Origin: Novosphingobium silvae
GTDB lineage: Bacteria > Pseudomonadota > Alphaproteobacteria > Sphingomonadales > Sphingomonadaceae
Direction of reading: 5' to 3'
Assembly (NCBI RefSeq): GCF_009856825.1
Contig: NZ_WVTD01000001.1
Location: 248,001 to 312,000 of the forward strand
DNA length: 64,000 nt
Positions 1-64,000 of the stretch are shown piece after piece (the first letter of the stretch is position 1; each line of letters opens with the position of its first letter). A program made the position numbers and the translations under genes. The notes beneath the pieces are model-generated. The model was not told where the DNA came from, did not search any database, and saw nothing but the letters and a program-made list of their open reading frames with translations.

Positions 1-726
1 GGACGGCACCACCAGGCGCCGATCGTCCCACAGGCGCACCACCACGTAAGTCGTGCGAATGTCTTCGATCCGGCCCCATTCGCCGTCGAGGATGATGACG
101 TCGTCAATGGAGATCGGCTCGGTCATGGCCATCTGGAAACCGGCGATGAGGGCCTTGAGCGCGGGCTGCGCGGCGGCGCCCACCGCCAGCGCCGCGAGTC
201 CGGCCGATGCCATCAGCGTCACGCCCACTTCGCGCACGCCGGGGATCGAGGCGAGCACGCCCGCGACGCTCAGGAACACGATGAGGAAAGTGCCGATGCG
301 GCTGAAGATCGACAGCCGGGTGCGCCTCCGCCGGGCGTTGCGGTTGTTCTCGACCGTGATGTCCGCACGCACGATCATCGCTTCGACAAGGGCGTGAAGC
401 ACCGCGATGGCGATCCATCCCGTCAGGATCGGCATGACGAAGCCCGAGAAGCGGGACCAGATTGCCTCCAGAGCAGGCGTCTCGCGCGCGGCGAGGACGA
501 TGCCGACCGCCACGAAGGCCCAGCGGGTGGGCCGCTGCAGCCGGTTGACGACGATATCGTCCGCCTCGCTGGCGCTCGCCCGCGTGATCCGGCCGAGCAC
601 ACGGAACAGCACCGCATGAAGGGCGAGCGCGATGAGAGTGCCCAGCATGGCGGCCAGCACCGCGACCAGCGGTCGCTCCGCCCAGTCCGGCAGGCCTGTG
701 ACATAGCGTTCGATGAGGTCGATCAT
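1..726 (-). CDS. MscS-family mechanosensitive ion channel (C-terminus beyond window)
   Basis: Inner-membrane channel of the small-conductance mechanosensitive family, which releases solutes on hypo-osmotic shock. The 242 visible codons begin MIDLIERYVTGLPDW and contain several hydrophobic segments. These are followed by the glycine/alanine-rich pore helix (LMASAGLAALAVGAAAQPALK, about residues 175-195) and the start of the beta domain (EPISIDDVIILDGEWGRIEDI). The pore-helix and beta-domain pattern is diagnostic of MscS. The gene runs off the left edge, so the C-terminal cytoplasmic part is missing. It is divergent from the TonB receptor gene. Confidence 0.88.
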   Translation of the reverse strand, partial: MIDLIERYVTGLPDWAERPLVAVLAAMLGTLIALALHAVLFRVLGRITRASASEADDIVVNRLQRPTRWAFVAVGIVLAARETPALEAIWSRFSGFVMPILTGWIAIAVLHALVEAMIVRADITVENNRNARRRRTRLSIFSRIGTFLIVFLSVAGVLASIPGVREVGVTLMASAGLAALAVGAAAQPALKALIAGFQMAMTEPISIDDVIILDGEWGRIEDIRTTYVVVRLWDDRRLVVPS

Positions 727-911
727 GACGACTGGAACGATGCTGCGGCGCAGCAGGTTCCGGCCGCAGCGCAGCACGTCGCGTACAGCGGGCGCCGCAG
801 CGTTCCGGGCCGGCAGGGCAGCTCAGGCACCTCGCAGGCACCCTCCGGAACTCCGCGTAGCCGCGAACCAACGGCAACTGAGCGGGCCAAGCAATCATTC
901 GACACAAAAAT

Positions 912-929
912 GTGATGTTGTATCATCAC
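912..929. promoter_or_regulatory. 18-bp palindrome, candidate Zur operator
   Basis: GTGATG-TTGTAT-CATCAC is a perfect 6-bp inverted repeat with a 6-bp AT-rich centre. It lies 25 bp upstream of the first possible start of the TonB receptor, in the divergent space from the MscS gene. Fur-family regulators such as Zur bind dyads of this size, and the downstream gene looks zinc-related. The regulator's identity is inference. Confidence 0.45.
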
Positions 930-953
930 TGCATGATCTAAGAGGCGGGCTTC

Positions 954-3053
954 ATGGCCATGAGGGGAATAATCGGCATGAAGCATGGAATACTTCTGGC
1001 GTCGGTGGCCGGCGCCTGCATCGCGGCGCCCGCGGCGATGGCCCAGCAGCAGGCCGCCGCCCCGCAAGGCGGCATCGAGTCCACCGGCACGCACCGCTCC
1101 GACGACATCGTCGTCACTGCCACGGCGCTGCGGCAGCGGGCCGACCAGACCGTCACGCCCGTCCTCACGCTCAACGGCGACGATCTGGTCCACCGCCGCC
1201 AGGCGACACTGGGTGAGACCTTGGCAGGCCAGCCCGGCGTCAACTTCGACAACTTCGGCGGAGGCGCGAGCCGCCCCGTGATTCGCGGCCAGACCGCGCC
1301 CCGCGTGCAGGTGCTCTCCGACGCATCGCAGATCCAGGACGCCTCGCAGGTCTCGCCCGATCACGCGGTCGTCACCGAGCCGCTGCTGCTGCAGGGGATC
1401 GAGGTGCTTCGCGGCCCGGCGACGCTGCTCTACGGCGGCGGCGCGATCGGCGGCGCGGTGAACCTGCTCGACAGCAAGATCCCGACCTCGCTTCCCACCG
1501 ACGGCATCGAGGGCGCTGCGGAAGGCCGCCTCGGCACGGCCGACAACGAGCAGTCGCTGGTGGGCGGACTGACCGGCAGCATCGGCAATTTCGCGGTGCG
1601 GGTGGAGGGCGTCGCGCGCTCAAGCGACGACTACCGCGTCCCTTCCCGCTTCGGCGAGCGCCACGTCGACGGCTCGTACAACGACACCACGACCTGGTCG
1701 GTCGGCGGCGCGTGGGTGGGCGAGCGCGGGTATCTGGGCGCTGCCTATACGCGGCAGACCAGCGAATACGGACTGCCCGGCCACAGCCACGACTACGAGG
1801 ACTGCCACCCGCACGGCTCCAGCCTGCACTGCGGCGGGCACGACCACAGCCACGAGCATGATCACGACCATGAGCACGAACATGGCGGGGAGGAGCACGA
1901 GGTGCCCTACGTTCGCCTGCGCAGCGAACGGATCGACATCCGCAGCGACTACGAAGATCCGCTGCCCGGCTTCGAGCGCGTCCGCTTCCGCGCGGGACTG
2001 ACGAAGTATCGCCACGAGGAACTGGAGCACGACGAGGTCGCCACCACGTTCCGCAACAAGGCGCACGATGTCCGTCTGGAACTGACGCACCGTCCGCTTG
2101 GCGGGCTTCGCGGCACGTTCGGCGTGCAGCACGCGAAGAGCGATTTCAGCGCGGCGGGCGTGGAAGCCTACCTGCCCGAAAGCGAGACCACCAGCACCGG
2201 CCTGTTCCTGTTCGAGACGCTGCAGCTTGGCCCGGTGCGGCTCGAGGCAGCGGTTCGCCAGGACTGGCAGCGGATCGAGACGACGCTCGACCGGCGCGCC
2301 GAGCATAATCCGTTCTCCGTATCGGGCGCCGCGATCTGGGAAAGCGGCAGCGGCTATTCGCTCGCGCTCTCGCTTGCCCGCTCGCAGCGCGCACCCACGG
2401 CGCAGGAACTGTTCGCGCGCGGCGTGCACCTTGCCACCAACACGTACGAGATCGGCGGTGCGAGCCTTGGCAAGGAGACCGCGCACTCGGTCGACCTGAC
2501 GGTGCGCAAGTCGCTGGGCGACACGCACTTCACCCTGGGCGCGTACCACCAGGACTTCGACGGCTATATCTTCGCCCGGACGCTGGACCGGTTCGAGGAC
2601 TTCCGCCTGATCGGCTACACCGCGCAGGACGCCTCGTTCACCGGTATCGACGGCGAGATCCACCACCAGTTCTCGCCGAACCTTGGCCTTGCCGTCTTCG
2701 GCGACTACGTGCGCGCCAAGTTCAAGGACGATGGCGGAGACCTGCCGCGCATCCCGGCGGGCCGCCTCGGCGCGCGCGGCGACCTGCGGCTGGGCGGTTT
2801 CGCGATCGATGCCGAGTACTTCCGCGTCTTCGAGCAGGACCGCATCGCCGAGTACGAGACCCGCACGCCGGGCTACGACATGGTGAACGCCACCGTGGCC
2901 TACAAGCTGTCGCTCGGCCAGCAGGCGGCGGAGCTCTACGTGCGGGGCAGCAACCTGACCAACGCGCTCGCCTTCAACCACGCATCCTTCATCAAGGACG
3001 CCTCTCCCTTGCGCGGGCGCAACGTGGTCTTCGGCCTGCGGACGACGTTCTGA
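954..3053 (+). CDS. TonB-dependent receptor, ZnuD-like with His-rich loop
   Basis: Outer-membrane active transporter of 699 aa. A signal peptide is clear from the in-frame Met at residue 9 (MKHGILLASVAGACIAAPAAMAQ), so 978 may be the true start; both starts have a purine-rich stretch upstream. The plug domain (TVTPVLTLNGDDLVHRRQ, PVIRGQTAPRVQVL, GIEVLRGPATLLYGGGAIGG) precedes a 22-strand-type barrel ending in the usual aromatic residue (FGLRTTF). Residues about 272-318 form an extracellular loop packed with His, Asp and Glu, with two Cys. That is the hallmark of zinc receptors of the ZnuD type. A palindrome upstream and the coupled methyltransferase downstream suggest a metal-regulated pair. 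Zinc as substrate is inferred from the His loop. Confidence 0.9.
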   Translation: MAMRGIIGMKHGILLASVAGACIAAPAAMAQQQAAAPQGGIESTGTHRSDDIVVTATALRQRADQTVTPVLTLNGDDLVHRRQATLGETLAGQPGVNFDNFGGGASRPVIRGQTAPRVQVLSDASQIQDASQVSPDHAVVTEPLLLQGIEVLRGPATLLYGGGAIGGAVNLLDSKIPTSLPTDGIEGAAEGRLGTADNEQSLVGGLTGSIGNFAVRVEGVARSSDDYRVPSRFGERHVDGSYNDTTTWSVGGAWVGERGYLGAAYTRQTSEYGLPGHSHDYEDCHPHGSSLHCGGHDHSHEHDHDHEHEHGGEEHEVPYVRLRSERIDIRSDYEDPLPGFERVRFRAGLTKYRHEELEHDEVATTFRNKAHDVRLELTHRPLGGLRGTFGVQHAKSDFSAAGVEAYLPESETTSTGLFLFETLQLGPVRLEAAVRQDWQRIETTLDRRAEHNPFSVSGAAIWESGSGYSLALSLARSQRAPTAQELFARGVHLATNTYEIGGASLGKETAHSVDLTVRKSLGDTHFTLGAYHQDFDGYIFARTLDRFEDFRLIGYTAQDASFTGIDGEIHHQFSPNLGLAVFGDYVRAKFKDDGGDLPRIPAGRLGARGDLRLGGFAIDAEYFRVFEQDRIAEYETRTPGYDMVNATVAYKLSLGQQAAELYVRGSNLTNALAFNHASFIKDASPLRGRNVVFGLRTTF

Positions 3054-3856
3054 TGCAGGCGGCGGGGGACAGCGTGGCGGGGGACAGCGTGGCCGCCTCC
3101 ACGCTGTTCGCCCACATCGAGGCCCTGCACGGCGATCGGTCATGGGGGTCGGTTCTCGATGCGGGCACCGGTTCGGGCTCGATCCGCTGGATCCAGTCGC
3201 TCTCCACCGAGCGCTGGACCGCGGTGACCGGCGCCGAGGGGCACGCCCTGCAGGTGCAAGCCCTCGCCGAGGCGCGGCGGCGGCCCGCCGACCGGATCGT
3301 GCTGGGCAACTGGGCCGATCCGGCCCTGCTGGCGGGCGAGACTTACGACACCGTGCTTGCCGACTACCTGCTCGGCGCGATCGACGGCTTCGCGCCCTAT
3401 TTCCAGGAGCGCCTGTTCGCCCGCCTGCGTCCACTCACGGCGGGGCGGCTCTATGTCGTGGGGATCGACCCCTATGTGCCGGCGGACCCGCCGCGCGAGC
3501 GGGCCGCGCACATCGTGTGGCGCATCGGGCGCCTGCGCGATTCGTGCCTGCTGCTGGCGGGCGAGCGCCCCTACCGCGAGTATCCGGCAGAGTGGGTGGT
3601 GGAGAACCTGCGCCGCTCCGGCTTCGAACCTGTTTCCGCCGAGCGCTTCCCGATCCGCTTCGGCCGTCGCTTCGTGGAGGCGCAGATCGCCATGTGCGCC
3701 CAGCGTCTCGCCCGGCTTGCCGACCGCGCCCTCGCCGCCGCGCTCGAAAGCCACGCGGCAGCCCTGCGCGACGAGGCCCTCGCTCATGTGGAAGAGGCGG
3801 GCTCCCTCCCCTGCGGGCACGACTACGTGATCGCCGCCGAGCCGCGCCGGGCCTGA
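3053..3856 (+). CDS. Class I SAM-dependent methyltransferase coupled to the receptor
   Basis: Soluble protein of 267 aa. Motif I of a Rossmann methyltransferase is visible as VLDAGTGSGSIRWI (about residues 34-47), followed by an acidic motif II region and DTVLADYLLGAIDG, which resembles motif IV. The ATG overlaps the TGA of the TonB receptor (ATGA), so translation is almost certainly coupled and the two share a promoter. The substrate is not recognisable. The coupling to a putative zinc receptor suggests a role in metal limitation or metallophore metabolism, but this is inference. Alternatives include a small-molecule or spermidine-synthase-like enzyme. Confidence 0.72.
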   Translation: MQAAGDSVAGDSVAASTLFAHIEALHGDRSWGSVLDAGTGSGSIRWIQSLSTERWTAVTGAEGHALQVQALAEARRRPADRIVLGNWADPALLAGETYDTVLADYLLGAIDGFAPYFQERLFARLRPLTAGRLYVVGIDPYVPADPPRERAAHIVWRIGRLRDSCLLLAGERPYREYPAEWVVENLRRSGFEPVSAERFPIRFGRRFVEAQIAMCAQRLARLADRALAAALESHAAALRDEALAHVEEAGSLPCGHDYVIAAEPRRA

Positions 3857-3906
3857 CGCTCGCCAGGCATCCGCAGGGCAGGCCTCCGCCAGCCGGACGG
3901 GGCCCC

Positions 3907-4359
3907 TCAGCCGGGCAGGGTCCCGGTCTGGCGCAGCGCCTCGCCCAGGGCGAGGGCGGCGGAGGTGGCGAGGTTCATCGAGCGCACCTGCGGGCGCATG
4001 GGCAATCGCACCCGTGCCTCGCACACGGCGGAAACCTCGGCCGGCACGCCCGCGCTCTCCTTGCCGAACAGCAGCACGTCGTCGGGCTGAAAGCGGAAGG
4101 CATAGGCGTCTTCGCTGCTCTTGGTGGTGAAGAGCACCAGCCGCCGCGTACCCATCGCAGCCCGGAAGGCATCGAACCCTGCGTGGCGGGTGACCTCCAC
4201 GTGGTCGATGTAGTCCATGGCCGCGCGGCGCACCCGCCTGTCGTCCCAGACGAAGCCCATCGGCTCGATCAGATCGACCCCCGCGCCAAGGCACGCGCCA
4301 AGGCGCAGGACGGCGCCGACGTTTCCGGCGATCTCCGGTTCGAAAAGAGCAATGCGCAT
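3907..4359 (-). CDS. trmL: tRNA (cytidine/uridine-34-2'-O)-methyltransferase TrmL
   Basis: SpoU/SPOUT-class RNA 2'-O-methyltransferase of 150 aa that modifies the wobble nucleotide of tRNA-Leu isoacceptors. It starts MRIALFEPEIAGNVGAVLRL, contains the family's N-G/N-V-G segment, LLFGKESAGVP (motif 2, knot) and LPMRPQVRSMNLATSAALAL (motif 3). Length matches TrmL. A longer in-frame extension exists upstream, but the ATG at 4359 gives the canonical N-terminus. The gene converges with the methyltransferase gene across a 50-bp gap. Confidence 0.92.
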   Translation of the reverse strand: MRIALFEPEIAGNVGAVLRLGACLGAGVDLIEPMGFVWDDRRVRRAAMDYIDHVEVTRHAGFDAFRAAMGTRRLVLFTTKSSEDAYAFRFQPDDVLLFGKESAGVPAEVSAVCEARVRLPMRPQVRSMNLATSAALALGEALRQTGTLPG

Positions 4360-4576
4360 GCCCGCTCCCTGCCGCCGCCGCGCCTTCCATGCAAGCCCGC
4401 CCTGCCGCGCCTCGAGGGGCGAATGCGGATTGTCCTGAGGTTTGGAGGGATGCCCTTCAACACGGCATGGACACCGGTGATCGCGCGGCGGCGTCGATGA
4501 CGGAACGCCATGTGCGCTCCAGCGATAGCCTTTCCAGAGGTTGGCGCTCGATAAAGACGTACGCGAAAAACATTGT

Positions 4577-4591
4577 GCAAAATTCAATTGC
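4577..4591. promoter_or_regulatory. Candidate OhrR operator upstream of ohrA
   Basis: GCAA-N7-TTGC inverted half-sites lie in an AT-rich stretch about 40 bp before the ohrA start. OhrR proteins bind AT-rich dyads in ohr promoters. The match is short, and the site is proposed mainly from its position. Confidence 0.3.
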
Positions 4592-4630
4592 TCGCTATAT
4601 TGCGTTCAACAGCAATAGAAGGACACAGCC

Positions 4631-5056
4631 ATGAGCCATCTCTATACCACCAAAGTCACCGCCGTCGGCGGTCGTGCCGGTTCCGTCAGGAGCGAGGACG
4701 GCATTCTCAACCTGCAGCTCGCCATGCCCAAGGAACTGGGCGGCAAAGGGGGAGCGACCAACCCCGAGCAGCTGTTCGCCGCTGGCTACGCAGCCTGTTT
4801 CGAGAATGCCGTGATCCACGTCACCCGCAGCCAGAGCGACAAGGTTCGTGACGATGACATCGTGGTCGTTGGAGAAGTGGGCCTGCTGCCCAATGGCGCC
4901 GGCGGGTTCAACCTGGCCGTCACGCTCGACGTCGAGATCGCCGGGCTCGATCAGACGAAGGCCGAAGAGGTCGTTAGCGCCGCTCACGCGGTCTGCCCGT
5001 ACTCCAATGCGGTGAAGGGCAACATCGACGTGCAGATCAACGTGAGCACGCGGTAA
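4631..5056 (+). CDS. ohrA: Organic hydroperoxide reductase OhrA
   Basis: Thiol peroxidase of 141 aa in the Ohr/OsmC fold, which detoxifies organic and fatty-acid hydroperoxides. The two catalytic cysteines are visible, Cys56 in AGYAACFENA and Cys122 in HAVCPYSNAV. Arg15 in GGRAGSVRSEDG fits the conserved active-site arginine. AAGG-like purines sit just before the ATG (AGAAGGACACAGCC). It lies 5 bp upstream of the MarR-type regulator ohrR, the usual arrangement. Expression is likely induced by organic peroxide through OhrR. Confidence 0.95.
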   Translation: MSHLYTTKVTAVGGRAGSVRSEDGILNLQLAMPKELGGKGGATNPEQLFAAGYAACFENAVIHVTRSQSDKVRDDDIVVVGEVGLLPNGAGGFNLAVTLDVEIAGLDQTKAEEVVSAAHAVCPYSNAVKGNIDVQINVSTR

Positions 5057-5061
5057 GGACC

Positions 5062-5532
5062 ATGGAGGCGACCCGGAACGGAGATGCGGACGGTTCAAGC
5101 CGGCTCCTGCTGGAGCGGCAGGTCTGCTTCCGGCTCTATGTCGCCTCCAACCTCGTGACGCGACTGTACCGCCAGCATCTGGATGCGATGGGGCTTACCT
5201 ATCCGCAATATCTCGTCATGCTGATCTTGTGGGAGGTTGAGCCGCAGTCGGTCGGCCAACTGGGTGAGCGACTGCATCTGGACAGCGGCACGCTGACGCC
5301 GCTGCTCAAGCGGATGGAAACCGCCGGACTGGTTCAGCGACGGCGTGACACGGCAGACGAACGGCGGGTCCTGGTCGCTCTTACCGAGACCGGGCGCGCC
5401 TTGCGCGGGCGCGCGGACGCGATGCTCGAGGCACTTGCGCAGGAGACCTGCCTCTCCCCTGGCGACTTCGACGAGCTTGGGCAGCAGCTCGACCAGTACA
5501 TCTCCGATCTTGAAGAGCAACTGGGCACCTGA
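5062..5532 (+). CDS. ohrR: MarR-family organic peroxide sensor OhrR
   Basis: Winged-helix repressor of 156 aa. The peroxide-sensing cysteine is Cys22 in ERQVCFRLY, the position typical of OhrR. The DNA-binding portion LGERLHLDSGTLTPLLKRMETAGLVQRRRDTADERRV is a canonical MarR wing and recognition helix. It is encoded directly after ohrA and probably represses that gene and itself; oxidation of Cys22 would release DNA. Confidence 0.93.
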   Translation: MEATRNGDADGSSRLLLERQVCFRLYVASNLVTRLYRQHLDAMGLTYPQYLVMLILWEVEPQSVGQLGERLHLDSGTLTPLLKRMETAGLVQRRRDTADERRVLVALTETGRALRGRADAMLEALAQETCLSPGDFDELGQQLDQYISDLEEQLGT

Positions 5533-5577
5533 GAACCGGTCGCGGCCCGCCCGATTGCCGATTGAAAGGATTTCCGA

Positions 5578-6600
5578 GTGATCAAAGGACAAGCGAGACA
5601 GATCATCGGCGACGGCGTCCTGTCAGGCGTCATACAGCGCGACGTGCCCTCGCCGCGCTCTGGCGAGCTGTTGCTTGGGGTGCATGCCACCAGCATCAAT
5701 TTCCACGACCTGATCGGCATCGACGGGGGCATCCCGGGACTGCCGGTGCCGCGCGTCCCCTTTTCCGACGCGTCGGCGACCGTGCTGGAAGTCGGCGCCG
5801 GGGTGGAGGGGTTCGCCGCCGGTGATCGCGTCATTCCGTGCTTCTTCCTGAAATGGGAGCGAGGGCCGGTCGATGCCGGCTTGATGCAGCCGGTGCTCGG
5901 CGATCAGGTCGACGGCGCGCTGCAGACGCATGTCTGCGTTCCGGCACGCGCGGTCGTCCATTCGCCCGCCAACCTCACCCACGAAGACATCGCGACGCTC
6001 GGCTGTGCTGGGCTGACGGCATGGCGCAGCGTGGTGGAAGAGGCGCAGATCAGGCCCGGTCAGACCGTCCTGCTTCAGGGGACGGGCGGTGTCTCGCTCG
6101 CGGCGCTCGCCTTTGCCCGCATGCAGGGTGCGCGCGTCATCATCACCTCATCCTCCGACGAGAAGCTCGAGCGGGCTCGCGCGCTGGGTGCCCACGAGAC
6201 AATCAACTACCGCGACCAGCCTGACTGGCATACCGCCGTGCTCGACATGACGGATGGCAAGGGCGTCGATGCCGTCGTCGAAGTCGCGGGCGGCGAGACG
6301 GTCGGCAAAGCCATCCAGGCGACCCGGGTGGGAGGCCACGTCTCGGTGATCGGTGTCCTGACCGGCTTCGAATCCGCCACATTCCCGCTCGCCTTGGTGA
6401 TGCAGCGCAACCTGACCGTCAGGGGCGTAACGGTCGGCAGCCGGGAGCACCTTGACGCCATGTGCCGCGCGATCGAAATCAACGGCTACGATCCCGTGAT
6501 CGACAGCATCTACGATCTCGGCACGGCCGACGATGCCATTGCCCACGTGCGGGGCCAATCGCACTTCGGCAAGGTCGTGATCCGGGTCGGAAAGGATTGA
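5578..6600 (+). CDS. Zinc-free MDR-superfamily NAD(P)-dependent alcohol dehydrogenase/quinone reductase
   Basis: Medium-chain dehydrogenase/reductase of 340 aa. The N-terminal GroES-like domain (GELLLGVHATSINFHDLIGIDG) lacks the zinc-ligand Cys/His set. The Rossmann domain carries LLQGTGGVSLAALAFARMQGARVI, the dinucleotide-binding signature. Start is GTG at 5578 with AAAGGA upstream. It follows ohrR by 45 bp on the same strand and may belong to the peroxide-response unit, for example reducing reactive carbonyls or quinones. Substrate unknown. Confidence 0.85.
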   Translation: MIKGQARQIIGDGVLSGVIQRDVPSPRSGELLLGVHATSINFHDLIGIDGGIPGLPVPRVPFSDASATVLEVGAGVEGFAAGDRVIPCFFLKWERGPVDAGLMQPVLGDQVDGALQTHVCVPARAVVHSPANLTHEDIATLGCAGLTAWRSVVEEAQIRPGQTVLLQGTGGVSLAALAFARMQGARVIITSSSDEKLERARALGAHETINYRDQPDWHTAVLDMTDGKGVDAVVEVAGGETVGKAIQATRVGGHVSVIGVLTGFESATFPLALVMQRNLTVRGVTVGSREHLDAMCRAIEINGYDPVIDSIYDLGTADDAIAHVRGQSHFGKVVIRVGKD

Positions 6601-6838
6601 CGAGGCAGGTCGATCCCTGCCGGCAAGACCCGATCTCAGGCCCGGCCACGATCCGGCCTGCCTACCCTCGTTCATGATAATGGACGCCGAAATGGCGCGG
6701 GCTGGCGAATTCGCGCCACCATGAGCCTTGCAGGTGCCACGGCAAGAAAAGCGCTCGGGAGTGCTCACACACTTCTTGTCTGACACGCTGTGCGGCTTAT
6801 GGGTCTCGGACTGGCCACAAGGAAAGGCGACCAAGCCG

Positions 6839-8071
6839 ATGAAAAGCGCGCTCATGTTCTCGCTTGCGCTGGCTCTCGCGGCTGCTCGGCCCGGAGCCGC
6901 GCACGCGCAGGACGGCATCGAGACCCTGATCGGGCATGTCGATGCGGAGCCCGATGGCGGCGCGCGGATAGATGTCCGCCTGCTCAACACCGGGAAGGAC
7001 ATTGCGGATGCGACCGTGCCGGAACTGGTCGAGGCCCGTCTTGGGCGGCCCGAAGCCATCGGTGCGGGGCGCACCGTCATGCTGCGGCGGGAGGCGGCGA
7101 CGCCCGCCACGCTGACGGTCGCTCCCGGACAGTTCGCCACTGCCCGCTACCTGTTGGCCCCTGCGAGCTTCCAGGACGGCGCTTCGCTGTCGGTGCCGAT
7201 CTGGGGCGGGCAGGCGGTGACGCTTGCGGCCGCCGCTCCGGTGTCGTCGGCGGCCGAACCCGTCGCCATCGCGCAGGCCACCGCCCCGGCCTCCCCACCG
7301 GCTCCCGCCTCGTTCCCGCCGACCCCGCCGCCGACCGATCGCACGGTAGGCAACGCCTTCATCGAGAACCTGAGCGCCCACGAGCCGATCTATGCCGTCT
7401 ACGGCCCCGACACCGACAGCGAGGCACGCATACAGATCAGCTTTAAGTACCAGCTGTTCGGCAGCCAGACCCGCCCCGACCGGCAAAAGTGGACCGACGG
7501 CTTCTACTTCGCCTACACGCAGCGCATGTTCTGGGACCTTGGGGGGGACTCCTCGCCTTTCCGCAACATCGATTTCCAACCGGAAGTCTTCTATGTGACC
7601 CCGCCCAAAGCCGTGTCGGACAGCACGACGCTGAGCGCGCAGATCGGCCTGCGGCACGAGTCCAACGGCCGCGACGGCGAGTTTTCGCGCAGTCTCAACA
7701 CCGTCTATATCGCGCCGATGGCGGCGTTCTCGCTGGGCGACGACATCCGCCTGACGGTGGCGCCGCGCGCGTGGCTCTATGCTGGCGATCTTTCGGACAA
7801 TCCGGACATTCGGCGCTATCGCGGCAACACGGGCCTGTTCGTGGAAATCGGCGAGGAGAACGGGCTGCGCCTCTCGACATCGAGCCGCCTCAACATCGGC
7901 AGCGGCAAAGGCGCCATCGCGGCGGACCTGTCCTACCCCCTGCGCCGCATTCTGGGAGGCGGGCCGGACTTCTACCTCTTCGGCCAGACCTTCACAGGAT
8001 ATGGAGAGAACCTGCTGGACTACAGGCGGCGCATGACGCGCCTGCGGATCGGCGTGGCGCTCGTGCGGTGA
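6839..8071 (+). CDS. pldA: Outer-membrane phospholipase A (PldA/OMPLA)
   Basis: Outer-membrane phospholipase, 410 aa. ATG 6839 follows AAGGAAAGG and gives a signal peptide (MKSALMFSLALALAAARPGAAHAQ). A Sphingomonas-style N-terminal domain and a Pro/Ala linker (residues about 140-165) precede the beta-barrel. The catalytic segment is GLRHESNGRDGEFSRSLNTVYI: the His and Ser of HESNG and the Asn of RSLNT match the His-Ser-Asn triad of OMPLA. The protein ends with an aliphatic strand. It is the last host gene before attL. Confidence 0.9.
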   Translation: MKSALMFSLALALAAARPGAAHAQDGIETLIGHVDAEPDGGARIDVRLLNTGKDIADATVPELVEARLGRPEAIGAGRTVMLRREAATPATLTVAPGQFATARYLLAPASFQDGASLSVPIWGGQAVTLAAAAPVSSAAEPVAIAQATAPASPPAPASFPPTPPPTDRTVGNAFIENLSAHEPIYAVYGPDTDSEARIQISFKYQLFGSQTRPDRQKWTDGFYFAYTQRMFWDLGGDSSPFRNIDFQPEVFYVTPPKAVSDSTTLSAQIGLRHESNGRDGEFSRSLNTVYIAPMAAFSLGDDIRLTVAPRAWLYAGDLSDNPDIRRYRGNTGLFVEIGEENGLRLSTSSRLNIGSGKGAIAADLSYPLRRILGGGPDFYLFGQTFTGYGENLLDYRRRMTRLRIGVALVR

Positions 8072-8246
8072 GCGAAGGCGGGGCGTCGGTGTGCGGTCTG
8101 GCGGCTAACGCCGGCTTCGCCGCATAGCCTGGACGCCCGGCCGGCCGGGAGCAGCATGAGGGAGGCGATGTCGCGTCTGGAGAAGGAACGCACCAAGCGG
8201 AAAGCCGGACCAGGCTGTGAATATCAACGCTGTCAGTGGAAGTTCC

Positions 8247-8263
8247 TGGATGCCCCGCGAGGA
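8247..8263. repeat. attL (17-bp core)
   Basis: TGGATGCCCCGCGAGGA here matches exactly the sequence at 44687-44703, which is the 3' end of tRNA-Gln including the encoded CCA. A looser match continues for about 8 bases. This copy is the displaced host 3' end left by integration. Confidence 0.88.
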
Positions 8264-8350
8264 ATTGGAACGCACAGCTAAGCCCCTACAATACAATCGA
8301 ATTTTAGAATGTCGTATCGATCTATACCCCCATCTGTACCCCCTCGGGCT

Positions 8351-8551
8351 CTATATCGGGGGGCCTCCAGCCTGCTGGTTCTTCCAGCCCTGAACAGCAC
8401 CCTCCATCCACGCGACGCGGTTGGCGGAGAGTTGGACGGGCGCGGGGAATTGGCCCTTCGCGACCATGCGATAGATGGTCGAGCGGGAGAGCGAGGTCTC
8501 TGCGACGATGTCGTTGATGCGCAGGAAACGGCCCGAGGCAGCGTTACGCAT
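8351..8551 (-). CDS. AlpA-family DNA-binding regulator / candidate excisionase
   Basis: Helix-turn-helix protein of 66 aa (MRNAASGRFLRINDIVAETSLSRSTIYRMVAKGQFPAPVQL). The FLRINDIV…LSRSTIYRMVAKGQFPAP pattern is typical of AlpA/MerR-like phage regulators. Start 8551 is preceded on its strand by AGGGAGG, a strong ribosome site, so the longer frame is not needed. The gene lies about 90 bp inside attL. In the excised circle it would sit just across attP from the integrase, the expected place for a Cox/Xis-like directionality factor. That role is inferred from position. Confidence 0.8.
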   Translation of the reverse strand: MRNAASGRFLRINDIVAETSLSRSTIYRMVAKGQFPAPVQLSANRVAWMEGAVQGWKNQQAGGPPI

Positions 8552-9018
8552 GCGCGCCTCCCTGAGCGCGCTCGGCGCGCGAGTGGGAGGTGCAAGGTAG
8601 CGATTCAGAGAAGAAACTGGCGCAGTCAAAGGGCAATGTCCCAGCAAGAGGACCCTTCGACCAGCTGCAATTCTGGAGGTCGGGCGTCACCGAGTTTGCA
8701 GACCGGTGTACATTGCCAGAACCGGCAGGCCCGAAAGCCTCACGGTGCGCCCGACCAAAGAAAAACGCGCTCCGCAAAACGGGGCGCGCCGGACGGCGTC
8801 GTACATAGCGGCTGCAAATCCGCATCGCTACCTTTTTCGTAACGACCGCGGGCACGTTGCTCGCCTGTCGTGGGGTTGTCAAGGTCATGAGCCTTAAGGC
8901 CTTTTTTGGCTTGTGAATGGGGGTTGGTTTGTGGAGGCGGGGCTTCACAACGCGTGGCTTGGCGCCACTCGAAAAGGGTGGGCCGCGTCCGCGAAGAGGT
9001 GGAGTTGAGCGACGGCGC
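8552..9018. other. Gene-poor stretch between AlpA and PcfJ-like genes
   Basis: No ORF here has convincing coding character. It holds the terminator at 8758-8788, and on the minus strand an open frame reading MTLTTPRQASNVPAVVTKK… that runs across the terminator, so it is unlikely to be a gene. A TTGACA on the minus strand near 8880 could be a -35 for the alpA direction, but no good -10 accompanies it. Confidence 0.5.
8758..8788 (-). terminator. Rho-independent terminator of the leftward early operon
   Basis: On the minus strand GCGCCCCG-TTTTG-CGGAGCGC forms a stem (one G·U pair) followed by GTTTTTCTTT. It sits about 230 bp after the PcfJ-like gene, the last gene of the operon starting near the Cro-type gene. 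Confidence 0.75.
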
Positions 9019-10005
9019 TCATGCGGCTCGTCCTTTCGGGAGGTTGGCAAGTTCGGGGCAATGCCCGTCGATGAAGGCAGTGGTGGCCTTCCAGACTGCG
9101 GCGCTGGCCGCCTTGTTCGCGAAGGCCTTAAGCTGCTGGACGTGCCCGCCGACGATCTCGACGGTGGCCATGCGGCGCATGTCGGCGCGAACGGAATAGA
9201 TGTGGCAGTCGCCCGCCATTACGCGCGGGATGTAGCTAGCCACACAGTGACGCATTCGCGCTCCCTCCTCGAGGAGCATGCCCGGAGTGGCCAGCTTGAA
9301 GAATTCGAAGCCGGCGACTTCGGCGTGGTCGGGCCAGTCGCTCAGGTCGATCAGCGTAGAGGGCGTCAGGCCAAGGCCGTAGGCGCTGAGATTGCGGTTG
9401 GCGGCCAGGCGATCGTGCCAAAGCTCAACCTCGTTCTCCATGCGCTCGAACGACCATCGTTCGACGTCAGCCAAGTGGTGCCTGGCGAGGTAATCCGCAA
9501 AGTCTTCCGCCTGGCCATCGCCGCAGCGCTGGGCATGCCGGGCGATCCACGCGAAGCCGCGCTTGGGCGAAGCGCGGTTGAGCACGAGGCGGCGGCGGTA
9601 TTGGCGCAGCGAGCGGAGCCATTTGCGCTGCGCGCCGGGCTTCTCCGGGATCGCCTGCGAGAGGGTCGAGGGGTCGAGATCGTTCAACTCGCGAACGAAT
9701 TCCGCCATGTAAGGGACGATACAGGAAGCCTTGAGCTTACGGAGTGGCCCGGCGATTGCGACTGCCGCCATGACCGAGCGCAGACGCTCCCCCCGCTGGA
9801 TAGGGCCTGCGATGCGACTGGCGATGTAGAGCCTGTCCGCCTTCGTGTTCACCTTTACACCGAACGAGGCTGCGAGGACGGGGGCCTGTTCTAGATAATC
9901 GATCGCGCGCGGGTGCAGGTCCGCCAGGAAGAGCGCGTTGCGGTGCATGCCCTGATTCGGGAACAGGGTGACGGCGCGGGCGCGAGGGGAGAGCGCCTCG
10001 TTCAT
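9019..10005 (-). CDS. PcfJ-like protein
   Basis: Protein of 328 aa. The C-terminal third shows the PcfJ signature: EEGARMRHCVASYI (His-Cys), then IYSVRADMRRMATVEIVGGHVQQLKAFANK. Upstream is a long helical region rich in Arg and Trp. PcfJ-like proteins are common in mobile elements, but their biochemical role is unknown. Its ATG overlaps the stop of the preceding gene by four bases. It is the last gene before the leftward terminator. Confidence 0.8.
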   Translation of the reverse strand: MNEALSPRARAVTLFPNQGMHRNALFLADLHPRAIDYLEQAPVLAASFGVKVNTKADRLYIASRIAGPIQRGERLRSVMAAVAIAGPLRKLKASCIVPYMAEFVRELNDLDPSTLSQAIPEKPGAQRKWLRSLRQYRRRLVLNRASPKRGFAWIARHAQRCGDGQAEDFADYLARHHLADVERWSFERMENEVELWHDRLAANRNLSAYGLGLTPSTLIDLSDWPDHAEVAGFEFFKLATPGMLLEEGARMRHCVASYIPRVMAGDCHIYSVRADMRRMATVEIVGGHVQQLKAFANKAASAAVWKATTAFIDGHCPELANLPKGRAA

Positions 10006-10687
10006 GTCGCCACCGCGTCTATATTGCCGCGATGGACATCAAAGCTGACTGCTACGACCCATGGATTGTCCTGCCACCGCTCGCCCTCGACGGTGTGGAG
10101 GCTGTTCCAGAGGGTAGCGTAGCTGCGCGTAGCCGGGTTGCCAGGGTCGCGAACATTGAACCCATCCCCCCAACGTAATCGCGCCAAGCTGTCCCGCCGG
10201 TACAGGCGAAACCCTCAATGCCCTCCGCGATCGCATCCGCCTCGCTGCACTCCTTCAACCGCTGGACACGCACTTCGGTAACCGCCAGCCAGATGCGCGA
10301 GAAGTGGCGCGGCATGTGGATCGATGGCGTCCAGCGTTCGCCGTCCCCAAGCTCGTAGCCATCGGCCTTGAACGCAGCGACCTTATCGCGCTGGTTATCG
10401 CTGCGCCTGATCCAGTAAAGCGCGCTCTCTCTAACGTAGAGGCGGTCGCCAGAGGCATAAGGCAGGTGAAAGCGCTCGCTGCTGTTCCAACTGCCGTTCG
10501 CGCGCCAGTAGTAGGCCTGCCCGTGCTGGGGAGCGCCTGTGCAGTAGTCGCCAACATGATCGACCCGCTTGCCTGCTGCAAGTGTATCGCCCGGCTGCGG
10601 CTTCAGGATGCGGCGGGTTTGTGTTTTCCTCCCGCCGAGCAGCGCCTGCACCATCGGCGCGGAGAAGATGATTCCCTTTTCAGCCAC
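10002..10687 (-). pseudogene. ASCH-like phage protein, split by a -1 frameshift at a G6 run
   Basis: The first frame (from MAEKGIIFSAPMVQALLGGRKTQTRRIL, 10687) carries the well-known phage hypothetical/ASCH-type N-terminus, with RLYVRESALYWIRR and PRHFSRIWLAVTEVRVQRLKECSEADAIAEGIEG. After WRDYVGG (around 10166-10171, six C on the plus strand) it drifts into nonsense. The expected C-terminus, PATRSYATLWNSLHTVEGERWQDNPWVVAVSFDVHRGNID, continues in the -1 frame to a stop at 10002. One missing base in the homopolymer explains this. It may be a real mutation, an assembly error, or less likely programmed slippage. Function unknown; such proteins are near-universal in proteobacterial phages. Confidence 0.75.
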
Positions 10688-10952
10688 GGCCGGCCTCCTT
10701 CCCGAACGGAAGGAAGTGTTCGCAGCCGATCACGCCACGTGTGCCGCAGTTCGGGCACGGGCCGGGCGTCGGAGCCGCGAAGGTCGGCACCGGCTTCCAG
10801 AGCCGGCGGGGCTTGGCGCGGTACGCGGCGGCCAAGCGGACGGGTTCGAACGCGAGCGGCTGACTGGCGGTGCGGATCGCGCGCAAGTTGGCGTCGAAGT
10901 CCGCAAGGTCGAGGTCGGGCGCTTCGAAGAGCGCGGCAGGGCTGATGTTCAC
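10680..10952 (-). CDS. Small phage protein with C-terminal CPNCG motif
   Basis: About 90 aa from a GTG at 10952 that overlaps the stop of the upstream 40-aa gene (GTG in TGGTGAAC). It reads VNISPAALFEAPDLDLADFD… and ends with PGPCPNCGTRGVIGCEHFLPFGKEAGRG, a possible zinc knuckle (CxxC…C…H). It overlaps the next gene's ATG by eight bases. The longer frame extending to 11273 is a coincidence of frames. Family not recognised. Confidence 0.55.
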   Translation of the reverse strand: MNISPAALFEAPDLDLADFDANLRAIRTASQPLAFEPVRLAAAYRAKPRRLWKPVPTFAAPTPGPCPNCGTRGVIGCEHFLPFGKEAGRG

Positions 10953-11071
10953 CAGTTCACCCCGCGAAGCAGGACGTGGCCGCAAATCGCGGCGATGGCG
11001 GGGCCGGTAGCGGCGAAGCCGCGCAGGCCGGGCACGGTGAAGCGGTAGAAGCGGGCGGCCGTCTCGCTCAT
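10949..11071 (-). CDS. 40-aa phage micro-protein
   Basis: Reads MSETAARFYRFTVPGLRGFA and ends HVLLRGVNW. It is supported by overlaps at both ends: its ATG overlaps the stop of the upstream gene (ATGA) and its TGA overlaps the downstream GTG. No domain is recognisable. Existence is inferred from tight packing in the operon. Confidence 0.5.
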   Translation of the reverse strand: MSETAARFYRFTVPGLRGFAATGPAIAAICGHVLLRGVNW

Positions 11072-11273
11072 TTGAAGGTGCTCCAGTCGATTTCGGGGAG
11101 GTCGGAGTGGCCCGCGGCGCGCATGTCGGCGCGCAGTTGGTTGGCCATGGCGCGGACTTTTCGCGATCCTGCCGCGCCTTGGCGGCGCGCACCTCGGCGC
11201 TGCGTTGCCCGAGGGTCTGCGCGGCGGTGGTGGTGGCCGCCTTCCGGCGGAAGAGGCGCGGCAGGCGGAACAT
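11068..11273 (-). pseudogene. Small phage protein, probable 1-base deletion near 11160
   Basis: MFRLPRLFRRKAATTTAAQ…VRAAKARQDREK opens in one frame. The natural continuation VRAMANQLRADMRAAGHSDLPEIDWSTFK, ending at 11068 in an ATGA overlap with the next gene, is in the -1 frame. A missing base in the AAAAG stretch at about 11160 would restore a 68-aa protein. An alternative is that only the 26-aa C-terminal peptide starting at its own Met is made. Function unknown; N-terminus is basic. Confidence 0.45.
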
Positions 11274-11276
11274 GGA

Positions 11277-11774
11277 TCAGTCGATCCCCAGGCTGCACTT
11301 GTAGGTGTCGAGCAGCATGTCCATTTCGCGGCGATCGTCGGGCTTCATCTTACGAATGCGCACGATCTGGCGCATGATCTTGACGTCGTACCCGACCGCT
11401 TTGGCCTCGTTGTAGACGTCACGGATATCGTCGCTGAGGCCCTTCTTCTCTTCCTCGAGGCGCTCCACGCGCTCGATCAGGAGCCGCAGCCGATCGTCGG
11501 CGGCGCGGTTCTCTTTCGGGAGATCGACCGGGATGGTCATCTGCTGTTCGGCCGGCGCGGACGGGGTGAGCGCCTGTCCGTCGTCGCCGAGGACGACGCG
11601 GCGGCCGACGTCGTCGGGTGCGGAGACGATGCCGTCGCGTTCCATGCGCTCGACCAGCAAGGCGGCGGTGTTGTATCCCACGCCGATCTTGCGCTGCAGC
11701 CACGAGGTGGAGGCCTTGTCGTGCTCGCGCACGAGCGCGACGGCGGTGCCGTAGTGATCAGTTTCAGTGGTCAT
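11277..11774 (-). CDS. FtsK-gamma winged helix fused to GapR (DUF2312) domain
   Basis: Protein of 165 aa with two recognisable parts. Residues about 5-55 (YGTAVALVREHDKASTSWLQ then RKIGVGYNTAALLVERMERDGIV) match the gamma winged-helix domain of the FtsK translocase, which reads KOPS-type DNA motifs. Residues about 92-165 (ADDRLRLLIERVERLEEEKK, then DDIRDVYNEAKAVGYDVKIM and RQIVRIRKMKPDDRREMDMLLDTYK) match GapR/DUF2312, an alphaproteobacterial protein that clamps overtwisted DNA. An acidic/Pro linker joins them. Start 11774 is in TGATG overlap with the gene upstream. The combination suggests a sequence-guided GapR-like DNA-structuring factor for phage replication or transcription; that role is inference. 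Confidence 0.85.
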   Translation of the reverse strand: MTTETDHYGTAVALVREHDKASTSWLQRKIGVGYNTAALLVERMERDGIVSAPDDVGRRVVLGDDGQALTPSAPAEQQMTIPVDLPKENRAADDRLRLLIERVERLEEEKKGLSDDIRDVYNEAKAVGYDVKIMRQIVRIRKMKPDDRREMDMLLDTYKCSLGID

Positions 11775-11950
11775 CAGCCGATCCTCAGGAGTTCGTCGAT
11801 CTTCGCCCGGGCGTGATCGGCGCCGCGCTGCCAGAACAGGCCGCGCTTGCTGGTGGGGGAGTAGGGATTGCGTGCCGGCGGGGCGGCAAGCAGGCGTTCG
11901 GCGATGACGGCGTCGCGGCCTTCGCGAATGTGCTGGGCGATCGGCGTCAT
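11774..11950 (-). CDS. Rmf/CrpP-like small phage protein
   Basis: Protein of 58 aa (MTPIAQHIREGRDAVIAERL…NPYSPTSKRGLFWQRGADHARAKIDELLRIG). The NPY(x)nW(x)nGAxxAR pattern resembles the ribosome-modulation-factor-like fold common in phage and plasmid micro-proteins. It overlaps both neighbours (ATGA upstream, TGATG downstream). Function is not established. Confidence 0.6.
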   Translation of the reverse strand: MTPIAQHIREGRDAVIAERLLAAPPARNPYSPTSKRGLFWQRGADHARAKIDELLRIG

Positions 11951-12087
11951 GACGGCAGCATCGTCCAGAGAAGCGCGAAGGCGTAAGCAATGGCGGGCGT
12001 CATGAGGACGAGGCGCACCGTGTCCTGCTGGACATCGCAGGGAGCGCTTCGCCAGAGATCGCGCCAGGCGGCAAGGGAGCCGGTCAC
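11947..12087 (-). CDS. Small membrane protein
   Basis: About 46 aa from a GTG at 12087 (VTGSLAAWRDLWRSAPCDVQ…) with a C-terminal hydrophobic segment VRLVLMTPAIAYAFALLWTML. GTGA overlap with the upstream stop supports the start. No family recognised. Confidence 0.5.
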   Translation of the reverse strand: MTGSLAAWRDLWRSAPCDVQQDTVRLVLMTPAIAYAFALLWTMLPS

Positions 12088-12296
12088 TGGCGGCGGCCCG
12101 AAAGGACGCGCTGCTCTGCGCTGACGGTGCAGGGCCCGCAATAGACGTGTATGTCGCGGCGAGACTCCTTGCGTGTCCACCCTTTCGGCAACGCGGTGCT
12201 GCGCGTGTGCTCGACGCACTCGCAGGCGTTGCAGATGAAGGTGAATTGCGGGGGCGTGCGGCGCGTGGCGGGCGCGGATTGACGATTGAGGCGCAT
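12084..12296 (-). CDS. Small cysteine-containing phage protein
   Basis: Protein of 70 aa starting MRLNRQSAPATRRTPPQFTFICNACECVEHTRS and ending HVYCGPCTVSAEQRVLSGRRQ. Two CxxC pairs (CNAC, CGPC) predict a zinc-ribbon-like fold. A longer frame upstream exists but is low complexity. Possibly DNA- or RNA-binding; unassigned. Confidence 0.55.
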   Translation of the reverse strand: MRLNRQSAPATRRTPPQFTFICNACECVEHTRSTALPKGWTRKESRRDIHVYCGPCTVSAEQRVLSGRRQ

Positions 12297-12316
12297 GGCG
12301 GGGCCTTTCGATTTGA

Positions 12317-12493
12317 TCAGCGGAAGGTGGAGAGGCTGTCGACCTGCAGACCGACCACGAAAGCGATCAGCAGTATCGACACGCAGAAGACGGCAGCGGC
12401 GCCGAGGCCGAGGAAGATTGCACCGCCATCCAGCGGCGGCGGGGTGCAGGCGCGGCAGGCGCACTCCATGGAGTGCACATCAGGTTTCAGCAT
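12317..12493 (-). CDS. Small single-pass membrane protein
   Basis: Protein of 58 aa (MLKPDVHSMECACRACTPPP…) with a cysteine-rich N-terminus and a transmembrane helix IFLGLGAAAVFCVSILLIAFVVGL. It lies 13 bp after the Ogr-like gene and 20 bp before the zinc-ribbon gene. Function unknown. Confidence 0.5.
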   Translation of the reverse strand: MLKPDVHSMECACRACTPPPLDGGAIFLGLGAAAVFCVSILLIAFVVGLQVDSLSTFR

Positions 12494-12506
12494 GTGAGGA
12501 TGCCTT

Positions 12507-12875
12507 TCAGGCGGCTTCCGCCGAGGGCGGGCCGAGTTCGAACATGTCTGGCTGTGTGGCGTCACGCGGGCGCGTGGCTTCAAGAAAGGCTTGCCGCTCC
12601 ATGGGGCGCAGCGGCAGGTCGACCTTGGGATTGGGGATGCCGCTGGGGACGATCCCGTATTCGTATGCGAGCGACGCGCGCCAGCTGTGGCTGCAGAACA
12701 GGTTGACGCACTGGTAGTACATGTCCCTGTGCTGGCCGGTGACCTGCTTGCTGGAGCGGATGCGACCTCGAAAGCCACAGTGCGGGCAGTAGAGAGGCGC
12801 GAACCGGCCGGCGTCGTCTTCGGCTACGACGCTGGCGACGTCCTCTGCGGCCGTTTGCTTGTGTCCCCCCGACAT
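12507..12875 (-). CDS. ogr: Ogr/Delta-type zinc-finger late transcription activator
   Basis: Protein of 122 aa. Residues 30-62 show C-P-H-C … C-(4)-C (CPHCGFRGRIRSS…YYQCVNLFCSHSWRASLAYEY), the zinc finger of the P2 Ogr / P4 Delta family, which turns on late phage promoters through RNA polymerase. The P2 protein is about 72 aa; this one has extra N- and C-terminal tails. It sits in the leftward early operon rather than after gene D as in P2. A shared dyad in the late promoter regions is the candidate target. Confidence 0.85.
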   Translation of the reverse strand: MSGGHKQTAAEDVASVVAEDDAGRFAPLYCPHCGFRGRIRSSKQVTGQHRDMYYQCVNLFCSHSWRASLAYEYGIVPSGIPNPKVDLPLRPMERQAFLEATRPRDATQPDMFELGPPSAEAA

Positions 12876-12878
12876 CGA

Positions 12879-13334
12879 TCAGGTCCCCGACGCTTGCGAT
12901 TTGAGGTTGTGGAGGAGCGCGGCCCAAGCCTGCATGGCTTCCTCGCCCTCGCGGATAGCTGCAAGGCGCGCGGCCGGATCGCCACTGCTGGCCGCCTGCA
13001 TGACGGCATTCATGGCCTCTCCGCTTTCCTTGGCCGCAATGCCGGAGGCCTTCATCAGGCAAGTGGCATCTGCCCCGGCCGCAGTGGTGTCGATGCCCAG
13101 GCGCGCAGCATGGCAGTCGAGAAACGGCGAGCACGCGCCTCCTGCCTGGCGGAACGCAGCATCGAGGCGGATCGCATCGCGATACTTGAGTTCGCGGCCG
13201 GTGTCGGGATCGCCCAGCTTGCGGGTCATCGAGACGGACATCTCGACGATTTCGGCGCAGGTTTCCCATCCCAGAAGGTCAGCGACGGTTTCGAGCGCGC
13301 GGTACTGGGTGAGCGGTTGGCGAGGCTTCGTCAT
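12879..13334 (-). CDS. Phage early protein, possible CII-like regulator
   Basis: Protein of 151 aa (MTKPRQPLTQYRALETVADLLGWETCAEIVE…). The N-terminal part, with LADLLGW-like and RDAIRLDAAFRQAGG segments, resembles phage regulatory CII (CP76-type) proteins of P2-like phages. The C-terminus is Ala-rich helical. ATG overlaps the stop of the Cro-type gene (ATGA). The assignment rests on context and weak similarity. Confidence 0.5.
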   Translation of the reverse strand: MTKPRQPLTQYRALETVADLLGWETCAEIVEMSVSMTRKLGDPDTGRELKYRDAIRLDAAFRQAGGACSPFLDCHAARLGIDTTAAGADATCLMKASGIAAKESGEAMNAVMQAASSGDPAARLAAIREGEEAMQAWAALLHNLKSQASGT

Positions 13335-13699
13335 GCCTGCACCGTGCGGTCACAAGTGTGCAAAGCCGCCCGGTGTTTTCCGTATCTCGTGCCGCCGGCG
13401 CGATCTACGCCGTGGAAGACAGGAGCGGCATCAGGGCTCGCTTCTGCCGGAGTGCAGGGGCGATCTTGGTGGGCAGCACGGGCAACAGCTTCAGGGACAT
13501 CTCCCGAAGGGAAGATGACCAGTTCTGCCGTGACGGGCAGTCCGAGAGCCAAACCGACCGCCAGAACGTGCGGTTGCTTTTCAGCGGGGATGCGATCGTT
13601 GCGCTTCCAACCAGCCACGGTTGAGGGAGACTCGGAAAGTTCCCGAGCCATCGGCCTAATGCCGTCGAACAGTGTGAAAATCGAGATCTGCGGTTCCAT
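13331..13699 (-). CDS. Cro-type HTH regulator
   Basis: About 122 aa from ATG 13699 (MEPQISIFTLFDGIRPMARELSESPSTVAGWKRNDRIPAEKQPHVLA). The HTH reads MARELSESPSTVAGWKRNDRIP, the Cro/YdaS style. A longer frame would need a TTG. Divergent from the putative repressor gene across 85 bp, so it probably heads the early (lytic) operon running to 9019 and is repressed in the lysogen. The C-terminal half is low in recognisable structure. Confidence 0.7.
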   Translation of the reverse strand: MEPQISIFTLFDGIRPMARELSESPSTVAGWKRNDRIPAEKQPHVLAVGLALGLPVTAELVIFPSGDVPEAVARAAHQDRPCTPAEASPDAAPVFHGVDRAGGTRYGKHRAALHTCDRTVQA

Positions 13700-13710
13700 G
13701 AACACGCATG

Positions 13711-13772
13711 TGCGGGAAAATGAAACGCTTGGCAAATCTTTTTTGGGACTGACATCGTATCAGATTTCCGCA
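13711..13772. promoter_or_regulatory. Divergent control region between Cro-type and repressor genes
   Basis: An inverted pair TGCGG(G)AAA at 13711-13719 and TTTCCGCA at 13765-13772 flanks the AT-rich middle of the 85-bp gap. These are plausible half-sites for the repressor or Cro. Clear -35/-10 pairs could not be assigned. Confidence 0.4.
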
Positions 13773-13784
13773 CGGCATGCGCAA

Positions 13785-14324
13785 ATGACCAAGTCTGTCC
13801 CCGAACGCCTGAAAGAACTGCGGATTTCCGCCGTTCCCCGCCTATCGATTCGCAAGATGGCCGAGGAGCTGGGGGTTACGTTTCCACGCTACGTCTACTT
13901 CGAGGACTCAAAGCGCTTCAAAAAGCGCGAACTTCCGCTCGAGTTCACCCGCCAAATCGCGGACGTCCTATCCCGATATGGCGTGGACCCCATGGAAGTC
14001 ATGAAGCTTGCCGGGTTGAGCGAGGCCGAGGCTGAACCTGAGGTGCGTGAAATTGAGGCTGCTCAACCCAAGCGCCACTGGATCAACCTGCCGGTGTGCC
14101 TTCCTAGTGAAGCAGCCCTCGCTGCAATGTTTGAAACACTTCTAGCCTTGATTCCGGAAGACGCGACTCGGGCTGAAGCCGCCCGCATTCTTGCTCAGCG
14201 GCTTCCAACTGGGTTCGCAGCGATCGGACCTGACGTTTATGAAGAGGGCTCGGACGAAGAGCCTGTTCCCGCCTTGCCGCCTCGAGGGCACGCCAAAGGT
14301 CGTCGCGATTCGCCACGGCTGTAG
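13785..14324 (+). CDS. HTH phage repressor (CI-like)
   Basis: Protein of 179 aa from ATG 13785 (MTKSVPERLKELRISAVPRLSIRKMAEELGVTFPRYVYFEDSKRFK). The N-terminal HTH is of XRE type. No LexA-like peptidase domain (Ala-Gly site, Ser/Lys dyad) is visible, so induction by RecA cleavage is not supported; P2 C repressor also lacks it. It is the only rightward gene in the left arm and is oriented head-to-head with the Cro-type gene, as expected for the lysogeny gene. Confidence 0.7.
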   Translation: MTKSVPERLKELRISAVPRLSIRKMAEELGVTFPRYVYFEDSKRFKKRELPLEFTRQIADVLSRYGVDPMEVMKLAGLSEAEAEPEVREIEAAQPKRHWINLPVCLPSEAALAAMFETLLALIPEDATRAEAARILAQRLPTGFAAIGPDVYEEGSDEEPVPALPPRGHAKGRRDSPRL

Positions 14325-14547
14325 CGCAGGCTACGCTGCATCGCAGGCACGCGAGGTCGCACCCCGGCGTCAGTCGATAAATATTGCTGCTCACTTCGCG
14401 ACCCCGCATGTTCTCGATTCGTTCCGAATTTAGCGGGACGAGCCGTGTAGGAAACCCGTAAGTGCACAGGCATGAAAATTTCCTTGTTGACCGCAGGTTA
14501 TGTGCGTCTCGTCGTGGCTGTGCGGATAACGACGACAATCTCCGGGA

Positions 14548-15582
14548 CTAGGCTAGCACCTCCAGCTGCAGCCGAGTGGACAGCCCACGCCCGTCCATCT
14601 GGTGATCGGCCGAGGCAATGAGCCACTTCGCGGCATCGACGTGCGGCTTGAAGTCCGAAACGGTCACATGCATCCCGGGGATCAACAACGGATTGCCAAG
14701 CGACAGATCGAGATCAAGGCTGGCGCTGGCGCGCTGCAGGCGCTGATGTTCTGCTTTGCTGGCCGCATCTGCATCGGCCTTGCTGGCGTAGACACGCTTC
14801 AGGCGCTTCTTGTTCGTTCCACCGGTGCTTACCGTCTCGCGCTTCCCGGCCTTGGTGTCGTGGTACTGGGCCTCGGCCCCGTCCTGCCCCTTATCCCGCG
14901 CGCAGCGTTTCCAGGAGTAGCGGCTGCAATCGCTGCGGCTGATCTGCCCGGTGGGCAGGGCAGCACCCGTGGCGGTGGTAGTGGCGCCGATCGGCACGAA
15001 GATCAGGGCACCGGCCTTCACCGTTGACGTGGCGTCATAGCGCCGCGCCAGATCGCGAAGGAACTGCATGTCCGACTTGTTGCCCTGTTCGGCCGCCGAG
15101 ACCGACCGGTCTGCCAGTTCAGCATGGCAGCGCGGCACAAGGCCGTGCCGGCCGGCGATGGCGGCCACGATGGCGCCGAGCGTCGTATCCTTCCAGACCT
15201 GATTGATGCGGGTGCGGAAGCTGTTCTTGAAATCGGCGCTGCGGGCACGAACGGAAACGCGATCGGGAGGGCCTTCCCAGCTGAGTTCGTCGACGATGAA
15301 GCCGCCCTTGTCCACGAGGCCGGGCGTAACGCCGGTCCCCTGCAGCCATCCCAGCGACACCCGCAGGATCGAACCCTGCGGCGGGGGCGCGAACTGGCCA
15401 TCGTGATCGTGCACGACGATCTCCAGTTCATCCGCCTCCTCGCCTCGCCGCTCTGACAAACGCAGGGAGATCAGGCGCGGGGCGATAGTGCTGGTCAGGC
15501 TGACGCCATCAAGAGTTACGTCCCACGCCGCGCGGGCTTCGACATGGCGCGCCGTGACGATGATCGGATCGCCGTCCTTCAT
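14548..15582 (-). CDS. D: Tail protein gpD (late control protein)
   Basis: P2 gpD family, 344 aa (P2 about 387). It is the baseplate hub, equivalent to T4 gp27. Recognisable segments are LRLSERRGEEADELEIVVHD near the N-terminus, FIVDELSWEGPPDRVSVRARSADF, and the long-range hub segment KSDMQFLRDLARRYDATSTVKAG. Last gene of the leftward tail operon; its ATG overlaps the end of gpU by four bases. Confidence 0.9.
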   Translation of the reverse strand: MKDGDPIIVTARHVEARAAWDVTLDGVSLTSTIAPRLISLRLSERRGEEADELEIVVHDHDGQFAPPPQGSILRVSLGWLQGTGVTPGLVDKGGFIVDELSWEGPPDRVSVRARSADFKNSFRTRINQVWKDTTLGAIVAAIAGRHGLVPRCHAELADRSVSAAEQGNKSDMQFLRDLARRYDATSTVKAGALIFVPIGATTTATGAALPTGQISRSDCSRYSWKRCARDKGQDGAEAQYHDTKAGKRETVSTGGTNKKRLKRVYASKADADAASKAEHQRLQRASASLDLDLSLGNPLLIPGMHVTVSDFKPHVDAAKWLIASADHQMDGRGLSTRLQLEVLA

Positions 15583-15953
15583 GCGACACGCGTCAGGGTG
15601 ATGGTGAAGGCGTTCTGGCGGGCCCGGCCGTCATCGGTCAGGTTGCTTTTGTCCTCGTCTATCGCGTCGATCGTGAACGTGCCGATCTTGACGTGACGGC
15701 CGTCCAGCAGCGGCAGCGCTTCCCCATCCTCGGCCAGTTCGGCCAGCGTTTCGATCGACGAGTAATCACCCAGCAGTTCCGGCACGAGGGTGCCGGCAAG
15801 CGTGATCCTGTCCTCTCCCGGTCCGGTGAACTGGCTGGCCGCGCGCGCACCGAAACGATCGGTGCGCTCGTGCCGCCAGTCCCGGCGACGCGTGAGGCTG
15901 TCGGGCAGAGCAGTGTTGCTGTCGAAGACGAACATGCCGAGGGCGAAAAGCAT
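15579..15953 (-). CDS. U: Tail protein gpU
   Basis: Tail tube terminator/baseplate-adjacent protein of 124 aa (MLFALGMFVFDSNTALPDSLTRRRDWRHERTDRFGARAASQFTGPGEDRITL), a typical P2 gpU opening. The start is chosen where the gpT stop overlaps (TGATG). It lies between gpT and gpD, the P2 order. Confidence 0.88.
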   Translation of the reverse strand: MLFALGMFVFDSNTALPDSLTRRRDWRHERTDRFGARAASQFTGPGEDRITLAGTLVPELLGDYSSIETLAELAEDGEALPLLDGRHVKIGTFTIDAIDEDKSNLTDDGRARQNAFTITLTRVA

Positions 15954-17728
15954 CAGAAATCGTCTCCGTATCCGCGCCGCGCGCTCTGCCGCTGCGCCTG
16001 CTCGACCAGTTCGGCGACGCGCTGTGCCAACGCCTCCGAATTTTCGCCGGGCATCTGGTGAACGTGGATCTCGATCTTGGCGGGAGCGGCCGACTGCTGC
16101 GCGCGCGGTGCAGCTGCTGCCGGCGAGAGCGCCATCGCTCCCGCACCAGCGACGGCGCCGGCCATGCGGCCGACGGCCCGCACCGGCCGACCCTTGCCCT
16201 TCTCCAAGCCGATGCCGAGCCCGTCGTTGATGTGGCCGCCCATTTCCATGAACAGGCGAGAGGGGCTCCTGATGCCGAAGTAGTTCTTGAAAGCGGTGAC
16301 GCCTGCCTTGGCGATGCCGATCAGCTTGCCCACAAGCAGCGCCGGGTTGAGAGACATGAGCAGGCCCTGCATCATCATGGAGCCGATGTTGCGCATCCAT
16401 GCTGGCAGGGCATTGAACACGCCTTTGAGCCAGGCGATGCCGCTGCCCAGGGCAGACTCCACCTGATCCCAGTGCGTGTAGATCATGTACGCAGCCACCC
16501 CAACCGCAGCGACCGCAGCCGCGATCAATAGCGGAACAGCCCCAATGGCTGCAGCCACACCGCCGATAATGGAGGCCACCGTTCCAAACGCCGATCCGAT
16601 GCCGATGATGATCGGTGCCAAGGTGGCAACCGCGCCTGCAACAGCGGAGAAGCCCAACAAGATCGGACCGAGCACCGCAAGCATCCCGCCCCCGATGACG
16701 ATCCACTTGCGCGTCTCGGGGGAAAGGCCTGCGAAGCTCTTGATCAGGTCGGTGAAGGTCGAGATTGCCGGCGTCAGGGCAGGAATAAGCTCCTGCCCGA
16801 TCGTCAATGTCATGTTTTGCCATGCAGCGTCAGCGGCGCGCAGCTTGTTTGCGGTCTGGTCGCTGGTTCGCAACAGGTCCCCCTGCGCAGACCGTGTCGA
16901 CTCCATGATGAGAGCGGCGCGCGCCATGATCTTCTGCTGTTCAGTAAATTCCTTTCCGACTGGCTTCAAACCCATCTTTAACGCAGCGGCCTTCACCGCA
17001 GCCTCGGTCATGAAAACACCGAAGTCGCGCAGTGGCTCGCTTTCGCCGGTCAGCCCGGATCGCAGTTTATCCATCGCTGTCCCAGGGTCGACGTTGTAGA
17101 AGCTCGACAAATCTTGCGCGAGAAGTGCGAACTGCTGGCTCATGGCTGCTGACTTGGACGGGTCTGCCATGTTGAAAAAGATGCCGAAGGTGTTGGCGGC
17201 GTCCATAAGCTCGACCTTGGTTCGGCCAATCGCGTCTCCGGTCCTGCCCGCCCAGGCATCCATTGCCGCCGCCTGCTTGCCGAAGGTCACGTTGAACGCA
17301 CTTTCCAGTTCGCCAGCATCCACGGCGGCCTGAAACGCGGCGCGGCCAAACGCGAGCAAGGGAACAGTCAACGTCGCGGTCGCGGCCGCTCCGGCCCGGC
17401 CAGCCATCCCCGCGACCTTAACCGCCCCCGATCTTACGGTTTCGATGCGCTCAAGCTTTGCCTGCTGTTCATCAATCTGCCGGTTCGTGCGCTCGATCGC
17501 CTCGGCCAGTTCGCGCTCTGCCATGATGAGGCCGCCGCTCTGCGATCCGCCCCGGGCGAGGGTGCGCTGCACGCGCGCGAGGTCCCTCTCCATCAGGCGG
17601 ACCTCGCGCTGCATCTCGCGCATGGATTCGGCGCCGCGCTTGCCGGCGCCGACGATGTTCTTGATGTTGTCCGAAACCTTGTCGATCCCGGTGAACTGGA
17701 ACAGCAGATTGAGCTTGTTGTTCGACAT
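15953..17728 (-). CDS. T: Tail tape-measure protein gpT
   Basis: Tape-measure protein of 591 aa, which sets tail length. It opens with a coiled coil (GAESMREMQREVRLMERDLARVQRTL). A TMP-core domain follows (FGRAAFQAAVDAGELESAFNVTFGKQ … MTEAAVKAAALKMGLKPVGKEFTEQQKIMARA), then multiple hydrophobic stretches at residues about 330-420 and a positively charged C-terminus. It is shorter than P2 gpT (about 815 aa), predicting a shorter tail. It sits directly after the E/E' frameshift pair. Confidence 0.9.
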   Translation of the reverse strand: MSNNKLNLLFQFTGIDKVSDNIKNIVGAGKRGAESMREMQREVRLMERDLARVQRTLARGGSQSGGLIMAERELAEAIERTNRQIDEQQAKLERIETVRSGAVKVAGMAGRAGAAATATLTVPLLAFGRAAFQAAVDAGELESAFNVTFGKQAAAMDAWAGRTGDAIGRTKVELMDAANTFGIFFNMADPSKSAAMSQQFALLAQDLSSFYNVDPGTAMDKLRSGLTGESEPLRDFGVFMTEAAVKAAALKMGLKPVGKEFTEQQKIMARAALIMESTRSAQGDLLRTSDQTANKLRAADAAWQNMTLTIGQELIPALTPAISTFTDLIKSFAGLSPETRKWIVIGGGMLAVLGPILLGFSAVAGAVATLAPIIIGIGSAFGTVASIIGGVAAAIGAVPLLIAAAVAAVGVAAYMIYTHWDQVESALGSGIAWLKGVFNALPAWMRNIGSMMMQGLLMSLNPALLVGKLIGIAKAGVTAFKNYFGIRSPSRLFMEMGGHINDGLGIGLEKGKGRPVRAVGRMAGAVAGAGAMALSPAAAAPRAQQSAAPAKIEIHVHQMPGENSEALAQRVAELVEQAQRQSARRGYGDDF

Positions 17729-17732
17729 GTGG

Positions 17733-18226
17733 CTATTCCACCCGGTTCATCGTGTTCCACCGCTGCACGGCGAGATCAGACCACATGGCGAGTTCCTCTA
17801 TCTCCATCGCCAGCACCTCGGACGGCGGCCAGTGGAAGACCGCCGCCACGTTGGCTATCCAGTGCTCGATCAGGCCGGGTCGGAAGCGCCCGCCATCCTG
17901 GCCACCGCCGCCTTCATCGCGGCGGGCATAAAAAAACCCTTCACCGCGCCCGCGAACTCCAGCAGGTCCTCGGACTCGAGATTGGCGATGTCCTTCTCGA
18001 GCAGGGTCGGCATGGAGATGCGCGGCAGGAGCACGAACAGCGTGTTCACGTCGGTGGTGAACACGTCCTCGACCTTGAGCGAGCGCAGTTCGCCAGCCTT
18101 GGGCTTGCGCAGGACGATCTCGTAAATGGTGCTTTCGCCGCGCTGGATCGGGGTGGTGAGCGTGATCCTGACGGTCTGGGGCTGCGAAGGTGCGGGAATG
18201 TCGGCTTCGGGGGTCTGGGTAGCCAT
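17733..18226 (-). CDS. E': gpE+E' tail assembly chaperone made by -1 frameshift
   Basis: Tail-tube chaperone pair. E (17870-18226) translates to 118 aa; near its end the zero frame reads GGT TTT TTT ATG. A -1 slip on the T TTT TTT heptamer (plus-strand A7 at 17930-17936) gives …GFFYARRDEGGGGQDGGRFRPGLIEHWIANVAAVFHWPPSEVLAMEIEELAMWSDLAVQRWNTM, ending at TAG 17733-17735, about 164 aa in total. P2 and most long-tailed phages use the same -1 frameshift to make the chaperone extension that bridges to the tape measure. Confidence 0.88.
17870..18226 (-). CDS. E: Tail protein gpE (zero-frame product)
   Basis: Protein of 118 aa (MATQTPEADIPAPSQPQTVRITLTTPIQRGESTIYEIVLRKPKAGELRSLKVEDVFTTDVNTLFVLLPRIS…). 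RKPKAGELR and LLPRIS match the phage tail assembly chaperone E family. It sits between gpFII and gpT, as in P2. The slippery T7 lies at codons about 97-99. Confidence 0.9.
   Translation of the reverse strand: MATQTPEADIPAPSQPQTVRITLTTPIQRGESTIYEIVLRKPKAGELRSLKVEDVFTTDVNTLFVLLPRISMPTLLEKDIANLESEDLLEFAGAVKGFFMPAAMKAAVARMAGASDPA
17930..17936 (-). promoter_or_regulatory. -1 ribosomal frameshift slippery heptamer (T TTT TTT)
   Basis: Seven consecutive T on the coding strand are phased exactly as X XXY YYZ in gene E, with an open -1 frame of about 65 codons beyond. This is the conserved E/E' recoding site. Confidence 0.85.
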
Positions 18227-18343
18227 TAGGGCGGGCCTCGTGTGTCAGCGGCGGGCGGATAGTGTCCCCCTTCCGGCGCGCCCGCCAGAATTCACCGGAA
18301 CGGGGGGATCGGGCCGCCGAGGGGAGGGCGGCGGCCGGATAGG

Positions 18344-18853
18344 TCAGGCGCCCAGCGCCTGGCGGCGTTCCGCGTAGCGATCCACGCCGAAGACGACGAA
18401 GATGCCCGCGAGCAGGTCGATCTCGAGGATGACCGTGTTGTCGAGCACCAGCTTGTAGTAGGCGCAGGCCATCTTGTAGGTGGTCTCGGTGTCGTCGCCG
18501 ACCTTCTGGGTTCCGAAGTCCACCTCGCTGTAGCGGCCTCGCGCAACCACTTCGGCGTAGTTCTCCACGCCGCTGTGGTCGTTCTGGTAAGCCCCCGCGA
18601 AGCGCAGCTGCGCGGCGTCAGCGGCGGGCGCTCCGAACTGCTGGAGCGGCGAGAGCAGCAGGCCACCGGCCTTGAACTCGAATTCCAGCTTATCGAGGCC
18701 CTGATCGATCGGCACCGGGCCGATCATGCCGCCGCCACGCCAGTCCTCCATCTTGAGGACCAGCTTGGGGATGGTGCATTCGGCCACTTCGCCCTTCCAG
18801 CTTTCGCCGTCGCCGTAGAGGTTGAGGTCTTTCAGTTTCGAGGGGAAACCCAT
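18344..18853 (-). CDS. FII: Tail tube protein gpFII
   Basis: Major tail tube protein of 169 aa (P2 172). MGFPSKLKDLNLYGDGESWKGEVAECTIPKLVLKMEDWRGGGMIGPVPIDQGLDKLEFEF is the classic gpFII opening (FP.KLK…N.F..G..Y.G). It polymerises inside the contractile sheath. Downstream of gpFI by 40 bp. Confidence 0.93.
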   Translation of the reverse strand: MGFPSKLKDLNLYGDGESWKGEVAECTIPKLVLKMEDWRGGGMIGPVPIDQGLDKLEFEFKAGGLLLSPLQQFGAPAADAAQLRFAGAYQNDHSGVENYAEVVARGRYSEVDFGTQKVGDDTETTYKMACAYYKLVLDNTVILEIDLLAGIFVVFGVDRYAERRQALGA

Positions 18854-18893
18854 CGTCGTTCTCCAGTAGAGGTTCGATCAGGTACGGGCGGGA

Positions 18894-20042
18894 TCAGGCG
18901 GCCAGCGCGGCGGCGAGATCGGCGTAGTACTTGTCGGTGATGCGCTGGTTGAGGGTCAGTCCCTCGAGCGGGGCGGCCGGGGTGAAGTCATAGTCGATGA
19001 CCAGCTTGCCGGCGGCGAGGTCGGCCGCACTGTTCAACGCCGGATCGAACCAGGCGCGCCCGCCGATAAGACGGCCCTGCACCACGAGGCTGCGGAAGCG
19101 CGCATTGATGGTCTCGAGAATGTCCTTGATCAACGCCATGGTCAGCGGCTTGTCGACCGCCCAGACCAACCCCTTGGCGATCTCATCCTGCAGGACTTGC
19201 GAGGTCCGCACCGCTGGCTCGAACGCGAACAGCGGTTCGTCGGAACAGGTGCGATTGCCCCAGTAGACGAAGCCACCCGAGGGCGAACGGATCAGGGTGA
19301 CGATGTCGCTGTCGTTCAGCGAGGCGACGTCGGTGGTCTCGTCCTGGATGTCGAAGAACAGGTTTTCCGATATCCCGGTCACCCCGTGGACCGGCACGTT
19401 GCTGAGCGACTTGTGCCAGCCATGGGTCTCGTCGATCGCGGCGCGAAGGCCGAGGGCGCGGGCGACGGCATCGCCGGCGAAGGCGTTCGACCAGTTCGGC
19501 CAAATGATCGAGAGTTCGCGGGCCGAGAAGTTCTGGCGGTACGCCTTCACTTCCGTGATCGTGGCACCGATGCCGCGCGCATAGACGCGGGCGCGCAGCT
19601 TCATCGCAACGGAGGCGAGTGCGGTGGTCACGGCCTGGCTGTCGAGCCCCGGCGCGCCGATCACGCGCGGTCGATAGCCCGTCTGGGCCTCGGCTGCCAG
19701 AAGAGCGTAGATGCCGCTGTAGGCGCCCGCGCTGCCGATTACGGCCTCGTCCTGATCCTCGCCCTCTGCCTCGGCAACACGCACGACGATGACGATCGGA
19801 CTGACCTGATCGTAGATCGCCTCGAGCGAAGGCAACAGCGTGCCGCCCGTGCCCGCCTGTCCGATCGCCTTGCGAACATCGGTGATCAGCACCGGCTTGT
19901 TCAGCGGGAACGCGGCATCGAGCGCGAGAGTGGCCGCGCCTGCAGATGCACTGGCTGTGGCGATCAGGCCGATCACGCCAGAGGCAAGGCTGGCGATCGT
20001 GCGGGTGCCGGTGAGAAGGACGTTCGTCTTGATGCCGTGCAT
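18894..20042 (-). CDS. FI: Tail sheath protein gpFI
   Basis: Contractile sheath subunit of 382 aa (P2 396). It starts MHGIKTNVLLTGTRTIASLASGVIGLIATA and has PLNKPVLITDVRKAIGQAG, AYSGIYALLAAEAQTGYRPRVIGAPGLDS, FVYWGNRTCSDEPLFAF and the C-terminal insertion arm EGLTLNQRITDKYYADLAAALA. It shows that the virion has a contractile (myovirus) tail. Confidence 0.95.
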   Translation of the reverse strand: MHGIKTNVLLTGTRTIASLASGVIGLIATASASAGAATLALDAAFPLNKPVLITDVRKAIGQAGTGGTLLPSLEAIYDQVSPIVIVVRVAEAEGEDQDEAVIGSAGAYSGIYALLAAEAQTGYRPRVIGAPGLDSQAVTTALASVAMKLRARVYARGIGATITEVKAYRQNFSARELSIIWPNWSNAFAGDAVARALGLRAAIDETHGWHKSLSNVPVHGVTGISENLFFDIQDETTDVASLNDSDIVTLIRSPSGGFVYWGNRTCSDEPLFAFEPAVRTSQVLQDEIAKGLVWAVDKPLTMALIKDILETINARFRSLVVQGRLIGGRAWFDPALNSAADLAAGKLVIDYDFTPAAPLEGLTLNQRITDKYYADLAAALAA

Positions 20043-20052
20043 GGTGCGGCTC

Positions 20053-20409
20053 CTATCGGGAAAGGGGAATGGTGAGGCGGGTGAGGGCGTTGCCGGCGAC
20101 GTCGGTGCGATTGCCGGTGACGTTCAGGACGGCCTGCCCGGCTGCGAAGTCGCCTTCGAAGGTAACCTGCGTGACTGCGATGCGCGGCTCCCATCGGGCG
20201 AGCGCTATCGTCACAGCCATCGCACCCAGCAGGAGGGTGGCGCGCGTCAGCGGCCGGTCGAGCAGATCGAACAGGTAGCAGCCGTATTCGCGCAGCATGA
20301 CCCGGCTGCCGATCGGCGTGGTGACGATATCCCGGATCGACTGCGCCAGGTGCTCGTCTCCCGAGAGCGCGCCGCCGGTCGTAGCGCTCATCCCCGTGAA
20401 GGAAGTCAT
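20053..20409 (-). CDS. W: Baseplate wedge protein gpW
   Basis: Baseplate protein of 118 aa (P2 115), T4 gp25-like. It contains LAQSIRDIVTTPIGSRVMLREYGCYLFDLLDRP, the family signature, and RIAVTQVTF. ATG overlaps the gpV stop by four bases. Confidence 0.92.
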   Translation of the reverse strand: MTSFTGMSATTGGALSGDEHLAQSIRDIVTTPIGSRVMLREYGCYLFDLLDRPLTRATLLLGAMAVTIALARWEPRIAVTQVTFEGDFAAGQAVLNVTGNRTDVAGNALTRLTIPLSR

Positions 20410-20942
20410 GGCAGCGGTGCCCCGGACTGGGCCGTGCCTGCGGCAACACCGGTGTGCTTGTGGCTCTTGAGGCTGACGCTGCCGGCAATCACGTCCTCGC
20501 CGGCCGTGACCTTCCCGGTTACGTTCACGTCCCCGGCGATGTCGACGGTGTCCGAGACCAGTACGGTGGACCCGCCGGGCGGCAGCTGGATCAGCAGTTC
20601 GGACGTCTCCGGGTCGTAGGAGAAGATGGCGCCATCCTTGAAGTGGATTTGTGGGACGGCTTCGTCTGACGGCGCGGAGTTCGCGTCGGAGACCACGCCG
20701 CCCGCAACGATGCCGGCGCCAATCTCCCCGCCAGGGCAGAACAGCATGACCTGCTCTCCGACGCTTGGCGGGAGCCAGACACGGGTCTCGCCCATGCGCG
20801 GCGCGAGCCACGGCAGGGCCGGAGATTCCACGTCGTCATCCAGCAGGACGGTACAGCGGGCCGTGCCAAGGTCGACAGAGGCGACGGTGGCATAGCGCAG
20901 CAGCGTATCGGGATCGGTGGGAGCGTCTTCGGGCGTTCTCAT
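20406..20942 (-). CDS. V: Baseplate spike protein gpV
   Basis: Membrane-piercing spike of 178 aa (P2 211). It has an N-terminal OB-fold (ATVASVDLGTARCTVLLDDD … LPWLAPRMGETRVWLPPSVGEQVMLFCPGGEIGAGIVAGGV), a triple-stranded beta-helix region (VDIAGDVNVTGKVTAGEDVIAGSVSL) and the apex SHKHTGVAAGTAQSGAPLP. The apex HxH motif holds an iron ion in P2 gpV. First gene of the leftward tail operon; divergent from gpJ. Confidence 0.94.
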   Translation of the reverse strand: MRTPEDAPTDPDTLLRYATVASVDLGTARCTVLLDDDVESPALPWLAPRMGETRVWLPPSVGEQVMLFCPGGEIGAGIVAGGVVSDANSAPSDEAVPQIHFKDGAIFSYDPETSELLIQLPPGGSTVLVSDTVDIAGDVNVTGKVTAGEDVIAGSVSLKSHKHTGVAAGTAQSGAPLP

Positions 20943-20986
20943 GCCCCTACCATGGCGACCCCGAAAATCCGCGCCACACCGGGAGG

Positions 20987-21008
20987 TTGTGAGGCCCCGG
21001 CGCTACAA
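20987..21008. promoter_or_regulatory. Late-promoter dyad TTGT-N14-ACAA (V/J divergent region)
   Basis: TTGT at 20987-20990 and ACAA at 21005-21008 are separated by 14 bases. The centre is about 57 bp before the gpJ ATG and 55 bp before the gpV ATG. The same dyad with identical spacing is found before gpP. P2-type Ogr binds spaced TGT…ACA dyads near -55 of late promoters, so this is a candidate activator site. Confidence 0.6.
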
Positions 21009-21054
21009 CGCGCGCGGGTGGAAGTAAGGCCGAAGCCTGCCGATAGCTGGGGAC

Positions 21055-21948
21055 ATGGTAGGTTCCATCGCCACTTCCCCCGCCGTCGATCTATCGACCG
21101 TCCCTGCGCCCGAGCTGGTTGCGCAACCGGACTTGGCCGCACGCCGCGCGGGCAAGCTGGCCCGGCTGATCGAACTGCATGCCGAGTTTACTGCGCTGGT
21201 TGAAAGCGACCCGGCGGTGAAGCTGATCGAAGCGGATAGCTACGACGAGCAGGTTCTTGCGCAAGCGTTCAACGACACGGCACGCGGCCTCCTTCTGGCC
21301 TACGCAAGCGGCAGCAATCTCGACCAGCTCGGCGCGCTGAACGATGTCGCCCGCCTCGTGGTAACTCCCGCGACCGAGACGACGGCTGCGGTGCTGGAAA
21401 GCGATGCCTCCTTCCGCCAGCGCATCCAGCTAGCGCGCCATAGCTTCTCGGTCGCGGGCCCTGAACTGGCCTATGTCCATCATGCCCGAGCGGCGCACGG
21501 CGATGTGGCCGATGCTACGGCAACTTCTCCTGCACCCGGCGATGTGGTGGTCACCGTCATGTCCCGCAGCAATGGCGGCGTTCCTTCGGCCGATGTGCTG
21601 AGCGCCGTCGCCGCGCTGCTGAAAGGCCCCGTGCGGCCGCTGACCGACCGTGTCACCGTGCAGGAGGCGCAGCCCGTGCGCTACGCGATCGAGGCGGAAA
21701 TCTTTCCCTTCGCCGGCCCCGACCAGCAGCTGATCCTGGACACGGCGCGCAAGAGCCTGGACGCTTATCTTGCATCGACCCGCAAGCTGGGCCGCGACAT
21801 CGCCTGTTCGGCGCACATCGCCGCGCTGCATGTCGGCAACGTCCAGCGCGTGCGGCTGATTTCGCCGGCCGCCGACACTCCGGTGGACATGGCGCACTTT
21901 CCCGAGCCCACCGTGATCAACCTGCGCATCGGGGGCACCGAGCTATGA
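21055..21948 (+). CDS. J: Baseplate protein gpJ
   Basis: Baseplate wedge protein of 297 aa (P2 302), T4 gp6-like. Signature segments are DLSTVPAPELVAQPDL, FNDTARGLLLAYASGSNLDQLGA, FRQRIQLARHSFSVAGPELAYVHHAR, PGDVVVTVMSRSNGGVP and TRKLGRDIACSAHIAALHVGNVQRVRL. First gene of the rightward tail-fibre/lysis operon; in P2 J and I are on the same strand as V and W, here they are divergent. Confidence 0.94.
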   Translation: MVGSIATSPAVDLSTVPAPELVAQPDLAARRAGKLARLIELHAEFTALVESDPAVKLIEADSYDEQVLAQAFNDTARGLLLAYASGSNLDQLGALNDVARLVVTPATETTAAVLESDASFRQRIQLARHSFSVAGPELAYVHHARAAHGDVADATATSPAPGDVVVTVMSRSNGGVPSADVLSAVAALLKGPVRPLTDRVTVQEAQPVRYAIEAEIFPFAGPDQQLILDTARKSLDAYLASTRKLGRDIACSAHIAALHVGNVQRVRLISPAADTPVDMAHFPEPTVINLRIGGTEL

Positions 21949-22577
21949 GCCTGCTGCCGCCCAACGCCAGCAAGGCCGAACGCGCGCTTGAGGACGCGAT
22001 GCTCGCACGGATCGACATCGGGGCCGTCGAAACGCTGCGCGACCCGTGGACCTGCCCGGCCGATGTGCTGCCGTTCCTCGCCTCCGAACTGGCGATCAGC
22101 CATTGGGACGCGGCCTGGACGGAAGCGCAGAAGCGCGAAGCCGTTGCCGCCGCGACCGCGTTCCACAAGATCAAGGGCACCCGCGCGGCGGTGGAGCAGA
22201 CGCTGGGCCGGTTCCATCCGGCGCTGGCCATCGTCGAGTGGTTCGAGGCCAATCCCGTTCGCCCGCCCCACACCTTCGAGGTGTTCGCGCCTGCCAACGT
22301 CATCCCCGCCAGCTTCCTGACGGTCGAGACCACAGAGGCGATCGTTGCCGACGTGGCCGCCGCCAAGCCGCTGCGCGCGCACTTCGACTTCGTGCAGAAC
22401 CTCGACCTTACGGCCGCCATGTTTCTGGCGGCCGGGGGCATGGCGGGCAGCGTCGGCCGCGCCGACTACGCGGCCGGCCTTGATCAGAGCCGTGACTGGA
22501 TGGCCACCCTGCAGACCGAAGACGGCGAGCCGATCCTCAACGGCGACAGCGACAGCGACTTTCTGGAGACCTACTGA
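21945..22577 (+). CDS. I: Tail protein gpI
   Basis: Baseplate/tail fibre attachment protein of 210 aa (P2 176). MSLLPPNASKAERALEDAMLARI, DPWTCPADVLPFLASELAISHWDAAWTEAQKREAVAAATAFHKIKGTRAAVEQTL and VVEWFE-like text are diagnostic. It has an extra C-terminal tail (DQSRDWMATLQTEDGEPILN). Start overlaps gpJ by four bases; its stop overlaps the tail-fibre ATG. Confidence 0.93.
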   Translation: MSLLPPNASKAERALEDAMLARIDIGAVETLRDPWTCPADVLPFLASELAISHWDAAWTEAQKREAVAAATAFHKIKGTRAAVEQTLGRFHPALAIVEWFEANPVRPPHTFEVFAPANVIPASFLTVETTEAIVADVAAAKPLRAHFDFVQNLDLTAAMFLAAGGMAGSVGRADYAAGLDQSRDWMATLQTEDGEPILNGDSDSDFLETY

Positions 22578-23782
22578 TGGCAGCGCTTGCCCTGCAACTG
22601 ACGACGGCGGGCCTTGCCGCCGTTACCGCGCCTGACGGCACCGCCAAGACGGTGATCTCGCAGCTGGGCCTGACGGCTCGCTCGTTCGTGGCGGCGCCCA
22701 CGCTCACGGCGCTTCCCGGCGAGTTCAAGCGGCTCGACATCGCCTCCGGCGTGGCGGCGGCGCCGAACGTCGCGCACATCACCGCCTACGACACCTCGGC
22801 CGACGTGTGGAGCGCCAACGGCTTCGGCCTGTTCCTGTCGGACGGCACGCTATTCGCCACCTTCAGTTCGCCGCAGCCGGTGCTCAGCAAGGCAGGCGTG
22901 GCTTTCGCGCTGATGGCCTTCGACATCGCCTTCAACGCGGACGTCCTGGCCGAGATCACCTTCAGCAACGCCACCTTCATCTGGCCCCCCGCTACCGAAG
23001 CGATGCGCGGCGTCGCCCGCCTGGCAACGCAGGCCGAGACAGACACCGGCACCGACGATCAGGCGATCGTCACGCCTCGCAAGCTCAAGGCGGTGCGGGA
23101 TGCCCTGTTCACGTCGCTGACCACGTCCATCGCGGCGGTCATGGCGGGCGTCACGGCGCTGCGAGGCATCACGATCAGCGGCGGCGGCCTTGTCAGCGGC
23201 GGGGGCAACCTCACGGCCGATCGCACGCTGACAGTGAGCGAGGCGAGCGCGGCCGAGATCGATGCCGGGACAGTGGGCGACAAGGTGGTCACGCCCCGCC
23301 GCCTGCGAACCGTGCTCGACAATGTCGGCAGTGCCATCGACACGCTGCGCGGGCGAACGATCACGGGGGGCGGCCTGGTATCGGGCGGGGGCGACCTGTC
23401 GCAAAGCCGCACGCTCACCGTCACCGAGGCCAGCGCTGCGGACATCGTCGCGGGCACCGCCGATGACAAGGTGGTCACGCCCCGCCGCCTTGGCCCGATC
23501 ACGATGGTGCTGGAGGAGAACGGCTTCCTGCGCTTCTTCGGCTTCCAGATCGCCTGGGGGCGCTTCACGGCCACCGCCAACGCCACGACGAACGTCTCGT
23601 TCCGGTCAGACTTCCCCACCGCCTGTTTCTCGGCCGTGGTCAGCGGCGTCTACAATCCGGGCACCGGCTCGCAGGACAATACGCCTGCCGTCATCGTCTC
23701 CACCATCACCAAGGCCGGCTTCTCCGTCTTCAGCGCCGACGATGAGAACGATCCGACCTGCTACATCGCCGTGGGGTACTGA
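22577..23782 (+). CDS. Tail fibre protein (gpH-like)
   Basis: Tail fibre of 401 aa. The N-terminal phage tail-collar/DUF3751-like domain reads ALQLTTAGLAAVTAPDGTAKTVISQLGLTARSF … LFLSDGTLFATFSSPQPVLSKAG. The fibre-shaft motif ATEAMRGVARLATQAETDTGTDDQAIVTPRKL follows. Two near-identical repeats (SGGGLVSGGGNL… and TGGGLVSGGGDL…, each ending DKVVTPRRL) precede a gp53-like C-terminal receptor-binding domain ending IAVGY. It attaches to the baseplate through gpI and the N-terminal domain. Confidence 0.88.
   Translation: MAALALQLTTAGLAAVTAPDGTAKTVISQLGLTARSFVAAPTLTALPGEFKRLDIASGVAAAPNVAHITAYDTSADVWSANGFGLFLSDGTLFATFSSPQPVLSKAGVAFALMAFDIAFNADVLAEITFSNATFIWPPATEAMRGVARLATQAETDTGTDDQAIVTPRKLKAVRDALFTSLTTSIAAVMAGVTALRGITISGGGLVSGGGNLTADRTLTVSEASAAEIDAGTVGDKVVTPRRLRTVLDNVGSAIDTLRGRTITGGGLVSGGGDLSQSRTLTVTEASAADIVAGTADDKVVTPRRLGPITMVLEENGFLRFFGFQIAWGRFTATANATTNVSFRSDFPTACFSAVVSGVYNPGTGSQDNTPAVIVSTITKAGFSVFSADDENDPTCYIAVGY
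23165..23491 (+). repeat. Two tandem shaft repeats in the tail fibre gene
   Basis: About 140-bp units at roughly 23165-23311 and 23351-23491 encode the same -GGGLVSGGG-LT(L)TV-EASAA-I-AGT--DKVVTPRR pattern. Repeats like these change fibre length by recombination. Confidence 0.75.
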
Positions 23783-23784
23783 GC

Positions 23785-26709
23785 ATGGCCAAGATTGCCC
23801 AGCTGAACCGCCTGACCCCGCTTGAAGCGAACGGGCAGGAACTCGTCCCCGTCGTCAAGAACGGCACCACGCGCGCCGCCGCGATCATCGACATCGTGGC
23901 GCCGGCGGCAAAGCCCTTCGTCGATGCGGCGGCAGGCCATGTCGCCAAGGCAGAGCTTGCCGCGGCTTCGGCCGCGATCGGCGCTCACCTGTTCGACACG
24001 GTGGAAGCAGGCCTGCTCGCCACCCCCGAAGGCAACGACTTTCGCGTGCGCGGCGTCGGCGACACTTATGCCGAGGATTACCGCAATGTCGGCGGCGTGG
24101 CGACGAAGCTGCCCGGCGAACTGCCGTCCAAGGCCTACATGGACGGCATCGCCCCGGCCGTGAACAGCAAGGTCATGGTGCTGGCCAAGATGGCTGGCGT
24201 CGATACCAGCAACATCGCGCTCGACAGCGGCGCTGCCATCCGCGCCGCGCTGACCGAGGCGATGACGGCGGGCAAGACGGTCGACCTTGGCGTCGATACC
24301 TTCCGCGTCGGCGCGCAGTGGTCTTCGGTTCTGCCAATCACGGACAAACTGATACTGCGGGGCGACGGCGGGCGGTTCGTGGCGACGGATGGCGATAGCA
24401 GCAAGAACTTCATGGCTGTTCGCGCTCCGATTGAAATGGAGGGGCTTCGCTTCGAGAATTTCTCGGCGCTGCTATCGTGCGACACCAACGGGATCGACTT
24501 GAGCGATCATGACATCGTCCTGCGCAACATCGACCACCTGAACTGCGGTCAAGGCCTGATCTTCAATACACTTGAGAATTTTCGCATTCGCGATCTCATT
24601 CTTGAGATGATCAATATCGACAGCACAGCATTCGCCAGTGGCGTCGGCAAAGGTCAAGGCATCCGCTGGCAGGCCAATGGCTTCCGACGTGCCTACCTGC
24701 GCAGCATTTTCTGCCGAAATCGCAATTATCAAGCCGTCCGCGTCGGAGCATACCCGCACGATCTCGTGTACAACGGCCATATTCACATGGAGAGCATTCA
24801 CGTTGATGGCGTGATCTCGAACGGGCAGTCGAACGGCGTGCAGGCGTTCGGTTACGACATCTATGTGGACGATATTTTCGTGACGCGAGTGGACTGCCTG
24901 AATGGTAACTCGTCAAACACGGAAGCCGTTTACTTCGCCGGCGATAGAGTAAGCCTTGGTAATATCACCGTCGAAAACGCCAGCAATGGTCAAGGTGGTA
25001 TTGCAGTCAAGTCGAGCCGCACCCGCCAGCACGGACCAATTCGTTACCGGACTCGTCTGCATCCTCGGATGAACTGCGCGATGCGAATTGATGGTCCTGA
25101 CGTAGAGCTATCCGGTGGGTTCGATATTGAATGGCTGTGGGAACCGATTGTTACCTCCACCTCGGCCGGTAACGACGCTTACGCCGTATCATATCTGCGC
25201 ATGGATACAGCGCTTACGGACGCTTACGATTACTTTTTCGTTCCGCACGCCGTAAACACGACCAATGCGCCAACTCTTGATGTTGGGGGTTTTGGCGCAA
25301 AACTCATGGTAAATGCTGAGAATGGCGCAGCCATTTACCCGGGGCAGTTGCGCACAGATGTGATCTACCGCGCAACCTTGGACGTTAGCGGAAATCGCTA
25401 CCGCATTCGTGCTGTCAGATGGGACGACCGCGTGCCTGTCGTTTCGGGCATCGGTAATAACATCGCGCTTCCGGGCGTCCTGCTGGATGGTAAGACCTAC
25501 TGGGCTACCCCGATGACTACAATGACTGCGGGCGCAACAATGACAATTGGCGACAGCGCTCCCATTACCATCAAAGTTCAAACGGCGAACGGGCTCTCCG
25601 ATATTCCAAATAGCGAGACGGTGACGAACGGCTATAGGAAAGCATTTTATTACAGTGCCGCCGATAACGCCATGATACTTATCGACGAGTCTGGAAAACC
25701 TTATACGGGAACGGGGCGATTTGTCCCCGAACTCTCTGGCGTGGTGAACGCATATGTATGCAACCATCCTTACCCGGATGATTATTCCGACGCCTTGTTT
25801 GTCATGTTCCCCATAGCGAACACAGGCGCGGCAACCCTGAATGGGGAGCCGATCCTGAGGGCGGATGGTTCCGCCATAACCTCCGGGTACTTGGTTCCAA
25901 ATGAACTCTATCAGCTCATCCGTGCCGGATCGAACTGGAACGCTACGAGGGTCAGCGGCAGTTTCCACGCCATCGACACGGCAAACGGCGGCAGCGGTCG
26001 ATCTGTAATCAAGGACGTGACCGTCACCAACGGCCATTACACCTCGATCGTGGACAGCATTTCCACCGGGTATAACGAAGTGTCGAACATCAAGACACTC
26101 GGCAGAACCCGAGTCAGGGATGCTGTCGTTGGGCTCGGAATGTCTGTCGCAGCGCCCATCGGGTCGAGGGCATACGTTTCGGACATCAGGCTTTCGTGTT
26201 TCTACATAGACATGCCGACCCGAATTGTTTCGGTCGGCCCGGGCTTCTCGCATGTCGAGATCAACAACGTACCCGAGGCGGTCATTCGAGGTTTGGTAAC
26301 GGGACCGGGGGGTACGGTCATAGGCGGCAACACCACTCAAGGCGGCATCGGTTTCCTTCGACTGAGGAACGTCCAAAAAGCAGCGGCCTTCGCACAGTAT
26401 ATAACGCAGGCGACTGCCATAACAGCAATCGATAGCGACCATGTTTCTGTGGCATCCGGAGTTAATCCTCCATCGATTGGTGCGGGTGGTTTCTTTGAGT
26501 TCGGAAGTATCTTCCCGCACCTGGGCGTCGAGCCGGGCGATGCGATCACTGTCACCCACGAAATGAACAACACCCGCCTGCAGTTCGGCGGCTACTGCAC
26601 AGCGCGTGACACGGTGAAGGCCTTCGTACGCGATCCCAACCCTGCCGGCGCCGCCGTCGATCTTGCGCCCGGCCGCCTGTTCATCACCTCGCGCCGTATG
26701 CGCGCATGA
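23785..26709 (+). CDS. Tail spike with parallel beta-helix
   Basis: Protein of 974 aa. The N-terminal ~120 residues (MAKIAQLNRLTPLEANGQELVPVVKNGTTRAAAIIDIVAPAAKP) match virion-adaptor segments of sphingomonad phage fibres. From about residue 145 the rhythm of short hydrophobic strands (LILRGDGGRFVA…EGLRFENFSALLSCDTNGIDLSDHDIVLRNIDHLNCGQGLIFNTLENFRIRDLIL) indicates a pectate-lyase/GDSL-type right-handed beta-helix, typical of polysaccharide-degrading spikes. DNA from about 24350 to 26450 is clearly AT-richer than its surroundings, suggesting that the receptor-binding part came from elsewhere. Substrate probably a host surface glycan; catalytic residues not assigned. Confidence 0.8.
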   Translation: MAKIAQLNRLTPLEANGQELVPVVKNGTTRAAAIIDIVAPAAKPFVDAAAGHVAKAELAAASAAIGAHLFDTVEAGLLATPEGNDFRVRGVGDTYAEDYRNVGGVATKLPGELPSKAYMDGIAPAVNSKVMVLAKMAGVDTSNIALDSGAAIRAALTEAMTAGKTVDLGVDTFRVGAQWSSVLPITDKLILRGDGGRFVATDGDSSKNFMAVRAPIEMEGLRFENFSALLSCDTNGIDLSDHDIVLRNIDHLNCGQGLIFNTLENFRIRDLILEMINIDSTAFASGVGKGQGIRWQANGFRRAYLRSIFCRNRNYQAVRVGAYPHDLVYNGHIHMESIHVDGVISNGQSNGVQAFGYDIYVDDIFVTRVDCLNGNSSNTEAVYFAGDRVSLGNITVENASNGQGGIAVKSSRTRQHGPIRYRTRLHPRMNCAMRIDGPDVELSGGFDIEWLWEPIVTSTSAGNDAYAVSYLRMDTALTDAYDYFFVPHAVNTTNAPTLDVGGFGAKLMVNAENGAAIYPGQLRTDVIYRATLDVSGNRYRIRAVRWDDRVPVVSGIGNNIALPGVLLDGKTYWATPMTTMTAGATMTIGDSAPITIKVQTANGLSDIPNSETVTNGYRKAFYYSAADNAMILIDESGKPYTGTGRFVPELSGVVNAYVCNHPYPDDYSDALFVMFPIANTGAATLNGEPILRADGSAITSGYLVPNELYQLIRAGSNWNATRVSGSFHAIDTANGGSGRSVIKDVTVTNGHYTSIVDSISTGYNEVSNIKTLGRTRVRDAVVGLGMSVAAPIGSRAYVSDIRLSCFYIDMPTRIVSVGPGFSHVEINNVPEAVIRGLVTGPGGTVIGGNTTQGGIGFLRLRNVQKAAAFAQYITQATAITAIDSDHVSVASGVNPPSIGAGGFFEFGSIFPHLGVEPGDAITVTHEMNNTRLQFGGYCTARDTVKAFVRDPNPAGAAVDLAPGRLFITSRRMRA

Positions 26710-26723
26710 AAGGAGCCATAACT

Positions 26724-26966
26724 ATGGCCAGACGAGACGATCTTCTCGCGATGCTCGACGTGATCGAGCAGAATGCCCGCACCGAGCAGGAAGCGGCGAA
26801 CGTCGGGCGCATCCGCAACGCCCACCTCATGTACGACGCGGCCGATACCGCCCGCCCGACCGACGAGGATTACGACGCCGTCGAAATGTGGGTCGAAAGC
26901 TACCGCGCCAGCGTGAAGGCTCAGCTTGCCCAGCTCGGAAACGTGCTGACTGCGATCGGCGCGTGA
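26724..26966 (+). CDS. Small phage protein
   Basis: Protein of 80 aa from ATG 26724 (MARRDDLLAMLDVIEQNARTEQEAANVGRIRNAHLMYDAADTARP), preceded by AAAGGAG eight bases upstream; the earlier in-frame ATG lacks such a site. Helical and acidic. No family assigned; located between spike and lysis genes. Confidence 0.6.
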   Translation: MARRDDLLAMLDVIEQNARTEQEAANVGRIRNAHLMYDAADTARPTDEDYDAVEMWVESYRASVKAQLAQLGNVLTAIGA

Positions 26967-26973
26967 GGCGGTA

Positions 26974-27171
26974 ATGAAGGCCGCACTCGATCACCTTCCC
27001 GATGGGCTCAAGGTCGCCTTCGACGCCCTGTCTTTCACCGCTTTGCTGGGGAGCCTCATCAGCGTGCTGCCTGCCGTCGCTTCCCTGCTCACCATCCTGT
27101 GGACCGCAATCCGCATCTACGAAACCGAGACCGTGCAGCGGCTCGTGAGACGAAGGGAACCCGAAGCATGA
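26974..27171 (+). CDS. Small membrane protein of the lysis cassette (holin candidate)
   Basis: Protein of 65 aa with one long hydrophobic region FTALLGSLISVLPAVASLLTILWTAIRIY and a charged C-terminus (RLVRRREPEA). Overlaps the next gene (ATGA). Position before the endolysin suggests a holin or pinholin. Confidence 0.6.
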   Translation: MKAALDHLPDGLKVAFDALSFTALLGSLISVLPAVASLLTILWTAIRIYETETVQRLVRRREPEA

Positions 27172-27410
27172 TCGACCGCCTCAAGGCGCGCCTAGTGCCA
27201 GGCGCACGGGACTGGTGGCGATGGTCCAGTGTGCACTTCGCTGTGATCGGCGGCGCGGTGACCAGCTGGGCCGCGTCCGACCCAAAGGGCTTTGCCCAAG
27301 TCACCGCATTGTTGCCGCAATGGGCGCAGCCGCTTCTCGGCGTGGTGCTCGCCGGCACCGCAATCGGCCTCAGGATCACCCAGCGAAAGGATGCCACACA
27401 TGGCCGATAA
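27168..27410 (+). CDS. Holin-like protein
   Basis: Protein of 80 aa (MIDRLKARLVPGARDWWRWSSVHFAVIGGAVTSWAASDPKGFAQVTALLPQWAQPLLGVVLAGTAIGLRITQRK) with two hydrophobic segments. It resembles the phage DUF7940/holin group seen before lysozymes in alphaproteobacterial phages. Its 3' end overlaps the endolysin start. Confidence 0.68.
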   Translation: MIDRLKARLVPGARDWWRWSSVHFAVIGGAVTSWAASDPKGFAQVTALLPQWAQPLLGVVLAGTAIGLRITQRKDATHGR

Positions 27411-27987
27411 CCCGAAGACCCTTTCGCCCGGCGCGAAAGGCGGGACACTCGCGGCGGTCGTCGGCTTGCTGTCTGCGACCCTGCTGCTGGTAGAGACTCC
27501 AAAGGAGGAGAGCGGGCGAACCGTTCAGGCCACTGTTGCCACCGATGGAACTGCGATGGTCAGGCACGTCTCGGGACCGCAGTACCTAAGCGCTTACCGC
27601 GACATCGCCGGTGTTCCCACGGCCTGCGACGGGATCACTCAGGGAGTCGAGATGGGCCAGCACTACACCGAGGCGCAGTGCGGAGCGCTCCTCGAGGCGG
27701 AACTGACAAAGCACGCGCGGGGCGTGATGCGTTGCACGCCGCCTCTGGCGGAACCCGGCCGCGACTATCAGCGGGTGGCGGCCGTTCTGTTGGCCTACAA
27801 CATCGGCGTGGGCGGATACTGTGGCTCCACCGTCGCGCGGCGCTTCAACGCCGGCGAGTGGCGAGCCGGATGCGATGCCTTCGACATGTGGAACAAGGCG
27901 CGTGTGAATGGCGTGCTTCGCCCTGTAGCAGGCCTAACGGCGCGGCGCGGGCGTGAGCGGGCTATCTGCCTCAAGGGGCTGGCATGA
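27400..27987 (+). CDS. Endolysin (GH24-like lysozyme with SAR-type N-terminus)
   Basis: Protein of 195 aa from ATG 27400. The N-terminal GGTLAAVVGLLSATLLLVETP is a weakly hydrophobic, Ala/Gly-rich segment as in signal-anchor-release endolysins. The lysozyme core reads SAYRDIAGVPTACDGITQGVEMGQHYTEAQC … VAAVLLAYNIGVGGYCGSTVARRFNAGEW … LTARRGRERAICLKG. The usual catalytic Glu before the Y-R-D motif is replaced: HVSGPQYLSAYRD has Ser where E is expected, so the catalytic set is not clear. Confidence 0.82.
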   Translation: MADNPKTLSPGAKGGTLAAVVGLLSATLLLVETPKEESGRTVQATVATDGTAMVRHVSGPQYLSAYRDIAGVPTACDGITQGVEMGQHYTEAQCGALLEAELTKHARGVMRCTPPLAEPGRDYQRVAAVLLAYNIGVGGYCGSTVARRFNAGEWRAGCDAFDMWNKARVNGVLRPVAGLTARRGRERAICLKGLA

Positions 27988-28547
27988 GAGCGCTCCTGGC
28001 TCTTCTAGGCCTCGGGCGAAAGCTGATCGTCGCGGTGATTGGCTTTGTGTGGGCGCACCCGTGGGTGTTCGCCACCTTGGCATGGTGCGCCGTTGCCGCA
28101 TTGCAGTGGAGCGGCAAGGAGAAGGTTCGGGCCGAGCGCAACGAAGTCCGCGCCGCGCTCAGTGCAGAACAGATGGGCCGCAAGGCCGATAGCGAGGCCT
28201 GGAGGAGGCAAGTCACTACTGCCCGTGCGGCGGTCGCCGCTGCAAAACGCAAGTCACAGGAGATCGCTTCCAATGCTCAGACTACCCACGACGCGCTGGA
28301 GACCGACAATGCTGGTCTGCGCAACTACATCGCTTCTCGCCGCCTGCGGGCCGGAAGCGGTTCCGCCGTTTCCACCAGCCCCGCCGATGATCTCGGTGCC
28401 GGAGTTCCTTCTCCCGCCGCCCCCGAAGCCGTCATGGCGGACGAAACCGACCTCCGAACATGCGATGGCAACTTCGCATACGCTCTAGCTGCCCACGAAT
28501 GGGCTCTCTCGCTCATTTCAGCCGGACTAGCTGTCCCGGCTGAATGA
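27984..28547 (+). CDS. Rz-type inner-membrane spanin
   Basis: Protein of 187 aa with an N-terminal anchor (LIVAVIGFVWAHPWVFATLAWCAVAALQW) followed by a charged coiled coil (KEKVRAERNEVRAALSAEQMGRKADSEAWRRQVTTARAAVAAAKRKSQEI). This matches Rz, which fuses inner and outer membranes in lysis. ATG overlaps the endolysin stop. An Rz1-like lipoprotein is embedded in another frame near its 3' end. Confidence 0.75.
   Translation: MRALLALLGLGRKLIVAVIGFVWAHPWVFATLAWCAVAALQWSGKEKVRAERNEVRAALSAEQMGRKADSEAWRRQVTTARAAVAAAKRKSQEIASNAQTTHDALETDNAGLRNYIASRRLRAGSGSAVSTSPADDLGAGVPSPAAPEAVMADETDLRTCDGNFAYALAAHEWALSLISAGLAVPAE
28309..28488 (+). CDS. Embedded Rz1-type outer-membrane lipoprotein spanin
   Basis: Nested in the Rz gene in another frame: MLVCATTSLLAACGPEAVPPFPPAPPMISVPEFLLPPPPKPSW, 59 aa. 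The lipobox LLAAC (lipidated Cys at residue 13 from this start) followed by a proline-rich mature part is the definition of Rz1. An in-frame ATG at 28273 is an alternative start. Gene-finders normally miss it because of full overlap. Confidence 0.78.
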   Translation: MLVCATTSLLAACGPEAVPPFPPAPPMISVPEFLLPPPPKPSWRTKPTSEHAMATSHTL

Positions 28548-28563
28548 CGAGTAAAACTGAAAA

Positions 28564-28592
28564 GCCCGCCGGCGGGACAGCGGGGCATTTTT
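28564..28592 (+). terminator. Terminator after the lysis cassette
   Basis: GCCCGC…GCGGGGC stem (imperfect) with an ATTTTT tail follows the Rz stop by 16 bp. It would end the rightward J-to-Rz late transcript before the cargo block. Confidence 0.55.
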
Positions 28593-28730
28593 GCGACCGA
28601 TAGGCGAGCAATGCCTCGCACGTTTCATGTTGCGGTGCAGTAGGAAAGCAGTTAGCGACAGCGCCGGATGCTTGTCAGGCCCTCATGCAGCCGGTTGGCA
28701 GGAACCTTTGCAACGCGTCTCGGAACATGA

Positions 28731-30056
28731 TTGATGATCGGCCGCCTTCTGATAAATAGCTCCGCTATGCTGGGCGGCCAGCTTGCAAGCGTTGCGATCA
28801 CCCTGATCCAAAGCGTGATTTTAGCTCGCGCTTTCGGTCCCGAGCAATTCGGAAAATGGGCACTTCTGATCTCGGCGTCTTCTTTGATAGCAAACTTTTT
28901 AGCGTTTAGAACGTCTGAGTCGTTAACTTGCTTCTGGGTAGAAGCACGTGAACAGAACGATGCAAACTCGGCCCAAGTATACTTGTCGTCAGCGCTTATA
29001 GTAGAGTTCGCGACCAAACTGATGGCCGGCTTTGCTACGTTCATTATGGGCGTTGCGCTTCTCGGCGGCATTCGTGCCACGTGGGATATTGTAGTCGCTG
29101 CTGCTTTAATCGGGCTTTACCGATTTTTAAGCTTTGGTGACGCCGCCTGGATGAGTCTGATGCGTGATGAGAAGCGCATCAAAGCCCTATCTTTGCTGCC
29201 CACTGCGCAGGCCATGATGCAGCTTTGCTTGATTGCAGTGCTGCTTGCGGTTTTTGGCAAAGGCTTGTTCCTGGCCGCGCTGAGCTACGTCGCAGCGCAG
29301 ACGGTGTTCCTTGTGGTCAAGGTTGATCAAACACGCTCAACCGCTAAGCGCGCCGGAGTTGCCTTGCTTCCGCTCGGCAACCTGAGATCCTTGAAACCCA
29401 GATGGCGTGCCGGTTTTTGGAAGATGATGGGCGCGGGCTATCTGTCGTCATGCCTTTCTTCATTGATGAAGGAGGGGGATACTCTGGTCGTTGGCCTTGT
29501 GGCCTCCGACAGCTCCGTTGGCTTCTATCGTCTCGCGCGATCGTTGGTGTCGGTAGTACAGCTAGTCACTCAAGCGATAGCGACACTCATACTGCAAGAT
29601 TTCGCGGAAATTCGTAGAAATGGAGCCGCTGCGGTTCTGTCCGTCGTTCGTCGCGTGGCTGTCCCGTTTGCGGCGTTAGTGCTTGCAGGGTGTGCGGTGA
29701 TCGCGATTGCGCTGCCCGCTGTCATAAAGATGATTTATGGCCCGCAATACGCCGGCGCGGTGTTGCCGTTCCGCATTCTCCTCGTCGGCACAGCAGTGTC
29801 GACAAGCCTGTTCTGGGTGACGCCAGCACTCATCGCACTACGCGAGGTGCGTGCTATGCTGCATATCAGCTTCATGAATTTCGCGGCTTACGTGGCATCG
29901 ATGGCCCTGGGCATCTACCTTCTGCAAGGAACGGGGCCAGCCGTCGCCACTTCTGTCGCTTGGACAGTCGGTTACAGCGCCTCGCTTGTTTGGCTACTCG
30001 TCGTTCTCAGACGAGAGAAATGCAGGGACCACGATGAAGGTACTTTACCTCGCTAA
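28731..30056 (+). CDS. Oligosaccharide flippase (Wzx-like), prophage cargo
   Basis: Polytopic membrane protein of 441 aa in the MVF/polysaccharide flippase superfamily. It opens MMIGRLLINSSAMLGGQLASVAITLIQSVILARAFGPEQFGKWALLISASSLIANFLAFRTSESL, the typical first two helices with the GPEQFG motif. A dozen or so hydrophobic segments follow (SYVAAQTVFLVV, GDTLVVGLVASDSSVGFYRLARSL, PFRILLVGTAVSTSLFW). It would move lipid-linked sugar units across the inner membrane. AT-richer than phage neighbours. Its end overlaps the glycosyltransferase start by 23 bp. Alternative: a host-derived O-antigen gene. Confidence 0.85.
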   Translation: MMIGRLLINSSAMLGGQLASVAITLIQSVILARAFGPEQFGKWALLISASSLIANFLAFRTSESLTCFWVEAREQNDANSAQVYLSSALIVEFATKLMAGFATFIMGVALLGGIRATWDIVVAAALIGLYRFLSFGDAAWMSLMRDEKRIKALSLLPTAQAMMQLCLIAVLLAVFGKGLFLAALSYVAAQTVFLVVKVDQTRSTAKRAGVALLPLGNLRSLKPRWRAGFWKMMGAGYLSSCLSSLMKEGDTLVVGLVASDSSVGFYRLARSLVSVVQLVTQAIATLILQDFAEIRRNGAAAVLSVVRRVAVPFAALVLAGCAVIAIALPAVIKMIYGPQYAGAVLPFRILLVGTAVSTSLFWVTPALIALREVRAMLHISFMNFAAYVASMALGIYLLQGTGPAVATSVAWTVGYSASLVWLLVVLRREKCRDHDEGTLPR

Positions 30057-31152
30057 AGATCTTAACCCTCGACAAGGCTGGGGACGATACTCGGTCGAGT
30101 TAATTGAAGGCCTGCGTGAACTTGGCGTGGAGGCCTTGACCTGCACACCTGCGGGACCGTCTCAAGGTGAACTTCCGCTTCTAGGCCCTACCAGATGGAA
30201 ACTGCAGGACATATTCCAAGCGAGAGCCGACGCTCAAAAGCTGGCTTCACTTCGACTTGGCGTCGGTGCAATCCATGCGCTTGATGAAACGACGGCACAA
30301 ACTGGATCGAAGCTCGCCGCGATCCTAGGCTTGCCGTTCGTGCTAACCCTTCATGGCACCTATGCCGTTGCCCCAATTCGAGGGTTGAAGGGCTTACTTC
30401 TACGCCGCGCCTTCCGATCTGCTGATTTGGTCCTCGCTAACAGCGAATACACTCTAAAGCAGTCGGAGGAAGCAATGGGCGCTCGCTACACGAACGCGCA
30501 GGTCGTGCCGCTTGGCGTCGGCCAAGAGTTGATTGATCCTGTTCCACGGCCTCTCGCTGCCAGATCCCGCACCATTCTTTCGGTGGGGTCCGTCAAACCA
30601 CGTAAGGGTATGCTCGTGAACGTCCTCGCCTTCGCCGATCTGCTACGCTGGGTTCCCGACGCGAAACTTGTCATAGCGGGTTCGATCTCCGAGACAGACT
30701 CGTATGTCATTCGGCTGCGGAACGAGATTTCGAAACGCGGCCTGGAGGGCAAGGTCAGGCTATTGGGGGAGGTGACGGAGGATGTCCTCGAAGAGCTTTA
30801 TCGCAGCTCACGAGTGTTTTGCATGCCCGCTCTGCGGGAGTACGATCATTTCGAGGGTTTCGGTTTGGTCCATCTCGAGGCGTCAGCAAAAGGGCTGCCG
30901 ACCATAGGGTCGCGAGAAGGCGGAAATTTGGGGGCCATCCAAGATGGATGCACCGGGTTCGTGGTAGATCCGAGAAATCGGGCGGACATTGCTCAAGCGA
31001 TGCACTGTACGTTGACCGACGATGATCTTTGGGCACGGATGTCAAGCGCCGGCGTTGCATGGGCGAAGCGCATGAACTGGCGAGATACTGCCGAGCGCAC
31101 GTTCGAGGCCTACGGCAAGCTGGGCGTCGGAATATTGCCTCACAGACGGTGA
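30034..31152 (+). CDS. GT4-family glycosyltransferase, prophage cargo
   Basis: Protein of 372 aa from ATG 30034 (MKVLYLAKDLNPRQGWGRYSVELIEGLRELGVEALTC). It has the two-Rossmann GT-B layout: N-terminal LTLHGTYAVAPIRGLKGLLLRRAFRSADLVLANSEYT and C-terminal ILSVGSVKPRKGMLVNVLAFADLLRWVPDAKLVIAG. The donor-binding EGFGLVHLEASAKGLPTIGSREGGN matches the GT4 EX7E motif. It should add a sugar to lipid-linked O-units or LPS core. Translationally linked to the flippase, so the two likely act in one pathway. Confidence 0.87.
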   Translation: MKVLYLAKDLNPRQGWGRYSVELIEGLRELGVEALTCTPAGPSQGELPLLGPTRWKLQDIFQARADAQKLASLRLGVGAIHALDETTAQTGSKLAAILGLPFVLTLHGTYAVAPIRGLKGLLLRRAFRSADLVLANSEYTLKQSEEAMGARYTNAQVVPLGVGQELIDPVPRPLAARSRTILSVGSVKPRKGMLVNVLAFADLLRWVPDAKLVIAGSISETDSYVIRLRNEISKRGLEGKVRLLGEVTEDVLEELYRSSRVFCMPALREYDHFEGFGLVHLEASAKGLPTIGSREGGNLGAIQDGCTGFVVDPRNRADIAQAMHCTLTDDDLWARMSSAGVAWAKRMNWRDTAERTFEAYGKLGVGILPHRR

Positions 31153-31198
31153 TTGCCACAGCGCGAGATGAGACCTTCCTTCAACCAAAGGGTCTATC

Positions 31199-32341
31199 TC
31201 ACCATGCTCGCCGCGGCGTGTTCTTGCGTTTGAAGTAAGCCTGGATGCGGGCGTCGTAAAAGGCTGTTGCGCCATAGGCTGCGATGATGACAACTCCGAC
31301 ATACACCACCATCTTTATCGGGGATAATGCGGAGAGCCACGCGAGCGGATAATCCAGGGCATCAAGCAAAGGCACGTGAGTGATATAAACCGCGTAAGAC
31401 AGCATGCCTGCTGCCTCAATGAAAAGGGCAAACCAACCAGATGAGATTGCCACCCTTGCGCCGATGTAGATTGTGAGAGGGAAGAGCATGGCCACTAAGG
31501 CAAAGTCATACAGGTAGTTACTCCCGGCAGGCAGGACTGGGGTAAACAAGACTGCAAAGAGCACAACGGCAAGCACTGCCGCGACGAAACCGCTTACAGT
31601 GTTCGTTGACTGCAGGCGGTACCGAAACAAAAGTATCCCTGTTGAAAAAGGGAATAAAACCTGAAAAATGCCGTACTGTACGTTGTCGAAATTCTGACCA
31701 ACCTCAACACTGTCAAAATTCGTGGATATCACGAACAGCGCGGCGCCACTCGCCAAGGCGACAGAGATTACAACTGTGTTACTTAATCTCTTTATAAAAA
31801 GAGCATATAATACATTCGCGATGAGCTCAAAAAACAGAGACCATGTCGGGGGATTGAGCAGGAATATCTCAGAAGAAGAATTTGGCAGGTTTGGCAGTGA
31901 AAGCGCTGCAAAAGGGAAGGCGATAACCGCATCAATTAGTCTGTCAGTGCTATGCTTTGTTAGAGCCTTCAGAACTTCGACGAATAGGCCCAAGCATGCA
32001 CCAAGAATTACGAGGGGCATTAGCCTTTGTAGGCGTCGGACAATAAAGCTCGTTCGAGACATCCCAGTCCGTAACTTGTCCTCGTAGGCATACGCGATCA
32101 CGAAACCGCTTAGCATGAAGAAGAAGTCCACCGCGAGATAGCCATGCTCGGCCAAGCCATTTGGTAATAGCTCACGGCGATGATAGAAGACAACCATGAC
32201 CGCAGCTAACCCGCGTAGAGCATCGAGGAAAACGAACCGGTGCCGTTGCAAGGTGGCGGCCAGTGGTAGCCCCGCTTGATCATTCTTCGTATCGGCAACT
32301 CCGTCTTTCACCGCACCCCCCCGTTCGAGCCGCCTCGGCAT
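31199..32341 (-). CDS. Acyltransferase-3 family membrane protein, prophage cargo
   Basis: About 380 aa, polytopic; related to OafA/NodX-type sugar O-acetylases. FVFLDALRGLAAVMVVFYHRREL carries the family's RG…H pattern, then HGYLAVDFFFMLSGFVIAYAYEDKL, FIVRRLQRLMPL and NPPTWSLFFELIANVLYALF. The start is uncertain: ATG 32341, GTG 32311 (with G-rich upstream) or an ATG at 32443 are possible. Converges with the glycosyltransferase. It probably acetylates surface polysaccharide, changing phage receptor or antigenicity. AT-rich composition like the flippase. Confidence 0.82.
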   Translation of the reverse strand: MPRRLERGGAVKDGVADTKNDQAGLPLAATLQRHRFVFLDALRGLAAVMVVFYHRRELLPNGLAEHGYLAVDFFFMLSGFVIAYAYEDKLRTGMSRTSFIVRRLQRLMPLVILGACLGLFVEVLKALTKHSTDRLIDAVIAFPFAALSLPNLPNSSSEIFLLNPPTWSLFFELIANVLYALFIKRLSNTVVISVALASGAALFVISTNFDSVEVGQNFDNVQYGIFQVLFPFSTGILLFRYRLQSTNTVSGFVAAVLAVVLFAVLFTPVLPAGSNYLYDFALVAMLFPLTIYIGARVAISSGWFALFIEAAGMLSYAVYITHVPLLDALDYPLAWLSALSPIKMVVYVGVVIIAAYGATAFYDARIQAYFKRKNTPRRAW

Positions 32342-32921
32342 ACCGCAACCGCGAGCACGCTTCCAGCAGGCAATAGCGAGGTTGAACATGCCAAATAGCG
32401 GGTGCCGTATGATGCCGCTTGCCATCCTTGCCGGAGCAGCCAAGAGCTTCCCCGCGCAGACGGTCGACCTAGGCCGTTACCCGCAAGTCGATCACTAGCC
32501 TCTATTACACATCGGAGCGCCCGAGAGGGTTGGCGGGAGTAGCGCAAGGTTCCGTTCTGAAGTAGGAAATTGGGTGTCTAAGCCATCCCTTCTCCGGGAA
32601 AGATCCGCTATGGCGCGAAGAGCTGGAAATGCGCCGTGTCGTTGCCCCGGATCGAGGCCAGCACGCTCGGCATCGATACCGCCCCCCGCTTCGTATCGCC
32701 TTGGCTTCCGCCTGTCCCGACGCCGGCGTGCTCCACACCATTGCCGCCGCGCTCAGGATACCCCTGACTTAGCCTGTGCGGCCGTGCCGCAGAACACCCA
32801 CACCCCGCCCTTAACCCAGCAAACCTCTCGATCCCACGCGATGGAAAAGACGCTACGATCCCGCTCGACCTGATTGCGTCGAAAATCCGCAGAGCAGGCG
32901 CGCGCTCGGGAAGGCAGGCGC
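32342..32921. other. Junction between cargo block and gpS
   Basis: No supported gene. A plus-strand frame around 32595-32770 (RYGAKSWKCAVSLPRIEAST…) and an overlapping one ending …ASACPDAGVLHTIAAALRIPLT at about 32770 look like shifted remains of a coding sequence, but no family could be named. The right part returns to phage-like GC. Confidence 0.35.
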
Positions 32922-33398
32922 TTAATGAATAGGACGGGCTAGGAGACTGAGCACGATTTCCGTAACTGCTTCAAGATCCTCAGACGCGAAGCCGAGCAAC
33001 ATGCGTTCCGGGTATTTCGCCCGCACCGGCCTTCCGGCTTCGGTTCGCCCGACGAAGTCGGCCAGGCCGTAGTGGTGAGCGCGAGCGGTGTGCGCTACAA
33101 TGCCTTCGAAGCCTACCGACACGCCATCTGCGGAGGGGTTGATCTTGAAGGACCGCGCCAGACGCATCTTGCGGAACATTCGGCCGCGCTTGATTGCGCC
33201 CTTTCCCGCTGTCAGCCTCCGAGGTTTGCGCGCCTGCATCGGAGTGCCGTCTGGCTGGATGTTCTCGGCTATACGCTTCGCATTCGCCTTGCGGATCTCC
33301 ATCCCGATCTTGCGCGTCATGCGGCGGCGCCGGGCGGGCGACAGCTTGGCCATTTCGGCCGTCAGGAAAGACTCGAGTTCCGCGAAGCCGTCAGCCAT
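32922..33398 (-). CDS. S: Tail completion protein gpS
   Basis: Protein of 158 aa (P2 150). MADGFAELESFLTAEMAKLSPARRRRMTRKIGMEIRKANAKRIAENIQPDGTPMQARKPR is a clear gpS opening (RR.L.R.I…L R….RI..Q..PDG..). It contains GIVAHTARAHHYGLAD and RKMRLARSF. Involved in tail completion; overlaps gpR by one base. Confidence 0.92.
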   Translation of the reverse strand: MADGFAELESFLTAEMAKLSPARRRRMTRKIGMEIRKANAKRIAENIQPDGTPMQARKPRRLTAGKGAIKRGRMFRKMRLARSFKINPSADGVSVGFEGIVAHTARAHHYGLADFVGRTEAGRPVRAKYPERMLLGFASEDLEAVTEIVLSLLARPIH

Positions 33399-33883
33399 CA
33401 GGGCGCGACCTGAAACGGCTCGTCATCACCCCTTGCCCAGATCGAGGCCAGCGGGGCCTCGTTGGCGCGCAGCGGAGTATCGTCGGGAAGGAGGGGGACC
33501 GTTTCGGCCACTACGGTAAGCTGCCACTCACCGCCCACCAGCGCGGCGGTGACAACCTCGCGCAGCGGCAGCGTCATCCGCACGTCGACGGTTCTGGCGT
33601 CGATCACGTCAACCTCGAACGGAAAACCGGGGCTGTTCGCCTGCAACAGGTCTGGTTGCTGGACGCGCAGCCAGTCCACGACGACGAAGAACAGCTGCGC
33701 CGGATCGCCAGTGTAGTTCTCCGCAACGACGATCAGGTCGTACTCCCACGAAAAGCCCCGCTGTGCGTTGCCCGTGGCGCGCACATTGCCGCGTTCCACC
33801 CACATTGCCAGGCGGTCCGGGTCGCGAGCCATGTCGGGCAGGAGGGCGGCGATGGCGGCGCGCAAGAGCCCGGGCTTCTTCAT
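33398..33883 (-). CDS. R: Tail completion protein gpR
   Basis: Protein of 161 aa (P2 155). It opens MKKPGLLRAAIAALLPDMARDPDRLAMWVERGNVRATGNAQRGFSWEYDLIVVAENY, a standard gpR pattern (L…L…P.L…P..L..F…G.I…G…F.Y.Y.L.L). Order X-R-S as in P2, without the intervening lysis genes that P2 has there. Confidence 0.92.
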   Translation of the reverse strand: MKKPGLLRAAIAALLPDMARDPDRLAMWVERGNVRATGNAQRGFSWEYDLIVVAENYTGDPAQLFFVVVDWLRVQQPDLLQANSPGFPFEVDVIDARTVDVRMTLPLREVVTAALVGGEWQLTVVAETVPLLPDDTPLRANEAPLASIWARGDDEPFQVAP

Positions 33884-33887
33884 GCGG

Positions 33888-34106
33888 TCAGTCCCACAGG
33901 TTGATGGTCTGCAGCGCGACAGCGGCGGCGGCGGGCGGGTCGGGCAAGATCACTTCGGTGCCCTCGGGCAGGATAGTACCAAGCGCGGCAAGGCCGGGGT
34001 TGAGAGCATATGCCTGCTCGACGACTTGGCCTTCCGTGGTGCCGAGGACGCGCCAGCAGATGAGGTCCATTGTGTCGCCCTGAAGCGCGATGACAGTGGA
34101 GGTCAT
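33888..34106 (-). CDS. X: Tail protein X (LysM-like)
   Basis: Protein of 72 aa (P2 67): MTSTVIALQGDTMDLICWRVLGTTEGQVVEQAYALNPGLAALGTILPEGTEVILPDPP. The GDTMDLICWR… NPGLAALG..LPEGT pattern is the LysM-related P2 gpX, needed for tail assembly. Four-base overlap with the gene upstream. Confidence 0.92.
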   Translation of the reverse strand: MTSTVIALQGDTMDLICWRVLGTTEGQVVEQAYALNPGLAALGTILPEGTEVILPDPPAAAAVALQTINLWD

Positions 34107-34300
34107 GGCGCCGCGTCAGCGTTGTATGCCCGGCGGCCAGGACGCATCAGGACGAGCGCTTGCACCGCATGAACGGCCGCACAGAACTCCTGCCGATCGC
34201 ATGGATGTTCAATCGGGAGGTCTAGGAAGTCGTTCCAAATGCGCGCGGCTGCATCCACGATGGCGCGCTCCTCCGGCGAAAGAGAATGCGCCGCGCTCAT
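34103..34300 (-). CDS. Small phage protein in head-tail operon
   Basis: Protein of 65 aa (MSAAHSLSPEERAIVDAAARIWNDFLDLPIEHPCDRQEFCAAVHAVQALVLMRPGRRAYN). Helical; a short conserved type seen between gpL and gpX in alphaproteobacterial P2-like prophages. Function unknown. Overlaps both neighbours. Confidence 0.6.
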   Translation of the reverse strand: MSAAHSLSPEERAIVDAAARIWNDFLDLPIEHPCDRQEFCAAVHAVQALVLMRPGRRAYNADAAP

Positions 34301-34521
34301 TGTCGCCCAACACGTTCGAGGAAGGTCAGGAGGCCCTGTTCGATCGCATACCCATCGGTGCCGTCCGGTGCATCCTTCCGGTCAAAGGTCACATGCTGGC
34401 CATTCTGCATGGATACGAAAAGGACAGGACCGGAATGTGGGTCTGGAGCTACCCACCAATGCGAAACCTGCTCGATCACTAAGGCTTTGTTGCCGCAACG
34501 GAAGACGTGCATGGTGACCAT
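34297..34521 (-). CDS. Small phage protein in head-tail operon
   Basis: Protein of 74 aa (MVTMHVFRCGNKALVIEQVSHWWVAPDPHSGPVLFVSMQNGQHVTFDRKDAPDG…). Start 34521 overlaps the gpL stop (TGATG). The N-terminal beta pattern and HVTF segment resemble small phage proteins that bind or decorate; no name assigned. A Met at residue 4 is an alternative start. Confidence 0.6.
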   Translation of the reverse strand: MVTMHVFRCGNKALVIEQVSHWWVAPDPHSGPVLFVSMQNGQHVTFDRKDAPDGTDGYAIEQGLLTFLERVGRQ

Positions 34522-34994
34522 CAGATCAACTCCACGGCGGTGCGAGTGACGCCGAGGATGTCGCGCACGGCGTGAGTGGCGCGGCGCAGGTATTCCCGGG
34601 CAGTGGTCTCTTCGGTGTCGGCCCGCGCCTGCCCGTCCTGCGTTGCCGTCAGGTCGCGGTGCGTCTCTGCCAGTTCGGCTGCGGCGTGCATGCGCACGGC
34701 GCGGGTATAGATCAGCGTTAGGCGGTGCTGGCCGCCACTCATGCGGTTCGGCTCGACGTCGGCCAGCGTGGCTGCGCCCCACATCTCGCACGCCGCCCGC
34801 CATGCCGCCAGTTCGCCCTCCACCGTCACCTGAGCGCCCTCGATCGCGCCGACCAGGCGATCGTGCGTGATCATCTCGCCCATGCGCAGCGCGTTTCGGA
34901 AGTCGTTGCAGTCGATGTCCGGATACCAACCATCGCCGGGGACGACGGACGCGGCCGGGCTGGCGGGAGTGGGCGGCAGGGCGACGAACGACAT
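34521..34994 (-). CDS. L: Head completion protein gpL
   Basis: Protein of 157 aa (P2 169). Recognisable text is WYPDIDCNDFRNALRMGEMITHDRLVGAIEGAQVTVEGELAAWRA (P2: W.P.I....R...R....V....L..A...A...VN.EL..W) and LIYTRAVRMHAAAELAETHRDLTATQDGQARADTEETTAREYLRRATHAVRDILG. Completes the head after packaging. Confidence 0.92.
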   Translation of the reverse strand: MSFVALPPTPASPAASVVPGDGWYPDIDCNDFRNALRMGEMITHDRLVGAIEGAQVTVEGELAAWRAACEMWGAATLADVEPNRMSGGQHRLTLIYTRAVRMHAAAELAETHRDLTATQDGQARADTEETTAREYLRRATHAVRDILGVTRTAVELI

Positions 34995-35094
34995 GGCGGG
35001 TCCTCGGGAAGGGGTGGGGGGTGAGGATCAGGGACCGGGGTAGGCTGGTGCCTTCCCGGTTCTGCTCCGCCCCCCGGCGCGGTGGCGCAGCTGG

Positions 35095-35844
35095 TTAAGC
35101 GGGTGGTGCTGCAGGCGAGGCAGCGAGCTTCTTCAGTTCGGCCTCCATCGCCTGCTTGATCTTCTTGGCGCCGCAGCCGGCATGGAGCGCGATCGCGCGA
35201 TCCAGATGGCCGATGGCTGCGGCAAGGAGCGCGGGCTTGCCCCCGGCGACAGCACTTTCGGCCGTTGGATCGAAGGCGTCGGCCCGGACCTTGAAGGCGA
35301 GGCCGAAGGCCTTCTCCAGCTTGGCGCGCACCTGATCGAAGATATCGGCATCGCTGACCAGATCGGCCACGGCGTTGAGTACCTCGAGGGGAACGGCGCC
35401 AGGCGCGTCGATGGCCACTTGCGCGATCTCCTCGGCGATCAGCGTGGCGGCGGCGCGGTTGTAGCGTTCGGGCAGGTTGATGCCGGCCAGCAGCACGTAT
35501 TCGGCAAGCTTGAGCGCGAGCGGCCAGTCGTTGATGTCGATGGCCCAGACCATCATCGTCGAAACGATCTCGTCCTGCGCGCCGGCCGAGGCGTCGGCCG
35601 CGCCTTCCACCCATGCACGGTACTTCTCGATCATGGTGCGCTTGGCTTCGATCTTTCGTTCCGTGGACTGGGTGTTGCGCAAGGTGTTAAGGTCGATGCC
35701 CAGCGCGGCCAGGAGCAGCTGGTATTCGCTGGCGACGGGGCCGTCTGTCGGCATGGGGACGGCGCGGCCGGCGGGCGCGGCATCGGGGCGCGATGCGGCG
35801 GCGAGCTTTCGCTGCAGGCTGGCTTGGGCGGGAGAGATACGCAT
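35095..35844 (-). CDS. M: Terminase small (endonuclease) subunit gpM
   Basis: Protein of 249 aa (P2 247). It opens MRISPAQASLQRKLAA, has YQLLLAALGIDLNTLRNTQSTERKIEAKRTMIEKYRAWVEG and VSTMMVWAIDINDWPLALKLAEYVL (P2: D…W..DIGD…AL.LA.Y.I), then ERYNRAAATLIAEEIAQVA. Works with gpP to cut and package DNA at cos. Separated from gpL by 100 bp. Confidence 0.93.
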   Translation of the reverse strand: MRISPAQASLQRKLAAASRPDAAPAGRAVPMPTDGPVASEYQLLLAALGIDLNTLRNTQSTERKIEAKRTMIEKYRAWVEGAADASAGAQDEIVSTMMVWAIDINDWPLALKLAEYVLLAGINLPERYNRAAATLIAEEIAQVAIDAPGAVPLEVLNAVADLVSDADIFDQVRAKLEKAFGLAFKVRADAFDPTAESAVAGGKPALLAAAIGHLDRAIALHAGCGAKKIKQAMEAELKKLAASPAAPPA

Positions 35845-35944
35845 GGCGGGCGGGCTCCAGAAAGGAACCTGCCCCGCCCGTGGTTCAAAGAGACGGGCGG
35901 GGGCAGGAAAGGCGGCTTGAAGGGACCGGCCGCCTTTTGTCGGG

Positions 35945-36976
35945 TCAGGCGGCGGGCATCGCCTCGATGTTCTCCACGAGGCAGGCGCAATCGAGGTCCT
36001 CGATCACGTATGCCTCGTTGGACGAGTTGTAGTCGGTGACCTGATCGAGTTCGGGCTCGTCCTTGATCAGGCGGCGCTGCTTGCCGTCCTGGTAGTAGAT
36101 CGACAGATTGTCGAAGCGGGTGATGAACACCTTGCCGTTAGGCATGCCGGGCACACGCACCGCCGGCAGCTGGCCGAGGCGCTTGGTGGACATGATCAGG
36201 TCGCGGGCCAGCTGCTCGGTCGGCGCTTCCGCCTGATTGATCATGGGGAAGTACTTGTCGTGAAGCAGGTCGCCGCCGACGATGGCCACCAGTTCGGTGT
36301 CATCCTTGGCCCAGGGGGCGAGCAGGCTCTCCTTGGCGTCCCAGACGAGAGCGTCGAGCGTCGCGTAGTCGCCGCCTTCGCCATAGGTCACCTTGCCATC
36401 CGTCTCGCCTTCGTCGAGCACGCGGGCGGCGTTCTCGGCGCGCATCTTCTGCAGCCAACCGATGTTGACGTCGGTAAGCAGCGGCGTCGTCGTCGGGTTC
36501 GTGGTCGCAGCGGCAGCGGCGCTGGTTCCGTTGAAGCCGATCAGGATGCGGTCGAGTGCGAAGCGCTTGACGTTGTTATCGCGCCAGAGTGTCTCGAACT
36601 CGGGGAACTTGGCCCACATGTCGATCTTGGCATAGCGCAGCGCCACATCGAAGTTGGTCTGCACGCAAGTGTAGGTGCGCTCGTCCATCGTGCTGGGATC
36701 GCGGCCAACGCGGCGCGTACCGGCCGCCGTGTTGGTTCGGCTCGCGATCGGGCTGCCCACGCCGAGGCCAAGCAGTGCACCCGACATTTCGTCGACCGGG
36801 CTCATGTTGATCAGCGACAGGAAGGCGCTCGATTCCTGCACGCGCTGCTGCAGCTTCTGCTGCACTGTCGGCGCGACCGCGAACTTGCGGGTCTGCGCGG
36901 TCGCCGCCGAGACGCCGTTCAGCGAGGCGATGTTCTCGACCATCGCGGTGAACAGGGCGAGAGTTTCATTCTTCAT
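35945..36976 (-). CDS. N: Major capsid protein gpN
   Basis: Protein of 343 aa (P2 357). FAVAPTVQQKLQQRVQESSAFLSLINMSPVDEMSGALLGLGVGSPIASRTNT is the gpN N-terminal arm, followed by YTCVQTNFDVALRYAKIDMWAKFPEFETLWRDNNVKRFALDRILIGFNG and IYYQDGKQRRLIKDEPELDQVTDYNSSNEAYVIEDLDCACLVENI. Forms the icosahedral shell with gpO as internal scaffold. Confidence 0.95.
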   Translation of the reverse strand: MKNETLALFTAMVENIASLNGVSAATAQTRKFAVAPTVQQKLQQRVQESSAFLSLINMSPVDEMSGALLGLGVGSPIASRTNTAAGTRRVGRDPSTMDERTYTCVQTNFDVALRYAKIDMWAKFPEFETLWRDNNVKRFALDRILIGFNGTSAAAAATTNPTTTPLLTDVNIGWLQKMRAENAARVLDEGETDGKVTYGEGGDYATLDALVWDAKESLLAPWAKDDTELVAIVGGDLLHDKYFPMINQAEAPTEQLARDLIMSTKRLGQLPAVRVPGMPNGKVFITRFDNLSIYYQDGKQRRLIKDEPELDQVTDYNSSNEAYVIEDLDCACLVENIEAMPAA

Positions 36977-37028
36977 GGGTGGTGGTCCTTGAACGGTGGG
37001 AGGCTGGCGGCGCGTCGGTTGAAGGGGA

Positions 37029-37907
37029 TCAGCAGTCGGTGCGAACCGTGGCCGCCCCGCCGGTGGCGGGCTGGCGCTGGGTGAAGTTGCCGGCGGGGGC
37101 GGCGTCGACCTTGGTGGTCAGCGCCGCGAGATCGGCGGTGAGCTTGGCCAGCCCGGCCGTGCTGTCGGTCGCGATCTTGTCGAGCGTGGTCGACATCTGC
37201 GCGAACATCATGCCGAAGGCGGCCATGGCGTCGCCCTGAGGCGCGGTAGCGGGGGCAGCGGGGCTCTGGCCCTGAGGCGGGGTCTGGCCTTGCTGCTGGA
37301 CCGTCTCGGGGGCCTTGGTGAAGCGATCGAAGAATGCCTTGGCCGAGGCGAGGATGCCCGTGGGATCAGGCTCGGCCCCGGGCTGCTCGGCCGCGAAAAT
37401 CTCCTGCGGAATTTCGTGGGCCTGGCAGAGCAGGTTGTCGGCCGCGAGCTTGCGGTTCGAGTAGAAGCCGGGCGTCTTGGCCGCGAATTCCAGAGCCTCG
37501 GTGCCGAACGAGGCAGGGCTGTCGGTGGCGGCCATGCCGACAAGGTACGCCTTGCCGGTGCCCCGGCAGTTCTGGCCGATCTCGATCGACGAGAAAACCT
37601 TCTGCTTCTTCTTGTTGATGTCCACGAAGGCGGGCAGCGGCGTGATCGCGGCGAACAGGGCCATGGCCTTCTGGGTCACGTTGCCAACCGGCAGGTCGAT
37701 CTCTTCCGCCTTCACGGCGCTGACATCGCCCAGCATGTCGAACGGACCGCCGGGAACGATGCTGCGATAGTGCTCAAGGTTGATGCGCACCCCATACAGC
37801 TGCGGGTTGAAGGTCTCGGCGCAGTCGAGAATGTCCTGCCGCGTGATCTTGCGGCCGTCGGTCGTGTCGCCTTCAACGGCCACGCGGAAAAAGCGGGGGT
37901 CTGCCAT
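37029..37907 (-). CDS. O: Capsid scaffold/protease gpO
   Basis: Protein of 292 aa (P2 284). It opens ADPRFFRVAVEGDTTDGRKITRQDILDCAETFNPQLYGVRINLEHYRSI. His46 and Ser106/107 (KVFSSIEIG), with Asp17, line up with the serine-protease triad of P2 gpO (Asp19-His48-Ser107). The C-terminal half is Gln/Pro-rich then coiled coil (GDAMAAFGMMFAQMSTTLDKIATD), the scaffolding part. First gene of the leftward head operon, divergent from gpP. Confidence 0.93.
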   Translation of the reverse strand: MADPRFFRVAVEGDTTDGRKITRQDILDCAETFNPQLYGVRINLEHYRSIVPGGPFDMLGDVSAVKAEEIDLPVGNVTQKAMALFAAITPLPAFVDINKKKQKVFSSIEIGQNCRGTGKAYLVGMAATDSPASFGTEALEFAAKTPGFYSNRKLAADNLLCQAHEIPQEIFAAEQPGAEPDPTGILASAKAFFDRFTKAPETVQQQGQTPPQGQSPAAPATAPQGDAMAAFGMMFAQMSTTLDKIATDSTAGLAKLTADLAALTTKVDAAPAGNFTQRQPATGGAATVRTDC

Positions 37908-38015
37908 CGGTGTGCTCCGGTCCTCTGGTTCGCGGCGCCCCGTCGCTGGTAGGGGCTGGCCAAATTCAGTGGGGCCAGAGGACAGGGTTGGAGGCTTCTT
38001 CGCAACGCGTGCGCG

Positions 38016-38037
38016 TTGTGGCCGCCGCGCTCCACAA
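38016..38037. promoter_or_regulatory. Late-promoter dyad TTGT-N14-ACAA (O/P divergent region)
   Basis: TTGT at 38016-38019 and ACAA at 38034-38037, 14-base spacer, centre about 57 bp before the gpP ATG, the same distance as its twin before gpJ. A second palindrome (CAACGCG-TG-CGCGTTG, about 38003-38018) overlaps its left end. Candidate binding site for the Ogr-like activator. Confidence 0.6.
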
Positions 38038-38082
38038 CCCCACCCGTTAGAGCGAGGCCGATTTCGCCCTTAGCGTGGGCCC

Positions 38083-39945
38083 ATGGCGAGCAAGGCAGCA
38101 CAGATCGAGGTCGACGAGGAAGCCGTGGGCGAAACGCCCGCGCCCGGCGCCGTGCCCGCGATCGTCGCCAAGCGCACCATGGCCCGTTCGCTGTTCTGGC
38201 GGGGCTGGACGATCCAGCAGGTCTGCGAGGAGATCGGCGTCCCCTATCACACGGTCTACTCGTGGAAGGTGCGTCACAAGTGGGACGATGCGCCCGCCAT
38301 CCAGCGCGCCGAGGAAGGCACGCTCGAGCGCTACCTGACGTTGATGGCCAAGGAGAACAAGACCGGCCACGACTTCAAGGAGATCGACCTTCTCGGCCGT
38401 CAGTTCGAGCGCTTGGCGCGGATGGCGCGGTATGCCGATGGCGGCAACGAGGCGGACCTCAACCCGGCCCGCTCCAACGGCGCGAAGGCGACGAACGCCA
38501 AGAAGGAGAAGACCAAGAACCTGATCACGCGCGACATGCTGGCCAAGCTGCGCGCGGATCTCGAGGACGGGCTGTTCGGTCACCAGCAGGCATGGCTGGC
38601 GACCACCTCGCAGCGCACGCGCATGATCCTGAAATCGCGCCAGATCGGCGCGACGTGGTACTTCGCCCGCGAACGCCTACTGGTGGCGCTGGAGACCGGC
38701 AAGAGCCAGATTTTCATCTCCGCATCGCGCGCACAGGCGAACATCTTCCGCAACTACATCGTCCAGTGGGTGCAGAAGGTCTGCGGCATCGCGCTTGCCG
38801 GCGATCCGATGGTGATCCAGCGCGGCGAGGACGAGAACGGCCAAGCGCTCGAAGCCGTCACGCTGTACTTCCTGGGCACGAATTATCGCACAGCGCAGGG
38901 CTATACCGGCGACGTCATAATCGACGAATGCTTCTGGATTTACGGGTTCGAGGAACTGTTCAAGGTGGCCTCGGCCATCGCCACCCACGAGCATTTCACC
39001 CGCACGCTGTTCTCCACCCCCAGCACGCTGGCGCACGAGGCCTATCCCATGTGGACGGGCGAGCGCATCAACAAGCGTAGGGCCAAGGCCGACCGGCTCA
39101 AGATCGATGTCAGCCACGAGGCCCTGAAGCGGGGCGTGCTCGGGCCCGATGAAATCTGGCGGCAGATCGTAACCGTTTATGACGCGGTCGAAGGCGGCTT
39201 CAATCTCGTCAATGTCGAGCGGCTGCAGCTGGAATATGCATCGGACGAATTCGACAACCTGTTTCGCTGCATCTTCCTCGACGACAGCCAGTCGATGTTC
39301 CCGTTTCAGGCGATGCGACGGTGCATGGTCGACAGTTGGGACACCTGGCGCGATTACCAGCCCTACGCCCTGCGGCCGTACGAGGGCGAAGTGTGGCTGG
39401 GGTACGATCCCAATGCCAGCGAGAGCGCGACCGGCGACGACGCGGCGCTTGTGGCCATCGCCGCGCCGACCAAGCCGGGCGGCAAGTTCCGCATCCTCGA
39501 AAAGAAGCGCCTGAAGGGCCTGCAGTTCGACGCGCAGGCAGACGCCATCAAGGCGATGTGCGCGAAGTACAACGTCACCAAGATCGGCATCGACGTGACC
39601 GGAGCCGGCAAGGCGGTGCACCAGCTGGTGTGCAAGTGGTTCCCCTCCGCCGAACCGATCACCTATTCCGTCCAGACGAAGACGGCGATGGTCCTGAAGG
39701 CCAAGAACGTCGTCACTGCCGGCCGCCTGGAATTCGACGCCGGGTGGCTGGACATGATGGCCGCCTTCATGGCGATCCGGCCCGAGATCACGAAGGGCGG
39801 CACGCAGGTGACATACGTCGCGAGCCGCTCCGGCGGCGTCGGCCATGCCGATCTTGCGTGGGCGACGATGCACGCCCTCTTCTTCGAACCGCTCGACATC
39901 ACCGAACCCGTGGGCGGCGGCTCTACCCTGGAGATTTTCTCATGA
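38083..39945 (+). CDS. P: Terminase large subunit gpP (ATPase/nuclease)
   Basis: Protein of 620 aa (P2 590). It has an N-terminal HTH (ARSLFWRGWTIQQVCEEIGVPYHTVYSWKVRHKW) and an ATPase with the P2-type deviant Walker A SRQIGATW (residues about 185-192) and Walker B DVIIDE (277-282). The nuclease portion includes VWLGYDPNASESATGDDAALV, IGIDVTGAGKAVHQLV and GHADLAWATMHALFFEPLD. Drives DNA into the head with gpM at the portal gpQ. Starts the rightward P-Q transcript. Confidence 0.95.
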   Translation: MASKAAQIEVDEEAVGETPAPGAVPAIVAKRTMARSLFWRGWTIQQVCEEIGVPYHTVYSWKVRHKWDDAPAIQRAEEGTLERYLTLMAKENKTGHDFKEIDLLGRQFERLARMARYADGGNEADLNPARSNGAKATNAKKEKTKNLITRDMLAKLRADLEDGLFGHQQAWLATTSQRTRMILKSRQIGATWYFARERLLVALETGKSQIFISASRAQANIFRNYIVQWVQKVCGIALAGDPMVIQRGEDENGQALEAVTLYFLGTNYRTAQGYTGDVIIDECFWIYGFEELFKVASAIATHEHFTRTLFSTPSTLAHEAYPMWTGERINKRRAKADRLKIDVSHEALKRGVLGPDEIWRQIVTVYDAVEGGFNLVNVERLQLEYASDEFDNLFRCIFLDDSQSMFPFQAMRRCMVDSWDTWRDYQPYALRPYEGEVWLGYDPNASESATGDDAALVAIAAPTKPGGKFRILEKKRLKGLQFDAQADAIKAMCAKYNVTKIGIDVTGAGKAVHQLVCKWFPSAEPITYSVQTKTAMVLKAKNVVTAGRLEFDAGWLDMMAAFMAIRPEITKGGTQVTYVASRSGGVGHADLAWATMHALFFEPLDITEPVGGGSTLEIFS

Positions 39946-40979
39946 CCGAGCAGGCCACTCTGCCCGCGACTCTCGATGCGCCCCCCGGCACCAGCGCGTT
40001 CGCCTTCGGCGATCCCGTACCGATGCTCGACCGGCGCGAAATCTTCGACTTGTTCGAAGTGGCCCACAATGGCAGCTGGTACGAGCCGCCGGTGTCGCTG
40101 GCAGGCCTCGGCCGCTGCTATCGCATGGCGCCGCACCACCAGTCCGCCATCCTACTGAAGCGGAACCTGCTGGCGGCGAGCTTCGTGCCTAGCGCCTTGC
40201 TGCCAAAGGCCGAGTTTGCGGGATGGGCACTGGACTGGCTCATCATGGGCAATGCGTACCTCGAGCGCGTGTCCGACCGCATCGGGCGCCCGGCCGGCCT
40301 TAGGCGGTCGCCTGCGGCGTACACGCGCGTCGGGGTACAGCCTGGACAGTTCTGGTGGGTGCCGCGCCAGTACATCCGCTCCGACGCGGTGGAGTATGTC
40401 CCGGGCGCGATCCACCATCTGGCCGAGCCCGACCCGATGCAGGAAATCTACGGCATGCCCGAGTATCTCTCGGCCCTGCAGTCGGGCTTGCTGAATGAGA
40501 GCGCGACCCTGTTCCGGCGCAAGTACTACCTGAACGGCTCGCACGCCGGCTACATCCTGGCCATCACCGACGAGGGGCTGAGCGACGGGGACAGCAAGGC
40601 GATCCGCCAGGCGATGCGGGATTCGAAGGGCCCGGGCAACTTCCGCAACTTCTTCCTGCACTTGCCCAAGGGCGACAAGGACAGCGTTCGCATCATTCCG
40701 ATCGCGTCGGTGGGCGCGAACGACGAGTTCCTCAACATCAAAAACGTGACGGCCGAGGACCTGCTCGCCGCGCATCGCGTGCCGCCCCAGCTGATCGGCA
40801 TGGTGCCCAAGAGCACGGCCGGGTTCGGCAACGTGAAAGATGCCGCCGCGATGTTCTACGAGATGGAGATCGTGCCGATACAGGAGCGCATGCGCGAGGT
40901 GAACGATTGGCTGGGTGTGGAGGCGGTGCGCTTCGAACGTCCAGCCATGGCTCTGCCGGGCGCAGCCCTGCCGGTCTGA
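39942..40979 (+). CDS. Q: Portal protein gpQ
   Basis: Protein of 345 aa (P2 344) from ATG 39942 overlapping gpP by four bases. AFAFGDPVPMLDRREIFDLFEVAHNGSWYEPPVSLAGLGRCYRMAPHHQSAILLKRNLL, the DWLIMGNAYLERV segment and KNVTAEDLLAAHRVPPQLIGMVPKSTAGFGNVKDAAAMFYEMEIVPIQERM are diagnostic of the P2 portal. The dodecamer forms the head-tail vertex. Confidence 0.95.
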   Translation: MTEQATLPATLDAPPGTSAFAFGDPVPMLDRREIFDLFEVAHNGSWYEPPVSLAGLGRCYRMAPHHQSAILLKRNLLAASFVPSALLPKAEFAGWALDWLIMGNAYLERVSDRIGRPAGLRRSPAAYTRVGVQPGQFWWVPRQYIRSDAVEYVPGAIHHLAEPDPMQEIYGMPEYLSALQSGLLNESATLFRRKYYLNGSHAGYILAITDEGLSDGDSKAIRQAMRDSKGPGNFRNFFLHLPKGDKDSVRIIPIASVGANDEFLNIKNVTAEDLLAAHRVPPQLIGMVPKSTAGFGNVKDAAAMFYEMEIVPIQERMREVNDWLGVEAVRFERPAMALPGAALPV

Positions 40980-41122
40980 TATTCCCGGCCGAGAGGCGGG
41001 GGACGAGGGCGGTGCAACGCCAACGTCCGACGAGAGGAAAGCTCGTCATGATCCCAATCGGTCCCGCCTTGGGGCCACCCCGCCTGCCGAGTCGGCGCGG
41101 GAACAAATAAGGAACACTGTTA

Positions 41123-41932
41123 ATGCTGTCGAGCCCTCTCTCGTCTCTCGAGCGGGTCGATCCCGTGCGGCCGCTGGCGCCGTACATTGGCGGCAAGCGC
41201 CAACTCGCCAAGCGCCTGGTGGCGCTGATCAACTCGATCGAGCACCGCACCTATGCCGAGGTATTCGTCGGAATGGGCGGCGTCTTCCTGCGCCGCGATC
41301 ACAAGCCGAAGGCCGAGGTCATCAACGACTGGTCCGAGGACGTGGCCACGTTCTTCCGCGTGATCCAGCACCACTACCTTGCCTTCCTCGACATGCTGCG
41401 CTGGCAGGTGACAAGCCGGGCCGGGTTCGAGAAGCTTCTCGCGCTCGAACCCAGTTCGCTGACCGACATGCAGCGCTCGGCGCGGTTCCTCTACCTGCAG
41501 CGCCTGGCGTTCGGGGGCAAGGTGCGGGGCAAGACGTTTGGTGTCTCGGCCGAGAACCCGGCACGCTTCGACGTGACGAAGCTGGGGCCCATGATCGAGG
41601 CGGTCCATGAGCGCCTCGCGGGGGTGACGATCGAGCGGTTGCCCTGGTCAGACTTCATCAGGCGGTACGATCGGCCGGGGACGCTGTTCTACCTCGATCC
41701 GCCGTACTACGGCAGCGAGGACGACTATGGCTGCGACATGTTCGGCCGGGGCGAGTTCGAAGCCATGGCCGAGCAGCTGCGCGGCGTGCGCGGCCGGTTC
41801 GTCCTGTCGCTCAATGATCATCCGGAAGTGCGCCGGATCTTCACCGGCTTCCAGTTCCGAGAGGAGCAGCTGAGCTACACCATCGGCGCCGGCGCGGCCA
41901 AGCAGGTGGGCGAGGTCATCATCACGAACTGA
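41123..41932 (+). CDS. D12-class adenine-N6 DNA methyltransferase (Dam-like)
   Basis: Protein of 269 aa. APYIGGKRQLAKRLVALI is SAM-binding motif I of the D12 group, and TLFYLDPPYYGSEDDYG holds the catalytic DPPY at residues 192-195. VFVGMGGVFLRRDHKPKAEVINDWSEDV and FVLSLNDHPEVRRIF complete the D12 layout. No restriction partner is adjacent, so it is an orphan that could protect phage DNA or tune regulation. Follows gpQ by 143 bp and ends before a terminator, so it is likely transcribed with P-Q. Confidence 0.92.
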   Translation: MLSSPLSSLERVDPVRPLAPYIGGKRQLAKRLVALINSIEHRTYAEVFVGMGGVFLRRDHKPKAEVINDWSEDVATFFRVIQHHYLAFLDMLRWQVTSRAGFEKLLALEPSSLTDMQRSARFLYLQRLAFGGKVRGKTFGVSAENPARFDVTKLGPMIEAVHERLAGVTIERLPWSDFIRRYDRPGTLFYLDPPYYGSEDDYGCDMFGRGEFEAMAEQLRGVRGRFVLSLNDHPEVRRIFTGFQFREEQLSYTIGAGAAKQVGEVIITN

Positions 41933-41960
41933 TCGGCACGCCACCAGCGGTCGAGGTCGA

Positions 41961-41992
41961 GGGCTCGGGGATCATTCCCCGGGCCCTTTTTC
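41961..41992 (+). terminator. Rho-independent terminator after the methylase
   Basis: GGGCTCGGGG-ATCATT-CCCCGGGCCC stem (one G·T pair) followed by TTTTTCGTT. Ends the rightward P-Q-methylase transcript. Confidence 0.8.
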
Positions 41993-42436
41993 GTTGGGCG
42001 CCGACTGAAGGTGCTCGGTCTCGCCGCCGTCACTGCAGCCCGGCCGCCCCGCCGACGAAAGAATATTGCGCGGCCCGGCAACGCCGCCACCCGCACCCTG
42101 ACCCCGCGCGCCGCGCTTGCCCCCACGCCTCGCCTGCTCGCTCTTTGGCCGGTATTTTCGCATGCCCCATCGCCACTGCGCACCCCGGACCATGGCGGTT
42201 TGGCCCGCCCCACGACGGTGAGAGGCGCTTCGCGCGTTTTTGGCGCTATTTTGCACGCCCCGTCCGGTTACGCGCCGTTTGGGAATGGCACGGCCCTTGC
42301 TCCTTGCCCCCTCGGATACCCGGGCGGCGCAGCCGCCCTCACACGCCGGCTCCGCTGGCGCTCCGCTGAAGGCGGGAAGAGACATCAAGGCATGGGGGCA
42401 ATACAAACTTGACGCCTGAGGGCGCCCTAAGCGCCC
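41993..42436. other. Non-coding stretch beside the replication-type gene
   Basis: Open frames on both strands here are low-complexity Arg/Ala/Pro with no family signature. The stretch includes many short G/C-rich inverted repeats (for example around GGCGGCGCAGCCGCC at 42324-42338) and ends in a perfect hairpin. It may contain regulatory RNA or an origin; nothing definite is visible. Confidence 0.4.
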
Positions 42437-42440
42437 TCAG
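42416..42440. terminator. Perfect 10-bp hairpin between convergent transcripts
   Basis: CTGAGGGCGC-CCTAA-GCGCCCTCAG, followed on the plus strand by TCCTTTTCCTTT. It overlaps the last codons of the leftward gene at 42437; U-rich only in the rightward sense. Confidence 0.55.
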
Positions 42441-43234
42441 TCCTTTTCCTTTAAGGTCTGTAGCCGGGGGTACAATGCCAGGTTGGCACTCGCACTAGGT
42501 ACAGAAGAAAGGCCAAGCATCTCCTCGTGCTGACGCATGGCGTCGATGTCGCCGCCGTACATGTGCGCCAGGCGCGAGGTCGCTGTTCCGCTTGCAAGAG
42601 CCCGCCGTTCGGAGTGCTCGCGTCCTACGCCTGCCGACAAGGAGCCAGTGAGGCTCTTGAGCAGCCGCTCTGCCTTGATCGCCATGCGGTTCGGAACCGC
42701 GCCTGATCCCTCGAGGTGACGGACCTTCTCGCGCAGCTTGCCGCCAAGCTTCTGGCGCAAGGTGCGCACGATCTCGATCGGCAGTTTCACCATGTCGATG
42801 AAGTAGGCGTTACTCGTTTGCTGACGCTGCGGACCTTCTCCTTTCGCGTTGCCGGTTTTCACCGTGCGCCGCACCCAGTCGACGATGCGGTGTTCGCGCA
42901 GGGTTTCCAGCATGCGCACAACCGTGCGACGGGAGAGGCGGCTCCGTTTGGAGATTTCGTCAAGGCTGGGATCGCAGCGGCCTGTCTTTCCATCCATGAC
43001 CCCGAACAGGGCTCGCAACACGCGGAGCGCGTTCTGCGAGATCGGAAGCGTCTTGCCATGCTCGCGAACGTGATCCGCATAGGCCTCTACCGTGTCGCGG
43101 TACACGTCCGTGAAGCGGTGGAAGTTCTCCTTCTTCGGCGTCGGCTCCCAGTAGATCGTGGAGACCTGGGCACGCGCGTCATCGACGTCGTAGCTACGCC
43201 GCCAGAGTCCGTTTCCTGCGCGATCGCCGCTCAT
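42437..43234 (-). CDS. Helix-turn-helix phage protein, replication-type
   Basis: Protein of 265 aa from ATG 43234 (MSGDRAGNGLWRRSYDVDDARAQVSTIYWEPTPKKENF). Residues about 60-130 form a winged helix (ALRVLRALFGVMDGKTGRCDPSLDEISKRSRLSRRTVVRMLETLREHRIVDWVRR), as in plasmid/phage replication initiators and RepC/DnaD-like proteins. The rest is basic and unassigned. Its start overlaps the integrase end by about 40 bp, so it is co-transcribed with the integrase. A replication or partition role is inferred from context. Confidence 0.6.
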   Translation of the reverse strand: MSGDRAGNGLWRRSYDVDDARAQVSTIYWEPTPKKENFHRFTDVYRDTVEAYADHVREHGKTLPISQNALRVLRALFGVMDGKTGRCDPSLDEISKRSRLSRRTVVRMLETLREHRIVDWVRRTVKTGNAKGEGPQRQQTSNAYFIDMVKLPIEIVRTLRQKLGGKLREKVRHLEGSGAVPNRMAIKAERLLKSLTGSLSAGVGREHSERRALASGTATSRLAHMYGGDIDAMRQHEEMLGLSSVPSASANLALYPRLQTLKEKD

Positions 43235-44537
43235 GCCCGGTCTCCCCGGACGGCGCGCGCCATGGCCGATGTTCCGGCAACAGCAAGTGCGGCTCCACCG
43301 CACCCTGCATCAGCAGGTCGGCCCATACCTGCGCCAGATGCCTCCTGCGAGGCAGATACATGGCGCGATTGTAGATCGGCTCCACGCCTTGCTGCGCGTG
43401 CGCGAGCATGAGGTCGATGATCGCGCGGTCGCGCTCCTGATCCTCCATCGCGGCGCGTTCGTTCATGATCGTCGAGAATGTCGACCGCCAACCATGCGGT
43501 ACGTGCAGCCCCGTGAATCCCGCGTCCCGATAGATCTTGCTCAGCGTGCTGTCGCTCATCGGACGCTTCCACCCGCCCACGCCCGGGAACAGCCAGGAGG
43601 GCCCTTCCGTCTCGCGGCAGGCCGGGCTTTCCGAGATCGCCGCCCGCGCAGTTGCCGCGGCGTCCCGCGACAGCGGAATGACGAATTCCCACGTGATATC
43701 GCGCTTCTGCGAGCGCGTGAGTTTCATCTTCGCGGCCGGGATGCGCCAGAGAGGATTGTTCCCGTCCAGCCCCTCGAACTCCTGCCGTTCGGCCAAGCGC
43801 ACCACGCCCGGCCGCGCTGCGGTCAACGCAAGCAGCCGCGAGGCTAGAAGAGTAGACCAGTGCGTGCCGGGCAGGTCCTCGATCGCGGCCAGCAGCTGCC
43901 GGGCATCTGCCACCTTCACCATGGCTGGCCGGAGCTTCGGGTCCGTGGGTGCAAGCGCCTTCTTGATGATCGCAGCCGGGTCCGTATCCGCCAGCCCCGA
44001 TGCGATCGCCCACACAAAGACGTCCGAGACGTGATTGCGCACTCGGTGCGCCATATCGTGCGCGCCGCGTTGCTCGATCTTGCGTATCATGGCCAGCACC
44101 ATCGGCGCGGTGATGCTGCGGATTGGCTTCGGCCCGAGCGAGGAGAAGACGTTGTTCTCCAGTCGGCTCAGAATGTGCGCCGCGTATCGTTCGGAAAGCG
44201 CCTTCGCCTTCACCGCGTGCCAGGCGCGCGCGATCTTCTCGAAGCTGTCCAGCGCGTCGGCTGCGGCCTGTGCCTTCCTGTCCTGCTTCTCGGCGGACGG
44301 GTCGATGCCGTCGCGTAGCTGCTGCTGGGCCTTGTCCCGCGCGTTGCGCGCTTGCGTGATTGTGACCTCGGGATAAGGGCCGATTGCGAGCAGCTTCTCC
44401 TTGCCCGCGAAGCGGTACTTCAACCGCCAGAGCTTCGAACCCGTTTTCCGCACGAGCAGGTACAGGCCCCGCTCGTCGAACATCTTCCGGTCCTTCTCGC
44501 CTGGCACCGCCTTTCGGCAGGCCGCATCCGTCAGCAC
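43194..44537 (-). CDS. int: Tyrosine recombinase integrase (P4-type)
   Basis: Site-specific recombinase of 447 aa that integrates at tRNA-Gln. The N-terminal DUF4102 arm-binding domain (LTDAACRKAVPGEKDRKMFDERGLYLLVRKTGSKLWRLKYRFAGKEKLLAIGPYPEVTITQAR) is followed by a core-binding domain. The catalytic domain shows Arg242 (LTAARPGVVRLAE), H348-G-W-R351, His380 and Tyr394 (NRAMYLPRR). Start is GTG 44537, about 150 bp from the attR core. Orientation with its start facing the tRNA is typical of P4-type elements. Confidence 0.93.
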   Translation of the reverse strand: MLTDAACRKAVPGEKDRKMFDERGLYLLVRKTGSKLWRLKYRFAGKEKLLAIGPYPEVTITQARNARDKAQQQLRDGIDPSAEKQDRKAQAAADALDSFEKIARAWHAVKAKALSERYAAHILSRLENNVFSSLGPKPIRSITAPMVLAMIRKIEQRGAHDMAHRVRNHVSDVFVWAIASGLADTDPAAIIKKALAPTDPKLRPAMVKVADARQLLAAIEDLPGTHWSTLLASRLLALTAARPGVVRLAERQEFEGLDGNNPLWRIPAAKMKLTRSQKRDITWEFVIPLSRDAAATARAAISESPACRETEGPSWLFPGVGGWKRPMSDSTLSKIYRDAGFTGLHVPHGWRSTFSTIMNERAAMEDQERDRAIIDLMLAHAQQGVEPIYNRAMYLPRRRHLAQVWADLLMQGAVEPHLLLPEHRPWRAPSGETGHERRSRRKRTLAA

Positions 44538-44686
44538 GGTGCGATACCCCCGCTACCCCGAAGAGTACCCCCGCGAGGGCTGCGCTTGGGTGAAATCGGG
44601 TGACACTGCATGAGACAGGAATGCCAGACAAACAGGCGCTTGCGCAAGGGCGCTGCGACTGGATGACACCGGCTGAAATTGGAGAT

Positions 44687-44703
44687 TGGATGCCCCGCGA
44701 GGA
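44687..44703. repeat. attR (17-bp core in tRNA-Gln 3' end)
   Basis: TGGATGCCCCGCGAGGA, identical to 8247-8263. It coincides with the tRNA 3' end and CCA, so integration keeps the tRNA gene intact. Confidence 0.88.
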
Positions 44704-44760
44704 TTCGAACCTCGATAGACGGAATCAGAATCCGTAGTCTTACCATTAGACGACGGGGCA
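44687..44760 (-). tRNA. tRNA-Gln (CTG anticodon)
   Basis: Minus-strand cloverleaf: acceptor TGCCCCG / CGGGGCA, anticodon stem-loop ACGGA-TTCTGAT-TCCGT with anticodon CTG (reads CAG), T-arm GAGGTTCGAATCCTC, discriminator T and encoded CCA at 44689-44687. It serves as the phage attachment target. Confidence 0.95.
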
Positions 44761-44960
44761 CCGGAGGGCGCCCCTCTAGAGGCGCTTGCGATTCGGGTCA
44801 AGCGCCTTGGTGAAATTCGGTTCGAGGGCTCCCGCGCTCCCTCGCGGACGGGCGAAAAGCACTCCGCGCGGCGCCACTTGTGCCTTTGCACATAGGGCGT
44901 TAGCATCAGGGCAGGTGCCCGCCGGCCTGGCGGGAAGATATGTGAACGAGAATAGTCATC

Positions 44961-46421
44961 ATGGCGGAGCAAGATCCGCCGGTTGCGAAAGTCGATGTGT
45001 CGGGCCGCAGTGGACGGCGGCGAAAGGGTCGGAGAGGAAAGTCGGGCGCGCCCGGCGGGTCTTCGCCCAACGGCACAGCCAAGGTGAAGACGCGCCCTCC
45101 GGCAGGCGCGCGGGTTTCCGAGGCCGGCAAAGCGCCGCGCGCAGAACAGCAGCCCCGGGCCCGGCCCGCGGCGAAGGCGAAGGGATCTCCCGACAGGGGA
45201 TCGCCGGCGAAGGCGGAGGTGCAGCCCGTCGCGGCCGGAGCGCTCCTTTCCGGCCCGCACGCGACTACGGGCCACCCGCCTCTACCATCGCCCGCATTGG
45301 CGCCCGCATTGGCGCCCGCATCGCCGTCGGGGTCGCTGTCGGGAGCGGCATCCACCGCCTCCTCGCCCCTGCCGCGCCAGTCCTACGCCGCCATCGATCT
45401 TGGCACGAACAACTGCCGCCTGCTGATCGCGCGTCCCTCGGGCGAGAACTTCACCGTGATCGACGCCTTCAGCCGCGTGGTGCGCCTTGGCGAGGGGATC
45501 GCGCAGAGCGGACGGCTGTCCGACGCGGCGATGGAGCGCACGCTTTCGGCGCTGCGGATCTGCGCGGACAAGCTGATGCGCCGCAACGTCTACCTCGCCC
45601 GCTCGGTGGCGACCGAGGCATGCCGGCGCGCCGCCAACGGCCCCGAATTCATCGAACGCGTCCGGCGCGAGACCGGCATCGCTCTCGACATCATCAGCGC
45701 GCGCGAGGAAGCGCGCCTTGCCGTGCTGGGCTGCCACGTCCTGCTGGAGGACGGCTTCGGCCCGGCCATGATCTTCGACATCGGCGGCGGATCGACCGAA
45801 CTCGTGCTGATCGAGAGCACCGGCACCGTGCCGCGCATCCTCGACTGGCAAAGCGTGCCCTGGGGCGTCGTCTCGCTGACGGAAAGCTGCGGCAGCGAAG
45901 GCGCCACGCACCAGCAGCGCCTCGATCGCTACCGCCACATGCACAGCCTCGTCGCGGAAAGCTTCGCCGCCTTCTCCAAGCGCGTGGCGCCCGCGCGCGA
46001 AAGCGCCAGCCAGGAAGGCCCGCTGCGCCTGCTCGGCACCAGCGGCACGGTGACCACGCTCGCCAGCCTCCATCTCGAACTTCCGCAGTACGACCGCCGG
46101 ATGGTGGACGGGCTGATCGTGCCGGCCGAATCCATGCGCGGGATCTCCTCGCGCCTGTCCTCGATGTCGCTCGATGAGCGGCGCGAGGTGGCCTGCATCG
46201 GGCGCGAGCGGGCGGACCTCGTGGTGGCGGGCTGCGCCATCCTCGAGGCCATCCTCGACCTGTGGCCCGCCGCGCGCCTGGGCGTTGCGGATCGCGGCAT
46301 CCGCGAAGGCATCCTGCGCAGCCTGATCGCTTCCCACAACCACGGCCAGGCGCGCGGGGGCGGGCTGCGGCCCGGCCGATCCCCCGCCGATGCCGTCCGC
46401 AATGCAGTAGGTGCCCGATGA
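44961..46421 (+). CDS. ppx: Exopolyphosphatase / guanosine pentaphosphatase (Ppx/GppA family)
   Basis: Protein of 486 aa. The ASKHA phosphatase core starts at about residue 142: AAIDLGTNNCRLLIARPSG (phosphate-1), RLGEGIAQSGRLSDAAMERTLSALR, SVATEACRRAANG, IFDIGGGSTELVLIE (phosphate-2) and LLGTSGTVTTLASLHLEL. About 140 residues of basic, Pro/Ala-rich low-complexity sequence precede the core, longer than in most homologues. It hydrolyses polyphosphate or pppGpp. Coupled to rlmE by an ATGA overlap. Confidence 0.9.
   Translation: MAEQDPPVAKVDVSGRSGRRRKGRRGKSGAPGGSSPNGTAKVKTRPPAGARVSEAGKAPRAEQQPRARPAAKAKGSPDRGSPAKAEVQPVAAGALLSGPHATTGHPPLPSPALAPALAPASPSGSLSGAASTASSPLPRQSYAAIDLGTNNCRLLIARPSGENFTVIDAFSRVVRLGEGIAQSGRLSDAAMERTLSALRICADKLMRRNVYLARSVATEACRRAANGPEFIERVRRETGIALDIISAREEARLAVLGCHVLLEDGFGPAMIFDIGGGSTELVLIESTGTVPRILDWQSVPWGVVSLTESCGSEGATHQQRLDRYRHMHSLVAESFAAFSKRVAPARESASQEGPLRLLGTSGTVTTLASLHLELPQYDRRMVDGLIVPAESMRGISSRLSSMSLDERREVACIGRERADLVVAGCAILEAILDLWPAARLGVADRGIREGILRSLIASHNHGQARGGGLRPGRSPADAVRNAVGAR
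45289..45324 (+). repeat. 12-bp tandem repeat in ppx 5' region
   Basis: CGCCCGCATTGG occurs twice and a third near-copy follows (CGCCCGCATCGC), encoding Pro-Ala-Leu-Ala type units. Copy-number change would vary the linker by four residues without changing the frame. Confidence 0.75.
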
Positions 46422-47089
46422 GCCGTTCCGGCAAAGACCCCGGTGAGCGGCTGCGCACCGCCAAGAAGCGTACGACAAGTTCGGCGCGCTGGCTGACGCG
46501 CCAGTTGAACGATCCTTACGTGAAGAAGGCAAAGGCCGACGGCTACCGCAGCCGGGCGGCCTACAAGCTTCTGGAACTGGACGAGAAGTTCGACCTGTTC
46601 AAAGGCGTGACCCGCGCGGTCGACCTTGGCGTCGCGCCCGGCGGGTGGAGCCAGGTGCTGCGCCTCAAGGTGCCCAAGGCCAGGGTCGTGGGCATCGACC
46701 TGCTGCCCACCGACCCGATCGAGGGCGTGACCCTGTTCCAGATGGACTTCATGGCCGACGAGGCGCCCGCAGCGCTGGAAGGCGCACTGGAAGGCGCGCC
46801 GGATCTTGTCCTGTCGGACATGGCGGCGAACACCGTGGGCCACAAGCAGACCGACCATTTGCGCACCATGGGCCTTGTGGAGACCGCGGCGGACTTTGCG
46901 ATCCAGTCGATGGCGCCGGGCGGCGCCTTCGTCGCCAAAGTTCTGGCGGGCGGCACCGACACCGAACTGCTCGGCCTGCTCAAGCGCCATTTCAGCAGCG
47001 TCAAGCACGCCAAGCCGCCCGCAAGCCGCAAGGATTCGTCCGAATGGTACGTGATCGCCAAAGGCTTCAAGGGTCGGTCCGAGGCTTGA
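46418..47089 (+). CDS. rlmE: 23S rRNA (uridine-2552-2'-O)-methyltransferase RlmE
   Basis: FtsJ/RrmJ family, 223 aa. AYKLLELDEKFDLFKGVTRAVDLGVAPGGWSQVL has catalytic Lys and SAM-binding motif I, DLVLSDMAANTVGHKQTDHLR the catalytic Asp, FVAKVLAGGTDTELL the second Lys, and SSEWYVIAKGFK ends the fold. It methylates U2552 in the ribosomal A-loop. Start chosen at the ATG overlapping the ppx stop; a longer frame would lie in ppx. Confidence 0.95.
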   Translation: MSRSGKDPGERLRTAKKRTTSSARWLTRQLNDPYVKKAKADGYRSRAAYKLLELDEKFDLFKGVTRAVDLGVAPGGWSQVLRLKVPKARVVGIDLLPTDPIEGVTLFQMDFMADEAPAALEGALEGAPDLVLSDMAANTVGHKQTDHLRTMGLVETAADFAIQSMAPGGAFVAKVLAGGTDTELLGLLKRHFSSVKHAKPPASRKDSSEWYVIAKGFKGRSEA

Positions 47090-47114
47090 CACACATAACC
47101 ATTTAGGTTATACG
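47086..47114 (+). promoter_or_regulatory. Strong sigma-70 promoter with palindrome in spacer
   Basis: TTGACA (47086-47091), 17-bp spacer, TATACG (47109-47114). The spacer and -10 contain ATAACC-ATTTA-GGTTAT (47095-47111), a perfect 6-bp inverted repeat that looks like a repressor operator. It overlaps the rlmE stop and points into a region without an obvious rightward gene. Confidence 0.65.
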
Positions 47115-47629
47115 CCGCAGCATCGATTGCGATCCTTGGGATCACGATCGAACAAGCGGCGGGCCGGGAGCGTGTAGCTGACGCTTCTTCTCTCCCGGCG
47201 CGGTCGGCGTTTCGGTCGTGGACACCGGAACAGCCACATCAGGATGCGCGGACGAAGATGAGGGTATGCCCTCAGGGAAGACGGCATGGGATGCGAGCCC
47301 TGCCCGTCACCCCCGCGCACCGCACGGGCTCGGCTCTCGGGAGTTTCTCATAGCCTCTCCCGTGGCCCTCGGCGAACAAAAGGTTTGAACCGGCAGTCCT
47401 TGCGTGATGCCCGCAAGGAACCCCAGCGCCGACCGCCTCGCCGTCCGCTGAACTTCTCCCCCGGCGTTACCCCGCACTCGCCAGCGGGCGATGAGGCCTG
47501 CCCGCGGCCGGCGTACATCCAGACGATGGCTTTTCCATGCGCTGTGACGAAGACGGCCCGCAGGCGACTCGGTGGCGCTTGCGGACCGTCTTCCACCGAC
47601 CTGGCGGATCGCCGGGTTCGATCGCGCGA
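47115..47629. other. Region downstream of the promoter, possible structured RNA
   Basis: About 510 bp between rlmE and the convergent cytochrome gene. No frame has family-level similarity; a minus-strand frame ends …SYTLPARRLFDRDPKDRNRCCGV at 47108 but lacks support. Several strong stems can be drawn, e.g. GCCGGGAG…CTCCCGGC (about 47163-47202) enclosing GCGT…ACGC. Possible non-coding RNA or an unknown short gene. Confidence 0.35.
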
Positions 47630-48337
47630 TCAGGGCTCGCTGGAGCCGACCTTGGCCTGCGTCTCCGAGACGGCGCCCACGGCGCGGTTGGCGACGCCGG
47701 GCTGGCCGGCGGGAACGCCGGTGGGCTCGCCCGCAGGCGCGGCGGCGGCGTCTCCGCCTTGGGCGGGAGCCGCGGCGCCTTCAGCCGGCGCGGCAGCACC
47801 CTCTGCCGGTGCGGCAGGGAGCGGAAGGTTGGAGCCCTGCGAATTCAGGTAGGCGATGATGTTCGCACGGTCTTCCGGCTTGGAAAGGCCCGCGAACGTC
47901 ATCTTGGTGCCCGGCGCGAAGGCCTTCGGGCTCTTGAGCCATTCGTTCAGCGCGTCGAAGGTCCAGGTGCCGCCCTTGCTCTTGAGCGCGTCGGAGAAGG
48001 GGAAGCCGTTTGCCCCCGTGCCGATGCCTTCGCCCACCACGGCATGCAGGTTGGGGCCGATGCCGTTGGCGCCGCCCGCGTTGATCGTGTGGCAGGAGGT
48101 GCACTTGGCGAAAGTCGCCTCGCCCTTGGCAAGGTCGGCGCTGGCCAGCAGGGTCGCGATGGGGACGTCGCCGCCGCCTTCGCCTTCCTCGGCGACGCCT
48201 TCCACGGCGAAGCCCGGGGTTTCGGGGGCATGGTGCTTGTCAGCCTGGAAGTACATCCCGCTGGCGATGGTCAGTCCCAGGCCGACGATGCCCGAGAATA
48301 GAGTCCAGCCGGCGATAGTATTGAAACGATCGTCCAT
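47630..48337 (-). CDS. Membrane-anchored c-type cytochrome
   Basis: Protein of 235 aa with an uncleaved N-terminal anchor (TIAGWTLFSGIVGLGLTIASGMYF). The haem site is C79-T-S-C82-H83 (AKCTSCHTINAGGANGIGPNLHAVVG), with axial Met146 (PGTKMTFAGL). The fold is class I, like mitochondrial cytochrome c and CycM, which carries electrons from the bc1 complex to the terminal oxidase. A C-terminal Ala/Pro/Glu-rich tail (repeats of AAPAEG) is unusual and probably a flexible linker. Confidence 0.93.
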   Translation of the reverse strand: MDDRFNTIAGWTLFSGIVGLGLTIASGMYFQADKHHAPETPGFAVEGVAEEGEGGGDVPIATLLASADLAKGEATFAKCTSCHTINAGGANGIGPNLHAVVGEGIGTGANGFPFSDALKSKGGTWTFDALNEWLKSPKAFAPGTKMTFAGLSKPEDRANIIAYLNSQGSNLPLPAAPAEGAAAPAEGAAAPAQGGDAAAAPAGEPTGVPAGQPGVANRAVGAVSETQAKVGSSEP

Positions 48338-48473
48338 TCGTGCATGCCCCTGCGGCTAAATATAGCTCATCCTGTGGCTTCGGGCTCTAGTGGGCGCCTT
48401 GATCCAGCGCAAGAGCCATTCAGGATATCGGCCATTGCGCCGCGCCCCGGCTCGTCCTAATCGCGCGCACGTC

Positions 48474-49373
48474 ATGAACGCCTATCCTCAGCCCGCCATC
48501 GCTCTCGTCGCCGAGATGGAAGCCGCCGCCCTCGAGGCTCCCGCGCGGGCCGTCGCGCTGCAGGGCGCGCCCGGCTGCAACGGGCACCGCGCCGCGCTCG
48601 AGCACGACGCGCATTGCCTGCCGCTGCCGTGCTTCTCATTCGAGGACGCGCTGGATGCGGTGAAGGAAGGCCGCGCCGACCGCGCGCTCATCCCTATCGA
48701 GAACTCGCAGCACGGCCGGGTCGCGGACATCCATTTCCTGCTCCCCGAAAGCGGCCTGTCGATCGTGGGCGAGCATTTCATGTCGATCCATCACGACCTG
48801 ATGGCGCTTCCGGGCGCGCGCGGCCCGTTCAAGGCCGCCTACAGCCACCCGCAGGCGCTTGGCCAGTCGCGCCACTACTTGCGCGAGCGCGGCATCGTGC
48901 CGATGGCCTATGCCGACACCGCAGGAGCCGCCGCCCTGGTGCGCGAGGCCGGCGATCCGGCCGCCTGCGCCATCGCGCCCCGGCTCGCGGCCGAACTCTA
49001 CGGCCTCGACGTGATCGCCGAGAACGTGGAGGACGCGGCCGACAACACCACCCGGTTCGTGGCGCTGGCACGCGAGCCGCTGGACCCCTTCGACCTGCGC
49101 GGCCAGACGGCGATGACCACTTTCATCTTCGAGGTGAAGAACATCCCCGCCGCCCTCTACAAGGCGCTTGGCGGCTTCGCGACGAACGGGGTCAACATGA
49201 CCAAGCTGGAGAGCTACCAGATCGGCGCCAGCTTCGCGGCCACCACCTTCTACGCCGACATCGAAGGCGCGCCGGGCGACCCGCGCGTCGACAGCGCGCT
49301 GCAGGAGCTGGCGTTCCACTGCAAGTACGTCCGTCCGCTGGGCACGTATCGTCAGGCTCGCCCGCGCGGCTGA
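48474..49373 (+). CDS. pheA: Prephenate dehydratase
   Basis: Monofunctional enzyme of 299 aa converting prephenate to phenylpyruvate in phenylalanine synthesis. The catalytic domain has ALIPIENSQHGRVADIHFLL, SHPQALGQSRHYL and NTTRFVALAR (the T-R-F motif). The C-terminal ACT domain (TAMTTFIFEVKNIPAALYKALGGFATNGVNMTKLESYQ) senses Phe; the usual ESRP is ESYQ here, as in several alphaproteobacteria. Start 48474 avoids an unlikely Arg/Pro extension. Confidence 0.94.
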   Translation: MNAYPQPAIALVAEMEAAALEAPARAVALQGAPGCNGHRAALEHDAHCLPLPCFSFEDALDAVKEGRADRALIPIENSQHGRVADIHFLLPESGLSIVGEHFMSIHHDLMALPGARGPFKAAYSHPQALGQSRHYLRERGIVPMAYADTAGAAALVREAGDPAACAIAPRLAAELYGLDVIAENVEDAADNTTRFVALAREPLDPFDLRGQTAMTTFIFEVKNIPAALYKALGGFATNGVNMTKLESYQIGASFAATTFYADIEGAPGDPRVDSALQELAFHCKYVRPLGTYRQARPRG

Positions 49374-49495
49374 CGGGGCCGGGGGCACGGGCCAGAGAGC
49401 TTCGGGCCGGAGGGCGTGAACGTCCCGCCGCCGCCCGGATCGGGCGCGGCCCGCCCGGCATTGACGACGCGCGATTAACACTTTGCCGCAATGCC

Positions 49496-50218
49496 TTGCG
49501 CGGCCTCCTTGCAAATGCAATCCTGCTGTGCGTGACGATGGGCGCAAGTCAGCAGGCGGGAATGGCCGCGAGCGCGGATCCTGCCGCCGGCGCGGCGCAG
49601 GACTGGCGCGCCGTGCGCGATGCCGCCGACATCCAGTACGCCCCTCTCCCCCCGCCCCCGCCCGAAAGCCAGCCGGCGGGAACGCCCGAATGGCTCAAGG
49701 CCATCGGCCGCCTGCTGGAAGCGATCTTCGAGCCGATCGGCCGGCTTCTCGGCATGTCCTGGCCGGTGTTCCAGTACGTGCTGATCGCGCTGGGCGCAGC
49801 GCTCGCGCTGTTCCTCGTGTGGCGCATCGTCGTCGAGCCGCTGATCGAGCGGCGCCGCGCCCGCCCGGCGGACGAGGAGGCCCCGCACTGGACCCCGGTC
49901 CGCGCCGAGGCCATGGCCCTGCTCGCCGACGCCGACCGGCTGGCGGGCGAAGGGCGCTACGGCGAGGCGGCCCACCTCCTCCTGCAGCGCAGCGTGCGCC
50001 AGATCCGCGACGCAAGGCCTGACTGGCTCAGCGCCGCGTCCACCGCGCGCGAGATCGCCGTGCTGCCGGCGCTTCCGGACACCGGCCGGCGCGCTTTCGC
50101 GGTGATCGCCGAGCGAGTGGAGCGCGCGGTCTTCGCCTTGCGCGACCTGGATGGGGACGACTGGGCGGCGGCGCGTTCCGCCTATGCGCAGTTCGCCAAG
50201 ATCGAGCTGCGGACATGA
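49496..50218 (+). CDS. DUF4129-type membrane protein, first gene of MoxR cluster
   Basis: About 240 aa. A TTG start at 49496 gives a signal-like N-terminus ([22 protein letters not shown]); ATG 49538 is the alternative and would remove it. A Pro-rich linker and one transmembrane helix ([23 protein letters not shown]) precede a cytoplasmic DUF4129 part ([49 protein letters not shown]). The stop overlaps the next gene. DUF4129 proteins sit beside MoxR/DUF58 genes in many bacteria; biochemical role unknown. Confidence 0.7.
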
Positions 50219-51533
50219 ACGGCGCCCCGCCGCCTTCCACTGCCGTCCCCGTCGGCACGAACCCGTTCTCGCGCTGGGCGGTGCTGGCCATCGTGCTGCT
50301 CGGCTCGGCGCTGTTCGTGGCGCTGCTGTGGATGATCGCGACCGGCACCGGGATGGGCGAGGCCAACGACGGTCAGGCCCATGCCGAAGGCCGCGGCCTC
50401 AACGGCTATTCCGCCTTCGCCCGCTACCTCGAGCGACGCGGCTACGCGGTCTCGCGCGTTCGCAACGAAGGCGCGCTCGAGCGCGGCGGGCTCCTTGTCC
50501 TGACCCCGCCCGCCTTCGCCGACGGCGAGGAGATCGCGAAGGTCGCCGCCGCCCGCCGCTATGTCGGCCCCACTCTCGTCATCGTGCCCAAGTGGTCGGT
50601 CGCGGCACCCTCTGGCAACGAGCGCAAGCAGGCGCGCGAAGGCTGGGTGCGCCTCAACGGCATCAGCCCGCCGCAGTGGCGCGGCTTCCTAGACGAGCTT
50701 TCCGTCCACCAGGCCGCACGCCCGCGGGGCCGTGCCGTATGGCAAGGCGCGGGCCTTTCCGGCGTGCTGCCCGACCATCGCCACATCCAGCCGGGCGCGG
50801 GCACCGGGCTGGTGCGCATCGTCTCGGGCGGCAGGGGCGCCTTCACGCTCGCCGGGTTCCTCGACGATGGCGGCTATTACCCGCAGCTGGAAGCGATCGC
50901 GCAGGACCGGGTGCTCCACTCGGGCGAGGACGAGGATCTCTATCCCACCATCGTCGTGTTCGAGCCCGACCTGCTCGACAACTACGGCATGGCCCGCTTC
51001 GAGAACGCCCGGCTGGCCGAGGCGCTGGTCCGCGCCAGCGGGGTGGCGCCCGGCGATCCCGTCGGCTTCGACATGACGCTGCCCGGCTATGGCCGCTCGC
51101 AGAACCTGCTGACGCTCGCCTTCACCCCGCCCTTCCTCGCCGCCACGCTGTGCCTCCTGCTCGCCGCGCTGGTGCTGGGCTGGCGCGCCTTCCTGCGCTT
51201 CGGGCCGCCGCTCGCGCCCGACCGGGTCATTGCTTTCGGCAAGCGCGCGCTGGTGAGCAATTCGGCAGGCTTCATCCGCCGCGCCCGCCGCCTTCACCTG
51301 CTCGGCCGCCCTTATGCCGAGCGCGTTCGCGAGCGGCTGGCCCGCGCCCTTGCCCTGCCGCGCGGCCTTCCGCCGGAGCGCGCGGACGCGGCCATAGACC
51401 GCGCGCTCGCCGCGCGCGCGCCGCAGGCCGAACCTTTCACCGTGACCGCCGCGCGCCTTCAGGCCGCCCGCCGTCCGCACGACCTTCTGAAAGCCGCGCG
51501 CGATCTCCACGCGCTCGAAAGGATGCTGATCCG

Positions 51534-51537
<4 letters not shown>
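50215..51537 (+). CDS. DUF4350-type membrane protein
   Basis: Protein of 440 aa. N-terminal transmembrane helix ([22 protein letters not shown]), then [28 protein letters not shown], the DUF4350 opening, resembling an ABC-associated periplasmic domain. A second membrane helix occurs at about residues 305-325 ([19 protein letters not shown]), and a cytoplasmic helical tail ends [18 protein letters not shown]. Overlaps both neighbours by four bases (ATGA). Confidence 0.75.
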
Positions 51538-52507
<970 letters not shown>

Positions 52508-52511
<4 letters not shown>

Positions 52512-53893
52512 ACCCCATCGTTCCCACCGCGCGCGCCGCCGTGCTGCTGGCGCTCGCCGCGCCGCTGGCGCTGGTGATCGCGGCGGCGAGCCCTGCCCTG
52601 TGGGTGCTCGCGCCCGTGGCCGGGCTGGTCGTGCTGGTGCTCGTGGTCGCCGATGCCCTGCTCGCGGGCCGGGCCGAAGGGCTGGAGGTTCGCGTCCCCA
52701 CCGACATCGAGGTGGGCGATCCCCATGCCATGTCCGCGCAGGTGCGCTTCACCGGCTCTCCCTCGAGCGCGGAGATGGCGCTGGAATGCGATCCGCGCCT
52801 TGTTCCGGGCGGCCGCCTGGACGTCGTGCTCGCACGCAACGAAGGCGCGCTCGCACCCGACCAAGGCGGGCTCACCACAGGCGAGCGACCCGGCGACGAC
52901 GTGAAGCGCGGCGGGCACGGCTGGCACGGGGCCGGCACGTTCGCGCCTTCGCGGCGCGGCACCGCCGGGGTGGGCCGGGTGTGGCTGCGATGGCGCGGGC
53001 CGCTGGGCCTTGGCGCGCGGCAACTGTCCGGCGACCTCGGGCGAGAGGTCCGGGTGTGGCCCAACATCGCCGCCGTGCGCTCCCCCACCCTGCAGACGTT
53101 CCTGAAGGATGCCCAGTTCGGCCTTCTCGCCCGCCGCATCCGGGGCGAGGGCACGCAGTTCGAATCGCTTGCCGAGTACCAGCCCGGCATGGACCGCCGC
53201 CGGATCGACTGGAAATCCTCCGCCCGCCACGTCCACCTCTACGCCAAGGAATACGAGACCGAGCGCAACAGCCAGATCGTCTTCGCCTTCGACTGCGGCC
53301 AGTCGATGTGCGAGCCGATCGCCGGCATGCCAAGGCTGGACCGGGCGGTGTCGGCCGCGCTCGCCACCGCCTTCGTCGCCCTGCGCGGCGGTGACCGGGT
53401 GGCGCTGTTCGGCTTCGCCTCGCGGCCCGAGGTATCCACCCCCTTCATCGGCGCGAGCGGTGATTTCCACCGCCTGCAGCGCGCCGCCGCCGGGCTGGAG
53501 TACCGCTCCGAGGAGCCGAACTTCACGCTCGCGCTGGCGACGCTCGCCAGTCGCCTGCAGCGCCGCTCGCTGATCGTCGTCTTCTCCGAGTTCACCGATC
53601 CCACCAGCGCCGAACTGATGATCGAGAGCATCGGGCGCCTCGTCTCGCGCCATGTCGTGCTGTTCGTGACGATGGACGACGAGGAGCTGGAAGGCCTTTC
53701 CGCCGCCCCGCCCGAGGACATGGAGACGCTGTCGATGGCGGTTTCGGCCGACATGCTGCTGCGCCAGCGCGCACTGGTGACCCGACGCCTGCGCCAGCTC
53801 GGCGTCGACGTGGTGGAAGCGCCCTGGCGCACGGTCGGCACGCGCCTGCTCGACGCCTATCTAGCCATCAAGCGATCGGGAGCGATCGGATGA
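52508..53893 (+). CDS. DUF58 (VWA-like) membrane protein
   Basis: Protein of 461 aa from TTG 52508 inside the MoxR stop. Two N-terminal membrane helices ([45 protein letters not shown]). The DUF58 core reads [53 protein letters not shown], which contains the family's IDWK motif, and the C-terminal part resembles a VWA domain (FDCGQSM…). Probably the MoxR partner. Confidence 0.92.
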
Positions 53894-54927
53894 ACGCCCT
53901 TTCCGCCACCCCTTCCACGAACGCCATCGAGCTTGCCGCCCTGCGCTCCGACCGCTTCCGCATCGAGCGCGAGGCAGACTGGCAGCGGCTGGAAGCCATC
54001 GTCACCCGCATGGAGAAAGGCCGCCTGCGCCGCATCCCGGACGAGGACCTGCTGGCGCTGCCCGGCCTTTACCGCACCGTCGCCTCCAGCCTTTCGATCG
54101 CGCGCGAGACCTCGCTCGATGCAGCGACCCTCGCCTATCTCGAGGCGCTGGTGCAGCGCGCCTGGTTCGTCGTCTACGGGCCGCGCTCGTCGTTGACCGA
54201 GTGGCTGCGTGGGTTCCTGGGCGGCGGGTGGAGCGCGGCGGTGCGCGGCATCTGGCTCGACATCGTGGTCGCGCTTGCCGTGATGGTCGCGGGCGTCGTC
54301 GTCGGCTGGCTGCTCGTCTCGCACGATCCCGAGTGGTACTTCGCCCTCATGTCGCGCGAGATGGCGGGACCGCGCGTGCCCGGCGCCTCGCCCGAGGCCC
54401 TGCGCGCGACGCTGTTTGGCGACAGCAAGCAGGAAGGCATGAGCGTGTTCGCCGCCAAGCTGTTCAGCAACAACGCGCAAGTCTCCATCCTCGCCTTCGC
54501 GCTGGGCTTCGCGTTCGGCATCCCGACGCTGCTGCTGCTCGTCCACAACCTTGCGCTGCTGGGCGCCATGGCCTGGCTCTATCACGGCGCGGGGCTGCTG
54601 ACCGACTTCGCAGGCTGGATCTGCGTTCACGGCACGACCGAGCTTTTCGCCATCCTTCTGGCCGGCGCGGCCGGTCTCCACATCGGCAGGGCCATCGCTT
54701 TCCCCGGCGAGCGTCCGATCCTCCAGGCCTCGGCGGAAGCGGGGAGGCGCGCGGCGCTGGTGATGGCGGGGGTGGTGCTGATGCTGGTGGTCGCTGCCCT
54801 TCTCGAAGGGTTCGCGCGCCAGCTGGTCGACGACACCTTCGGCCGCTTCGCAATCGGCGGGTTCATGCTGGCGGGCTGGTGCGCCTACTTCTTCGCCTTC
54901 GGGCGCGGCGCGGGCAGGCGGCCATGA
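53890..54927 (+). CDS. SpoIIM-like (stage II sporulation protein M family) membrane protein
   Basis: Protein of 345 aa. An N-terminal helical cytoplasmic domain (ADWQRLEAIVTRMEKGRLRRIPDEDLLALPGLYRTVASSLSIARETSLDAATLAYLEALVQRAWFVVYG) precedes about five to six membrane helices with the SpoIIM-type FSNNAQVSILAFALGFAFGIPTLLLLVHNLALLGAMAWLYHGAGL … WICVHGTTELFAILLAGAAGLHIG. This is not a sporulating organism; the family is used with MoxR clusters in many Gram-negatives. Overlaps both neighbours. Confidence 0.88.
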   Translation: MNALSATPSTNAIELAALRSDRFRIEREADWQRLEAIVTRMEKGRLRRIPDEDLLALPGLYRTVASSLSIARETSLDAATLAYLEALVQRAWFVVYGPRSSLTEWLRGFLGGGWSAAVRGIWLDIVVALAVMVAGVVVGWLLVSHDPEWYFALMSREMAGPRVPGASPEALRATLFGDSKQEGMSVFAAKLFSNNAQVSILAFALGFAFGIPTLLLLVHNLALLGAMAWLYHGAGLLTDFAGWICVHGTTELFAILLAGAAGLHIGRAIAFPGERPILQASAEAGRRAALVMAGVVLMLVVAALLEGFARQLVDDTFGRFAIGGFMLAGWCAYFFAFGRGAGRRP

Positions 54928-55874
54928 GCATCGCCACGATGCGGCGGGCGCGGCTGCGCAAGGAGCGCGTGCTCGTCACGCCCGAGGGCATTTCGCTGCC
55001 GGTCACCGTCGCGGGGGCGGGCGCGCGGCTGGGCGCGCTGATCCTCGATCTCCTGATTATCCTGCTGCTGATGATCGGCACCACGCTGGCGCTCGCCCAG
55101 ATCGCGGGCGGCGCGGGCGAGTTCGTGCGCGAGGCGGGCGGGAACGGCCCCGGGGCCAAGGCGATGCAGTTCCTGATGATCGTGTGGATCATCATCATGT
55201 TCCTGTTCCGCAACGCCTATTTCCTATACTTCGAGCTGGGGCCGCGCGGCGCGACGCCGGGCAAGCGGCTTGCCGGCATCCGCATCGCCGCGCGCGACGG
55301 CGGACGCCTCACCGCCGAGATGGTCATCGCCCGCAATCTGCTGCGCGACATCGAACTGTTCCTGCCCATTCCGCTCATCATGATGGCGGGCGCCGACAGC
55401 GGGATGGCCTGGCTGGCGGCCACGGGCTGGTTCGCGATCTTCATGCTCTTCCCCCTGTTCAACCGCGACCGCCTGCGCGCAGGCGACGTGATCGCGGGGA
55501 GCTGGGTCCTCGAACGCCCGCGCCGCAAGCTGGAAGCGGCGATGAGCCTGCACGGCGAGCGGGCGGCAGGAGCGGCGGCACAGGACACAGCAGCGGCGGA
55601 GCAGTCCCCCTTGGCGCGGCGCTACCGCTTCGAGGAGGCGGAACTGGCGGTCTACGGCGAGTTCGAGCTTCAGTCGCTCGAACGCGTGCTGCGCGACGGG
55701 CGCGAGGAGGCGATCGAGACGGTCTACCAGACCATCGCCGCCAAGATCGGCCGCGAGGACGGGTGGGGCGACGAACGGCGGTTCCTTTCGGACTACTACA
55801 CCCAGTTGCGCGCCCGTCTGGAAGCGGGAATGCGCATGGGCCGGCGCAAGGCCGACAAGCATTCGGAAGGCTAG
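54924..55874 (+). CDS. RDD-family membrane protein
   Basis: Protein of 316 aa. The RDD domain contains ARLGALILDLLIILLLMIGTTLALAQI, GPRGATPGKRLAGIRIAARDGGRLTAEMVIARNLLRDIELFLP and FNRDRLRAGDVIAGSWVL. An Arg/Glu-rich cytoplasmic tail of about 110 residues follows (RRYRFEEAELAVYGEFELQSLERVLRDGREEAIETVYQTIAAKIG), rarely seen in simple RDD proteins. Last gene of the six-gene overlapping run. Confidence 0.88.
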   Translation: MSIATMRRARLRKERVLVTPEGISLPVTVAGAGARLGALILDLLIILLLMIGTTLALAQIAGGAGEFVREAGGNGPGAKAMQFLMIVWIIIMFLFRNAYFLYFELGPRGATPGKRLAGIRIAARDGGRLTAEMVIARNLLRDIELFLPIPLIMMAGADSGMAWLAATGWFAIFMLFPLFNRDRLRAGDVIAGSWVLERPRRKLEAAMSLHGERAAGAAAQDTAAAEQSPLARRYRFEEAELAVYGEFELQSLERVLRDGREEAIETVYQTIAAKIGREDGWGDERRFLSDYYTQLRARLEAGMRMGRRKADKHSEG

Positions 55875-55877
55875 GCG

Positions 55878-56363
55878 ATGATCGGGAACTTGCGCATCGT
55901 GCCGGACGACCTGGGCGGCGAGGCGGTGCTCGCCCTTCTGCAGTTCCACCTCGACGAGATGCACCGCTGGTCGCCGCCCGAAAGCGTCCACGCCATGCCG
56001 GCCGAGCGCCTGCGGCAAAGCGACGTCCGCTTCTTCTCGGCTTGGGACGGCGACATGCTGGCCGGCTGCGGCGCGATCAAGCACCTCGATGCGGACCACG
56101 GCGAGCTGAAGTCCATGCGCGTCGCGCCGGGCTACCGGCAGCGCGGCGTCGGCCGCGCCATCCTGCTGCGCCTGCTGGAGGAGGCGCGCGAGCGGGGGTA
56201 TTCGCGGGTGAGCCTGGAAACCGGACGCCCCGCGCCGTTCCTGCCCGCACAGACGCTCTACCTGGCCCATGGCTTCACCCCCTGCCCGCCTTTCGGCAGC
56301 TACGTCACGGACGATTTCTCGATGTGCATGACGCTGGAACTGCGCGCATCGGCGGCGGAATGA
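55878..56363 (+). CDS. GNAT-family N-acetyltransferase
   Basis: Protein of 161 aa. Acetyl-CoA motif A is GELKSMRVAPGYRQRGVGRAILLRLLEEARERGY (R-Q-R-G-V-G). LSLETG-like text (VSLETGRPAPFLPAQTLYLAHGFTPCPPFGSY) matches YafP/ElaA-like small-molecule acetyltransferases. It starts 3 bp after the RDD gene and may be co-transcribed. Substrate unknown. Confidence 0.88.
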   Translation: MIGNLRIVPDDLGGEAVLALLQFHLDEMHRWSPPESVHAMPAERLRQSDVRFFSAWDGDMLAGCGAIKHLDADHGELKSMRVAPGYRQRGVGRAILLRLLEEARERGYSRVSLETGRPAPFLPAQTLYLAHGFTPCPPFGSYVTDDFSMCMTLELRASAAE

Positions 56364-56451
56364 CGTTACCCGCCTGACGGTCCCGGTCCCGCTCCTGTCC
56401 CGCTCCCGCCACGCGATTGACGACGAGGGCCCGGCGCCCCTAAGTGCCGCC

Positions 56452-56973
56452 ATGGACATCCGTTTCGCAAACGTTGCCGATGCCGGCGCCCTCGCCCGGC
56501 TCGGGACCGACAGCTTCGTTGCCAAGTTCGGCCATCTCTACCGCGCAGAGGACCTTGCCGCCTTCCTCTCGCAGGCGCACACCGAAGCGATCGTGGCACG
56601 CGAGATCGCCGATCCCGCCTACCGCGTCTTCCTTGCACAAGACAAAGGCGGCCACTTGCTGGGTTACTGCAAGCTCATCATGGCCTGCGGCTGGCCCGAG
56701 CATGCCCGGGGCGCGAACGTGATCGAACTCAAGCAGCTCTACACCGCCCCTGCGGCGACCGGGCAGGGCATCGGTTCCGCCCTCATGGCCCGCGCCGGGG
56801 AAGAGGCCGCAGGCTTCGGCGCGGACGAGATCCAGCTCTCGGTCTATTCCGACAATCCGGGCGCGCAGAAGTTCTACGCCCGCTACGGCTTCGGCAAGGT
56901 GGCCGACATCCACTTCATGGTCGGCGAGCAGCGCGACGAGGAGTTCCTCTTCGCAAAGCTGCTGGACCGCTAG
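56452..56973 (+). CDS. GNAT-family N-acetyltransferase
   Basis: Protein of 173 aa. MDIRFANVADAGALARLGTDSFVAKFGHLY, then VIELKQLYTAPAATGQGIGSALMARAGEEAAGFGADEIQLSVYSDNPGAQKFYARYGF contains motif A (Q-G-I-G) and motif B (N..A..FY...GF). It resembles Gram-negative RimI/SpeG-like enzymes. Substrate not determined. Converges with the transporter gene. Confidence 0.9.
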   Translation: MDIRFANVADAGALARLGTDSFVAKFGHLYRAEDLAAFLSQAHTEAIVAREIADPAYRVFLAQDKGGHLLGYCKLIMACGWPEHARGANVIELKQLYTAPAATGQGIGSALMARAGEEAAGFGADEIQLSVYSDNPGAQKFYARYGFGKVADIHFMVGEQRDEEFLFAKLLDR

Positions 56974-57007
56974 GCGGCGGTAGCAAGTAGCCTCTTCGCG
57001 TTCGGAG

Positions 57008-58021
57008 TCAGACCCACTTCAGGCGTCGCAGCAGCAGCACTTCCACGGCCAGGATCACCGCGCACAGCCCCGCGACGATCCAGAACCCGTGGGAGCCCTG
57101 ATCCGCCAGGGGAATGTCGCCGACGTTAATGCCGAGCAGGCCCGTTATGAAGGTCAGCGGCAGGAACACGCCCGCCACCACGGCCAGCACGTATTGCGTG
57201 CGCTGGGTGTTCGCGGCGGCCCGGGCGCGAATGTCGTCCTGCAGCACCAGCGCCGATTCCTTGCTGATGTCGATGTCATCCAGATAGCGGCGCAGGCGCG
57301 CGATGGACTCGGCGATCTCGCGCCGGTCGTGGTCCTCGAACCACGCGGGCGCGCCGGTGGAGATCGCCATCAGCGCCTCGTGCTGCGGAGACATGTGCCG
57401 CTTCAGCGCCAGGCAGTTGCGCCGTATGGTGGCGATCCGGTCGAGCGTGCCGTCGGTGTCCTTCTCGGCGTCCTCGGCCTCCAGCTCGTCGATCATCGCG
57501 TTCATGTCGACGATGGCGGGGCTCATGCGGTCGATCAGATGCTCGGTCACAGCCGTGACGAGCGAGCCGGCATCGACCGGCCCCTTGCCCGCGTCGAGAT
57601 CGTCGGCCACCAGGCGCGGGGTCTGCAGGGCGGCCCGCCGCAGGGTGACGACGCGCACCCCGTCGCACCACAGCTGGATCGAGAGCATGTCCTCGGGCGC
57701 CGCGCCGGGGTTGAAGTTGATCCCCCGCAGCGTGGCGACGAGCGTCTCGCCCTCGCGGAACGCGCGCGGGCGGGTGGCATCGCTGGTCAGCAGTTCGGCA
57801 GTGGGGTCGGGCACGCCAAGATGGTCCTGCAGCCATTGCTGCACGCCGGGATGGTCCCGCAGGAGGTGCAGCCAGAGCACTTCCCCGCCGCGTGTGGGCG
57901 CCCAGTCCTGCACCTCGGCCCAGGCGATGTGGCGCGCGCCGCCCGTCCCGTCGAGCACCCGGCCGAACAGCAGCGGCAGATCATCGGTCCGGTCGGCGTC
58001 GGTCGGCATGTCCTCGATCAT
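57008..58021 (-). CDS. zntB: CorA/ZntB-family divalent-cation transporter
   Basis: Protein of 337 aa from ATG 58021. Soluble N-terminal alpha/beta domain (EVLWLHLLRDHPGVQQWLQDHLGVPD…ATLRGINFNPGAAPEDMLSIQLWCDGVRVVTLRR) and long stalk helix precede two C-terminal membrane helices (VLAVVAGVFLPLTFITGLLGINVGDIPL and FWIVAGLCAVILAVEVLLLRRLKWV). The pore signature is G-I-N rather than G-M-N, as in the ZntB zinc transporters. Whether it imports or exports zinc is not determinable here. Divergent from ispG. Confidence 0.85.
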   Translation of the reverse strand: MIEDMPTDADRTDDLPLLFGRVLDGTGGARHIAWAEVQDWAPTRGGEVLWLHLLRDHPGVQQWLQDHLGVPDPTAELLTSDATRPRAFREGETLVATLRGINFNPGAAPEDMLSIQLWCDGVRVVTLRRAALQTPRLVADDLDAGKGPVDAGSLVTAVTEHLIDRMSPAIVDMNAMIDELEAEDAEKDTDGTLDRIATIRRNCLALKRHMSPQHEALMAISTGAPAWFEDHDRREIAESIARLRRYLDDIDISKESALVLQDDIRARAAANTQRTQYVLAVVAGVFLPLTFITGLLGINVGDIPLADQGSHGFWIVAGLCAVILAVEVLLLRRLKWV

Positions 58022-58100
58022 CGCCTCTCCATGCACCAGATCGCCACGGGGCAAAAGCCGCCTCGGCCGAATTGGCTTCAATCCGTCACCTTGAGCGGCT

Positions 58101-59240
58101 ATGGAAGAGCGCATGTCTTCCATCCGTCCCTGGCGCGACATCGAGCGCCGCAAGAGCCGCCAGATCATGGTCGGCAATGTCCCCGTCGGGGGCGATGCGC
58201 CGATCACGGTGCAGACCATGACCAACACCCTCACTTCCGACGCGAAGGCCACGATCGACCAGATCCGCCGGTGCGAGGATGCGGGCGCCGACCTGATCCG
58301 CGTGTCCTGCCCGGACGTGGAAAGCACCGCCGCCTTCCGCGAGATCGCGCGCGCGGCACAGGTGCCGCTCATCGCCGACATCCACTTCCACTACAAGCGC
58401 GCGCTCGAGGCGGCGGACGCAGGCGCTGCGTGCCTGCGCATCAATCCCGGCAACATCGGCTCGCACGACCGCGTGGCCGAAGTGGTGCGCGCGGCGAAGG
58501 CCAACGGCTGCGCCATCCGCATCGGCGTGAACGCGGGCAGCCTGGAAAAGGACCTGCTCGAGAAATACGGCGAGCCCTGTCCCGAAGCGCTGGTCGAATC
58601 GGCGCTGGACCACATCAAGCTGCTGCAGGACCACGACTTCCACGAATACAAGGTGGCCGTGAAAGCCAGCGACGTGTTCCTCGCCGTCGCCGCCTACCAG
58701 GGCCTTGCCGACGCGGTGGACTGCCCGCTGCACCTCGGCATAACCGAAGCAGGCGGCCTGATCGGCGGCACCGTCAAGTCCTCCATCGGCATGGGCATGC
58801 TGCTCTGGTCGGGCATCGGCGACACCTTGCGCGTCTCGCTCTCGGCCGAACCGGAAGAGGAAGTGCGCGTCGGCTTCGAGATGCTGAAGGCGCTGGGCCT
58901 GCGCACGCGCGGCGTGCGTGTCGTCTCGTGCCCCTCGTGCGCACGGCAGGGCTTCGACGTGATCCGCACGGTGGAAGCGCTGGAGGAACGCCTGCAGCAC
59001 ATCAAGACGCCGATCTCGCTCTCGGTCCTGGGCTGCGTCGTCAACGGCCCGGGCGAAGCGCGCGAGACCGACATCGGCCTCACCGGCGGCGGCAACGGCA
59101 AGCACATGGTCTACCTCTCAGGCGTGACCGACCATGTGATCCAGAGCGAGACCATGCTGGACCACATCGTCAGCCTCGTCGAAGCCAAGGCCGCCGAGAT
59201 GGAAGCCGCCGCGCAGGAGCAGGCGGTAGCGGCAGAGTAA
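58101..59240 (+). CDS. ispG: 4-hydroxy-3-methylbut-2-en-1-yl diphosphate synthase
   Basis: Iron-sulfur enzyme (GcpE) of the MEP isoprenoid pathway, 379 aa. The TIM-barrel begins [28 protein letters not shown]; [4Fe-4S] ligands are Cys277 and Cys280 (SCPSCARQG) and Cys312 ([11 protein letters not shown]) with Glu319. [12 protein letters not shown] ends the reductase-like domain. A short Ala/Glu tail follows. Start 58101 or 58113 (MSSIRPW); both are possible. Confidence 0.96.
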
Positions 59241-59492
59241 CCGCGCCGAGCGACAGGACCGCGCCCCGCTGCGGCGCGGCGGCGCGGCGGCGCGAACCGG
59301 CATTCAGGCCAAGCGCTGCCGGGCGCGAAAGCTCCGCCCTTCCGGACCCGATCGCTCCTGGGCCCTCATACTCGCCGTGATGATCCCGAAAGCAGCCTGT
59401 CCGCTTCCGCCCCGTTGCGGTCATTGCAGAAGCCGCGCCTTAAGTTCCACTGAGTGAAACACAACGCATATTGGCGTCTGTTCAACAGCCAA

Positions 59493-60095
59493 TCAATCGC
59501 CTTCTTTGACGAATCGAGTATGGACCTCTTTAACGTAGCTCACTGCGGCCCCTGAACGATCTATCAACACGGGGGCCGTTACGCCGACCATTTGAGCGCA
59601 AGCGACATTTGCATAAGCTTGGGGCTCGTCATTGCCCGCTTCGCAACGGTCGACTAACCCCGTAGCGGAAATGAGTAGATTTGTTTTAATGTCGAGGGTG
59701 CCATTTTTTCCGTTGGGCAACCGGTTAACGCTCAGTACTTGCTCCGGCCGTAATTCGATCTGCGGCTTGTCCATTGGAGGGCTGTACACAGTGATGATTG
59801 TGCGAATACGGCCATATGACGGTTTTCCCTCGATTTTTGCAGCAATAAATCTGATGCCGAGAGTCATGGAACAGATTTTTCCGAGGTTGGCTGTATCACC
59901 CTGTCCTTCTCCCGGATCGCAGGCAGTAATCTTTCCGTCCGGAGCCACGTCCAATGTAACAGCTTGGTAAAGAGGCTCATTTGAGGTCGCACTTACACGC
60001 GCGGTCGCAATTCTCTGAAAAAGTTGGTTTGCTACCCTCTGGTCGGCAGAAGCAGCAACTAATGCACCTGCCAGTGAAATTATGCCAATTACCAT
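59493..60095 (-). CDS. Secreted protein with TonB-C-like domain
   Basis: Protein of 200 aa with an N-terminal hydrophobic segment (MVIGIISLAGALVAASA), probably a signal peptide. Residues about 40-110 (YQAVTLDVAPDGKITACDPG … KICSMTLGIRFIAAKIEGKPSYGRIRTIITVYSP) recall the TonB C-terminal fold common in sphingomonads (V.V.PDG.V..C … C … RF.PA.D..G.P). Two further Cys pairs could form disulfides. AT-richer than neighbours. Function unknown; energy-transduction or scaffold role speculative. Confidence 0.6.
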   Translation of the reverse strand: MVIGIISLAGALVAASADQRVANQLFQRIATARVSATSNEPLYQAVTLDVAPDGKITACDPGEGQGDTANLGKICSMTLGIRFIAAKIEGKPSYGRIRTIITVYSPPMDKPQIELRPEQVLSVNRLPNGKNGTLDIKTNLLISATGLVDRCEAGNDEPQAYANVACAQMVGVTAPVLIDRSGAAVSYVKEVHTRFVKEGD

Positions 60096-60317
60096 GCTAA
60101 TTAGTTCCTAGTTTAAAATCCATTTAGCATGAACGGATTGGTCATTCCAGTTCTCTGCCACCGCTACGAACCTGCGTCCGCTTTCCATCCCTCTCGGCCC
60201 CTCAGGAGGCCGAGGACCGCATGCAGTAACGGACTGTCCGATACGCTCGCCGCGCGAAGGAAAGCGGCTTGCATGCCGATAGAGACCCCCGCGCCCTGCC
60301 CGATGGTCGCTGGCACG

Positions 60318-60347
60318 AAAAACCCCGCCGGATCGCTCCAGCGGGGT
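60318..60347 (-). terminator. rpoC terminator
   Basis: On the minus strand ACCCCGC…GCGGGGT stem followed by TTTTTCG, about 30 bp after the rpoC stop. Classic intrinsic terminator of the rpoBC operon. Confidence 0.85.
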
Positions 60348-60378
60348 CGTTCGCTTGGCCGAGGCAGGCGCTCGAGGC

Positions 60379-64000
<3,622 letters not shown>

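Follow-up and report, generated by a model that had tools for sequence, protein, structure and literature searches.

The window, a 64,000-nucleotide stretch of Novosphingobium silvae DNA, carries a prophage of about 36.5 kb between 17-bp repeats (Table 1). Its P2-type capsid, terminase, baseplate hub and tail genes, with the integrase and att sites, identify it as P2-like, in agreement with the phage setting proposed by an initial reading made from the sequence alone (hereafter the sequence-only reading). The gene of interest occupies exactly the positions given in that reading, 11277-11774, and lies on the minus strand, with an ATG start. It belongs to a leftward run that diverges from the repressor-like gene and that we infer to be a single early operon, with the Ogr-like gene on one side of it and the AlpA-like gene on the other. 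The stop codon of the 58-aa ORF directly upstream overlaps the start of the gene by one base (TGATG). A TTG start, which would give a protein of 237 residues, was set aside: this conserved 58-aa ORF fills part of the added stretch in another frame. The leftward run also encodes a PcfJ-like protein (9019-10005), matched in just one of the fused loci compared (L029). Elsewhere in the prophage are likely surface-modification genes at 28731-32443 (flippase-like polysaccharide synthesis, glycosyltransferase and acyltransferase 3) and, on the right side, a D12-class adenine methyltransferase gene (41123-41932). Positions 1-25000 of the window gave no megablast match in the phage collection searched.

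Table 1. Features of the prophage and of the operon that contains the fusion gene (window coordinates)
Feature	Position	Strand	Evidence or remark
att repeat, left, 17 bp	8247..8263		repeat pair
AlpA-like excisionase/regulator, leftmost called prophage gene	8351..8551	minus	PF05930, E 7e-15
ORF region downstream of the fusion, start position uncertain; fused relatives have matches	10680..11273	minus	locus comparison
γ-GapR fusion gene, 165 aa	11277..11774	minus	ORF call, Pfam, structure matches, AlphaFold model
GapR DNA-binding domain, residues 92-163	11286..11501	minus	PF10073; 70/73 aa identical to the host's own GapR
FtsK γ winged-helix domain, residues 6-62 (third helix 34-46)	11589..11759	minus	PF09397, model, 2ve9_A Z 11.8
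58-aa ORF directly upstream of the fusion	11774..11950	minus	has matches in 4 fused loci, of which two are one contig
Ogr/Delta-like zinc-finger protein, fusion-gene operon	12507..12875	minus	PF04606, E 7e-12
Conserved gene phrog_38866, function not known, operon marker	12879..13334	minus	PHROG match, locus comparison
Divergent repressor-like gene	13719..14324	plus	weak phrog_8 match
P2-family major capsid protein	35945..36976	minus	PF05125, E 2e-129
O-like replication initiation protein	42437..43234	minus	weak matches, phrog_8102 (E 1.8e-6) and others
Tyrosine integrase	43194..44483	minus	PF22022, PF13356, PF00589
att repeat, right, 17 bp	44687..44703		3' end of tRNA-Gln 44687-44760

The protein joins an FtsK γ domain to a GapR domain, as the sequence-only reading had claimed. 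Pfam finds both well above their curated cut-offs: FtsK_gamma (PF09397) scores 67.3 bits against a cut-off of 30.6 (E 9.5e-19), and GapR/DUF2312 (PF10073) scores 112.9 bits against 22.6 (E 5.2e-33). These are the only two Pfam domains in the 165-aa ORF, which has no FtsK ATPase motor domain. Sequence matches to solved structures point the same way (GapR 6cfy, E 5.8e-19; FtsK γ 2j5p, E 1.2e-07). By the GapR equivalog NF052541 the protein is not filed as the GapR orthologue (77.1 bits, below the NCBIfam cut-off of 140), while it passes the cut-off of subfamily PRK13694 (103.3 against 94 bits). It also matches the phage family PHROG 4212, in two stretches (E 1.4e-42). An assembly accident can be ruled out, because other viral contigs carry a copy with 98% identity as well as full-length relatives at 90, 87, 71 and 70%.

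An AlphaFold model of the monomer, built from 25 aligned sequences (mean pLDDT 80.7, pTM 0.39), has a winged helix (pLDDT about 90), a low-confidence linker near residues 70-85, and then one long and two short helices, which fall at the position expected for GapR. The modelled γ part superimposes on KOPS-bound FtsK γ (2ve9_A) with Z 11.8 and rmsd 1.2 over 61 aligned residues, which confirms the predicted winged-helix fold; among the matches listed in two fold searches with the model there was no GapR chain. PADLOC found no defence-system match for this protein or for the three fused relatives scanned. Residues 11-62, within the γ domain, weakly match the Ren-like exclusion family phrog_142 (E 0.0012); lambda RexA, in turn, is described as resembling RdgC in structure (PMC11077077), and RdgC is another partner of γ, as discussed below.

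The C-terminal 72 residues resemble GapR (DUF2312/UPF0335) of Caulobacter and other Alphaproteobacteria, including most of the residues that contact DNA or build the tetramer, with roles taken from PMC7373187 and PMC7498317. Caulobacter K34, K49, K56, R63, R65, K66 and Y82 correspond to K110, K125, K132, R139, R141, K142 and Y158, and K42 and K59 are replaced by arginine (R118 and R135), so that the DNA-contact set K34, K42, K49, K56, K59, R63 and K66, counted as K or R, is complete here, as is interface residue Y82. The protein differs from cellular GapR in being phage encoded, in its additional N-terminal winged helix and linker, and at K60, where it has Gln136; only 27 of the 47 fused proteins described below have K or R there. 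Across those 47, K49 and Y82 are invariant and position 34 is always K or R; the R63 position is Ala in 28. The sequence-only reading described this half as gripping overtwisted DNA. The kept residues support the DNA-binding part of that description, but the sensing of overtwisted DNA by GapR is disputed in print (PMC7498317).

The γ domain shares its fold with FtsK γ, and 32 of 58 aligned residues, counted by eye, are identical to the γ domain of the host FtsK, which, unlike the phage protein, has a motor domain. In E. coli FtsK γ, N1296, R1300 and E1303 read KOPS (PMC2533119). Here N1296 and E1303 are kept as N35 and E42, but Leu39 stands at R1300, as it does in the 98% relative, so the triad is incomplete and the label 'KOPS-reading' in the sequence-only reading goes too far for this copy. 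N1296 and E1303 are each present in 45 of the 47 fused proteins, and 38 have R or K at 1300; the relative from L030 carries Lys there. Because of Leu39, the reading of DNA by this copy may be altered or weak. Leu39 alone is nevertheless no proof of lost function, because cellular FtsK varies at position 1300 in the host's genus and order, with Lys in 13 host-genus rows and Asn or Thr in 4 host-order rows.

The fusion is no singleton. Purpose-built profiles run over 421 fetched loci found the 47 distinct fused ORFs, 38 in the order γ-GapR (one of them γ-γ-GapR) and 9 in the reverse order, GapR-γ. With a later scan added, there are 69 distinct fused cores, which form 40 clusters at 70% identity (28 γ-GapR, 11 GapR-γ and 1 γ-γ-GapR). 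Most loci were fetched with GapR-bearing queries and the γ query came from fused proteins, so the fusion shares quoted here are biased upward. The same architecture recurs in alphaproteobacterial phages and matches PHROG 4212, which is unannotated. That family spans the γ-GapR architecture, with the viral-contig protein of locus L127 (P0005) matching positions 18-351 of 353; its long members have an N-terminal region that the shorter window protein lacks. The γ-γ-GapR protein of phage RcMeacham is covered over at least 80% of its length in eleven records of cultured Rhodobacter capsulatus phages, each of which labels the protein hypothetical. Like the window protein, the proteins of RcMeacham and the other R. 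capsulatus phages carry γ and GapR in one ORF; they differ in having two γ domains, a layout read in RcMeacham itself, and a long C-terminal tail, with about 34% identity. A Ruegeria phage copy of the fusion is annotated 'cell division protein FtsK'.

Beyond these phages the pairing is rare. At least 3 of 195 whole genomes of the genus have a match spanning both domains, among the matches listed, and in a sample of 385 genomes from the class the window's own genome is the only one to do so, again among the matches listed. None of 80 genome-contig loci held a fused ORF. The RcMeacham protein matched two loci in viral contigs, neither of them fused, and of 258 plasmid records matched, none covered at least 80% of the query. 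Elsewhere in the window's own genome, a 230-aa protein contains two tandem GapR stretches (L003:1030-1722, G000:C8, minus strand). In the literature searched, which left most subscription papers outside its scope, we found no description of a γ-GapR fusion or of a pairing of RdgC with FtsK γ. Phage GapR-family proteins have been described, namely T4 DsbA and a stand-alone phage GapR, and for these the excerpts of PMC7824862 and PMC12185513 on which we draw mention no γ domain. The latter paper, from 2025, presents its GapR as the first from any phage genome; despite that claim, many phage records encode GapR-like stretches.

A tree of GapR domains (73 columns, 13 firm branches of 155) rejected a single clade of all fused GapR domains (p-AU 8.7e-6; 43 rows versus 115) and also a single clade of the GapR domains of γ-GapR proteins (p 1.8e-52). 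The γ tree, poorly resolved with 61 columns and with the long-branch rows L289 and L282 dropped, is compatible with one origin per fusion type. The opposite domain orders stand irrespective of either tree. The fusions have more than one origin, or have been reshuffled; an exchange of GapR domains between fused genes and stand-alone ones could look like independent fusion.

Gene order offers a further view of the history of the fusion. An operon marker, either the Ogr-like gene or the 12879-13334 gene, occurs in 75 GapR loci, 59 with stand-alone and 16 with fused GapR (three of the fused rows being the window itself), and in all 75 GapR lies downstream of the marker on the same strand. After deduplication 54 loci remain, 45 stand-alone and 9 fused, and the gap between marker and GapR is below 2 kb in 36 of the former and all 9 of the latter; a query that carried GapR brought in nearly all of them, and the count covers phages that have GapR. 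The reversed GapR-γ protein occupies that operon position in L351 and L352, the latter with a near copy, L353. Because related prophages hold a stand-alone GapR in the same operon region, γ looks like an add-on. In one locus, L455, γ and GapR are neighbouring genes with a GTGA overlap. An exact 18-bp repeat flanks the γ gene there (L455:5987-6231), with one copy at 5987, over the start, and the other at 6214, across the junction of γ and GapR, which would suit a cassette-like insertion of γ.

The GapR half of the window protein has 88% DNA identity to the host's own GapR gene, with dN/dS 0.08; because dS is 0.56, its capture was not very recent. Over four pairs dN/dS ranged from 0.14 to 0.47 for γ and from 0.08 to 0.23 for GapR (the 98% pair, with zero synonymous changes, was unusable), and both domains look to be under purifying selection. 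For this copy we discarded the idea that γ was taken recently from the FtsK of the host, the nearest rows to it in the poorly resolved γ tree being γ domains of other phages. The simplest history would be that a phage γ lineage was joined to host-like GapR domains.

GapR is not the only partner of phage γ domains. A γ-only search, biased in that its query was drawn from fused proteins, gave 191 loci, of which the best 80 were kept. In 51 of these 80, γ and GapR share an ORF (31 γ-GapR and 20 GapR-γ); in 2 they lie in separate ORFs, namely L455 and L473, where the genes are more than 3 kb apart; and in 27 γ occurs without GapR. Pfam scans of all 27 found RdgC in the same ORF in 15 (6/10 and 9/17), so that GapR or RdgC is fused to γ in 66 of the best 80 of 191 loci. 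RdgC is a ring-shaped dimer, and DNA is thought to pass through its pore (PMC11077077). These viral-contig proteins resemble the window protein in placing γ on a ring protein; they differ in that the ring partner is unrelated and that γ was C-terminal in the six examined singly. Of the other γ-without-GapR ORFs, one is a real FtsK motor, one a primase-polymerase/D5 protein and one VapE-like. The last two (L454:5278-8520 and L500:4786-7521) are a further tie between γ and phage replication. Nine have no further Pfam domain; seven of these were scanned with PHROGs, which identify two more γ partners, a DNA methyltransferase in L479 and a terminase-small-like part in L440. Tentatively, since we put its chances somewhat below even, we suggest that phages use FtsK γ as a portable ring-loading module on DNA-encircling proteins of little sequence preference, the GapR tetramer and the RdgC dimer, so that a general clamp would acquire defined loading sites, as the FtsK hexamer does through γ.

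KOPS, scored as GGGNAGGG, was examined as a possible target of γ. On the 589-kb host contig the polarity of GGGNAGGG flips at the GC-skew minimum near C11:489000, with 25 plus and 77 minus sites to the left (prophage removed) and 34 and 5 to the right (Fisher 1.3e-11). Since GGGNAGGG is polarised about this minimum, the KOPS word of the host seems to be of the E. coli type. The region near 489000 (G000:C11) is itself a candidate replication origin. The prophage contains 3 sites (window positions 14953, 18321 and 35006), all on the plus strand, against host polarity. A second-order Markov model of prophage composition predicts about 4.4 (2.2 on each strand), which means no enrichment. At host density 6.2 minus-strand sites would be expected and none is seen (P 0.002), and none of 380 overlapping prophage-length host windows lacks a minus-strand site. 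The phage has not adopted host KOPS polarity. The targeting of the phage's own genome through KOPS therefore finds no support here and was set aside.

Among phage loci, all distinct, observed and expected GGGNAGGG counts were 98 and 53.6 in 44 γ-GapR loci, 68 and 21.1 in 20 GapR-γ loci, and 302 and 165.7 in 165 stand-alone-GapR loci. The ratio in γ-GapR loci (1.83) is matched by that in stand-alone-GapR loci (1.82); that in GapR-γ loci is 3.2, but several control motifs are raised there too. This control run used six motifs on 43 γ-GapR, 20 GapR-γ and 166 stand-alone loci, deduplicated slightly differently; GGGNGAGG was raised in all three groups and most of the motifs in GapR-γ loci. In the 166 distinct stand-alone loci, GGGNAGGG favours the strand opposite the GapR gene (220 versus 84), where the second-order Markov model expects 97 versus 70.

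Our preferred explanation, to which we give an even chance, is that the gene encodes a phage GapR ring that is loaded or anchored at particular DNA sites by its γ domain. The C-terminal part would form a GapR-type tetramer that closes round double-stranded DNA, as the conserved residues suggest. Up to four N-terminal γ winged helices per tetramer, on flexible linkers, would bind a DNA sequence and thereby set where the ring is loaded or anchored, in the way that γ brings the motor ring of FtsK onto DNA at KOPS. There, one KOPS is bound by three γ domains, which place the motor ring next to it (PMC5052618), and a γ-bearing tetramer would likewise gather several γ copies. The protein would be expressed early as part of the leftward operon, and the ring would probably help to manage the supercoiling of phage DNA during replication and transcription. 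The presence of both domains, their kept contact surfaces, the operon position, the two domain orders, the rejected single clade and the DNA-handling nature of the other γ partners all favour this explanation; Leu39, Gln136, the Ala at R63 in 28 of 47 fused proteins and the absence of KOPS enrichment speak against it.

A different idea is that γ reads the KOPS of the host and diverts GapR rings from phage DNA onto the host chromosome, stalling or confusing FtsK or host replication. With GGGNAGGG strongly polarised on the host contig and none of the prophage's sites in host polarity, most of the sites open to a KOPS-reading γ would lie on host DNA. We nevertheless find this unlikely: Leu39 replaces R1300 in this copy, the prophage's sites are close enough to the number predicted from its composition that avoidance is not supported, and fused phage loci as a group are not depleted of KOPS. 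Alternatively, the protein could be mainly a transcription regulator, in which γ is an operator-binding winged helix and GapR a multimeriser, acting on early or late phage promoters. It shares its operon with the Ogr-like and AlpA-like genes, and T4 DsbA, described as homologous to GapR, is said perhaps to bring the RNA polymerase of the host to late promoters (PMC7824862). A search for iterons and operators in 8200-9100, 10900-14600 and 42300-44700 returned only two-copy direct repeats and scattered inverted repeats; such short repeats often arise by chance, and single short operators would escape the search. We regard a mainly regulatory role as about equally unlikely.

γ might instead bind a protein, docking on host XerD or mimicking FtsK and steering Xer recombination or segregation, with GapR as a DNA tether. 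FtsK R1289, which contacts XerD, is kept in 44 of the 47 fused proteins (R28 here), and the γ surfaces for XerD and DNA overlap (PMC5052618). Yet γ is also found on RdgC, on primase-helicase types, on a methyltransferase and on a terminase-small-like protein, where DNA reading is simpler, and the prophage carries its own integrase at a tRNA site; we consider docking on XerD improbable. Least of all do we expect that γ has no specificity and merely raises the general DNA affinity of an ordinary phage GapR. Many related prophages do have a stand-alone GapR in the same operon region, and γ diverges faster than GapR (against L031, dN/dS 0.47 and 0.08), but both domain orders occur and the base-reading residues N1296 and E1303 are kept in nearly all fused proteins.

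Overall, this analysis gives a first reading of the unannotated protein family PHROG 4212. If γ truly addresses the ring to sites, these phage proteins would be natural, sequence-programmed topological clamps and would show γ at work as a loading tag away from the motor of FtsK. Because relatives are present in cultured phages of a laboratory host, the idea is directly testable, and, if true, it would allow a test of what phages gain from placing GapR or RdgC at chosen positions on DNA.
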